Assembly (NCBI RefSeq): GCF_008831285.2
Contig: NC_045142.1
Location: 1,617,001 to 1,681,000, forward strand
Length of the DNA stretch: 64,000 nt
Reading direction: 5' to 3'
From: Nymphaea colorata
Lineage: Eukaryota; Streptophyta; Magnoliopsida; Nymphaeales; Nymphaeaceae
The notes beneath the pieces are model-generated. The model was not told where the DNA came from and made no database searches. It was given only the letters and a program-made list of their open reading frames with translations. The translations under genes and the position numbers were made by a program. This document shows, piece after piece, positions 1 through 64,000 of the stretch. Position 1 is the stretch's first letter. Each line of letters begins with the position of its first letter.

Positions 1-1564
1 TGTGATGAAAAGTAAAGTGGAGGGTTTGGCCTTCTTTCTCTCATATGGTAGGATTTTCTTTCTCTCACCCAATATTGAGCATGGTGTGGTATTAATGTGA
101 CAATCATCTTTTTTTGTCACATTTCCAAAGTTAGCCAAATTAAGGTCAAGCAAGAGGAGTCTGGTTCAACATTATCAGATTTTTTTTTCTACCATTAGAA
201 ACGCGTTTAGTAGGATCCACATGAACCCTGGAATGAGAGCATTCTGAAACAGATAGTCTGAGTACAAACCAAAAGGTTTTTTGAGTCGTGTTTATAGCGG
301 CTTGTCGTTTTCAAGAAATCGGCGGACATATACAAAAATTCCTAGTAATATACTACGATCTACTATTTGTATTTTTTATCAATCTACTATATATATATAT
401 ATATATATAAAGTTCATATGTTGTTATATGTACTCTAAGGTCGTCTATCATTCTTTTTCCAATGTGCTGATTAAATAAATGCTCGTGATTATCGGAAAAA
501 AAAGAGGGCTCCAAATTAAAGGCATGAAGGTTCACGGTCGAATGAACTTTATAATATAAAATGATCTCTAGAACATGGAGAGGACTGTGCAAAGTTAGGT
601 TTTGCTTTTAGAGATTAAATCATACCGCCCGAATATCCCGCTGCCTCTGCCACTAGGACAGATTTCACAAATCGATGCCAAATCTTTAAAACTCCATGCC
701 GCAAACAGAAGTTGAAAATCTCCACACATGTGATAAGTTTCTAGGAGTGGCATAACTAGTGGGCCTGGTGATCATCAATTTGATTCTAGTTAGCGTTATT
801 TCTTTTGACTACAAATGGTGGATGTGTGACACTTTAATTGACAGGTGTCTCGCTTCCTACCGAGTAACTTAGGTCAACTCAAATGATAAATCATGATTTA
901 GATATCAAATTTTCACAATTTTTTTTTACTTTTTACATTTTCTAATGCTCTCTCTTCATTCTTAAATCTAAATTTTTGAAAAAAAAAACATAAAAATGCT
1001 AAAACACATATTTGGACTCTCAAGGAGAGAGAGAGAAGGGGGGCGAGCAATTGGTATATCTTATACCATTACATTAAAATTGAAAACAATAACATCATAT
1101 GTATTTATGTCTGCTTCAAAAAGTTATGGCAGCTTCATAAAATACTTAAAAAAAGTATACCATGAATCTACCATAAATTTTACAATAAATACATAAAACA
1201 ATAACATCCTATCACTATCACGGTTGCCAAACAGCCTCTAAAATTTCCAACAAAACCCATACTATTTAAATTTTTGAAAAAAAAATAATTTTAAACAAAT
1301 TAGAAAAACGCCAATATTTTCAAAAATACAAATTTAACATAAAACGTGTTTCAATGCAAGTTGCTTTTGTAAAAGTTATTAGTTTTCTACTCGTACCAAA
1401 AATTGAACGTTAACTTTTTTACAGTTAAAAGAGCAACTGACTTAATATATGTTCCTTACTAAAGCACTCTTAAGATCATATCTTACTAAATCACTCTTAA
1501 GTTTACTAAAGTTTATAAAGAATACATTGATAATCTAGTTTAAGAGATCTGGTTTTTGTGTCCA

Positions 1565-1568
<4 letters not shown>

Positions 1569-1654
<86 letters not shown>
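1569..1654. repeat. compound (CT)n(TA)n microsatellite
   Basis: About 50 bases of pure CT dinucleotides pass directly into about 34 bases of TA dinucleotides. The open frame that reads through it is a repeat artefact. Confidence 0.95.
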
Positions 1655-1656
<2 letters not shown>

Positions 1657-2010
1657 CTCCTAAATCAGCGGTGCGGTGGGATGTGGGGCTTTCAATTTAG
1701 GGTGGTGGCCGTCCATGGCTCTGTCGGTATGTGGCCACGCTTCTTTACTAATCACATGCATGAAGCGGCTCATCCCCGCCACCTCTCCTCTCCTTTCACC
1801 AAGTGTTTGCTACTTTCTATCATTATTTTCATTGACCAGGACGGAGACAGAACGCGTTTTTGTGTGTAATTTAGCCTTCATTGCGTCCCCTTCATCTTTG
1901 ATGCCCCCGCCCTCCAATCGCAATCCCAAAGAAATAACGCGAGAGAAGTAAAGGCCGGGATCTCCTTTGTCCTCATTTCCCGGACGTTTCATTGATGATT
2001 GACTGAGTTG

Positions 2011-2042
2011 GCCGCACCTGGGCCGCACCTGGGCCGCACCGC
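2011..2042. repeat. 11-bp GC-rich tandem repeat
   Basis: The unit GCCGCACCTGG occurs almost three times in a row, in a locally GC-rich patch inside AT-rich sequence. No function is visible. Confidence 0.8.
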
Positions 2043-2799
2043 CCGTCTGCCATCGGCTCATTTCCCAACCCCAATTGCCTCCCCACCTCTCTCTCTCTCT
2101 CCTTTTCTCTTTTTCTCTCTCTCCCCCACTTGGTTTGTAGCTTAGTCTGTCAAACTTTACATCTTAGATTCGATTCTCATGAGCGTTACTCTTTAGTAAG
2201 TTTGCGCTAGGTTTCCACTGAAAGTGATGTCTTGTGGGCTCCTTTCTCTCTCTCACTACTACCACCCACCTCTCCCCCTCTATACCTGGGCTAAAGGAGG
2301 AGCAGTAATTATATAATTTTAAATTTTTAAGAAATAATAGTATGTAAATAAGAAAAACTACCATGAACTATCAATATAAAAATAAGCATTCTTTTGTGTG
2401 TTTGTACGGACACTTATCCTCATATTGACCACACCTGCCTCTATCTCTTAATATATTAGTAGCATGACAACCTTTTTTCTAATTTGAAAGAAACTATTTC
2501 AGGCTTTGAAGACTTTCTTGCTGGCATGGAGTGTCTTTCTTGTATGTATAGGCATTCAAAAAGGGCTGGTGCCTCTGAAATTTGAATTAGATACCCAACC
2601 AGTTGTACCACACCCTTCGACAAGGCTAGTATGACTACACTATTGAACTTTTTGACTTTGCTTTCTACCAAGTGAACCTACTCTAGCTAGGTTCACACTT
2701 AAATTTGATTTGAGTCCACACTCAAATTTGATTTGGGTCCATCACGACTAGCACAATTCATTTTTTAGGTGAATTTTGGCCTCTCTTTCTTTTTCTTTC

Positions 2800-2807
<8 letters not shown>

Positions 2808-2877
<70 letters not shown>

Positions 2878-2887
2878 CATATATATA
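2808..2887. repeat. compound (CT)n(TA)n microsatellite
   Basis: A second CT-then-TA compound array, built like the one near 1.6 kb and in the same orientation. It ends in an ATAC-variant tail. Confidence 0.95.
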
Positions 2888-3023
2888 ATGGTGACTTTAG
2901 TTAGTCAATTTTTCCCTGGACCACTACAGATGAACGGTTGTGATAAAAACATAAAAAAATATAAAAACTGATACTAGATGATGAAAATGTGCATCAATTT
3001 TTTTTCTTTATTTTTCTTTTAAC

Positions 3024-3073
3024 CATCTATTATAATAGATCGGACAATCATCTATTATAATAGATCGGACAAT
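3024..3073. repeat. 25-bp direct repeat containing a palindrome
   Basis: Two exact adjacent copies of a 25-bp unit. Each contains the 16-bp palindrome ATCTATTATAATAGAT followed by CGGACAAT. The double palindrome could form a small cruciform. It could also simply be replication slippage. Confidence 0.85.
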
Positions 3074-6000
3074 CCTGTTAAATGGTTGGGTGATTCTACC
3101 TTCCAGTTTTATATATATATAACTCAACAGGGCGATCATAAAAGTTTAATCAAATAAAATAACAGGTTAGTCCTCCCAACTGATCAAATAAGACAGCTAT
3201 GCATTGGAATGGGAACTCGTGAAAGGTTTTGATTCTTGAAGAATCCTTTTCTTCGGATTTGTAGCCATCCCATGTCTATGCATAAAAATGCAAAATTTTC
3301 TTTTGGGCCTTACTAACATTTAATGAATAGAGAAATAGATTGAATGATTAGAGTTAAGTTGGTGAATCCTAAGTGCTTCGGTCCGCATGATGAAATGGCT
3401 TTTGTATTTTAGTAAGTCTTATCTTATTTCATATGGCAATCAAACATTACTCCATTATTGTCACACAGCGACTACACCTTTTTTTAGCCCCGTTGATATT
3501 GACATATTAGGGCACCTGTCCATACTTTCAGCATACTTCGATTAATTTTAGAATTGGTAATATTTTTGAAATTAATGTCAATTAAAGCAATTATTGGCAA
3601 CTAATTTTGAAAAATAAAACCACATCATGGTAATTGATTTTCCATAGGAATTTATTTTACTCGGGGAGCATCGGGTCGGATACCTAACGGCCTTTTGCGA
3701 ACCGGTTTGGGTTGGGCAAGACCCGAGCCATAAAAAATGGCCTTGGGCCGGCCCAACAGCTTCTCAGGCTGGCCCCAAGCAGGCCGCAGACAGACTTTGA
3801 ATCCGCTGACCCGGCGCCTAGCCCTACTTATCAGAAGAGTTCATGTTCCTTAGCATAAACGCCTAAACGCATCGCTATGTATATGCACCTTCTTGTATGT
3901 CCACCTTCCAATTATTCACTTTGAGCAGCTGATGGTGTGCAAGAGCCAAAGAGAAAACTCCAAGGGAAAGATCCCTTTCATTTAAATGCAAAGAACAACT
4001 GCAGTAGGCCTCAAATTCCTGGGGGTTGCTTTGTTCACCAACTCTTGCTTACCAACCAAAAGAATAAAAACAACAAAAGAAAGAGAGAGAAAGGGAAGAC
4101 AAAAGGGACCTTATATTGAAGAGGCAGTAAGGTGGTGATGTGTAGCTGTATGGCAAATCCATCAAAGTTGGTAAAGAAAAAAGAAGACCAGGAAAAGGCA
4201 GAAGATGAAGGCATACCAACTCTTTGGGTCCACTGTGGGAATATCAAGAAGTATTTTCATTTTGTTCAAAGTTGGTTCTTCCTCTCCATTCTCCACTGTT
4301 TTGGAGCCTTTTTATAATTGAGAGTAAGTTCCTTTAACCATTGTCATGTTTTCTTTATTGGGCATCAGCTTTTTCCCTTCTTAAAATGAGTCAAATTAGT
4401 TCATGCCAAGTTGGGTACCAGATGTTGTGCATAAAACTAATTTGCAGAGTCCAGCAGTTCCACTTCTTTTGGGTTTGATGGGCAGCCCATGCTGTCAGCT
4501 ATACCCTCTTAACAAGGTATGTCCCATACAAGAGCATTACATTACCACACCAGCTGCAAAATAAACACATAAAGTAGTCATTATGCTAGTTAGGGATATA
4601 AATTGATCAGATATATTCAACTGCTGATCTGGTCTTGAATCTATTCAGTCAAATTTGATGAAAAAAATATGAATCCGATTACTTATTGGATCCAGATATG
4701 GTGTACAGCTTCCATATATGACTGAATTCCAATTTTAATCTGTTATCCGCTTAGGATCTGATACAGATCCACACCGACTACATATATATGTCTGATCTTA
4801 TGCTAATCAAATCCAAATATTGTCTTAAAAGCAGGCTTAGAGTTTGATTGGAATATGATTAAATTGAATCCTATTAAGTTGAATCCAGTAAAGACCAGAA
4901 CCCTTAACATCCATCATGCTCATGTTCACGAATGTTGATAAGAATATTGGTTTTCATGAATCCTAATGGTTTTCCATAATATCGACAAATCAGCTGGAAT
5001 TAAGGAATTGCCTTGAATTTTATATGTTTCAGAAAAAACGATTTTGGTTCTAATCAAAAATTGGGTTTCACAGATCTGAATTTCCTTATCAAGCTTGAAA
5101 CAAAAAAAGAAAAAGAAAGAACAAAAATGTCGCTAATTTGTTTTCTCTTCCTTCGACTTGATTCTGGGGGAAAACGAAGGGCCTAGAAGCCATTTAGCTT
5201 AATTAAAAGGTTTGGACGTGAATCACGCGATAACAAGAAGCCTAGGCTTTCCAATTTATGGTACAGAACGTCAGTGGAAGTTCTTGTTTTCTCATAAAGG
5301 TTTTACTGACGTTTAGCATACTTTACCAATCTTTTCCTTGTGTCAGTAAAGACCCGTTTTGTGGTATAGAAGGCGAAGGCTTTTTCATAACAAGGCCAAA
5401 TAGATGCTTACAGATCCGAACAACAACAACAAAAATGCCTGAAATAGATCAAAATAAACAATGGCCTATAGAGTCTTCTCATGTTGCAAAACATATATGC
5501 TCTTCATGTCTAAACAATACAGTAGCAAAGAAAAAAAAAATATGACAGAAACAATAATAACGGAAGAAGGGAAAAACCAATTTAATGGATTTACAGTTAA
5601 ATTGATTAGGTGTATCTACAAGATCTGAAAGGGTCAAAATCTAAATGAAAGATGAAATTGACACTGATGACAGCGACTAGGAAAAAAAGAAAAACAAATG
5701 CTCGTGTGTTGGGTGCCAATCATTGATAAGACCTTGAGACAGACACAACAGCTACAATAGTCAATGGAATAGTCTCCTTCATGCATTTATTCATTCACAA
5801 TCATAAGGGAAGGTGCCAATCATTGCGTTGTGAAGTACAAATCTTTTACCTGTTATGCACCAAGAGAAAGGAAAACAGAACCAAAGTAGTTAGAAATCTA
5901 AAGCCTGAAGAAGATATGGGTAAGTTCTGATTAGATATTTGAAGCAATGGAGGAGCCAGATTCAAAGACCAGCCCGTGCCTCGGGTGCTTATACTACTCA

Positions 6001-9000
6001 TTCCGCTGGCACAACGACAACGACCGTTGCTAGTAGCTTCTTTGCTTGAGCATAAGGCTTTTTGGTTGCTTATCAGCCTTCTTTCCTGCTCCCTACGGCT
6101 ATTCTTTTATCTCTTTGGCCACAGGGAAGAAGACCAAAACCGATCTTCTGCTTCGGACCTGACCTTTCAATAAGATCACTAATTCAGGTACAAACAAATA
6201 CCATTAGTACTCACTGTACAAACAAATGTCATGCAAGCCTTAAAAAGAAAAAGGCCTTTGGGCTGCCATCTCTCTCCGAGTAAAGCTGAGAAAAACTGTC
6301 AACCCCTGAGGTGTTGATCACTCGACCCTGCTGGTACAACAAAGTTTAGGGACAGACAGTCAGGAGGGACGCTCATATATAACATTCAATTCTAGATGCC
6401 GCACAAAAGGTTATTCATATTATATACATAAAAAAGAAACAAGAACTTGTTGTGGTAACTGTGGTATGAACAGTTTGTTTCACAATTTGCAACTACTATT
6501 TTTCCTAAACCATGTATTTAAGAAAGTCTCCGTGCTCACTGTGTTTTTCAAAACCTTGATCGCAACTATGCATAGCATTTATGTGTTGATTGCAACATCC
6601 AACCGAAGGAGTAATACTGTTTACAACCGACGGCGATTGATGATCCAAATGGGTAGACTTGGTTCATAATTGGGAGTTTTAGGATTTCCTGCCCGGCCCG
6701 GGGCCGGACCGAGTTGCGTAAACTTTTTACTTACATTACTCGTGTTCATGTAATTTACACATGTTTGGCATCCGACACGCGGTCGAAACTTTTCGTGTGT
6801 GCCTTTTACTTTTTTGTTAAAATTTTCAACTACCCTACGTGATACCATCGAACAAAGAACAAGTTCTGAAAAAGAAAAAAAAAAAAATCTGTTATAAGGA
6901 GCATTGGACGGCTTTTCTAAAATATCAGGTTTTTTCATAATTTTCTTCAACTTGGTATCAACATTCCATGATCTAAATCATTTGGTCAATGAAATAAAAA
7001 AAAAATAGATTTCAGTAGCAGGATACAAGATTTTGGTTAACAAACTTACCAAATAAATGCCATCAGTCATGGTTGGTTATAAACTTCACCTTACGAAATC
7101 AGTCGATCATAGAGACGTTTCACCACACAACAGTAAGGAGTGCAGATAAGACCCAAGTGCGAGACAGAGATAACAAGCACACGGAAAAACAAGAGGAGGG
7201 GGAGAGAGGCAAGAAACTAAATAAGCTTAGTGAAAATAAAACCACAGTGGCCTAGTTTCTGCTGTCACAAATAAGGTCCAAATCAGGAGATAATGTATAA
7301 ACCCGTTTATCAAACAGGGAAGTTGAGATTTTTTGTTGACTTTGGCTATAAAAGAACTCATACTAACATTATGAGCAAGGACCCAAAAAATGTCATCACC
7401 CAAACACGACAGATAGTCAGAACAGCAACTACTTCAGCCCCTAATCTGGTATAGGTTTGCCTAAACCAACCTTGTCAATCAAGAAAAAAGACGCTATTCT
7501 TACCAAATAATCATAGGCTGACGACCATTATTTTGAGGGTAGAGACCAGAAGGCACCTCTTTGTAACTGGATTTACAATCTGAAAGTATGGTTTCCCGGA
7601 AATCGGCATGATTTAGTCAATTTTGGAAGCCACAAACTGTGGAGGCATGTGCTTAGGAAAACCCACAACAGCAACTCCAGCTGACAGCCGAATGCACAAT
7701 AAAAAGCTGTGAAAATGCCAATATCATCGCCAACAAAGCTAAACTTCATCTACAAGTCGCCCTCACTAGCTGACTTTTCTTGTCACTTCAATTTCTGAAT
7801 ATATACGTAAACCATATGAATTAAGAAACTGTGCATGGTTTGTTAGGAAAAGCAGGTAAGATCATTTAATTTTACCAAAACTACTCTTCAAGTATTGTCA
7901 ATCAGCCAGCTCGATATTTTATAAGTAATGGAATATGGACTCCTCACTTGGTGGTAGCCTTCTGTTGACACAATTGACCTGTACCAAACAAGCAGGGACC
8001 AATCAATCAGTCCCTGATTAAGTTCATTACATAACTTGTTACTGCAAGAGGAAAAGTAGTGGCTTGGCCTATTTACAATATGATCCACCTTCAAAAGTAA
8101 CTGCACTTGATAAAAAACTGCCGCCTCAAAGGAAATGTAATATTGTAATCATTTAAGCCAGCTGGATGTTGGCAACTGGTTACCATTTGCTCATAGAGGT
8201 TTCTGCTGTACAAGGATGAGTTTCTTTGATAAGAAATAGAGACCTCTTGCTGAGATTAATTTGATCACAGGAGCATCTGCTATTATCGAGTTAAGTTACC
8301 AAGATTTTCCATATCAGGAGTGTAATTCAAACAGTGAATGCAAAGGTTAAGGACAATGAGATGATTATACCATTGAGCCATACAATGCAGTAGATGTATC
8401 CCGCTATAAGAACAGAATGCAGGAATAGATATTTAGCAACACGGAGTAACCTTATTAGCACAAATTAGACAAACCATTTGCAACTGGAAGGTTTCAAAGA
8501 CCCAACCCATGCCCCTCTCTTTGATGCTCATTCTTTCAGTCACTCCAACCCATCACAAAAAGATTGCAACCAAAGTAGGAGCAAAGCAATCACCAAGGTG
8601 AGCCAACAGTTACATACATTTGAGACAAAGTTTATGTTAAATGTATAGAATTTTGTATACAGACAGATCCAAATGAGCCAAGCTGAACAGCCCTTGTTCC
8701 GCTCAGCTTCTGTATACTTGTGTACTCTCTCATTGCAAGCTTTATGGAAGCAACACTGATGGAGCTGAGCTCAAGAGCAGCTTCTCTCACATGGACTTAC
8801 TAAGATAAGAAAAAAAAAACAGTAATTTGCAGAAAGAATCCCTATAAACAGGAGACAATGATAAGGACTACGTCACACCATTAGGAGCACAGATAGGATT
8901 GGGAACAATGATGCAAGACGGTCACCTACAGGAATCACATAGTCCACATGGCAAACCTGCCGGCAGTACCTGCTTGCGTTAGTCCACCTTTCTATTTAGT

Positions 9001-9942
9001 TCAGAAGGAACAGAACATAGAACCCTAACAAGGTATACAAAAAATTTAAATGCATCAACAATAAGAATATTCCTCAAATTACATACAACTCGGCACAGGT
9101 AGTTGTATGCAATGGACCAGATAGCTTCCTAGCATTGAATTGAATGTGTGCAAATCAATCATGTTGATCCATGCTATCCATATCAATGGCTTTTATCTAG
9201 GCATTGACCATAGTTTACCCGAAACTTCTAACTGAAGAGGAGTCCCACTTCCCTGAAAGCACATCTTGGAAACCAAGCTAGATAGTTGATGCTTCTCTGA
9301 AAGAAGGGGAGGTTGAAGAGACTTGTCTCTCATTTACAGGAGGTACGTTTCGTTGGAATGGAAAACTCAGTTATCCATTAACATATTTTCACTTCCGAGT
9401 TTTCAAGGATGGGATGCAAGTATGTGCAACTAACTGACGTAGCATGAGAAAGTTGCAAATGGAAAAAGAGCTACAAGGCCCACCAACCACCTTGCCTTCC
9501 TGATTCTGTAAGAGAGGATTCCAAAAGGGAATATTGACGCCCACATATTTATTAAACAAAAAAAAGAAGGGCGAAAGCACCATACAGAGAGTGAAAATCT
9601 GCCCTTATCCTTTATTTGGTAGTTGGTACTAATCAGGTAAGTGACTCGACTTGACAGTACTTGTATTCTTGCAATAGATTGTTTGCGAGGAATGAAAACT
9701 TGGCTTGTGTTTCTCTAATGTTAGAGCATGATCTTTGAGTCGTTGAATTTTAGTATGTTGTAGATATTTTATTCGCAATTCTCTTGCAGAAAAAAACTCA
9801 GCATCTCAAACACATGATCCAAGAAGCCTTTCATAAATAACAAAACAATGTACACCACATCAGTGAGGTCTAACCTTTAAAATGTAAAAAGAATGCGAGT
9901 TTTACACAAAAGCTCATTACCTTCATTAGTTTGCATACTACA

Positions 9943-9946
<4 letters not shown>

Positions 9947-9997
<51 letters not shown>

Positions 9998-10036
9998 AGA
10001 GAGAGAAAGAAAGAGAGAGACAGGGAGAGAGAGAGC
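9947..10036. repeat. compound (TA)n(GA)n microsatellite
   Basis: About 47 bases of TA dinucleotides are followed by GA-rich repeats. It is the reverse-complement arrangement of the CT/TA compounds near 1.6 and 2.8 kb. Confidence 0.95.
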
Positions 10037-11081
10037 CTCCTTGAATGTATTGGATAGATTTCACAGACTCAATTTTTGGTACTAATGAGGCCAAATCAGA
10101 ATTGGCAAAGCGCACAATTAGCATAGGCTGGGGAACCACCGACGTGAAGTCATTGCTTCATGAAAAGAGGGTGTGAAAGATTGTTGGCAACAGAATCAAA
10201 TCCTTTTTAGGTCATCAGCAGCAGCAGCTAGTGGCTGGTGCATATGACTATTAGGCCTAGAATTCTGATTTGTGGATTGGACAACCAGAAAGAGCCACCC
10301 AAACTCCCCACTCTCTCATAAGAGAAGAGGTCTATAGTTGGGCATGGGTTCACACTGGAGAACATGTTGATTGAATGCCTGGAAAGTTTGAGGCCAAGAA
10401 AAAACTAATATCATAATTCTATATATATACGTATGTGGCTCCGCCCTTACCCTAAACCTTGAAGTCAAGTCTCCCCCAAGCATGCGTGAATCACTTCTAC
10501 AACTCTACTTCTCTTAGCATGAATAGGGTCACCCAGTTGATAGAGGTTACTGCAATAGTTATAGTTGGAGTCATGAAAATTTGAAGGTTTGATTCTAGCC
10601 AAGTATTGGCAACCTTTTGATCCTCACCTTGCTTTATATATTGAAGTGATGGAACTTGATCTTTTAGAAGTTGTTTATGGGCACAAATGCACAAAATGAA
10701 CACGCTGTTTTGTGTCATTCCATGTGTTCTGGAGCGTGCATCCTTTCCACTGTTTGCATGAGTTTGGATACACCACATAGGTGTTCTGTTCTGGGTGTTT
10801 TGGGAATGTCGATCAAACAATCTCTTGCATGTAATTGACAAGGCTTGGTAGATCCAGTCACGCCATTATCATATCTAACAAATGCAATCTGTGTCATAAT
10901 TGTATCTATCTTAGTGGTCATGCATTGAGGCAATGCGGCCAATACCCCTAGTCATGTGTACTTTGTGTGGGGCTCAATTGGGATCTTGTGGTCGTACAGG
11001 TCTATATATGTTCAGGTTTTCATTAAGAGGCTGGTTCGCTTAGGTTTTATTTGAAGGCAGTGACTCCAAGTGAGCTCGGGG

Positions 11082-11326
11082 CAGGGGCAGAGCCAGTTAA
11101 CTCCATGGGCCTTTGGATTTTGAACTAAGAGGGAATTCAGGCCTAGGTCCAGCCATATGAGATGCCCTCACTGGACTTTGGTCAGTGCACCTCGATATGA
11201 GTCTCAGACCCAGCAAGATGCCCTTTTACCACGTTCAATGGAAATGAAGATGAAGATCTCAGCCTTGGAAGTTCAGCATCCCGATGAGTAGTGGCTCTCA
11301 GTCAAAAGTTTTTGGCTCTGCCACTG
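11082..11326. mobile_element. short element with GGCAGAGCC-type inverted ends
   Basis: The left end CAGGGGCAGAGCCA and the right end TGGCTCTGCCACTG are inverted copies of each other, matching at 13 of 14 bases, and bound 245 bp of non-coding DNA. Such termini are common on short non-autonomous plant DNA elements. I see no clean target-site duplication, so the class is uncertain. Confidence 0.55.
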
Positions 11327-11396
11327 GTTTGAGGTTTTTGAATAGACACAAATTGGGTTAGTGTTGTCTCAATATCCTTGATGTTCTACTCATTGG

Positions 11397-11506
11397 GCCA
11401 AGTTCCATGGAGACCTCAGTTCTCCAACCAGTTGTGAAGCAAAAAATTTTTGCCAAGTTCCATGGAGACCTCAGTTCTCCAACCAGTTGTGAAGCAAAAA
11501 ATTTTT
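11397..11506. repeat. 55-bp tandem duplication
   Basis: Two adjacent copies of a 55-bp unit beginning GCCAAGTTCCATGG, identical by eye. It is a recent local duplication in intergenic DNA. Confidence 0.95.
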
Positions 11507-12044
11507 AAGTATGGAGGGACACCTCCATGTAGTTTTTTATTTGAAAAGGTGCAGGAAAGATAATTTTTGCATGTCCTTGAATTAGTCTTCTGTAAGTAAA
11601 CACAAAGTTGGTCAATCTTTTTAGGTTAAGGGAAATAGAACCAAAGCCTACACTTTAAATTTGTGTCATTCCCAAATTCTCAATCATAGGTGATCCCATG
11701 GAGTCTCAAAACATTCTCGTCTTCATAAAAGGCAAAGAAAATCCCTGTGATCATCAAAAAGGATATCAAATTCTGATTTCTGAGAGTCTAAAACAAACGA
11801 TGGTCAAAGTGGTGCTTTGATTCATTAAGGAGCATAGATCTAGGTTTCTTTGTTCAGTCAATAACATCATTATTTCTTTTAGAATCTATGCCTCCAATGC
11901 TGATGCGATTGCAGAACCAGAAATTTAAGAGATAGAGGTCTGAAGTATATAAACTTAAGTTCAGTATAGGCACTTATATGTTTATATGTATAATTATAAA
12001 GGAAATTCTGGCAAGCCAACAAGGGCATATGCCTCCTTGACTTG

Positions 12045-12284
12045 TGTAGAAACAAAATGTGCACGAGAGTAGAAGAAAGCACACAGATGTAACGTGGAAA
12101 ACCCTCGACTCGAGGGAAGAAAAACCACGGGTGAGGAGGTCTGGTGCCCACTAGCCTCCAGACACTCTCTCTCTTCAACACTTCATTAACTCAAAGATTA
12201 GGGTTTACAGAAGTATAAGTAGTCCTAATTAGGACAAACCGGATCGGGTACGGATCCGGACCCGAATAACAAAACCCGTCAACA
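12045..12284 (-). repeat. 3' LTR of the copia element
   Basis: 240 bp, TG..CA ended, with no difference visible from the copy at 17,133-17,372. It contains the 14-bp palindrome GTCCTAATTAGGAC and, read on the minus strand, a possible TATA-like stretch (CTTATACTTC). The gag-pol stop codon lies inside its first six bases. Confidence 0.97.
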
Positions 12285-15200
12285 CTCCCCCTCAAGTTGG
12301 GCATACATATCAAACATGCCCAACTTGGATACATTTCTCTCAAATGGAGTTACACTTAAGGCCTTGGTTAGGACATCAGCAGTTTGGTCTTCAGACTTCA
12401 TGTAAGGTAGCGTTAATTCCTTAGCATCAATTCTTTCTCTGATGAAGTGACGGTCGATCTCCACATGCTTTGTTCGATCATGAAGAACCGGGTTGTTAGC
12501 CAAGTTAATTGCAGACTTATTATCACAATACATCCTCATAGGCCCTTCAATCTCTATTCCAATATCTGTCAGTAAGATCTTCAGCCATAACAATTCTGAT
12601 ACCCCAGTAGCCACAGCCCTATATTCAGCCTCTGCACTCGAGCGGGAACACACATCTTGTCTCTTGCTTCTCCAAACAACCAAATTTCCCCCTAAGTAGA
12701 CGCAGTATCCTGAAGTAGATCTTCTGGTGTCAACACAGCCTGCCCAGTCTGCATCAGAATACCCTTCAACTTCAATAGATCTTTGTTGCACATATAGAAG
12801 TCCCTTTCCGGGATTCTTCTTCAAGTAGCACAAAATTCTATCTACAGCCTTCAAGTGCACATCTGTAGGTGCATGCATGAACTGGCTCATCACATTTACA
12901 GCAAATGTGATATCAGGTCTAGTCAGAGTGAGATAAATCAGTTTGCCAACTAGACGTTGATATCTCCCTTTAGCTTCTTCACCCAACAGTTCTCCATCTT
13001 TGCTACCAAGTTTATGCCCAGCATCTATAGGAGTAGAGGCTGGTCTGCATCCCAGTTTTCCTGTCTCTTTTAGTAGATCCAGGGTATACTTCCTTTGACT
13101 AAGTACAAGAGTTGTACCTGATCTAGCAATTTCAATACCCAGAAAATACTTCAGCTTACCAAGATCTTTTAGATCGAATTCAGTAGATAGTAAACCCTTT
13201 AATCTTGCTATCTCTTCCTTATCATCACCTGTAACAATCATATCATCAACATAAACCAATAGTAGAGTAACTTTACTCTCTCTTCTCTTTACAAACAGGG
13301 TATGATCTCCATTTCCTTGTTTGTAGCCATGTTTCTTCATAACAAGTCTGAGTCGTTCAAACCATGCTCGGGGAGACTGTTTCAGCCCATACAAAGCTTT
13401 CTTCAATTTACAGCATTTTCCAGGCTTCTCAAAACCTGGTGGCATGCACATGTACACTTCCTCTTCGAGATCTCCATTGAGAAAGGCATTTTTTACATCA
13501 AGTTGGCACATCTCCCAACCCTTCAGCACCGCCAATGAAATAATAACTCTAACAGTCTTCATCTTTGCAACAGGAGTAAACGTCTCTAAGTAGTCGATCC
13601 CATATTTCTGACTGAACCCCTTGGCCACCAATCGTGCTTTGTACCTTTCAATGCTACCATCTGGTTTGTACTTAACAGTGTAGACCCACTTCGACCCAAC
13701 CAAGTGGGCTGCTTCAGGAATATCAACCACCTCCCATGTCTGATTTCTGTCTAAAGCTTCCATCTCTTCTTTCATTGCATGAGACCACTTAGTGTCACCC
13801 TGAGCCTCTGTAGCATTCCTGGGAATCACAACCACAGCCAAGGAGGATACAAAACATTTATAGTCAGTGCTCAATCTAGAGTAAGATACGAAGTTACCAA
13901 TAGGGTGCTGGGTACATGACCTGACCCCCTTTCTCAAGGCAATAGGAAGATCCTCCTTTTCTTTTCCAACATCTTGCTTCTGTACACGACTTGGATCATC
14001 CAAGGAAGAAGTAGGATTGGGATTCGGTGTAACCTCCTCATCATCAATCACCTTGTCAGTACAAGCTCTTCTCCTGGAATACACCTGTCCAAACATACGA
14101 TTACCCTCTTGTTCTGTCACCAAAGGATGCTCTCCCTCCTTCTCCTGTTCATGTACATCAGTAGTCGTCCCCTCTTCATCTTTGCCATCTTCATCTTTGC
14201 CAAGCACCTTGGCAACAGGATTCTCTTCACGCCTGTAATCCATAAAGTCTGTAAACTGAATTTCCTGTGTGGGAGAATACTCTTCCTTAGACATTAATTT
14301 CTCCCCCTGAAGAGAATTCTCACCAAAATAGGAGACATGTTCCAAGAATGTGACATCTTTGGTAATGTGAAGACGACCAGTGGTAGGATCTAGACATTTA
14401 TAACCTTTTTGAGTGGAAGAATACCCAAGAAAGACGCCCTTAATAGATTTGGGATCAAGTTTTTTCACATTGGGACTGTGGTTATGTATGAAACACACAC
14501 ATCCAAAGACTCGAGGAGGAAGATGAAAAGGTTGACTACTCCCTGGAAGCATAGAGTATGGAGTACGACCCTTTAGCACACGACTGGGCATGCGATTAAT
14601 CAAGTAGACACTAGTAAGGATTGCATCACCCCAATAGTATTTTGGGAGATGTCTTTGGAACAGTATGGCTCGGGTGACATTGAGCAACTGACGATTTTTC
14701 CTCTCAGCAACCCCATTTTGAGGGGGGGTATAACTACAGGATGTCTCATGAACAATCCCCCTCTTTCGAAAGAATTCTTCAACAGTGAGACACAGATATT
14801 CACGAGCATTATCAGACCGAAAAGTCTTGACAGAATTTCCATATTGGTTTTCCACTAGGAGGATGAAAGTTTCAATAATGTGAGGCACCTCACTACGATC
14901 TTTCAACAAATACACAAAGGTACATCTTGAATAATCATCTATAAAGGTTATAAAGTATTGAAAACCACCACGAGAATGAATGCCCGAAGGCCCCCACACA
15001 TCAGAATGAACCAAGGAGAAAGCTTTATTAGAACGACTATTTGAAATTGGATAAGAAGCTCTAACATGCTTCGCAAACTGACACACATCACATGATAACA
15101 TGGAAATGTTTAAACTAGAACATAGTTCAGGGAACAAATGTTTCAAAATCCCAAATGGGAGATGACCAAGGCGTTCATGCCAAAACAAAAATAACTGACG

Positions 15201-16628
15201 ACACTCTTCCTCCTTCTTCTCTGTTCTGCTGACTGCTGACATAAGAGCTGTGACAACGCGTATAGGAAGCCGATACAGCCCATCAGACACCAAACCAATC
15301 CCAATCCTCTTCCCTGTCACCAAGTCCTGCAAAACACAACGTTTTTCAGAAAATATAAGCTCACACTTCAGTTCCTTGGTAATCTTACTAACAGATAACA
15401 AATTTAAGGGAAGATGAGGAACATGTAAGGCATCATGAACTAAAAAATTATTTAACAAGGAAAGACTCCCTTTCCCTGCCACTGAAGTAAAGGAACCATC
15501 GGCAAGGGACACACGTTCCTTTCCCGAGGATAGCTTGTAGTCATGGAAAAGCTTGGGGTTGCCAGTCATGTGATGAGTGGCACCGCTGTCAACAATCCAT
15601 TCACCCATAGAAGAAGTACCTTCTCCCCCTGAAACAGCCAATGCCTGATTGATCTTCACCTCATCTGGTGTATCTGCCTGACCAACATCAATCTTGCTCA
15701 AATATGCTCGTAGCTCACGGATCTGCTCTGCAGAAATAGAACCTTTCCCATCACTCAGACTTGTTGCAGACGATACAGGCTTCTTCCCACTCGAAGACCT
15801 CCCCCTACTATCCTTCTTCTCTGGATACAGGTCCCAACAAAAATCCCTAGTATGACCAAGTTTTTTGCAATGAGTACATTTTCGAGAAGAACGAGGAGTT
15901 CCCACAGGGGCACGGCTAACATAGGCAGACTGTTCTTCCCCCTTTCGTCCACTAGAGAGCAGCCTTCTCTGTTCTTCAGCTTCAACACGGGAATAGACAT
16001 CTTCAATACTAAATGATTCGTCAGAGTTAAGAATCTGACTCCTTATATTTTCAAAGTCATCATTCAGTCCGGATAAGAAAAGGAATACCCTGTTTTCCCA
16101 TTTATCAGTCATGTACTGCATCTGGTCGTGAGGACACCTCCATGGAATATCAGAGTGATAGTCAAGGTCCTCCCACTTAGATTTTAATGCTGCATAAAAG
16201 TCTGCAACCGAGAGAGCACCTTGTCGCAGGGAATATACATCCTTCATAAGTTGATACACACGAACTTTCCTTTTCTTTTGGCCATACATCTGCTCCAAAA
16301 TAATCCACATATCCCTTGCAGTCTTCTTACGAAGAATGAGGGGTTGGATATCCGGGGACACTGAATTGACAATCCAGGTTTTGACCTGGTTGTCTTCAAG
16401 AAACCATGTATCCCAAGCCAGACTATCTGCAGCAGGTTCAACCTTTCTCCCATTCACATAGGCAATGCGTCCTCGCCCAGCAATCCCCATGGTAATCGCA
16501 GCAGACCATCGGGAATAGTTCTCCTTGGTAAGTTGAATGGTGGTAACCTGAACCGGTACATGATCAGTCCGCGCAGACACAACATCAGGCAGAGTAGTGT
16601 TGACTGAAGAAGAAGACGAGTCAGCCAT
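12279..16628 (-). CDS. copia gag-pol polyprotein
   Basis: A 1449-residue polyprotein of an LTR retrotransposon. I start at the ATG at 16,628 (Met-Ala-Asp-Ser-Ser), because the open frame upstream of it has no ATG. Domains in order: copia gag to about residue 230; zinc knuckle CX2CX4HX4C at 251-264; aspartic protease Asp-Ser-Gly-Ala at 347-350; integrase with HHCC finger (H484, H489, C513, C516) and catalytic D543, D606, E642, the last two spaced D(35)E; reverse transcriptase about 963-1205 with YVDD at 1126-1129; RNase H with D1292, E1335 and D1369. Every catalytic motif is present and there is no frameshift or premature stop. The stop codon falls in the 3' LTR. The product would package, cleave, copy and integrate the element's RNA. 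Confidence 0.97.
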   Translation of the reverse strand: MADSSSSSVNTTLPDVVSARTDHVPVQVTTIQLTKENYSRWSAAITMGIAGRGRIAYVNGRKVEPAADSLAWDTWFLEDNQVKTWIVNSVSPDIQPLILRKKTARDMWIILEQMYGQKKRKVRVYQLMKDVYSLRQGALSVADFYAALKSKWEDLDYHSDIPWRCPHDQMQYMTDKWENRVFLFLSGLNDDFENIRSQILNSDESFSIEDVYSRVEAEEQRRLLSSGRKGEEQSAYVSRAPVGTPRSSRKCTHCKKLGHTRDFCWDLYPEKKDSRGRSSSGKKPVSSATSLSDGKGSISAEQIRELRAYLSKIDVGQADTPDEVKINQALAVSGGEGTSSMGEWIVDSGATHHMTGNPKLFHDYKLSSGKERVSLADGSFTSVAGKGSLSLLNNFLVHDALHVPHLPLNLLSVSKITKELKCELIFSEKRCVLQDLVTGKRIGIGLVSDGLYRLPIRVVTALMSAVSRTEKKEEECRQLFLFWHERLGHLPFGILKHLFPELCSSLNISMLSCDVCQFAKHVRASYPISNSRSNKAFSLVHSDVWGPSGIHSRGGFQYFITFIDDYSRCTFVYLLKDRSEVPHIIETFILLVENQYGNSVKTFRSDNAREYLCLTVEEFFRKRGIVHETSCSYTPPQNGVAERKNRQLLNVTRAILFQRHLPKYYWGDAILTSVYLINRMPSRVLKGRTPYSMLPGSSQPFHLPPRVFGCVCFIHNHSPNVKKLDPKSIKGVFLGYSSTQKGYKCLDPTTGRLHITKDVTFLEHVSYFGENSLQGEKLMSKEEYSPTQEIQFTDFMDYRREENPVAKVLGKDEDGKDEEGTTTDVHEQEKEGEHPLVTEQEGNRMFGQVYSRRRACTDKVIDDEEVTPNPNPTSSLDDPSRVQKQDVGKEKEDLPIALRKGVRSCTQHPIGNFVSYSRLSTDYKCFVSSLAVVVIPRNATEAQGDTKWSHAMKEEMEALDRNQTWEVVDIPEAAHLVGSKWVYTVKYKPDGSIERYKARLVAKGFSQKYGIDYLETFTPVAKMKTVRVIISLAVLKGWEMCQLDVKNAFLNGDLEEEVYMCMPPGFEKPGKCCKLKKALYGLKQSPRAWFERLRLVMKKHGYKQGNGDHTLFVKRRESKVTLLLVYVDDMIVTGDDKEEIARLKGLLSTEFDLKDLGKLKYFLGIEIARSGTTLVLSQRKYTLDLLKETGKLGCRPASTPIDAGHKLGSKDGELLGEEAKGRYQRLVGKLIYLTLTRPDITFAVNVMSQFMHAPTDVHLKAVDRILCYLKKNPGKGLLYVQQRSIEVEGYSDADWAGCVDTRRSTSGYCVYLGGNLVVWRSKRQDVCSRSSAEAEYRAVATGVSELLWLKILLTDIGIEIEGPMRMYCDNKSAINLANNPVLHDRTKHVEIDRHFIRERIDAKELTLPYMKSEDQTADVLTKALSVTPFERNVSKLGMFDMYAQLEGEC
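12285..12293 (-). other. polypurine tract of the copia element
   Basis: On the minus strand GAGGGGGAG abuts the 3' LTR, the expected place and composition for the plus-strand primer. The same bases encode the last residues of the polyprotein, so the tract is also coding sequence. Confidence 0.9.
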
Positions 16629-17120
16629 GATCACGAGGTAGAAGTGGCTGCCAAAGAACACACACAGCAGCAGTAACCGAGAGAAGAGGTGAGATGACGC
16701 AGTCGGGGATCAACAGCGGAAGCGGCGGGAGCTGCGGAAGCAGCAGGACACGGCGGAAGCAGAGGGCCGCGCTTGGCAGCGCGCGCCGAGAAGAGGCGAC
16801 GGCGTCGGACGTCGGCGTCGGTGGTCGGACGTCGGCGTCGGCAGAGGCGTTGGCAGAGACGTTGGCGTCGGCAGTCACGACACCAGCGACGCAGCAGCGG
16901 TCACAGCCACGGCGGGGCAGCGACGGAGGCAGTCACGCGGCCACGGTGCGGCGACAGCGGCGGTGGTCACGGTCACAGCCAGGGCAGCGGCGGCGCAGCA
17001 AGGGCAGCGGCGGCGGTGGTGGTAGCGACGGCGACGGTGGTAGCGGCGGCGGCAGTCAGGGTTGGAACTTCACAACCATAGAACAAAAAAAAACAGATTT
17101 TGTTTTCTCCAAGTCCGACG
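16629..17120 (-). other. GC-rich leader of the copia element
   Basis: The untranslated stretch between primer site and gag start, about 490 bp. From about 16,700 to 17,060 it is strongly GC-rich and built of imperfect GGC/GAC/GGT-like triplets, unlike both the LTRs and the gag-pol gene. The glycine/serine-rich frames it gives are triplet-repeat artefacts. It may be the packaging/dimerisation leader, or captured host sequence. Confidence 0.75.
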
Positions 17121-17132
17121 GCTCTGATACCA
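17121..17132 (-). other. primer binding site (tRNA-iMet)
   Basis: On the minus strand TGGTATCAGAGC lies directly next to the 5' LTR. This is the standard plant copia primer site, complementary to the 3' end of initiator methionine tRNA. Confidence 0.95.
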
Positions 17133-17372
17133 TGTAGAAACAAAATGTGCACGAGAGTAGAAGAAAGCACACAGATGTAACGTGGAAAACCCTCGACTCG
17201 AGGGAAGAAAAACCACGGGTGAGGAGGTCTGGTGCCCACTAGCCTCCAGACACTCTCTCTCTTCAACACTTCATTAACTCAAAGATTAGGGTTTACAGAA
17301 GTATAAGTAGTCCTAATTAGGACAAACCGGATCGGGTACGGATCCGGACCCGAATAACAAAACCCGTCAACA
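17133..17372 (-). repeat. 5' LTR of the copia element
   Basis: 240 bp, TG..CA ended, no mismatch seen against the 3' LTR. It would supply the promoter for minus-strand transcription of the element. It is followed on the plus strand by the ACTTG target duplication. Confidence 0.97.
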
Positions 17373-17377
17373 ACTTG

Positions 17378-19700
17378 TATGTGGATCCACCACTAGTTGG
17401 TGGTCCATGCATGAATTTCATCTTATGTTGTGTTGTGCACGTCCTATTCCAAGCAACCAAACTACCTGTAGTTTGACGTTTCATTAACTTTTAAGTAATT
17501 ATATTTTAACTGAAGGCGACCTCGCTGTCAATTTCAGGTTTCAGTAACTTTCAAGTACTTCTATGAGTTGAAGGTGGGTTCGACCACTAAGTCTTAGAAA
17601 GACAACACTTCAAGAAAGTTCAAGAGACAAAATGGCGAGGTTACGACTTGATCAACCTAAGATGCATTGTTCACATTATCTTCTTACAACCTACCACCCT
17701 CTTGCCTAAGGAGTTTAGAGTAACCGGTTGGACCAGCGAATGGTAGAAGGCCGGCCAGTATTTGGTTTAATTCCCTGTACGTCAACCATTTATGCCAGCC
17801 GATACAGCCCTATATATGTTGATGAAGCTTATCCTTATTGTGTGCTCCAAACACCACTAGTTGTGTAAAAAAACAAGTGCACTCTATGAACCTTGAGATG
17901 CACAATGTACAAATCACACATATATGTCGCTAGTGCACACCATGTAAATCGGCAGTGGGTCGCAAACAACAACTGGTGCGATACCTACAACAACTGGTGT
18001 CATTCATGTGACAACTAGTTGAATTTACCTACAAGGTTAGTGCATAATATGCATATTGTGGTTTTCACACTGCGGCCTGTCTTTACAGTAGAGGAACAAG
18101 ATAAAATCATGGAGAAAATTAGCCAGCCAAACGAACACGCAATTTAACATGGAAAACCCCCAATCTTGGTGAAAAAACCACAGGCAAAAGGATTCCCTTG
18201 TGAAGAGATAAAGCCAGTATATCAGAGACCATTTCACCTCTGTCTCCGTCCAACACCATTTTGACCGACAGAACGATAAGAACAAAAATAAAGGGGCAAA
18301 GAAACATAAACACCTGGAAAAGGAATACTCCAAGAGGCTGCCCTTCATCTTTTCTATCCTTCTTCTTCTCTTCTCTTCTCCATGCACTCTTCACACGCAG
18401 TAACCACTGCATCCATCTTCTCTTTCCTTCTCAGTGACCTTCTACAGTCACAAGAGCGCCTCTGCCCCTCCAATTTTTTTTTTCCCTCCTTTTCTCTCTT
18501 CAACGATCGGACACCTGCCAAGAGAACTCCCACCACAATAACACCGTTTGGATGGATGCAAATTTAAAGAAGAAATATGAAACAAAATGAAAGGGATAAA
18601 ATTAATGAAGAAATTTAATGGAGGAAGATGAAACAAAAAATAAAGAGAGGGAAATTGATGAAGAAGGAAAGGGAAAAAAGCTTTGGATAGAAACGAAAAC
18701 AAGTGAGAAAAAATATATCAAAAACTAATGTTTGTTTAATTGTACAAAAGAAATGAAAGGGAAATATTTATTTATTTACAATAAAGCCCCCATTACCCTG
18801 ATTTTAATTGCATGTAAGATTTAAGGTGATTACGTTGGATGTTTATTTATACTTTCAAGTCATCGTACTTATTTGTGGGTTATTCCACTTTTTTAGCGAC
18901 TTGCAACAATAAGACTTTTTTTATTTTTTAAGAAAATTTTAAAAGCCTATCTACCAATGAATAACATATTTAACGAACTAGCTCATCGTTTGGTCTTGTA
19001 AAGACTGTAGTATTTCCAGTTTTTATTACTAAAATAAATAATGATATCTCAACAAGTGAATAAATAATTGTTTATTACAACATCTTATGAAGACTCTCGA
19101 GTTGATGTGCATAAGTATAAGTTCACGTATGTACCAAAGCAACTCTAAACTCAAAGACAAATGAGAAAGAAAGGGGATTTTGGCTGTGGTGGTGGAGTTT
19201 TATCATATTCACCGTACAAAATTTTACAATGAAGTTTTAAATACATAATACAAATAGAAAAATCTTATTTAATTATTCATTATAACATTTTACATGAAAG
19301 ATAATCAAATTAGCAAGCAACAAAAATTCCAAATCGAAGTAAGAACCAAGTACTACTAACTATTGGTACAAATCTGGATCCAAATGTCTTATCACCGTTG
19401 TATAATGAAATAAACTTTTGATGAGTCAACTCGCTGATCTGATAATGTGATCCAAATATGGATCCAAGTCCGAGTCATGGGTTTGGCAACTATGAGCAAT
19501 ATACTATTGTGATGTTGTATCATCGAGTCGAGCTGACCCAGTTATCGACTCGTGTCAGCGCAGCCCTTGAGTCGATGCCGTGGTTCAATTCAAACACGTC
19601 CCGGCTTTGTAGGTCAGTGATTCGGACAGAAGAACCGGTGGAACCGCCGTTCTCCACAAGCTTTTTCGTTTCGATAATCGTCTTCGGCCAAAATGGTTGG
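17378..19700. other. intergenic region with a possible relic LTR
   Basis: No gene is recognisable. Around 18,120-18,190 the sequence has the ACATGGAAAACCCC...GAAAAAACCAC arrangement that also occurs in the LTRs of the nearby copia element (ACGTGGAAAACCC...GAAAAACCAC), on the same strand. That suggests a decayed copia LTR within about 18,070-18,540, but its ends and target duplication are not visible. The rest is AT-rich without features. Confidence 0.45.
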
Positions 19701-20612
19701 AACAAAATAGTTCCGACACAGCGCGGCTCCCATCCCGGTCAAAGCAGATGACAAGACAATGAAGACATCCTCTTCTTCTTGTCCCCGTCAAGGCAACTCC
19801 ATCTCCGCAGCCCCATCCCTTCGAACCAGGTCGACAGGCCGTCAAATGACGCCGGCGACGGTCAGACATCCTCCTCTTCCTCCTACCCTTATTCTTCTTC
19901 TTCCGATAGTCTATATATTATCGTATTAGATTTGAGTTTCATGTTTTTAGTTGCAGGGATTCGTCCGGGGATGTATTTGAAGGGCGTAGGTTTCAGGTGA
20001 ACCGATTGCGCTCTTTCCTTCTCCTTCGTCTGTTTCGTTTCTTTCCCAACAATTTCTTTTTTCCTTTTTTTTCAGCAGCGATCCCCGCGTTGTTTTATTG
20101 AAGGCCATTCATTGGTTTCAGGTCAACCGATTGCCCTTTTCTGTGGTTCGTCTTCCCTTCTTCTCATTCTCATTTTTCCTTCATCACCCACCGATTCCTT
20201 CTTTGCTGCAGAGAAACACCGAATATTCCTTCTTCTTCTCCATAAGATGCAATTTTGTTTCAGCGCATCCGATCAGCTTCCTTTTGCCCGCAGGGATCTG
20301 CCTTTACCATCATTGGTGTAATATATGATGTTCATCTATCGGATTAGTCTCTTCTGTTGTATTTATCTCGTACAATTGGGAATTGTTGTTATCTTGTGCG
20401 GCTTTTTTTTTTTTATAAGGATGGTCGAAGCACGAAAATTAAGCTCATTCTATTACTTCTGACTCCTATGTGATTTGACTGTTTTCTGATCTTGGTTTCG
20501 TCATTTATGATCTCTGAGTTCTTATACATATGTGGATACGAACTTGAACGCCCCTATAACCGACTTTTCATGCAGAATGATAGTCTTCCTGATTCTTTCT
20601 TCCTCTTTTTGT

Positions 20613-20920
20613 CAAATGGATGCTTTAAAATGCACCCAGCACTCGCCATTGACAAGTTGAAGGTGTAGGTAGTCTCTAATCAGTGCGATTCTTATGGGTG
20701 AACTTTTGAGTTGGGTTGGCTGGCTCTCTCTTTCTCGTTCTCTCTCTATCTTCCTCAAATCAATGGTCTAAAATTCACCGCGCACCCGCATTGCACAGTT
20801 GAGGTGTATGTCATTTCTCACCAGTTCGATTCTTATGGGTATTGAACTTTTGAGGTCAGTTGGCTCACTTTTGCTTCTTTTTTTTTTTTTCTCAAATGGA
20901 TGCTTCAAAATGCACCCAGC
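20613..20920. repeat. tandem repeat of about 140 bp, two copies plus a partial third
   Basis: Units begin near 20,613, 20,756 and 20,893, each with a diverged form of CAAATGGATGCTTCAAAATG. The first two go on to share the stretch around GCGATTCTTATGGGT. Divergence between units shows the duplication is old. Confidence 0.8.
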
Positions 20921-21864
20921 AGCCGCAGGTGCTGCTCGGACACGCCATGGAGTCAATGCGCGTCCAGTGCAGTCAGCTGCACCTGCCTATTTTCGTCGAT
21001 ACTTTGTTGTGCACCCGATTCGAGTCACCCGTGAGACGGGTGCGGTCACACCGTATGGAGGACAGAATCGTCTTCCTTGCGAAGTTTTTTTTTAGAAGAA
21101 TCGATGGTTAATTAGGACTAGGGCTCGATCGATCGATCGCCATTTCGATCGTTTACTTTCCCTGCCCCGTGGGAGCTTCCCAACTCCCGGCGAGTTTCCG
21201 GCGCGGGCTTCTGGGGCGAGCTTCCGGCAACCTTCAGGCTGATTTGAGCAGCGAAAGGTCGTTTTGTCTGGGCGAGATTCATCCCCACTTTGATTTTTCC
21301 TCTCCGCCAAGATTCAGCCCCCTTCCCGTGACCCGCGTTTCTCTCCGGCGTTTCGTCCCTTCCTGGTTTGCTCTCTCGTTTTCGTGCTTCATTTGCTTGT
21401 TTCCCTTCTCGTTTGATGCTCTCTGGGGTTGAGCATGGTCGACTGATCTTTTTCTGTTTTGTTGTTTAGTGTCTTTGTATTATCTACTGTTTTCGTTTAT
21501 ATTATTTTCGTGTGATGTCGTTTTTTCCTTTGCTGCATATCAGCATATGTCTGTGTTTCTGTTGTATTTGCTATATGGTCGACTGATTTTCTTTTTCTGT
21601 TTTATTCGCAGCATTTGCCTACTTTTCTCATTTTCTGTTGTATTCCAGTTTATTGCAAACTTATGTGCATCACTTCTGTTGTGAGTTTGTAACAGAGTTT
21701 TTTTTCATTTCCTTTTAGTATTTTTACTGTGTTTATGCAGATTTTTCCCCTTGTTTTTTCTCTTCATTTATTGCATATATTTGCAGTTTGATGCTATATA
21801 TATATATATGCCCACACCTGCACCCAAGTTTTTTGAAATTTGTTTCTCCCGCACCTCCTCACCA

Positions 21865-22255
21865 AATGTAACATAGCTTGGATCTGCCAAGGAACACCAA
21901 GAGCAAAATATTCTAACCTAATGTTTTTCCTAGCTTGGACAGTTTCGTTTCCATCAGTTCTCTTTGAATATCCTCATTCACTTTTTCCTTAATTCGAAGG
22001 ATCGTTTTTTTCGTTTTTTATTTTTTATTTATTTTTTATCCAATGAGTTGGTGTCATTTTAGTCACATTTGTTGACTGAAGTATTTGGATGATCTGACCA
22101 AATTTCTACTGGTTTCCGACTCGGATCCACCAAGAAACTGCATCACCAGAAACAAAAATGTTCTAAATTGATGCTTTTCCTAGCGTGGGCTATTCTGTTT
22201 CAGTCAGTCCTTTCTGAATATGCTCATGTGATTTTGCCTTAATTTGAAGGACCAC
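21865..22255. repeat. diverged tandem duplication, about 243-bp offset
   Basis: Segment 21,865-22,003 recurs at about 22,110-22,250. Shared landmarks are TTTTTCCTAGC, GTTTC-(A/C)-TCAGT and CCTTAATT-GAAGGA, in the same order with many substitutions between. Confidence 0.75.
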
Positions 22256-22284
22256 CAATGTCATGTACCCTTTCAACGAGTAAG

Positions 22285-22690
22285 ATCCATGTCTCTTTTT
22301 AAGAGAAGAACTGCCTTTTTATCTTGGGCATTACCTTGATAAAATTGTATTTCTCCTATTTGGGGGAGGGGTGTTTATATTTGCTTCTTTTGGTGAGGAG
22401 GCCCGAAGATGATTAAGTTGCCTGTTTGTCTCCGTATCTGTTGGGATTCTGGAGTAGAAATCTGAAATTTTTTTCCAAAGTAGGCATATAAGCTCTTGTG
22501 TCACTTGTTTTCTCATTTCAAGAGGAAATTACCTTTTTAATCTCAGGTATTGCCTTGATACTCAGATAGGAATTAATTTCTCTTTTTGGAAGGGGTGGTG
22601 AGGGGTGTCTACATTTGCTTCCAGAAGATGACTAAGATTCACTCTGTTCATGTTTCTATTGGTTGGGATTCTGGACTACGAAAAATTTCC
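22285..22690. repeat. diverged tandem duplication, about 230-bp offset
   Basis: Segment 22,300-22,475 is repeated at about 22,520-22,690. Common blocks are ACCTTTTTA/GCCTTTTTA, TTGCCTTGATA/TTACCTTGATA, GGGGTGT-TA-ATTTGCTTC and TTGGGATTCTGGA. It is a separate event from the repeat just before it. Confidence 0.75.
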
Positions 22691-23081
22691 ATAGATTTTA
22701 TATTAAAATCTACAAATGCAATGGAGTTGCAGCTATCATCTGCCTTAAGAACCTCAAATCAGAAGCTTTAGTTAGATTGTTTCCTTTCTTAGTTGTCTAT
22801 TCCTGGAGAAATTTGTAGACTGGACCATGTACTTGTGGCTCCCTTAGGTATAGCTTTGTTCTGAAGTTTTTCTGAGACATAGGGTGCGATTTTGGTGATT
22901 TTACCTTGTCAAGCCAGGTGACTAGCCGCCTAGTCAACTATTTGCTTAGTCGGTACCCAGCCACATGGTCAGTAGGGCCATGAACTGCACTACTAGTGGT
23001 GAATAGTTAGTAGGTTTTTGAGACAGTCCTATGTTTGGTTAGTTTGTTTTTCCTTTTTGTGAAGAAGAGGGAGCTTCGCTT

Positions 23082-23083
<2 letters not shown>

Positions 23084-23162
<79 letters not shown>

Positions 23163-23243
23163 GTCTAAACTATGTGGTTTGCTTGATTTATATATATATA
23201 TATATATAGAAGTCTAAACTATGTGGTTTGCTTGATTTATGAG
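23084..23243. repeat. (CT)n(TA)n microsatellite plus 49-bp duplication
   Basis: A CT run passes into about 60 bases of TA, followed by two copies, 49 bp apart, of a segment starting GAAGTCTAAACTATGTGG. A shorter TA run separates the copies, so the microsatellite edge was duplicated with its flank. Confidence 0.9.
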
Positions 23244-25735
23244 GTTAATTTGTTTCTTTTATTGCCTTTGGCATATTAATTTTTCACATATTTTTTATTA
23301 ATTTCATTTTGGTCAGTCAACCTGGACTGATTCAGATTGACTAGTCTTCACTAGTTTTGATTAGTCATTTGAGGGCCTTAATGGACTTGTGTCCAACTTT
23401 TGATTTTTGACAAATAGCATTTGATGGCGGTATAAATTTTTGTTTGAAAATCATTTGATTTTTGTGGTATCTGGAAGCCTGAATTAATCTGACCTATTTG
23501 TTGATAACATGGAAAATCACGGTAGTCTCACTTGTTCATTTGGTGCTTGGAATGTGAGCTCAGACATGGGATGTTAATGATGACTTTGGTTTTGGTTCGG
23601 TATTTTGAGCATCTCAGGCTGTTTGTAGCTCTTGGTCATTAGGATTGTGAACTCCCATAGTCTTGTTGCCTCCACCTGAATGAAGTTTTAAATTTTAATC
23701 TTTGTGATCATTTCTTGTTGATTGTTGCAATTAACTTGAAGTGAAAGGGATTTACTTTTTCAGATCCCAACTACCATTTTTTAACCTTCGAGTTAGTTTA
23801 GATTTTAGAATGCTGTTGTTTAACTCTGTGGTTACTTTTCTCTTAATGGAGGTTGTGTTGTTTGGTTGATAAACTTGTGTATTTGATATTCTTGATGCGG
23901 GCTTGTTCTTGATGTTGTTCGTCTCTGAGTAGAGTTAGAACTTAGAAGCAACAGAGCTTTCCACTGGCTTCCGTGCAAGCTGAAGGTCAGAAAATGGTGT
24001 ATTAGAAACTAAGTTAAATTCTCTGGCCATGTTGTCTTTATATATCAGGATTGGATTCAACCGGTCCCATCTCCACACACTCTTTTTCTCTAGTCACCTA
24101 CTTTTCTGTTCTCTCCATTCCTTTTCTCATTTCCTTTTCACAACTTTCCTCCCTATCCCTAGGATCGGTGATTCTTACGGAGGAAAGGACACACCAGAAT
24201 GATGCAGTTGATCAAGCAGAAGAAAGAGCTGAAAAGGAAGGGTTGTGTATATGAGAGAAAGGCATTATGGTTTTTAGAGAAAAAAACCTGAATGATCAGC
24301 AACAGAAAGAAAATTGAAGGAAGCCAAAAACAAGATTGAACTAATGATGCTTTAGGAAAATAAGAATACAGAATTTAAGGGAAAGGTATTCAAAGTAGAC
24401 AGATTTCTTGAGACTCTCCTTTTGGAATCAATCACAAGCTCTGAATTTAACACTGGTCTGGTACCATGGTAGGTTATCTGTGATTCCCCAGACTTAACCT
24501 GCACAAGAAAGAAGAGGAAGAAGAAGAGGGGTGCTGAAATGGATTGTCCATGTTATATTGTCACGATCCCAACTTATATTACTGTGGCCTGTTCCCATTG
24601 TCTATATACAAGGGTAATGTGTGACAACCGTGCAAAGGACAGTAATATTCTTCACTTATAAAATAATTACAAGCACGTGCATAACAATAAATCTAGACAT
24701 TGACTGCACTAATTTGATCCAATTGGTTTTAGATCCATATCCAATGATGACTCCTAACAGCACCTTGGATCGTTTATATGTACACACACATGTGTTTGTA
24801 TGCATGCATGTGTATCTTCTCTATATCTTATTATAGGGTTTTGGTGCATTTGGTTTCACAATTTTTCTTGATCTTGGTGCAGTTTACTCCCTGAATTTTG
24901 TCTGGAACCAAGAAAGGGGCAGCTGGACAATAGCAATAGCATATTTTATGTTAGGCTACTTTGATTCTAGCGATAGCAAAAAATGTTTGATTGTGGTTAT
25001 AAGTCGCAGCTTATGGGAGGTCAAAGAGAAAAGTTTGTAAGGTATCTCTTTCTTCAAATGCATTCAATTTTACCGGGTATCTTTTCACTTGCATTGCATG
25101 GATTGTGAATGAGCATGGCAACCCAAAATTTGTTCTTGTTCTGCCATGGTCTTCATTTCATGATTGCTTTAAAGATACTTCAACCTAATAAAAATTTTCC
25201 ATTGTTTGATTCCATCTGCAGATTTGCTGATTGGACTTTTCATTATCTTTCTACAGTGTGTGTCTTTGTGATGTGGATTTTGTAATTTGACTTGGAATTT
25301 CAATATTTTGGCGAACTAAACTTATGAAAGAATAAAATGTACTTTGTAGCTGAAGAAGCCTATGAATTTTCTAGAACTAAAGCCTTTTTGATAATCAACT
25401 TTGGAATTCCAGTTTCTTTTCTATGTGAAGGTGCCTTCCAGATGGCAATGGATTCCATCTATCTTGAGAACTAAGCATATACAAAAGGGCTACCCTTTGT
25501 AAGAGAAAAATTAGAGCAAGGATATTGTCTTTTGTCATGTTTGCACCTAGTCCGCAGCTGTTTGTTTTGTTGTCTTAGAACGGGAACAAGCTAAGGCAAT
25601 TAGAAATTAGTGGCAACTGGCAACTAGACAATGGTATATGTTTCCTCCCTGACTTAATGGAAAGTGTTGGGATTTGGGTACAGATGGTCCTTGTGTTTGA
25701 TTATCAAGGACATTTTCGTGATAGCCTTTTTTTCC

Positions 25736-26500
25736 CCAAGACATGTGCTTGGCTGGAAGGGTGTGTTGCTTGACCCCCCAATCTTCTTTTTTCTTCTCTT
25801 TTCTTTTTCTTCCCCTCCTACCTTCTTCCTTTAGATTATTCCTTTTCCATTTTAATTGATTATAGGCTAAATAGCATAGTTAGATTTATTGGTAGTAGTA
25901 GGATTTACTATGAGTTGTTGGATGGGGACTAATCAAACTTGTATCGTGGATGAGCATTGACCACAATTGAAACTGTTTGGTAGCTTGGTAATACAATTTG
26001 TAGCACCTGAATTTACACTTTTTGTGAATCTAAAATGGTTGTCAGATAGAGTAACTTTTGAAAGTGTACATTTTTTGATAGCTAAAGGATGAGAACTAGT
26101 TATCATCATAGCCTATTTGTTTGCAAGACATGAGTTCTTTTTGAAGAGTGTTTTGATTTATCCCCAATGTTTTTTTTCCTCTTTTCTTTTTCTCCTTCTT
26201 CTCCTATCTTCCTTGATCATTCTCTTTTGAAATTAACTTTTCTAGGATAAATAGCATAATTAGATTTATTGGTGGCTGTAGGATTGTCCTTACCTTGGGT
26301 TACAGAAGGGGGACTTATCGAACTTATATCATGGATGAGCATTGAGTATAATTGAAAGTTGAAACTATTTGGTAGCTTGGTAATACTGTTTGTACTTTGT
26401 AGCACTTGAATTTTGCATCTTTTATGAACTAAAGTAATTGTCACCTTGAAACTGGTACACTTTTTATTGCTAAAGGACAAGAACTTGTTACCATGAAATG
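25736..26500. repeat. diverged tandem duplication, about 384-bp offset
   Basis: The segment from about 25,736 to 26,114 is followed by a second version from about 26,122 to 26,498. Shared blocks in order are CAAGACATG, TCTTTTCTTTTTCT, AAATAGCATA-TTAGATTTATTGG, GATGAGCATTGA, TTTGGTAGCTTGGTAATAC and GCTAAAGGA. It lies directly before the first coding exon of the CNGC gene. Confidence 0.85.
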
Positions 26501-26769
26501 ATCTTCTATTAGTAGGTCACTGAATACTGCATGTAATGCTAGGTTATGCTGAGGCCTTGATAACTGAATAGTGATGGTTGACATGATTTGTGCTTTTATT
26601 CTAATATTTGATTGTCTGCACCACATATGCTTCTATTTACCGAACACCTCTTTCACCATCCACCCCCTTCCCACACGTGTGCACACACCCACACACACAG
26701 ACATGCACAGACCTGTACAATAGATAATTCTCCAATTTGATACATCATCATTGGGGTGTTGATGGTGAT

Positions 26770-29700
26770 ATGGATGCTGATTTTGCTTACAGACTTGATG
26801 ATTTGGACTCTCGGTCTTCCATAAGTTCACAAAGTGGGATTAAGAGGTGCGGATTTAACTTGGAGGGATGGAATTCATCAAATCGGGGTAAATCAAACTC
26901 CTTTAGGAAGGGAATGCAGAAAGGGTCTGAAGGACTTAGATCGCTTGGTCGATCACTTCGGTTTGGTGTTTCTCGAGCTGTATTTCCTGAGGATCTCAAG
27001 GTGGCAAATAAGACAATATATGACCCCCAAAATAAGTCCCTCCAAAAATGGAACAGGCTTTTTGTTGTGTGTTGTATTCTGGCGATATCAGTGGATCCCT
27101 TGTTTTTTTACCTTCCGGTGGTTGATGATAAGTCAAATTGCCTTGCGGTTGATAGAAAATTGGCCAGCACCGTTATTTCGTTGCGCACTGTGCTTGACCT
27201 CTTCTATGGAATTCGCATGTATCTGCAATTTCGTACTGCTTTTATTGCTCCTTCATCAAGAGTTTTTGGTAGAGGTGAACTAGTTATAGACCCTGCGCAG
27301 ATAGCTAAAAGATACCTGAAAAAGCAATTTATCATAGATTTTTGCTCCATACTTCCTATTCCACAGGTAAATTTTTTCCCCTTTTTTTTAATTTTTAAAA
27401 GCTGTTTTACCTTCTTCATAGCAAGTGTATATGCTTTGGAAAATCTCTTTTTAAGCTTTATTGAGCTGAGAATCTGCAATTTTTATTAGCCAATGGTTCA
27501 GCCTCTTTATTGTTTATGATTATGTTTTGTTTTCAGCTATGTCACACAGACACGGCAAAAATGCCCATGTATCCGTGTCGACACGTGGACACGGGGATAC
27601 GGATGCGGACACGGCAAAAAATAAGTCATTAATTTAATGTTTTTTTTTCATTATCAAATTTTTATGATGCATCCAATTATTTTCATGAACAATCCTTTCA
27701 GGTATTCAGTACTTTTGTGATAAAACACATTTTCTAACAAGATTGTAAGAGTGAACTATTAATTTAATGTTTTTTTTAATCTTATTGTTTTTTATAATAT
27801 TTAATGTAGCCGTGTCCGCGTATCCAAAAAATTTGAAAATCGCCGTATCCGCACCCGTGTGACATAGGTTTTCAGTGATGATGCCTTAACTGTTAGTCGT
27901 TCTGATATGGATGAATCAGTTGTTGTTTCCCAAAGGATTTTCTGAACTCATATTATCATCAGCACAAAATGTCTCTGACATGTTAATTCACAAATGTGTT
28001 TGTTAGTTCATTTCTGAAGATATGATATATGGGCTGGCCAATAAGCCATTCCATCATTTAGAACATCTGCTTTGTCTGGAACTGGCTTCTTCTGTTCAAT
28101 TGAAGCCTGTGTTCAAACTGACTTGAATATTAGAACCACAGTTTGACAAGTTAGATATAAAAATGGGTTTCCTCTAGCTGGTTATGGAATATGGAGATGG
28201 CCCCATCACCTAACTTGAGGTATGAGACTTCCGGAGATGGTCAGTGTGATTGAATCTGGTCTTGGTGACTCAATTCAATTCAAGGGACTGCACTCAAAAG
28301 TTAAAACAGTTAATTCTTCTGGAACTTACTAGTTTGTACATATGCATGTTCGCAGTGGGTTGTGATCCTTCTTCTGTAGTCATTACTTGCCCCCTTTTAT
28401 CTTTACCTCCTACCTCCTATATGATGTTCACGATTGCATTCCATGATATAGATATAGACTATAGTGATAAACCAAGAAAGAATAGATCCAATCAATCATC
28501 GAGCAGTGGACTTAGGTGAAACTTTGCAAGTCTCATGTTCATCTGTGTCGCTAAGAAAAGACATTTTGTTCAAGTATTCATATAGATATATATTGTGAAA
28601 ATTCCCTAATCTGAATGACCATAGTAACCTTTACAAGAAGTTAAGAATTTATTGCTTATGGCCATATGTTCTCAAAATCACATGTGTTCCTGTATTTTTT
28701 GTTCTTGTGATGCCATAATTTTCAGTTTGAATCCTTGGCCTTTTTTATTTTCATCACCAGAATGATCTCTCTTTTTACACATATGTTGCATTTTGGAGAA
28801 ACTATCAGGAGCTTTCCTGTTGTTGAGAATAGTGACAGTGGAAATAATATGCAAGGGTTTTGTATCTTCTGCAGATTATACTAGCTAGATTTCTCCATAC
28901 TTCAGAAGGTTCAGTTGTATTGGCTACAAAAACTTCGTTGCATTATACCATATTGCTTCAATATCTTCCAAGGTTTGTCCGAATACTTCCATTAACCTCA
29001 GAGCTGAAAAGGACAGCTGGTGTCTTTGCTGAAACTGCCTGGGCTGGTGCTGCCTACTACCTACTCTGGTTCATGCTGGCGAGTCATGTAAGTGTTTGTA
29101 TTTATCTGTAATTTTTTGCTGCTTTTTTAATTGGAAGCAAAGGAAAATATGATGATTAACGGGAGCCACCTATTCCCCCCCCCCCCCCCCCCAATTTTTG
29201 GACTGTTGACAAGTGTATATTTATACATTTCAAAGCATACAGGATGTACAACTTTTGTTTGAAAAAAAGACCGTTAAAAATATAGTGTTTCTGGTCAGAC
29301 TAGTCTCAAAATGAGATTTGGGTTTCATGCGTTTCTGACACGCACATGTACATTTTTTTTTGACAAACCAATTTGGGAATCTCCATTGTGATGGATGAGC
29401 CATACGGAAACTAAAAATCTTCCTGACTTAAGCAGTATTGTATAATAGGTGAATGGCACTTGCCACTTGCCAGTAAAAATTGGTGTTGTTTCAGTAGTAA
29501 AATGTCCAAAATTGAAACAGTGTTACGTGCATAATCCAGTTGTGCGCTACGGCAACTTTCTCTAGGAGGGTAAATTACATCAATTGATTGAAAATTTTAT
29601 CTCTGATGCATGGGTTATTTTTCTTATCTTTATTTTTTCTGAGGAAGAAATGGCTTAGTGTAGGCCATAGCCACAAACATCGTTTTTGGGTTTTAAATTT

Positions 29701-32700
29701 TGAGGTTTTTCTCGGCTATGATACAGTAAAGTTGTTTTTCTTGGAGAAATCTCAGGAAATTTTTAAACAACTAATATAAAAAGATCCTAAAACTAAAATG
29801 TGAAAAATGTGAAAATAAAAATCTTGTAATAAAAAAAGCAAAAAAACACACAAAAAAAGCAAAAAAACTAAAAAATGCATTCTTTGTGTTTTTTTTCTTT
29901 TTTTTTTCTCTTTTTTTCAGCTGACTTATTTTTGACGTGTTTAATCTATGTCACTTGAGTGCGGGGTGCAGTTGCTGGTGTGGGATGCGGCAAATCCCAA
30001 AAAAATTTCAGTGCGGGTGCGAATGTATATTATCTATCTATCTCTAAAATTTCAACCGAGAATAAATGATAGCATTATATCTATCTATCTCTAAAATTTC
30101 AGTGCGGCTACTAGATAATACTCAAAAACAGCATTCGGTAACAACTATATGTATCACTAATGTATATCTTAGCTGCACTTGTAGGACACTAATATAATAT
30201 AACACAAAAAAACAGCATCTCACATGAGTTTCTTAGCTGCACAGCTGCTAGATTTAAAAGTTCAAAATCCTACAAGCACAAACAAAAAAGTTAATAACTA
30301 ATATATAACTAATAACAAAATCCCTGAACAGAAAAAGCATGGGTCGGACAGCATAACTCAACAGAAAAAGCACAGCATAACTCAACAGAAAAAGCATGGC
30401 TCGAACAGAAATACTGAAATAGATTGACATTATACGAAATAAAGAAGCGAAAGAATATAAAATATCTTAACGAAAGACAAATAACAACAATGAAAAAGTG
30501 AAAAACTCGGAAGAGCATGACCAATTTGGTGCAAATCAGTAGGAAAAAACAAGATATTAAGCATGAAAACATTCGTAAGAAACAAAAAAAAAACACGAAA
30601 AAAATCGTCGCCAGTCGCTGCTCACTGTCATGCGTCGCTGTTGTGGATTTTTTGTATGTCGTTGAACACTGATGTTACCAAGCGATGAAGGAGGGAGGGC
30701 AGCAGGAAAAACCAGATTCTTGCCGGAGAAAAGGAGGAGGTCGATGGAGGTGGGCTAGCGCTCGAAAACCTCATGCATAAACCCTTTCACGTGTGAGCTT
30801 TAGGGGTTACACCTTAAAACTGAAAAGTAAATTGAACAAAAAAATGTCCTCCGCACACGCTGACTGCACCGACTTGCTGTTGACCGGAGTCGAGTGCATG
30901 TCGAAAAAGTGACAATTTTAATCCCGCATGGTTTACCACACGGGACCGGCTTGCTGCCGTGTTGGTGCTGGCCCCAAAATGATGCACACAGGTGACTTAG
31001 TTTTTATTTTTTATTTTTTTGAAAAAAAAACTAGTTTTCTATGGCTATGGTGTAGACAGCATCAGCTTGAGTGGTTTACTACAGTTCTTCCTGGTGTTAT
31101 AATGGCTGATATCACCTTCTTTATTTGTTTTGCATAGTTCATGATCATGCACGGATAATATAATTTAGAAATGGTTATGAAGGAATATGCCCTATTTCAT
31201 AATGAGCAAACACTTTCTTTTCTTCCTTTTTCACTTGTTGGTGTTGTCTTTGAAAAAGCAAGTCGTGCACGGGTTTGTTCCTAGTTTCTAGTTTCTACAC
31301 TTCATTTCTTCAAGGAACAAACCATTTTCTGGTGCTGAAGTGCAAATTCCAGAATAGGAAATGCAGAACTGGAGAGCCAAGTGAGAAGCTATGTCACATA
31401 GACACAGGTACGGTATCTGTACGGACAATTTTCAAAAAACATTGGGTACGGAGGTACAACTCTCTCTCTCTCTCTCTCTGTGTGTATATATATATAATTA
31501 TTATATATATATGTATACATATATCACCTGGGTGCTTCGAAATAGCTGCTGCACCCCTGTCGCACCTGTTGCTTCTTTGGCAGCACATCTGGTTCGGTCT
31601 GCCGAACTGGGTGAAAACGGACCATTTTAAATGTGCACATAGCTAAATTATCTTTAACACAAAATTATATATATAAATATAAATAAATAAGGCTACTAAA
31701 TATTTAAATATGTAACAAATGATTTATATACGTATTTACACATATATAGACACCCTCGCTGCACCCAAAAACCTAATTTTTTTTGAAAAATTGCTGCATC
31801 CGCACTCGCTCCTGCACCTGCACCTTGCAGTCAGGTGACACACACACACACACATATATATGCGTGTGTGTGTATATAACAGAAATAAGAATTCTAACAC
31901 AACAAGCCAATACATTCATGATTCAAAATGTAGATTGTGAAGAAGAAACTAATGAACAAAGTATGAAATTAATAAACACACTAAAAATTTAAAACAAAAA
32001 AAACGCTAATTTTTGGATAGAAATGGACTTGGTCAACAATGACCGAGTCCAAAAAAGGACTGATGCGGGACCTGGGTACTTTGACTGTACCTGGTACTGC
32101 TTTGACCGTACCCAGGGTGTACCCATGGGCGTACCCTTACTCGTACCCTGTTATACCTGTATGGTATGGGTACGGCTCCATGAAAGGGTTTATCAGTGGT
32201 AATAGTCAAAATTGTGCCTAGGCCCTGGTGGCCTGCATTTTGACTAGGGTGGAGTATCTACTATCTGGTGGGCATCTAGGTGCTAAATGGAAAAGTGGGT
32301 TTTGAAAATTGTTCTTCCTCCCATTTTATTCTTCTAATTTTTCTGTTGTGTCATTTTTTCCCCCTCTTCCTTTCTTTCTTGCCTTTCTTACTGCCTCCTT
32401 TTATTTTACTGTTTATATACTGTTGTTCTGCATATATTGTGTTGTAGTTATGGTTATACAATACTTGTTCGCTGTTTTATATACTGTTAAAAACATGTTA
32501 TACATACAATAATGCATGTTGTTGCTATTGCATACTGTTTATGTGCGTGCCTTGTGTTTTGACCCTTCAATATTAGTTAATTGTGCTTCACGTATGTTTA
32601 ATTTTGTCTCCATATGATGTGACCCATTTTTGGTGGCAATGGATCCAGCCCTTTTCCTTTTTCTTCTAATGAATATCTAATGATGCTGGGAGTTTTACTT

Positions 32701-35208
32701 CCGATCTTTTTTCTTGTTAGTGTTTCTTCATCTGCCAGTGATTCCGAGACCATGGTTTCCTATTTCCTTTGTTATTACATTTATACATTGTATATATTTT
32801 AACCATGGAAGGTTTCATTCATAATGCAGAGAATAACTTCATGTCTGCAAGCTCGTTTGTTTCCATTGTATATGTCAATTTCTATTGTATGTTCTGTATG
32901 AGCATATTTGGATAACTTGTGTTCTCTACTGCTAGTGGTAGTGCACAGATTTTCTTTGAAATCCTGTCTAAAGTTAATGAGAGAATTCTGAAATCTGTCT
33001 TTATGCATTGTCTTTTAGACGATTGGTGCTTATTGGTATCTTCTAGCTATTGAACGTGAAGATGCATGTTGGCGTTTAGCTTGTAGTCCACAAAATTGCA
33101 AAATAGATTACTTGTACTGTGGCAATCAGAATTTGGACGGTTTTGCTGCCTGGAATAAAATAAGTCAGGGTATCTTCAACCAAAAGTGCTCTGGAGGGGA
33201 TGGTAATGATGACTTCAACTTTGGAATTTATAGTCAAGCACTGACCTCAGGCATTGTCTCATCAAGGAAGTTCCTGTCAAAGTATTGTTATTGCTTGTGG
33301 TGGGGTCTGCAGAACTTAAGGTAAGTTCTCATGTTTGAGCGCTGGTAGCATTCATGGTGGATTATTTGTGTGAGATTCAAAACTTTGCTACGTTTATAGC
33401 AGACTTTTATAAATCATGGTACTTTTGATCATCTTTTGTAACGCGATCTGATTTTATTTGTCATTCTACTTTGTCTTTGTGCATGGATAGTTATGCTTCC
33501 ATTTTCTACCGTTTGCTTGTTGATATAGTGATGATTCCATTTCTTTCGACAATTTAACTAGCACTGATTAGGCTGTCTTGTCCAGTTGTCCCAACTCCCG
33601 ACTGGCCTTGTACATGCCTTTTAGGGGTCCACTTACTGGTCTGTGATTAGCACTTTGATTCCATGGATAAATAATTTTATCATGGATATATTTATAGCTG
33701 AGTGAATGGGCAATTCTATACACTTGAAAGGAGCATGATTCTTTTAAACCTTGTGACTTGTGAGATGTTTTTGAGTTCTGAAGAACTAGTATCTCTAGCA
33801 ACTGTATCTTTAGCCCTTGGAAGCTCTGCTGTAGCATTTAAACTGTAATGTCTCAAATGTACCCTCTTTCTTTTGATGACACATTTTTGTTGGTTACGTC
33901 TTCAGCTTCAGTAAGAACGTTTGTAGGCCTGCAACATTCTACTATGCTAACTCAGTTGTTGCTTGCAGTACTCTAGGGCAGGGTCTCCAAACGAGCACCT
34001 ATATTTGGGAGGTGATATTTTCTATTGCACTTGCCATACTAGGGCTCATCTTATTTGCTCTTCTCATTGGAAACATGCAGGTACTGTCCAAATGTCTGCA
34101 ATTAGGGACACAAACATATGCATGCACAAATGGATGTACTTTCACAATGTTCATGATTTGGTTTTTCCATTTGACAGACATATCTGCAATCTCTAACAAT
34201 TCGTCTAGAAGAAATGAGAGTGAAAAGACGTGACTCAGAGCAATGGATGCATCACCGCTTGCTGCCCAAGGATCTGAGGGAGCGTGTGAGGCGGTATGAT
34301 CAATACAAGTGGCTAGAGACACGAGGAGTAGATGAGGAGAACTTGGTTCAAAGTCTTCCCAAAGACCTAAGAAGGGATATCAAGCGCCATCTTTGCCTTG
34401 CTTTAGTGAGAAGGGTGAGCATTCGCAGAACAAGCTTTCCTTTTCTACCATATTGGGATCTTATCTACATTTTGATGCATTTATTCAGGTTCCATTGTTT
34501 GAGAGCATGGATGAACGCCTGCTTGATGCTATATGTGAACGACTCAAACCAGCCCTATACACAGAAGATACTTATATTGTGAGGGAAGGAGACCCTGTGG
34601 ATGAAATGCTCTTCATTATACGTGGTCGCCTGGAGAGTGTGACAACAGATGGAGGGCGTAGTGGCTTCTTCAATCGGGGTCTGCTAAAAGAGGGAGATTT
34701 TTGCGGTGAGGAGCTTCTGACGTGGGCTCTAGATCCCAAGTCAGGCGGCAATCTTCCATCTTCTACTAGGACTGTGAAGGCACTAACAGAAGTCGAAGCC
34801 TTCGCTTTGATAGCCGACGAGTTAAAGTTTGTTGCAAGCCAATTCAGGCGCCTGCACAGTAGACAAGTCCAGCACACTTTCCGCTTCTACTCGCAGCAGT
34901 GGCGGACCTGGGCTGCCTGCTTCATCCAAGCAGCATGGCGACGCTATTCAAAGAGGAAGAATGCCGAATTCCGCCGCTTGGAAGAGGAAGAAGAAAGTAC
35001 TGCGTTTGGTGAGCTGCACAATGCTTCCGTTACAGCTGGGTCGTCGAGCCTTGGAGCAACAATCTATGCTTCCCGTTTTGCAGCAAATGCACTTCGAGGC
35101 GTTCACAGGCTAAGGAACATGAAGAGTAATGCTGGTGCCAGTGCAAGGGAGCTGGTGAAGCTACAGAAGCCACCGGAACCTGACTTTGCTCTAGAAGACA
35201 CGGATTGA
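26770..35208 (+). CDS. CNGC: cyclic nucleotide-gated channel, CNGC5/6/9 type
   Basis: A plasma-membrane, non-selective cation (Ca2+-permeable) channel of the plant CNGC family. Six exons give 726 aa: 26,770-27,366; 28,875-29,087; 33,019-33,320; 33,969-34,080; 34,178-34,414; 34,489-35,208, with GT..AG introns and frame kept throughout. The ATG is fixed by an in-frame stop at 26,725 with no acceptor between. Residues 31-75 carry the FNLEG...GMQKGSEGL...FGVSRAVFPED start typical of group II. Six membrane segments follow, with the charged S4 region in exon 2. The pore filter is Gly-Gln-Gly at 374-376. The C-linker is followed by a cyclic-nucleotide-binding domain about 488-610 with cassette GDFCGEELLTWAL, then an IQ calmodulin motif around FIQAAWRRY (633-640) and the conserved KPPEPDF near the end. 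Length and motifs are normal, so I judge it functional. Intron 2 (3.9 kb) is unusually long and repeat-rich. Confidence 0.95.
27537..27867. mobile_element. hAT-like MITE in CNGC intron 1
   Basis: 331 bp flanked by the perfect 8-bp target duplication GTTTTCAG (27,529-27,536 and 27,868-27,875). Its ends are inverted copies: it begins CTATGTCACAC and ends GTGTGACATAG. Internal repeats of GACACGG/CCGTGTC extend the inverted symmetry. It has no coding capacity. The 8-bp duplication points to mobilisation by a hAT transposase. Confidence 0.88.
29177..29192. repeat. poly-C tract
   Basis: A run of about 16 cytosines in CNGC intron 2. It would be G-rich on the other strand. It is also a likely place for sequencing length errors. 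Confidence 0.9.
30027..30108. repeat. about 47-bp duplication in CNGC intron 2
   Basis: The block CTATCTATCTCTAAAATTTC occurs twice with different short spacers, followed by GTGCGG the second time. It looks like a local slippage or element-internal repeat. Confidence 0.75.
30328..30411. repeat. AACAGAAAAAGCA minisatellite
   Basis: Three copies of AACAGAAAAAGCA with alternating GCATAACTC spacers. The minus-strand open frame here, rich in Ala-Phe-Ser-Val repeats, is a by-product. Confidence 0.8.
31460..31525. repeat. compound CT/TG/TA microsatellite
   Basis: CT dinucleotides, then a short TGTG block, then broken TA repeats, within CNGC intron 2. Confidence 0.85.
31840..31877. repeat. self-complementary (CA)n-TATATATG-(TG)n
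   Basis: A CA run, a short TA core and a TG run form an almost perfect palindrome in CNGC intron 2. It could fold as a hairpin. Confidence 0.85.
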
Positions 35209-35440
35209 AGCAGGCAGCATCATGCTCAGGGATGCAAGGACTGGTCTACTGGAAAAGGGTTTCTCATAACAGTAGCTGGAAAAGACATTCAGCGGAAGCG
35301 AAACTGACTGACTTGAGCTGTATAGATGTTCTATGTTTTGTATAAAATTTATGCCCACTTTGCGGACGTTGCAGCCTATCTATATCATACACTGCCCAAT
35401 TATGTATAATGATGCTTTTTTCTTCCAAAGTTGCTATATT

Positions 35441-35446
35441 AATAAA
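35441..35446 (+). terminator. probable CNGC poly(A) signal
   Basis: AATAAA about 230 bases after the CNGC stop codon, in a T-rich setting. This is a plausible plant near-upstream element; the actual cleavage site is not known. Confidence 0.5.
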
Positions 35447-36040
35447 TCTAATTTGTCGGTATCATTCTGCTTTCTGTCTCACACCTCTGCCAGTTTTGAG
35501 CAGCTAGAGGGAGGGAGAGAGAGAGAGAGAGGAGAGAGGTTGCCTCTTCCAACAAATAACTCTCGGGTGTGGAATACCATTGAAGGTCCTGTCGTAACGT
35601 TTCATTTCTTTTCCCAGAATAAATGAAGGAATGTTCCCTGCTGATTAGGGATGAGTTGTTACGGGTTCTTGCAACATGGTCTTATTAATCAACATGGATC
35701 GGTGCTGCTTGTGCTTATGAATGATAATTTTCCTGACTAGTAATGCACTAATTTGTTCCATAACAGGCAAAACCACTCTCGGGTGTGAGATCTGTTCTTG
35801 CTAGTTTAACCCCGCCATACCCATTTTTGCCTACATTTCATCCCTTATAAATGTGAAAATAGGGCCTAAATGTGGAAATGGTGCAAGGAGCTTCGAAGAA
35901 CTGAAATTGTCCCGAATGAAGATAATTGCTCTTCATCCTCATTGTTCATGAGCCTCAAACATTAAGAAGGACCTTTCTCAGATTGATGAAGGATAAACGG
36001 CAAGAGTAAGCTTACAGCATGTTTGGTGATCACACACACA

Positions 36041-36072
36041 GAAGAAGAAGAAGAAGAAGAAGAAGAAGAAGG
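36041..36072. repeat. (GAA)n microsatellite
   Basis: Ten uninterrupted GAA units directly after a short CA run. It lies just beyond the stop codon of the minus-strand zinc-finger gene, so it would be (TTC)n in that gene's 3' UTR. Confidence 0.95.
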
Positions 36073-36099
36073 TGGAATACGACAAGAAGAGCCTCCCAA

Positions 36100-36322
36100 C
36101 TACTTGTCTATCTGCCCAAGCTTGCCGAGGCCATTGCAACGGGGGCAAACGATCTGCGACTGATCCTTCCTTGCTGCATTCGCCCGGAGGGTTGCGCCAG
36201 ATTTTCTTACAAAGCCTGCTCCATCACACTCTGGGCACCTGGTTTTTGCATCAGGCAAGAGCATTAGCGACCAGCAACAAACAAGCAGATTTCAACTTAG
36301 ATGATCCCAATTGGAGGTTATG

Positions 36323-36356
<34 letters not shown>

Positions 36357-36645
36357 CTTACAAATCCTTGCGGGCAAAGAAAATGGGAAAGGCCGTTCCA
36401 ATTAGCGCCACTGCCACGGCTCCGGCAATCAAATAGTTGGTGCTATCCGCCGACACGTCTCCGAAGGCGCAGACCACCGTCGACGTTCTCTTCCCTTCCC
36501 GCACGGCCGCTCGTTGTGGCACGTGGAGTCCAATGTGGGCATCGCGGCGCGGGACGGCACAGACAAAAGCTGGTCCGGTGACATGTCTCGAGAGTTCCGG
36601 CGACTTGGCCGGAACAAGGGTCGTCGGTTGAGTTGCAGCGGCCAT
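36100..36645 (-). CDS. plastid DnaJ-type zinc-finger membrane protein, two exons
   Basis: A small chloroplast-targeted protein of the DnaJ/Hsp40 cysteine-rich superfamily, resembling Arabidopsis ENA (At3g17668) as I recall it. Exon 1 is 36,362-36,645 and exon 2 is 36,100-36,238; the intron has GT..AG ends and contains a TA/GA microsatellite. Unspliced, the frame stops three bases into the intron, so exon 2 is easily missed. The joined product is 140 aa: a Ser/Thr/Arg/Pro-rich transit-like N-terminus to about residue 60, the block VSADSTNYLIAGAVAVALIG with one membrane segment, then CPECDGAGF and CPRCNGLGK, the two CxxCxGxG-like zinc knuckles. Two such knuckles without a J domain suggest a thiol/chaperone role in plastid membranes, which is inference. 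It converges on the CNGC gene. Confidence 0.85.
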
Positions 36646-37970
36646 TTTTCGTCTCCCACTGGGGCGGGCGCTCGAGTCGAGATCACGGAGATGAGTTACT
36701 CCCCTTGTGGGGTGTTTTTATGCAAGCCCCCAGTGGATATTGGATAAGCCCACGCCAGCGATGCCTGTGTGCTCTGCGGATAAGGGACGCGCCACGTCGC
36801 AAGATAATTGTGTTAGGGGTGGGCCCACTTGATCTCGGCCGTGAGATTGCTTCACCCGACGCCAGCTGTTTGTTTTCTCGATAAAATGACAACAATGGGC
36901 CTCAAGATTTGTGTTGTGGCCAGAGACTTAAAACAGAGCATGAGTTAACAGAATTTGGACCGTAGGATCCCACTACGTGTCACCTTGACAAACATATACG
37001 TCCGTTTATACGTAATATATTTATGTAATTACCATCTATACGCGCGCGCAAAGTGAGCCTGAGAATCTCTCTTAATGGTGAAGAGCCAAGCCTATTCATG
37101 AATTCAATTACGGGAGATTCTTGACATAAAACTATGCGCCGCAGTATAGAGCGCCGTCTGGGGCCTCATAAAAACTCCATGACAGTCTTGGCTTATCTCT
37201 TTCTCGTTGCATGTATGTCCTGTAAAGATCGCTCTACGGTACATCTATCAAACGACCTCTACAGATCGCGAGAGGGTTGCGGGTGGGATGGTAATTGGGA
37301 TAAACGAATAACTGCCAGGTGTTGAAGGTGGTTCAGGAACTGTGGGGCCCGTGAAATAAGGGTGCGTGTCGATTGGGCAGGTTGAGGTTGAGGATCTGCC
37401 GAGCCTGACTGCCACGCGTCACACGACAAGTGGCCTTCAAGGAAAGATTTTTGGAATTTACTTTTGTTTTTTACCCGATATATATATATACACACACAAA
37501 CTTTTTTAAATTCATTTTTGAGATCTTCCTTTTTTTTTTTGAGATCTAGATGGCTCTGTTGGAAATCAATCCTGGAGCGGATTTACTGGACTTGGTAGAA
37601 TTCAAATTGTTTGTAAATGTGGTAATAACTAATAAGGGTTTAAAGACAGGTTTGTTTGTGTGACTTCTCACTTTTTCTTGTGAAAATTCAATTCTATTGC
37701 ATCTGAAATGCCTTGATATACTTTTGAGGGGAGTCGGTGGTAAAAGTTCAGCCATTAGTTTAATTTTTATAGGTACTATTTTTTATAGGCGTACCTTTTA
37801 TTATCTAATGTCAATGTTATCTACCCAATTGAAACGTGTTTGCTGCCATTTTAGTTTTCATGCCTTAAGGGATTTTTAAATTTTTATACGTATTATTTTT
37901 ATACCTCAACGCTCAATGTTAATTTTTAATATTATCTACCCCAACTGGGTCAATACCCCCCACCTTAGAC
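36646..37970. other. intergenic region
   Basis: The first 300 bases are GC-rich promoter-like sequence of the minus-strand gene. The rest, to the 41-bp repeats, is AT-rich and holds no recognisable gene. Confidence 0.6.
36715..36722 (-). promoter_or_regulatory. TATA-like box of the zinc-finger gene
   Basis: CATAAAAA on the minus strand, about 70 bases before the start codon. A CACGTC core (G-box/ABRE-like) lies further upstream at about 36,793-36,798. Motif matches only. Confidence 0.4.
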
Positions 37971-38250
37971 AAAAATGGTTTTAAGTGGTAAAAAATAAAC
38001 ATACTTTAAACAAAAATGGTTTTAAGTGGCGAACAATTTACATTTGGATAAACCGGGTTCGCTTCGAGAAAACCGGGTCCCGGGTCGGCCCAACTACAAG
38101 TTGCACTACTTACACTTACACATACGTGTAAAAAATAAACATACTTTAAACAAAAATGGTTTTAAATGGCAAAAAATAAACATACTTTAAACAAAAATGG
38201 TTTTAAATGGCAAAAAATAAACATACTTTAAATAGAAATGGTTTTAAGTG
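37971..38250. repeat. 41-bp tandem repeat array
   Basis: Units contain ATGGTTTTAAATGGC and AAAAAATAAACATACTTTAA. The first stands at 37,971. After a break of unrelated GC-richer sequence (38,030-38,128), two full units and a partial one run into the left arm of the large inverted repeat. About two inverted copies stand at the matching outer end of the right arm (45,100-45,174). Confidence 0.85.
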
Positions 38251-41200
38251 GCAAAACCACATAATAAGATGCAAAAAGGAAACCCATAAACAAGAACAGC
38301 ATAATTCAAATTTCAAGTATGAGAAACCAACAAGAAATTAGTCAGAAGACAAGACGCTAAAGTTATAGGTAAACCAACATAATCAAGATGCATTAATATA
38401 AGCATTCCTAGGTCTATATTGAAACATATAGTTAATATTTAGGCATTGCTCAACCCATGCTTTGGTTACTCCTGGTGAGGGCACCAGGAACAACCGAAGC
38501 TCATACCGACAGGTCGGGTCCCATTTCACATTTCTTTTATCCAATATTTTAAAACATAGGCATGTATATCTTTCCAAATTAGCCTATCATGTGCTGTCAA
38601 AAGTTTTCATATATAAACAAGTGTTCAGATGAAGCTTTGCCCAAAACAATCTGAAGCTCTATTCTTAAGTCAAAAACGGTGAGTTGAGTTCAAGCTTGGC
38701 TACCCCAGCTTGACTTGTGCTCCAACAGCCCTAGCTCCCTCAAACACAGCTAATGTGCTCAGTTATGAATAGTAAATTGTGATTTAGATTTACATTAATA
38801 ACATTCAAGAGCTAGGTAACCCGCCACTTATTTCAGCTCCCATCTAGCAGTCAAAGAAAGTAAGTTTGTCATGTTTGGAAATTGTGAATTTCTAAAACTG
38901 TTAATTGTGAAGCATTTGAGATCGTGAAGTCTAAAACGTTCTTTGAACATATAAAGTCCAATTATCCAAGTCAATCTATGAATCTAACTAGATTTGGTTG
39001 AAAAGGTATTTGGAGATGCAATCTAGATGACTCAATAGGTCGAGAAGGAAATCATGGGAAGAAAAAATATCGAGAGACAAAATCTAGTTGGCTCAACAGA
39101 TTGCAAATGAAATCATTACTCAGTCGGTCATGTTGCCTAGAAAACATGAGTTAATTGAGGAAGCTGCTGGGTGCTTTCAACAAGAAAGAGGGAAGTCAAT
39201 CTGATGACCTTGGAGTGCCTCATAAATCCAGCAAAAAAATCTCAAATACTAATGTTAAAAAAATTGTTGATGACCATCATGGAAATCTTGTAACCAGCTC
39301 TCCTAAAATGGAGAGGATTGAGTTGAAACTCCACTATATTAAGAAGAAGCTTGTCACATGGTATGGCATGGTGGAAGTACCTTTCTGTAATTATTTTTTT
39401 CTAAACTCTATGTTAGTCTAAGCTCTAGATTGTGTAGAGGAATCACTATATAAATGGGTTGTTCAAGAAAATGGGAACTTTATTACCAGAGTGTCTTATG
39501 GTCATGTGTACTGTCCTGTCATTTCGATATTTTGATAGCGGTAACTCTGATGGATGGCCATTTATTACAATGGTGGTGTCTCCTAGAAAGTTAACCTGCT
39601 AGTCTTCAAAGAAGAGAAGCTCCACTCTTTTGTTTGACTGGTGTTTTGGACTCTTAATATGCATTCTCTCATAAAATACTTAGAATTTTTTTATTTGATA
39701 CAGTACTTTACCACATGTAGAAGACTTGAAGTGTATTGGATAAGTAAAAATTTAGACTGATAACTGTGTGTCTTTTCACTTGTGAAATTTGGGAAACATA
39801 CCTACCAAAATGTTCCTTCCCCCCAACATTGTTTTCATTTGGACTCCTGATTTGCCATGTTGCAACATGGAATCTTCAAAGGAGAATTGCAAAAACAAGC
39901 TAACAGATCAGACAAAAACTTAATAGCTTTTCTTTATTTAGTCAAAGCACAGACAGATAAATTAAATTTTGGGTGTATGAATTTCTTTTTTCTATTTTGG
40001 TAGCCTTATTGTTGTGTGAATTTCTTATAAAATTTTATAGTTTGTCGCTTCAGTGTCAAATAAAAGAATTGGGAAAAGGAAAAACAAAAAGAAAAACTGA
40101 ATATACTGCTCAACATATTCAATAAGATGCCAATGAATTTATATCGGGTATGCTTTTATTGAAAAATTGCAACAAGTTTTATCCTCACTGAACTTCTTAT
40201 TCGCTTTTAGAATCTCACAATGTATGGCTGTATTCCCAAGTTCTTCAAAATATTCCTTCAATATTTAACAGCTCCTTATATATCCTCTATTTTTCCTGCT
40301 CCTTCTTGCAGCTAAGGCATTCATTTCTGAGGAAGGTGATGTCCCAAAGGATCAACATGACAAAACAGAACTTAATTGTTCAAGACAGTTCTTCTTCAAT
40401 AGCAACCTCAGGCAGCACAACATCCACAGTGTCAGTAGAGATCTGCAGGTCCCATTTTCTTAGTGCATCTGATCTGAAATCTGGTGCAGTGACCACAAAA
40501 ACTGCTTGCAGTCTCTGCAATGGGTTATGCTGCAAACCCTAGGAAGAACCAACTGCTGATCAAGAAGTTGGACATTGGAGAGAGAGTGAACATGTGGCTC
40601 GATTCCATGAGAGCTTTGTCACCAACAAGCACCAAACCTGTTCCTCCTCTTGTAGTTGATGACAAACAGGCAGGTTCCCTTTTATCTGATTCTCTCTCTT
40701 ATAGAATGAATCGTCCAATTTGATTCCAAATCAAATTGGTAGCCAACAGGTCCAGTCTCTGATTTACCATACGATGTCATGCACTATTTATTTCTTTTCT
40801 ATTATTCTTTTTCTTTTTTAATTCTACTTTGCATCTTTTTTTATGTGCACAAGTTATTTTTTGGAGAATTCGTCAACCAATGCACCGATTTAGCAACTCA
40901 ATGTTTGGGTGAGTTGGAGAGACTCTTACTCTTTGTTCTTCTAGAGTCGCTACCAGCGAAAAACTATTGCCATTTCTGCATGTCAATGGAATTTAGATAG
41001 ACAGGGTGCAAGTAAACGTTGGGTTGCATAATTAATATGAGAAAGGGAGCCATCTGCCTGCTTAGGCATAGTGTAACATGTCAGGTCTGGCGGCATGTTA
41101 GTCCTATGTGATCGGTTCGATCGCCGTTGGCATTATTATATCCCTGAGGGAAAGTTAGAAGAGGGGAAGCTACTATACTAGTTGATATATAGCGGAGGCT

Positions 41201-41668
41201 CCACCTTAAGCCTTGGATTTCTCCATGGAGAAGGGAGAGTGAGAGGAGGGAATTTCGGCGAGTACCTGGTGTGAAAGGCACAAGAGAAGCAATGTACTAG
41301 TTGACATATAGGGTAGACTCCACCTCAAACATTGACACAGCCTTCATGGAGAAGGGAGAAAGTAGTGTGTGCTAATTGCATGGTTAATTAGCTATCCTAA
41401 GCACGTAAATATGTGAATCGTATGGATTGTTCATGAGCTCTCCCCGCCCAATCAATTTCATTAATAGCTCATACGGTGTTACCCTGAAGAGTCACTTTCC
41501 AGAGTCAAGGTACTTACTATTATTTTTCTTTTTTGCATTACACACTACTGAACTTGATTACAAGTTAAATTCATCGAAGCGTTCTTAATAGCATGGCTGA
41601 AGATCCACCCTTTATATAAGGTACGGATGTTTGCTTGTAAGCTGCATGTGCTCCGTCGCACCTGCAGA
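38175..41668 (+). repeat. left arm of a giant inverted repeat
   Basis: About 3.49 kb whose reverse complement forms 41,719-45,174. In the inner 3 kb, paired positions sum to 83,387 without drift, so there is no net length change there. By eye, inner frames are identical in both arms (for example 40,306-40,542 and 42,845-43,081). The outer 600 bases carry many substitutions and a 38-39-bp stretch, around 38,730-38,770, that the right arm lacks. Confidence 0.96.
39125..40690 (+). pseudogene. exon-like open stretches in the left arm, origin unknown
   Basis: At 39,155-39,421 an 88-codon ATG frame with a Lys/Ser-rich product, and at 40,306-40,723 overlapping frames with Ser/Thr-rich and Leu/Lys-rich segments (including ERVNMWLDSMRALSPT). 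A pyrimidine-tract CAG just before 40,312 looks like a splice acceptor and a GT after 40,670 like a donor, so this could be part of a host gene caught in the repeat. No family is recognised. No single intact gene can be built, and the same sequence is mirrored in the right arm. Confidence 0.3.
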
Positions 41669-41718
41669 AAGTAGTGGCATGTTTGTTCCAGAAGAAAAGA
41701 AACCATATACTCGGTCTA
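41669..41718. other. 50-bp unique spacer at the inverted-repeat centre
   Basis: The only non-palindromic sequence between the arms, flanked on both sides by CTGCAG. It would be the loop of a hairpin formed by either strand or by a read-through RNA. Confidence 0.95.
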
Positions 41719-44700
41719 TCTGCAGGTGCGACGGAGCACATGCAGCTTACAAGCAAACATCCGTACCTTATATAAAGGGTGGATCTTCAGCCATGCTATT
41801 AAGAACGCTTCGATGAATTTAACTTGTAATCAAGTTCAGTAGTGTGTAATGCAAAAAAGAAAAATAATAGTAAGTACCTTGACTCTGGAAAGTGACTCTT
41901 CAGGGTAACACCGTATGAGCTATTAATGAAATTGATTGGGCGGGGAGAGCTCATGAACAATCCATACGATTCACATATTTACGTGCTTAGGATAGCTAAT
42001 TAACCATGCAATTAGCACACACTACTTTCTCCCTTCTCCATGAAGGCTGTGTCAATGTTTGAGGTGGAGTCTACCCTATATGTCAACTAGTACATTGCTT
42101 CTCTTGTGCCTTTCACACCAGGTACTCGCCGAAATTCCCTCCTCTCACTCTCCCTTCTCCATGGAGAAATCCAAGGCTTAAGGTGGAGCCTCCGCTATAT
42201 ATCAACAAGTATAGTAGCTTCCCCTCTTCTAACTTTCCCTCAGGGATATAATAATGCCAACGGCGATCGAACCGATCACATAGGACTAACATGCCGCCAG
42301 ACCTGACATGTTACACTATGCCTAAGCAGGCAGATGGCTCCCTTTCTCATATTAATTATGCAACCCAACGTTTACTTGCACCCTGTCTATCTAAATTCCA
42401 TTGACATGCAGAAATGGCAATAGTTTTTCGCTGGTAGCGACTCTAGAAGAACAAAGAGTAAGAGTCTCTCCAACTCACCCAAACATTGAGTTGCTAAATC
42501 GGTGCATTGGTTGACGAATTCTCCAAAAAATAACTTGTGCACATAAAAAAAGATGCAAAGTAGAATTAAAAAAGAAAAAGAATAATAGAAAAGAAATAAA
42601 TAGTGCATGACATCGTATGGTAAATCAGAGACTGGACCTGTTGGCTACCAATTTGATTTGGAATCAAATTGGACGATTCATTCTATAAGAGAGAGAATCA
42701 GATAAAAGGGAACCTGCCTGTTTGTCATCAACTACAAGAGGAGGAACAGGTTTGGTGCTTGTTGGTGACAAAGCTCTCATGGAATCGAGCCACATGTTCA
42801 CTCTCTCTCCAATGTCCAACTTCTTGATCAGCAGTTGGTTCTTCCTAGGGTTTGCAGCATAACCCATTGCAGAGACTGCAAGCAGTTTTTGTGGTCACTG
42901 CACCAGATTTCAGATCAGATGCACTAAGAAAATGGGACCTGCAGATCTCTACTGACACTGTGGATGTTGTGCTGCCTGAGGTTGCTATTGAAGAAGAACT
43001 GTCTTGAACAATTAAGTTCTGTTTTGTCATGTTGATCCTTTGGGACATCACCTTCCTCAGAAATGAATGCCTTAGCTGCAAGAAGGAGCAGGAAAAATAG
43101 AGGATATATAAGGAGCTGTTAAATATTGAAGGAATATTTTGAAGAACTTGGGAATACAGCCATACATTGTGAGATTCTAAAAGCGAATAAGAAGTTCAGT
43201 GAGGATAAAACTTGTTGCAATTTTTCAATAAAAGCATACCCGATATAAATTCATTGGCATCTTATTGAATATGTTGAGCAGTATATTCAGTTTTTCTTTT
43301 TGTTTTTCCTTTTCCCAATTCTTTTATTTGACACTGAAGCGACAAACTATAAAATTTTATAAGAAATTCACACAACAATAAGGCTACCAAAATAGAAAAA
43401 AGAAATTCATACACCCAAAATTTAATTTATCTGTCTGTGCTTTGACTAAATAAAGAAAAGCTATTAAGTTTTTGTCTGATCTGTTAGCTTGTTTTTGCAA
43501 TTCTCCTTTGAAGATTCCATGTTGCAACATGGCAAATCAGGAGTCCAAATGAAAACAATGTTGGGGGGAAGGAACATTTTGGTAGGTATGTTTCCCAAAT
43601 TTCACAAGTGAAAAGACACACAGTTATCAGTCTAAATTTTTACTTATCCAATACACTTCAAGTCTTCTACATGTGGTAAAGTACTGTATCAAATAAAAAA
43701 ATTCTAAGTATTTTATGAGAGAATGCATATTAAGAGTCCAAAACACCAGTCAAACAAAAGAGTGGAGCTTCTCTTCTTTGAAGACTAGCAGGTTAACTTT
43801 CTAGGAGACACCACCATTGTAATAAATGGCCATCCATCAGAGTTACCGCTATCAAAATATCGAAATGACAGGACAGTACACATGACCATAAGACACTCTG
43901 GTAATAAAGTTCCCATTTTCTTGAACAACCCATTTATATAGTGATTCCTCTACACAATCTAGAGCTTAGACTAACATAGAGTTTAGAAAAAAATAATTAC
44001 AGAAAGGTACTTCCACCATGCCATACCATGTGACAAGCTTGTTCGTAATATAGTGGAGTTTCAACTCAATCCTCTCCATTTTAGGAGAGCTGGTTACAAG
44101 ATTTCCATGATGGTCATCAACAAATTTTTTAACATTAGTATTTGAGATTTTTTTGCTGGATTTATGAGGCACTCCAAGGTCATCAGATTGACTTCCCTCT
44201 TTCTTGTTGAAAGCACCCAGCAGCTTCCTCAATTAACTCATGTTTTCTAGGCAACATGACCGACTGAGTAATGATTTCATTTGCAATCTGTTGAGCCAAC
44301 TAGATTTTGTCTCTCGATATTTTTTCTTCCCATGATTTCCTTCTCGACCTATTGAGTCATCTAGATTGCATCTCCAAATACCTTTTCAACCAAATCTAGT
44401 TAGATTCATAGATTGACTTGGATAATTGGACTTTATATGTTCAAAGAACGTTTTAGACTTCACGATCTCAAATGCTTCACAATTAACAGTTTTAGAAATT
44501 CACAATTTCCAAACATGACAAACTTACTTTCTTTGACTGCTAGATGGGAGCTGAAATAAGTGGCGGGTTACCTAGCTCTTGAATGTTATTAATGTAAATC
44601 TAAATCACAATTTACATAGGGCTGTTGGAGCACAAGTCAAGCTGGGGTAGCCAAGCTTGAACTCAACTCACCGTTTTTTACTTAAGAATAGAGCTTCAGA

Positions 44701-45174
44701 TTGTTTTGGGCAAAGCTTCATCTGAACACTTGTTTATATATGAAAACTTTTGACAGCAAATGATGGCTAATTTGGAAAGATAGACATGCCTATGTTTTAA
44801 AATATTGGATAAAAGAAATGGAAAATTGGACCCGACCTGTCGGTATGAGCTTCAGTTGTTCCTGGAGCCCTCACCAAGAGTAACCAAAGCATGGGTTGAG
44901 CAATGCCTAAATATTAACTATATGTTTCAATATAGACCTAGGAATGCCTATATTAATGCATCTTGATTATGTTGGTTTACCTATAACTTTAGCGTCTTGT
45001 CTTCTGACTAATTTCTTGTTGGTTTCTCGTACTTGAAATTTGAATTATGCTGTTCTTGTTTATGGGTTTCCTTTTTGCATCTTATTATGTGGTTTTGCCA
45101 CTTAAAACCATTTCTATTTAAAGTATGTTTATTTTTTGCCATTTAAAACCATTTTTGTTTAAAGTATGTTTATT
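41719..45174 (-). repeat. right arm of the giant inverted repeat
   Basis: Reverse complement of 38,175-41,668. It has the mirrored exon-like frames on the minus strand (43,966-44,232; 42,845-43,081; 42,664-42,867). Differences from the left arm include three bases near 44,040-44,052 and one at about 42,208. The outer end stops in the 41-bp repeat motif, after which the flanks differ. Confidence 0.96.
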
Positions 45175-45290
45175 AACGTTTACACCAGTTAATCGAGTTA
45201 ATGCTTACCCAAGTTAACGTTAAACGATGCAGCACCTAAAAGAGTTAAAAAGATTAAACGAGTTGATTTCGAACTCAATTTTGTATAGTG

Positions 45291-45432
45291 AAGCCGAGCT
45301 CGAGTTTTTTTTATCCAGTCGAGCTTGACCTGGCCAAGCTCAAGCTTGCCACAAGAAGCTCGACTTGAGTTCAAGCCGAGCTCGAGTTTTTTTTTATCCA
45401 GTCGAGCTTGACCTGGCCAATCTCGAGCTTGA
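45291..45432. repeat. about 82-bp tandem duplication
   Basis: Two copies of a unit starting AAGCCGAGCTCGAGTTTTTT and including ATCCAGTCGAGCTTGACCTG. The GAGCTCGAG/CTCGAGCTTG words make it locally self-complementary. Confidence 0.85.
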
Positions 45433-45643
45433 AACAGCTAGTGTGCAGCCCTGATGATCTCAATCAATTTTTTAATTATTCTCTTCTTTGTTTTGTGATT
45501 CAATGAATTCGCACTACTCCAGCATCAAATGAAATCCCCGGGTTTAGCTCTTTCATCTTCAAGGCGTCTGCGTACTTTTGACTTAGCGCAAGGATTTAAT
45601 GCATACCGCCTTTGACCAGTTATTGACCCAACCAGCAACGTCG

Positions 45644-45661
45644 GCCGCCGGCGCCGGCGGC
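45644..45661. repeat. 18-bp GC-only palindrome
   Basis: GCCGCCGGCGCCGGCGGC is a perfect palindrome in otherwise AT-rich DNA. Confidence 0.9.
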
Positions 45662-46692
45662 TGCTACAGCATTGTCATCCTCATCATTTTTTGTACTTTA
45701 CATAAGAACCTTTTACAAAGGCACTTTGACCTTTTTTATCATGATCAGCTCCAAATGCAGCGGGTGAGACCTGAGAAACAGAAGCTTTCCGCTTAGCTCT
45801 ATGCTATTAAGGTTCAAGGCTTGTTTTTGGGGATGAGTAGTGGCAGTACCACTATTTGTGGTTCCGTATCCAAGGACTCAAGCCGATGAAATGGTGTGTA
45901 CGCATCAACCAGCTCGATCAACTACGCTATGTCCTTCGAAACTCTTTAAATATGCAGCCGGAGTTGGCCTGAATCAGAGGCCAACCCGAGATGACATTTC
46001 TTCAGCTTTCTTAAAATTTTTAAAAGGAAGGCAATGTGGGCAATCTTCAGATATTCATTTCTATTTCTTTGAAAAAACCAAGGGCGCCGGGGCCCTAGCC
46101 CATTGGTTTCAGCTCCAACCCTCGTTTAAGAAAGAAAGAAAGAAGAAATATCTTCAAACAGATATTCAACTACACCCTTATAAAATGAGTGGGAAATAGC
46201 AAGGTAGTAGGTTTGACAGATGGGTCCAATTTGGCTTGAGGGTTTTGTTATCTGAGCTTTTAATGCATCCACCCTTCACCAAGTCAAGCCTTAGCTCAAC
46301 TGAGGTTTGAATCCCATTAATGGTGGTCAAACAGAGCCCTCCTTCTGTTTATCAAACAGAAGGCTTTGAGATCTTTTGATTGCATTCAGTAAGTCTTCTA
46401 GATCCAATCAGTCATATGGACCACTTTCTCTCTCCACTCTTTTCCTTTATGAATATAGATCCACTCTAAACTTTGATCAACATCAAACAAAATGAGGCTG
46501 TATACTTTTAGAAAACATTGGATCAAACTCAGGTCCCCCAATTAAGAAGCTTCCAACAGAAATTTTGGTCAAGCACATGTAAACATTCATTATCAAGCTT
46601 TCGTATTGAACATCGCTAGGAATGTCGATGCATCGAATTCGGATTGAGTATACCGTTTATGATATCTTGTTCATCAGATGCTCATATATTTG

Positions 46693-47080
46693 GATTCGAA
46701 TGCGAACGAAGAAAAGTCTACACCATACTTGAATCTGAATTTCAAATTCAATCTAAATCTGTTAGGGATCCAAACTTTTAAATTCACAACCAATCTCAGA
46801 TTCTACTTGTTAGTACACAACCGAACACTAACCTCATTATTATATATTAAAGATCTGACTGTGATGTGAACTTTTTATAAATCCGATATATGAACACACA
46901 CGTCTGTTGTATCTTTTGAATGCAAACGAAGAAAAGTCTATACCATATCTGAATTTTAAATTCAATCTAAATTTGTCTAGGACCCAACTTTTAAATTCAC
47001 AACCGATCCCAGATTTGACTTGTAGATACACAACTGAACGCTAACCGCATTATTATAATTTAAAATCTGACTTTTGAAAT
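46693..47080. repeat. diverged tandem duplication, about 222-bp offset
   Basis: The segment with CGAACGAAGAAAAGTCTA, TTTTAAATTCACAACC and CATTATTATA recurs 222 bases later in the same order with scattered substitutions. Confidence 0.85.
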
Positions 47081-47394
47081 GCACAAATATTGGATGCAGG
47101 ATGTTCATTTGAAGTGATTGAACTTGAATATGAACCGGACTGAATGTCATTTTTTAAATCAAAATCAGATCCAATTTTTAAATTGGATCTTAGATTTTTA
47201 CCATATCTGAAAAAAGTTCTGTCTAATATCGAAATCCAACACACAAACAAGTCTATTCACTTACCAGCAGTATGCAATCAGTTTTTTCTTCTTTCTTTTT
47301 TTTTTTCAATAACAAGAAAACCACTCTTTAGAGTGAGAGACTTGGTTGCACTAATTTAACGTGTCGAACTCATGGTCGCTTGTGATGAAGGCTC

Positions 47395-47516
47395 CTCTGT
47401 TAGTTGGTAACCATGAGAAGATAGAAAATTTAAAAGATTCATCTAACAGAAGGCCCTTTCTTTAGTGGGTAACCATGAAGAAATAGAAAATTTAAATGAT
47501 TCATCCAACGGAAGCT
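47395..47516. repeat. 62-bp tandem duplication
   Basis: Two copies of a unit containing GGTAACCATGA, ATAGAAAATTTAAA and GATTCATC. Confidence 0.85.
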
Positions 47517-47803
47517 TACATGTTAAGGAAGATGAGCAGAAGCCCTCTGTTGAATAAGAAAACAAATGAGACCAGTTTGCCGTAAGAGAAAAAAAAGTCA
47601 TAATCCAGCTTTATTAAAAAGAAGAGGCACTACGGGAGGTGGTGAATGTGTCCGTTTGACCTACAAGACAGCGACAGATCTCTCCCTCTCTTAAGCCTCT
47701 GGTTTTGAAGTTAGATTTCGTGCTTAAAGAAACTTCTTTTCTAGTATAAACACAAGCGAAACTACAGAGGAAAGCACCTTTCATGGACTCACCAACCACA
47801 AAT

Positions 47804-47846
47804 CTCTCTCTCTCTCTCTCACATACACACACACACACACACACAG
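47804..47846. repeat. (CT)n(CA)n microsatellite
   Basis: CT repeats change to CA repeats in one run. Confidence 0.95.
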
Positions 47847-49402
47847 ATGAGGAAAATGAATTCAAAATCAATTTGTCAAGCAATTGTCTCAGGTCAAGCG
47901 CCATATCTGAACCTAACTGATGTCGAAGCACAGCTGTTTGCACCCGAGTCTAGAAGCTAAGAATTCAGCAGCAAAGAACAACGACAAAGTCAATTTGGCC
48001 AAATGGGCCAATTTGACAGAGACACGGAAGAAAATCAAGGAAGTCAAGCTCCCCCAACCAGGGTAAGTAGATCATGTAATCTCCCAAGTCACATTTCTGA
48101 ACAGATAAAGAGTTGTTCCCCCGGTCCAATTCCATGGTTGAACTCTTTATGGATGCAATTCAACAGCTGACATATCAGATATCATAACCAACAAGACCTG
48201 ACAGTAGTAAGATGAAGCTGCTCATGCCGCTACCTCTCATTCCAGCATAGGAGGACTGTGGGGGCAGACAAGGTAGTCAGAATCTTCTGCCTCTGGTTTT
48301 CCAAAAAGATTCACGAGATCAGCCTCAGTCCAGCGAAAAGAATCTGATTTAAACTTTGAATAGCTTTACCACAGAACTGAATATTGAAAAGATACAGAAG
48401 ATCAGAAGAAAAGGTTCTAAAACAGAAACAAAAGATATATTGCTGTAGATTGTATGACTTGTGGAATCTCATCAGTTTCAGCATAACGAGAAACTAATAT
48501 TATAATACTACAGTAATTTTTTGAGAGAAAAGAAAGAAATCAAATTCAAATCGATCTGCAGTTAATTTTTCTAGGTGCCAATCTAGTCAGAATCAACCCG
48601 GGCCCGACCTCAACCAGAGATGCATTATTCGGCAGCTTCTAAATAAAAATAAAGAATAACAACTTTTTTCACCAACAAGAATTTACTTTTCTCCATGCAT
48701 TTTAGGATGGGGAGGGCCCAATCCCGTTCCCCAACCCAAATGGTAAAGCTCCCCAAGAAAAGGGCAGTGAAAGGACTGCAACCGGTCCCAGAATTTCAGC
48801 CGCAGATCTTCTCTATATCACATCTCTGTCTGGAAACCTGATGGCTACGCAACGAGGTCCCTGTCTCCCCTGGATGGGAGCCAAAGACTGCTACAGCGCC
48901 ATGGCGTGTCTGGGCCCATGGCGGGCACCAGGCCCCACCGGACACAGTCAGGCGGGAACGCTTGGTCCCTTCCCCACGCGTGGTTTGGTGAGCCATGAAG
49001 CTCACGGCCAAGCAGGTCCAGCCACCGGTTTCTCGGAAACAGACAAGCAGAAATGGAGGGGGGAAGGACAAAGACATGGGGCTTGCTGCAGGCTTGCAAG
49101 AACTTTCCTGACCTGCATCATCTCTCCCCTCCTTCCTTTTCCCCTGCAATAAAGACAAACATGCTGCGCTAGGGTTGCCTAAACGCTAAAAAAAGACTTA
49201 TTCCTGTTCAAGTTCAGAGAGGGAACAGTTGGCTTTGACTGATCTCCATGGGCAGAGAGAGAGAGAGAGAGAGAGCAGAAGCCAAAGCCATCATCTCAAT
49301 GCAACATTTTCCTACGATGGTTTTTCTTTTCTGGGTGACCTCCACCTGTTTACGGTTGGTCATCGAGTATAATGATGGATAGATAGAATGCAGCTTAATG
49401 CT

Positions 49403-49595
49403 GATATCCTATTGTCAGATGCAGGTTTCAGGACACAAGCTATACGAAATTTTGTTTGCTATTATCAGCATTTATCAGAAGTAGGTTTTTAGGCCACAAG
49501 CAAAAGAACTTTTGCTGGCTACCATCAGCATGTATCAGAAGCAGGTCATAAAATATTAAAATTTTGTTAGCTACTGTCAGCATGTATCAGAAAGC
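49403..49595. repeat. about 60-bp tandem repeat, three diverged copies
   Basis: Units share TATCAGAAGCAGGT, CCACAAGC, TTTTGTTAGCTAC and ATCAGCATG, spaced 60 then 52 bases. Divergence shows it is not recent. Confidence 0.85.
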
Positions 49596-50840
49596 AACAG
49601 CATGCACACCTCAGGCAAAGCCTGTTCATGGTATTTACTCTCTAGGACTTGGAGTCGCTTCTTCATTGTAAATATCTATTCAAGGAATGCACCCAAGAAA
49701 CACTTGGTCCCCTAGTTTTATGGCCCAAGTTCAAGTCCCTCTCATGGGCTTAATGAAGGAAAACTGCAGAAATGAGATCCCGCAGTTAAATGTTGTTCAA
49801 GCTGAACAGTGAAGCCTAGCAACTTGAGCAGGTAATATCCGCAGTAAGAACAGTGTTCAACTGTTTGTCGTCTTACTTTTCGAGGACTTGGTCCTCGGGC
49901 AAGGTCCGCAACCAAAAAGGGGTAGGAGATAGATTCATACATGGCGCCAACTGAAATTAATGAGGGACAACGGAAATTAATACAGGATGGGTCAGCTGCG
50001 TGGCCTTGCCTCCCTCCTTGGCATGATCCCAATAGCTAAGATTCAATGAACGCAATGCATATGCTAAAAGGCGCAGCCTGCGGCATGCATGCTGCCCGCT
50101 CCCTCTTCTCTAGTCCTTTTCATACACAACGCATGTGCCGTGTCTCGCGTTACTACCTGCTAGCATGGGGGCCCTTTGGACCCAAAAACCACGAGGCAGA
50201 TGCCGCTCTAGGTTTTCTGGTTTTTCTCTCCCAACCACACGAGAAAAAGAGAGAGAGATCCGTGTGGCGTGGAAAGAACGCAATTTTTCTCAAGCTTATC
50301 GCCTAAGAAAGATCCAAGTTGGGTCTACCGGCCAAAAGAGAACAACCACCATCCGCACCGAAACACAGAGGAACTTAAGAGAAGATTTGGAAAAGCATGC
50401 TCAAAGAGCATGTAAAAATTAATGAATGATTAGCCATGTAATTTTTTGCAAAAGAACATGGTACAAGAGAGGGCCTGTAATCATACACAGAGACGCTTAA
50501 TCACAGCCAAAATTACCTTTTCCTTCTCTGCCAGGAAAAGGAAAGAACCATCCTTGCTGCTTCTCCTCTTTCGCTTCAAGAATTTCGCGTTTAGCATAAC
50601 TGCTCATCTGTTATAATTTAGGTTATCCCATACTCCATCTGCACCATGCTTGTATATTTACAGTCCGTGGACAAAAGATTATGCATATACTAGTAATGGC
50701 TCTTACAATTCTCAACAAATAAAAGAAGATCAAATATCTAGACTTACTACCTTCAACCACATAACCACCATGTTCATCACCATTGCCACCATCGTTACCA
50801 CCATCGACTATGAAGGAAGTCTTTCCATTCTCTATTGACC

Positions 50841-52034
50841 CTACCACCTTGAAGCGCCATTGCCATATTCGAACGCCCATGCCCCTCGCTGCCTTGAGGG
50901 CCTCGAGAATACCGAATTCTGCGACCGATTGCGGTCCCTCCGGCTTGAACTACCAGATTCCGAACTTGGTGATCGCGACGAAGAAGAAGAAGGGGAAGAT
51001 CGGAGCCTGCCGAAGAAGGAGAAGAAGTTTCTGATGGCACGTCCAATCCCAGTGTTCGGCCTCGTCCTGCTCCTTCGTGCAGTAACCCACGGTATCCGCC
51101 TTGGGGCGGCACCTGAATTAAAATCCCCATCCATTTCCGTGTATACCATCGGAAGCTCATGCTCCCCAGCACGCCGGCTGCCAGAAAACCTACCCACAGC
51201 GAATCCACCACCTGGGAGCCTCCAAATCGTCAATCCCACCGTGTCCTCCTCCTCCGGGGCATCGCTGGTCCCAAGGGCGCTCCTTACGGGCGTCTGAGCA
51301 TCCGTCGGCAGCTCGTGACGGCAAACAGGACAAGAATTGCGCAGGGAGAGCCATGGGAGGATGCAATCTGCGTGGTAGATATGCTTGCATGGCATCTCCC
51401 GAGCCTCTGAGTCGAGCTCAAACGGATCCTTGCAGACAGCACAGTGAGAATCTGTAGTGATGTGGCTAGCAACGATCTTGATCGTGGGCATCGACTCCAC
51501 CGCGCTCTTGGAAGCAGGCGGGTGCTCGCACCGGCCGACGCCGTTCGCCTCAATCTGAGCAAGCTGGTCCAGAAGGCGATCGAACCCCGAACCCATCAGA
51601 AAATCCGACATGCTTGCAGGGAGAGGGCGCAGCCCGGATCCCGCGCCGTCGTCGTAATAAAGCTCGAAACTGCCCCTCTCTGCTGCGGGGACCGTGGCGC
51701 CCTCTGCGGCTTCAGCTGGGCCGCGGAGGACGATCACTGGATTAAAAGGCGACCTCTCCCTGCCGCTTCTGTTCCTCCTCCTAAAGCCCGAACCCCGATC
51801 CGGATTCCCCGGGGACGATCGTCCAGGCGACCCAGATGCACTACTGGTACCGCTGCCTGGGCGACCGCCGAGCATGTACATCGCGGCGGGAGGCAATCGG
51901 CGCCTCCGGCCAGGACTGTCGACTTCCTCAACGAACCCTCCATCACAGTCCGGGCAGATAACGTTCTCCCTGTTCTCCACCCTAACAAATCGGTTGCATC
52001 GGTAGCACCAGTACGAGGGGTTCGGGGAAGACAT
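50841..52034 (-). CDS. RDUF: RING-H2 E3 ubiquitin ligase, RDUF1/2 type
   Basis: An intronless gene for a 397-aa ubiquitin ligase of the plant RDUF (RING + DUF1117) family, which in Arabidopsis acts in abscisic-acid and drought responses. Domains in order: N-terminal zinc ribbon with C10, C13, C27, C30; a Gly/Ser/Arg-rich linker to about 95; a conserved middle with SDFLMGSGFDRLLDQL at 143-158; RING-H2 finger with C198, C201, C216, H218, H221, C224, C235, C238 (C3H2C3 order); then DUF1117 from about 264 with VGLTIWRLPGGGFAVGRFSG. A Ser/Arg-rich tail ends in AFEYGNGASRW. All zinc ligands are present and the length is normal. It would pass ubiquitin from an E2 to protein targets in cytosol or nucleus. 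The start Met-Ser-Ser-Pro precedes the conserved zinc ribbon by the usual few residues. Confidence 0.95.
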   Translation of the reverse strand: MSSPNPSYWCYRCNRFVRVENRENVICPDCDGGFVEEVDSPGRRRRLPPAAMYMLGGRPGSGTSSASGSPGRSSPGNPDRGSGFRRRNRSGRERSPFNPVIVLRGPAEAAEGATVPAAERGSFELYYDDGAGSGLRPLPASMSDFLMGSGFDRLLDQLAQIEANGVGRCEHPPASKSAVESMPTIKIVASHITTDSHCAVCKDPFELDSEAREMPCKHIYHADCILPWLSLRNSCPVCRHELPTDAQTPVRSALGTSDAPEEEDTVGLTIWRLPGGGFAVGRFSGSRRAGEHELPMVYTEMDGDFNSGAAPRRIPWVTARRSRTRPNTGIGRAIRNFFSFFGRLRSSPSSSSSRSPSSESGSSSRRDRNRSQNSVFSRPSRQRGAWAFEYGNGASRW

Positions 52035-52342
52035 CTAAAGCCCCTCTTTTCGTCTCAAAAACCACTAGATCTCTCCCAACGACAACCACCAGACTCAAGA
52101 AACCCCCAAAAATGGGACTTTCGGAGAAGAAAACCCGCCCCAGAAGCAAGAACCCAAGCGATCGAACAAAATCCCCCAAACAAAACCCTTACCAGAAAGC
52201 AAGCAACCCAAAATTGCTAAAATTACCAGAAATCTCCAAAATCGAAACCCCTGTGCTCCTGTAAACCCTGAAATTTCAGTCAATCACCACACCATCTCCA
52301 CGAATTCACCAGAACCGGAGATGAAACACGAACGGCGCTCTC

Positions 52343-52364
52343 CCCCAGAGAGAGAGAGAGAGAA
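52343..52364. repeat. (GA)n run in the presumed RDUF 5' UTR
   Basis: About 20 bases of GA, which is CT on the coding strand, some 310 bases upstream of the RDUF start codon. CT runs are common in plant 5' UTRs and core promoters. A smaller one follows at about 52,459-52,466. Confidence 0.7.
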
Positions 52365-55300
52365 AAGGGCCTTAGGACAGGGACGAGAAAAGGGGATCTG
52401 TTTATGAAGACAAAAGCAAGGAGGAGATGGAGGAGGAGGAGAAGAAAAGGCGCGATCTCTCTCTCTACAAGGAGAGTGGGGAGGGTGGAGGAAGCTTCAA
52501 ACGGCGAAGACGCGTGCGCGACTTTAGCGCGTCGAACGACGCCCTTTTCCCCCCGCACTTTCTGAACCAAGCCGTGTGTTACAGATGACGGAAAATCTAC
52601 GTGTCTTAATCTGGTTGGCCCTCATGGCCGAAAAAGAAAAATGGCTTAACGGCGGCTAGCCGAGCCGGTTGGGAGTTTCGAACTGCACGCCGATCTCGCT
52701 GGGTCTCCTCGGCGAGGAGACGTGACGGGAGGTGAGCTTTGACTTTTCGTACTGACGATCCTGCCCCTGTTCTGCTTTTCGATCTTTCTTTACCCCCTTC
52801 ATCTTTTCTGATTTTCTCCAGAAGGGTCCCCATCTTTCTATCGTTTAACATAAACGAACTTTTCTATAGACATTTTGCAAAATAGCACCCCTGGCCTTCT
52901 TATAAGGATTCTGTCTGTCATTCAGGTACCCCTCCCTCTATTGGAGAGATGACAATCATTGAAGCACCATTTTGTAAAATAGGCTGAATTCCGGCGCTGA
53001 AAACGATGCTCGAAAAAGCCGAATATTCCTCTTGAATATATTAAAAAGAGTAATTTTTGTTATATAATATAATAATTCACTCAAGTTGTGCATTGGCACC
53101 GCCGCATATCATGGGACAAGATCCAAGCGCAACTGAACAATTTGGATCCGGACCCTCTTTTAAAAAATGGTGTCTTTACCCGACAGCATCAATGGATCCA
53201 GCGTATAAATATTGTACCCTGTGTTCTCTTGTTGTTGCCTGTTGGCAATGGCTTTTGTAAGGTACGGCATCCAATTCCAGTCCTGTATCTCTCGACCCGG
53301 ATCCGACAGTTTTTAGTTTCTTGTTATTTGGATGGAATCGGCCGAAGGGTGAGCATCCGGTCGGACCGCACCTGATAATCCTCGGTGAACACAGTAACAA
53401 TGTTTAATATATTTTTAATATTTTTTATATATAAGTGTAATATTTTGTTATGATTTTTAACATTTATATATTAAAAATATATATTTTATAATTTAATCAA
53501 GCAATGCCTGAGCTAGGCTCGGGCTTGGGTTTTGAGTGTGAGGTCGAACCAGAGTCAGGTTTTCAAGTGTCGGGCCAACCCCAACCCAGATTCTTATGGG
53601 ACTAGGCCCGACGCCCACGCGACTTTGACAACATTGATCGACTCATTTGGAGCTTTCACTTCCGGTAAGGTGGAGTGAAAGTATTACCAGTGTAGCGGGA
53701 ATCAGTTCAGGAGGCGTTTGATTGCTTTGGACTTAAAATTTATAAAAATTTTGTGCATCTTGCATGTCCAAATTTTGTGTGTCTTCTCTAGTGACACAAG
53801 ATGGTACAATTATTGACAACCTAACCTCTACTTCATAAGGTATACATAGTTGCGGGCAAACACAAGAAAAGGTGTCGCTAAAGTCAGAGCCAATCAAAAT
53901 GTTTCGTGACCAAATATCTCATGGATCCGCAATTTCGCGATTCAAACACGCCCTTATAGAAGCTATTGTGGTAGAAGACCTTATGTTACAGTGTAGCTTT
54001 AGAAATCAGGTTGCAGTCTTGTATATTGTTCTTACGATTTAAACTTAATTAAATGGTTGAAAAATTATTCTGTTATTATTTTATTATATATCAGCAGACA
54101 CTCTCAGTGGCAGGGGGGAAAATCACTTGCTATTTTTCCCAAACGAAAATATCATGCAGTTCAATGAATTTATATCAAAGTATTAAGCACGTCTTTGCAT
54201 TCAGGCCAAAAGTTTTGTTCCTCGGTTGAAATTTTTCGCAATCTCTGTTTCTCTCCTGAAAATGGTTCATGGGTCTATTATCGTAATTTTGGTAAAAAGC
54301 TTAAAAGAAAAAACTGAAACCACTAAACTCGGCGAGCGACATACAAAATCGCCGATTCAAAGGAGAGCGGTCGGTCCGTCCGCTTTGATTTTTATTTTAT
54401 TATTTTATTTATTAATTATTCCCAAAGCTGACCGAGGGAATCTCAACGAGGGCGTGGCCACATGAGTCATTATAATTTTTTTTTCCAAAAAAAATAATTA
54501 AATAAAGTTGAGGAAAAGATAAAAAAGCTTGATGAGGAGACGCCCAAAAAGCAGATGCCCACGTTCCCCTGCTTTCCACTGCCTTTACCAACAACGTCCA
54601 TTGTCAATCTCTGAATTAAAAAAAAAAAAGGAAAAGTTTTCTTTTTCTTTTTTTTTCTTTTTCGTAAAGGCAAAAGGCTTGAGGTTCCACTTTTTTTCTC
54701 ATAATTTCCAATCGGTTTGAAATTTGTGAAAAATCGATAATAAAAAAAAAACATATCAAGGGTTTCTTGTTCTTTGCGAAAAGGGTGAAGGAATGCCAAT
54801 TTATTGAGAACTATAAAAAAAAAAAGAGTTCCAAAGATGATGGGCATCAGCCTCCATATTAATAACAAATGACGGTCAGCTTCTCTAAATTCTCATAATT
54901 TTATCTCTAAATTTTTACGGGCCGAATGGGGTCGGGCCAGGTTGACCTGGGCCTCGCCCAGCGGTGGCCCGGGCCGACGCCAAGTTGAAGTTGCACTTTA
55001 TTATCTTAGAAAATGCAAATCTCAACCTTTTAAACATTTCCATAACTTTGGTAAAAAAAAAAGATGCATGCGGTCACGAAGAGTGCTGGTTAACCGCTTC
55101 GAGTCTGTGGTTGGTTGGTGTTTGCACCTCGCCCCGTCTTGGGGGCATCGATGCCAATCAGTAAAATGTTTTAAATTGTGTTTTGAAGAAAATTTTCAAG
55201 AAAAATGGATCCATGGTTCGACTGCTTTATATCTATGATATGTTTCAGAATATTGAGATCAAATTTGTTAGCTTAAAACCTTGTAGAGGCCCCCTTAGAG

Positions 55301-55936
55301 ATTGAGCAAAAAATGGCCCTTCAAACGGAAATATCCTTAAAATCCCTCATATTATAGTTAATTTCAGGGCAGTGGAGGTAAGAATGATGTGATTCAATAA
55401 TGACTCCAAACAAACAAAAGTCATTTTCTAAGTAATTGGGAAAGAAGAGGAAAAGGTGGCGATGAACAAAAGAGGGTCAGCACGCTGAAAAGATGCTTTC
55501 CACGCAATTTCCTCCTAACTTATGCACATGCACACGTTTGCAATATATTGCCGCATATTTTATTTTTGACCGCAGACATAATTTTCATTGATTTTTCAGT
55601 TTCAATGCTGGGTAAACGAAAGGGTTGCACGTGGGTTTTTTTGAAAAACTTTATAATTTCTTTGGTAACGGAACCCCAAACCTTCATACAAATAATAAAT
55701 CACAGCTCAACGTTTTTAAAAGTTAATAAATGAGCAAGCTAATAGAATCCTATGTTGACATAATAAAAATGCTCAAGTAAAAAAGTTACTTTCATTGGCA
55801 AGGGTCATTTTATTGCAAAGATTAATGCTTTCAGTTTCTATAATTCTTGTTAGTCATCTTACAAACCAAGTAAAATTACAAGATAAAGGCCTCTCAACCT
55901 CAAAAATTAGTCTAACTGGGTCTGTATAATATAAGG

Positions 55937-55940
<4 letters not shown>

Positions 55941-56000
<60 letters not shown>
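55941..56000. repeat. (TA)n microsatellite
   Basis: About 60 bases of pure TA, just before a short hAT-like element. Confidence 0.95.
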
Positions 56001-56004
<4 letters not shown>

Positions 56005-56043
56005 TTTAAAGTTACCCTGTCGTACTCGTATCTGTACCCATAC

Positions 56044-56211
56044 CCAGGGGCGGACAAAGGGGTGGTCGCTTGGGCCATGGCTCGGGTGAGCGCAGGAAAA
56101 AAAATTTATATTGAAAAAATAATTTTTTTTTAGTTTGGCCCTATCTGTCGCTTCTCCTAGCCGGACCTGCAGACAGTTTGGCCCGCCCCTAAAAAAAATC
56201 CTGGCTCTGCC
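56044..56211. mobile_element. short hAT-like element
   Basis: 168 bp flanked by the perfect 8-bp duplication ACCCATAC (56,036-56,043 and 56,212-56,219). It starts CCAGGGGCGGAC and ends CTGGCTCTGCC, imperfect inverted ends of the GGGGCGGAGCC kind. The interior contains TTAGTTTGGCCC. Non-coding. Confidence 0.6.
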
Positions 56212-57657
56212 ACCCATACTTATGCCAAATGTGGAGTGATTTAAAGAATGAAAGCAACCATTTTGGACAAAAGGCCATTATCAACAGAACCAATTAAATG
56301 TTGTACAATTATTATTATTTACTCTTGATTTTTAGCATCTATTTTTGCCATATTTTCTACATTTTTTTAACTGCGATTAAAATTAAAAAAATAAGTCCTC
56401 TCTCTTTCTCTCTCATCATAAAAGTCACTATGAATCAATCTGGATCAGACCATTTGAATCAATCCAGCTTTCCAAATTTGAACAACTAACGTTTGGTAAT
56501 TCAATAGAGACACATGGCACATTTTCATAAGCTAAATAAATTTGATCTGATCTACAAAGTATTCTAATGTCGATTCCATTCAACTAATTCTTTTTGCCGG
56601 TCGACCGACTTTAATAACATTGCATTAATATTCAAATCTTAGACTTACGAGGCCTAGAAGATCAGATCCAATTATGTACTGCTCAAATAAAATTGAAAAG
56701 CTTACCTAATTTCTTAAGTCCCCCTGTTGAAGGGCCCTCTTTGTTATTCTTATCATGTTCTTCTAGAACAAGAGATTAGCAGTTTTCTCTAAATTTGCGT
56801 CATCAAATATAAAAAATGATAGAAAGAAATCTGCATCCATATGCACACTTGTTAAACAAAGGACCCCAATCTTCTTGGCCATAAACAATAAACAAAAGAT
56901 TAGATTTGAATCGGAAGTACTCTTAACCATATTCGTTTTTCAGACTCAAAATTAATGAAAAAAAAAAAAAACTATTTATGAATCCGGAATCCAATTTCAC
57001 AATCTGATAAAATCCGATTTGATTTCCTAATCAGAAATTAATTTTTTTTTCACATCCATTTTTTTTTCTTTTCAAAACAGTTTGGTCGGAAATTCAATTT
57101 CAAACACATATTTTGTCATTTTTACTTGAACCAACAATGGACAAGTTTGACGTTCACGAGACGTTCTTGGACTAGGGCGAATTCTCATGACCGCATACTC
57201 GTATAGATTGTTTGAAGGTAGATTCATGGAATACTGATTTCTGAATCTGCTCTAAAAATGGAGTAGGTTAATCCAACTATATGTAACCATTCCATTAGCC
57301 AAACAACCTTTTATCATATGTTTGACATGAAGAACCCAGTAACTGTTCACATTCTAATAGAGAACAAAACTAAAATTCTGACATGTAAAACTTATCTTTC
57401 ATAATCTTGGGGGGCCATGGCCCCTGCTAACCCCTTGCCTCCGTCTCTGACAGACACTTGACACCGGAAAATGAACCTGGCCGCTGCTCCTTGTGCTAGT
57501 TCAGTGAGATCAGGCCATTCTCCGGCCAATTTCTGCCTACAAATTGAAGCTGATTACAATCTGAACGCGATCTGGTACACGTTCCAAAACTCTCAAACTT
57601 TTTGGCTCAGTTACGCATGGCGACCCTGGCTACTTGGCTCATTCAACAGCTCTACAG

Positions 57658-57838
57658 CCAGTGGCGTAGCTACATGGTGGCTGATGTGGGCAGTTGCCTA
57701 CACCAGCTTCACAAAATTAGTTTAATATATATGTTAATGTTTTGATATATTTGATTGTTATACATATAAATGCTAAAAAAAAATTAAACTTATTGAATGG
57801 ATGCCCCCACCAAAAAAAATTTGTGGTTCCGCTAGTGC
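57658..57838. mobile_element. short DNA-element relic
   Basis: Starts CCAGTGGCGTAGCTACA and ends with the imperfect inverse TGTGGTTCCGCTAGTGC, with CTACAG on both sides as a possible target duplication. About 180 bp, non-coding. The open frame at 57,471-57,725 runs into it and is not a gene. Confidence 0.45.
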
Positions 57839-58040
57839 CTACAGTCAACCTAAATTTTCGGGTTTTCTAGCTAAACTCTATTTAACTGCCACTAATTTAA
57901 CAATCTGAAAAATCAAGCTTGAGTCCTACATAATTGTACTTAGAAGTGGCATCACACATAATAATTTTTTTTTTAAGTTCTTTGACCCCAAACATAGGTT
58001 GTATGTTTAGCCCCGTCCCAAAAGCCCAAGCGTAGATGCA

Positions 58041-58193
58041 CAGGGGAGGCTTTGGCCCCCTTTTAAATTTTAAAAACTTCAAAAAATTAGATTAACGTAT
58101 ATAAAAATTTTGAAAAAATATATTTCGGCTCCTGTTAAAATTTTGAAATTATACTTCAACCCCGGCAACAAAAAGTTTGTGACTCTGCCCTTG
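58041..58193. mobile_element. short DNA-element relic
   Basis: Begins CAGGGGAGGCTTTGGCCCCC and ends GTGACTCTGCCCTTG, matching the end types of the elements at 56.0 and 57.7 kb. No target duplication is visible. Confidence 0.4.
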
Positions 58194-58389
58194 ATGAAAA
58201 GGCCCCAGCATGTTTGAAAGCAAACATATGACCTGGTGATCTCCTGCCGTCTAGAATGTAACAAAACCTAATTAAAATGTTCTTCACGGATTAATTTCGT
58301 AGTGGTAGAAAATTAGGTTTATTCTTGCCCCCATGGTGCTCCTTCGACCGTGGACAGTGATAATTGTGGCTTCAACAAGATCATGTCAT

Positions 58390-58394
<5 letters not shown>

Positions 58395-58454
<60 letters not shown>
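58395..58454. repeat. (TA)n microsatellite
   Basis: About 60 bases of pure TA. Open frames across it on both strands are artefacts. Confidence 0.95.
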
Positions 58455-58456
<2 letters not shown>

Positions 58457-59184
58457 ATCCCATACGTGTACTTCCGCAAGTTGTCTTGTACTATTGATAT
58501 TTTTTTAAGAATACAAGAACAAAAGCTTAAGATTTTAATATGTGTTGATTGCATTTCACAATTCATATGCCCAAAAAGCTCCCGTTGTGAATTTCAAATC
58601 TGCATAAAATTTGGTTCACGTAAACAAAAGCTCGTATATATCAGCTATCTAATTAGAAAAATTGAATGGTGACTCTTAACTTTCTAAATTCACTCAACAA
58701 CCTAATTATAACCATTCAATAGATGGTTAATCAATAGATGGTTAAGAGAAAAAAAATGTGATGACTACTTTTGTCTATAGTATCTGTTTCTACTTTTTTT
58801 CTTCATGTTTTTCTTTCAACCATATTATATGAACATTTGATTAGGTGGCTAAATTACTTTAGATAGTCAGAATCATCATTCATTTATATATATATATATA
58901 AACTTTAGTAGGAGGAATTTCTTTTGTTATTGATTTTAAAATGTTCATAATACTCTTCAAAAGAAAAAAAAAACTTCAATTGAGAGGCATTTCAATCTCT
59001 TAAAAATACACTTTGATTTCTATTTTTTTAATTTAATCTCTATAATTGGATTTTTTTTAAAAAATCAACAACTTAAACAATTCATATCAAATATGACACA
59101 TGAGGATCTAGTAATTACCTGACATGTATATATATATATTATATCTATATATACATGTGTATATGGATATATAAGGCTTAAGTA

Positions 59185-59770
59185 TATAAAAGTTTTATAT
59201 TGCTTAATGTTGTCAAATGGGTAAAAAAAAAAAAAGAAAATCATGACTGCTAATACGACCTCATTACTAAACATACCACGACACCATTTTATATTATATT
59301 GCTTACTGTAGTCAATGCTATGGCTTTTAAATAATGCGTGGTGGTGTTGACATTGTGAAAGCATTATTACATATCAGTCGGAAGCGTGGCAGTCTTGACA
59401 TCATTGATGACTAAAATATTGTTGTACATCTGAATGCTAATAAATTGAAGGTTTATACTTGTTCGAAATAAATCATTATATATATATATATAGTTAGTTG
59501 AAGCCCGCGGCTCACATTCAAAGGCATTCCTTTGATTGAATAGTTGATCTGGTCGTCATATACACGAAGCATTTTGAAATATTTCCGTAGAGGGGGCCAA
59601 GTTTTGCAATATATCAGCCAAGATCTATATAAATTGATAGTACTAGAGAGAGAGAGAGAGCGAGAGTGAGATCTATGTTGAGTTTTGAAATTAGATTTTT
59701 TTTTGGCAAGAAATGAAGAGAGAGATAAAAAGCCGACAACATGAGAATTCATTATCAAATGAGATAAAGC
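59185..59770. repeat. first copy of a duplicated segment flanking the peptide gene
   Basis: Diverged direct repeat of 61,045-61,495. Shared landmarks in order: TTGCTTAATRTTGTCAAAT, CTGCTAATACGACCT, TACACGAAGCATTTTGAAAT, GATAGTACTAGAGAGAGAGA and AACATGAGAATTCATTA. The offset falls from about 1,856 to about 1,650 bases because the second copy is shorter. Confidence 0.85.
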
Positions 59771-60430
59771 AGGAGAGCACTTAGACATTTCACTTTGAGT
59801 ACTGGACCTTGGAGGAATTCCTCCTGTGAATTATGATTTTTTACCGAAGGGGTGGATCGAGCAGAGAATTGATCTGGAACGAAACACTTCGTCTATGGGC
59901 ATTGTAGAAAAGATTGAATATGACGATACTCGGATTGCTCTAGTAGGATGGGCGACGAGTAGTCACAAAGAAAACAGAAGAGAAAGAAAGAGAGAGTGCT
60001 TTTGTAAAATAAAATGAATATGATCCTGTGGAGCAGTTAGAACGGCGCGCCTAGGCCGTGGCCCCACCCCAGCTAACTTTACATTAAAAAAATTTGAAAA
60101 TTTTAGTTGCCTAATACATTTTTTAGATTTTGATTTAGTTTGGCCCTACTCGAATAAGTTCGTTGGACCGTTTAGCCTGCCCCTGAAAGCTCCGCTCTCG
60201 TTCAAAGGCAAAGACATTAATGACTTTGATGTTTGATGAAATTAGTAAAACCTCTATTAAGAAGTAAAAAAATAATATTTTCGGAGAGGCTAAGTCGGAA
60301 TAGTAAAAAATAATTGTAATATTTTAAGTTCAACCTCCTATATGTGAGTGAGTGCATAGCATATAGATGACGGACCATATCCGTACTCCATGGGTGGAAA
60401 ACCAAAGGCTTGTTGTCCTTTTAACTCCAA

Positions 60431-60438
60431 TATAAATA
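60431..60438 (+). promoter_or_regulatory. TATA box of the hevein-like gene
   Basis: TATAAATA stands 59 bases before the ATG, the right spacing for a short 5' UTR. Confidence 0.65.
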
Positions 60439-60489
60439 GGTGAGCCAAGGTAGCATTACTCAGGAGCAGTGAGATTATAGATATCAGAT

Positions 60490-64000: not shown

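Follow-up and report, generated by a model that had tools for sequence, protein, structure and literature searches.

The genome assembly of Nymphaea colorata contains a palindrome of 7 kb with nearly identical arms, situated in a stretch of 64,000 nucleotides (C5:1617001-1681000) that was analysed as a whole and is called the window below. Is this palindrome present in the plant, how did it arise, and could it have a function? It appears to be a real structure of an already known kind, with a legible history. It is probably an inverted segmental duplication of a mosaic sequence, formed by templated, fold-back repair of a break, with inner arms that would later have become homogeneous again.

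Overall structure of the palindrome

The palindrome was delimited by an inverted-repeat search and by alignment of the arms. The left arm extends from 38175 to 41671 and the right arm from 41716 to 45174 (Table 1). This bears out the giant inverted repeat with arms of about 3.5 kb that was described in the first-pass annotation, except that the spacer is 44 nt long and not 50 bp. The inner inverted pair (38772-41671 and 41716-44615) is 2900 bp long and has a coordinate sum of 83,387, the same as reported earlier for the mirrored coordinates. It is continued outwards by the pairs 38586-38733/44617-44764 and 38175-38584/44765-45174. At cut-offs of at least 150 bp and at least 85% identity, this palindrome is the only inverted pair in the window.

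The differences between the arms were counted from a global alignment of the left arm with the right arm. In total there are 16 substitutions, one 1-bp indel and one event in which 38 nt of the left arm face a single base of the right arm. The outer part of the left arm (38175-38733) accounts for 11 of the substitutions and for the 1-bp indel. The 38-nt segment lies opposite base 44616, a net difference of 37 bp; in the printed alignment it appears as 37 gaps followed by a mismatch at 38771, and this mismatch was counted with the indel. The point differences noted originally are thus present, but the indel of 38-39 bp noted with them resolves into the 38-nt/1-base event (net 37) and the separate 1-bp indel, together 38. 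The inner 2900 bp contain five substitutions, at 39263, 39342, 39346, 41180 and 41669, and the longest run of perfect pairing between the arms is 1833 bp (39347-41179). A chance origin of the similarity is excluded at such a length.

Table 1. Positions of the palindrome and of its component pieces in the window
Feature	Position	Strand	Remarks
41-bp minisatellite, 3.1 copies	38130-38256	+	outer end of left arm
Left arm, outer part	38175-38733	+	about 98% identical to 44617-45174
Fragment F of repeat unit	38381-39386	+	near-full-length copies 87-89% identical
38-nt segment	38734-38771	+	present in left arm and in all six aligned paralogous rows; right arm has one base, 44616
Left arm, inner part	38772-41671	+	5 substitutions in 2900 against right arm
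Trehalose-phosphate phosphatase gene copy	39491-40691	+	compared with C5:775524-776761
C1-like piece	41224-41565	+	C1:12.364-12.366 Mb; 91% identity over about 206 bp, with two short matches besides
C7-like piece, left-arm tip	41613-41668	+	L009 3904-3959, 100% over 56 bp
Single-copy spacer	41672-41715	no strand	C7 matches
Right arm, inner part	41716-44615	-	inverted-repeat search, arm alignment
Mirror copy of phosphatase gene fragment	42696-43893	-	right arm
Mirror copy of fragment F	44001-44968	-	right arm
Right arm, outer part	44617-45174	-	ends in two 41-bp minisatellite copies (45093-45174)
Dispersed element, unrelated, 5'-truncated	45175-45452	+	about 500 bp in fetched copies; outer breakpoint is the junction 45174/45175

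Composition of the arms

Each arm is a mosaic of a minisatellite, a fragment (F) of a repeat unit, a fragment of a trehalose-phosphate phosphatase gene, a C1-like piece and, at the fold, C7-like pieces. The genome that was searched for these pieces comprises 407.8 Mb in 783 contigs. Dispersed elements of several chromosomes also contain motifs resembling the minisatellite, together with the adjoining left flank. The repeat unit to which F belongs is clustered on C5 at 1.93-2.22 Mb, about 0.3-0.6 Mb from the palindrome, and is found on C3 and elsewhere as well. In other copies the unit continues on both sides of F, showing that F is a fragment. DUF761 domains (Pfam) are present at one locus of this repeat, L018, outside F itself.

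The parent of the phosphatase fragment lies 0.88 Mb away on C5 and differs from it by 55 substitutions in 1197 aligned sites. The arm carries an intron and an apparent first coding exon, which is frameshifted. At the parent locus the exon is open and has an apparent start codon, and a Trehalose_PPase domain lies downstream, with one match above the curated cut-off and one just below it. Because intron sequence is present in the arm, the fragment is a copy of DNA, and a retrocopy is ruled out. The matches to C7, C1 and the phosphatase gene are similarities, and the direction of copying, into the arm, is presumed. A Pfam scan of one arm in six frames found no family at E 0.1. Comparison of the arm with a phage collection gave no match, and is uninformative for a plant.

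Centre and outer edges

The spacer consists of genomic sequence. Positions 41673-41706 are identical at 34 of 34 bases to C7:18613343-18613310, and positions 41707-41715 extend the match of the right arm to C7:18612970-18612903 (3971-3904 of the C7 locus L009), the identity over 41774-41707 being 98.5%. On the right-hand strand, L009 3904-3971 is followed, after a gap of about 340 missing bp, by 4311-4348, at which point the sequence reverts into the left arm at L009 3959. Apart from these absent bases the spacer is collinear with C7, so that arm and loop form one continuous sequence, which turns within C7-like DNA. A turn in this position would be the trace expected of fold-back or template-switch synthesis.

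At the right edge the minisatellite abuts an unrelated dispersed element, which reaches 140-224 bp further upstream in all five of the copies that were fetched; 49 matches to this element were listed, the window itself among them. For one placement of the left edge, 38100-38134 and 45175-45209 have no direct repeat of at least 7 bp in common, the longest shared word being 6 bp. Since the right edge cuts another element and no direct repeat exceeds 6 bp, this edge is a breakpoint and not the end of a transposon. Inverted arms, a short non-palindromic centre and a plain breakpoint as the outer (right) edge are the features of an inverted segmental duplication. This origin, one of the options offered originally, is supported by the mosaic arms, the centre and the right breakpoint.

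Just outside the right arm, the dispersed element contains 59 bp of sequence twice, at 95% identity (45291-45348 and 45373-45431).

Divergence along the arms

The arms fall into two classes of divergence, with 11 substitutions in 558 outer sites and 5 in 2900 inner sites (Fisher p = 3.5e-6). The inner part can be split into 3 substitutions in 615 sites within F and 2 in 2285 beyond it; the outer part compared with the F part gives p = 0.028, and the F part compared with the rest of the inner part gives p = 0.067. Nine of the 11 outer substitutions, counted per 250 bp, are situated within 38425-38674, so that the impression of two ages may partly reflect one odd patch. If 2.5e-9 to 1.3e-8 substitutions per site per year are taken as the rates, the ages would be roughly 0.8-4 Myr for the outer part and 0.07-0.35 Myr for the inner part.

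The contrast may have been produced by gene conversion from arm to arm. It may equally have arisen in a single later round in which one arm served as the template for the inner part, with the help of an older outer inverted pair. Both processes give the same pattern and are thus indistinguishable in one genome. To our knowledge, the palindrome of the window is outside any sex chromosome and has no link to sex. Evidence for conversion between arms in a plant comes from the palindromes of the willow W chromosome (PMC7023750). Like the palindrome described here, these have stretches of unusually high arm identity, which are there read as gene conversion; however, they extend over 200 kb of a sex-determining region and a second species was used to test them, whereas the present palindrome spans 7 kb and conversion in it is inferred from one genome (PMC7023750).

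Probable origin by break repair

The following sequence of events would account for the palindrome. A break would have been patched with the neighbouring repeat unit, the fragment of the phosphatase gene, and the C1-like and C7-like pieces. Near the C7-like tip, synthesis would then have turned back on itself and produced a reversed copy of the patchwork as far as the 41-bp minisatellite. The reversed copy would have been joined into the dispersed element, leaving the 44-nt single-copy loop. Finally, gene conversion between the arms, or a second copying from one arm, would have replaced the inner 2.3-2.9 kb, making the inner arms almost the same, whereas a divergence of about 2% would have persisted in the outer 0.56 kb. 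The anatomy, the matches to the sources, the centre with the right junction, the polarity of the arm changes and the two classes of divergence are observed; the mechanism of repair, the copying direction, the succession of steps and the homogenisation are deduced from them.

Filler DNA, the templated insertions found at double-strand breaks in plants, consists of short pieces from ectopic places at the junction. The palindrome resembles it in having pieces copied from ectopic places, but its patchwork is 3.5 kb long and was then duplicated in its entirety in the inverted orientation.

A possible hairpin RNA

Inverted duplications of gene pieces are a presumed starting point of new silencing hairpins and of some microRNA genes. 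The palindrome might be a small-RNA locus, another of the options offered originally, whose long double-stranded RNA would be cut to siRNAs of 21-24 nt directed against the phosphatase gene and the repeat cluster. We regard this as a tentative and rather doubtful possibility. It concerns function, and is compatible with an origin by break repair. A putative transcript would be self-complementary over nearly its whole length, and the RNA predicted for 41000-42387, 1388 nt long, forms a single hairpin with a folding energy of -1343.5 kcal/mol. However, any inverted repeat folds in this manner, and this value stands without a shuffle control at 1388 nt. Of the 21-mers in the parent stretch that spans the phosphatase exon, 145 of 329 are found exactly in the arm, the longest uninterrupted exact match being 100 nt. 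The phosphatase gene is a possible target of such siRNAs, although the fragment in the arm is frameshifted. The trehalose-phosphate phosphatase gene belongs to sugar signalling. No described RNA family or MIR gene reaches the Rfam gathering score in the window.

Two precedents bear on this possibility. The soybean I locus demonstrates that inverted-repeat structures of this type can silence genes (PMC3804491). Like the window, it has an inverted repeat of gene sequence and homologous target genes elsewhere; unlike the window, with its one frameshifted gene fragment, it comprises 27 kb of clustered chalcone synthase (CHS) genes whose siRNAs have been measured (PMC3804491). Maize Mu killer likewise arose naturally, as a partial gene duplicated in inverted orientation, and is proposed to give a hairpin RNA of about 4 kb, but it was derived from the MuDR transposon and its silencing was observed, whereas the arm of the window is a patchwork from several loci without transposon ends (PMC3440606). 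It is only a partial precedent, since its centre could not be sequenced and the same paper also offers a model in which shorter antisense transcripts, besides the long hairpin, are possible silencers (PMC3440606).

Possible artefacts of assembly

It is unlikely that the palindrome is absent from the plant and was created during assembly, either from a fold-back or missed-adapter read or by concatenation of two haplotypes of an inverted segment. The length of the spacer is close to that of the SMRTbell adapter, which we take to be 45 nt. When compared with the sequence that we assume for this adapter, the spacer has a best local score of 15.0, slightly above the average of shuffled spacers (11.2) and practically level with their 95th percentile (15.05), at the limit of what chance would give. 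The exact match of the spacer to C7 is a stronger argument against an adapter than this score, and a missed adapter is disfavoured on both counts.

To determine the polarity of the changes, both arms were aligned together with six paralogous rows, the sixth of which is partial. Relative to the paralogues, the left arm has private changes at 38401, 38591 and 39263 and an insertion at 38585. The right arm has private changes at 38483, 38522, 38527, 38566, 38671 and 39346, and has lost 38734-38771. For the differences at 38320, 38472, 38495, 38528 and 39342 the paralogues give an ambiguous or mixed picture, and those at 41180 and 41669 fall outside this alignment. Private changes on both arms fit two real copies and, taken with the genomic spacer, make a chimera of a single read unlikely. 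The argument against a read chimera that had been drawn from the arm differences is thereby strengthened. In addition, the right junction opens into different flanking DNA. The assembly was made with Canu, Arrow and Pilon from RSII reads of libraries of about 20 kb, and chimaeric reads were filtered, according to the assembly paper (PMC7015852). Near-identical arms are nevertheless difficult for data of this kind, and misassembly, including concatenated haplotypes, retains some weight.

Other palindromes in the genome

Inverted pairs at the same cut-offs were found in 12 of 41 other loci, that is at 11 distinct places, as L004 and L013 overlap. These loci (50 less the 9 that cover the palindrome region; 222,204 bases, with overlaps counted twice) had been chosen for matching parts of the palindrome region and are a biased, not a random, sample. 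Among them, the palindromes in L013 and L021 measure 1.6 kb and 1.8 kb in all, and none of the pairs is near 7 kb or 99.8% identity. The first-pass description of such palindromes as rare needs correction in view of the inverted pairs in this biased sample. The palindrome in L021 (1-1811; C5 at about 1.976-1.978 Mb) has arms that are 90% identical.

The 1.6-kb palindrome (L013 4645-6259; C5 at about 1.964 Mb) has a 19-nt centre and lies about 0.3 Mb from that of the window. Its arms are 96% identical to a 780-bp stretch, C12:15557760-15558538, from which they may come or with which they may share a source. It directly follows a related copy of the F repeat unit, and inspection of the alignment places its break within 3 nt of the F edge (39386) in the window. 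In the tree, the unbroken copy L020 is sister to L013 with a support of 0.98-0.99, so that the breaks in L013 and in the window look independent. The claim of a break hotspot would need more than two cases. The L013 palindrome has 26 differences, spread up to its centre, and thus lacks a homogenised core; homogenisation is therefore no general rule in this genome.

This shared break position is the point in favour of a broader reading, namely that the genome turns copied fragments into near-perfect hairpins at the breaks of one repeat family, and that the window holds an actively homogenised siRNA gene regulating trehalose-phosphate phosphatase. We consider this reading very unlikely. The locus displays its component pieces, its centre and one outer junction, and has a smaller parallel in L013, making the steps by which a palindrome is born and the rate at which its arms are equalised testable within one genome.

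An inverted repeat in L012, considered as a third parallel, was rejected because it consists of two aspartyl-protease (TAXi) genes arranged tail to tail (4064-5446 and 6358-7659; C5 at about 1.609-1.613 Mb). Both genes are open, the arms are 96.8% identical, and the pair adjoins another, more diverged copy of F.

Comparison with transposons and neighbouring genes

A foldback or long-terminal-inverted-repeat transposon with captured gene fragments, for example a Pack-MULE, is highly improbable: elements of this type do feature tandem repeats near their ends and fragments of captured genes, but here the right edge truncates another element, the edges given above have no target-site duplication, the arm has no transposase, which an autonomous element would carry, among its six frames, and no further full copy exists among the matches. 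The search for other genomic copies of one arm, proposed in the first-pass annotation together with the foldback option, was made with queries 38772-41671 and 40600-41725. It found the mosaic as a whole at no other place, and full-length matches to 38772-41671 and 40600-41600 were given by the two arms only; these counts are lower bounds, and the query excluded 38301-38771.

The surroundings of the palindrome include further coding regions. A long open polyprotein frame of a copia-type retrotransposon, with gag, integrase and reverse transcriptase domains, occupies 12279-16661 on the - strand. On the side of the left arm, 34393-35208 encodes a channel-like combination of a cyclic-nucleotide-binding domain with an IQ motif below threshold. 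Beyond the right arm, an open RING E3 ligase gene (RHC2A/RDUF-like, DUF1117) is situated at 50841-52034 on the - strand.
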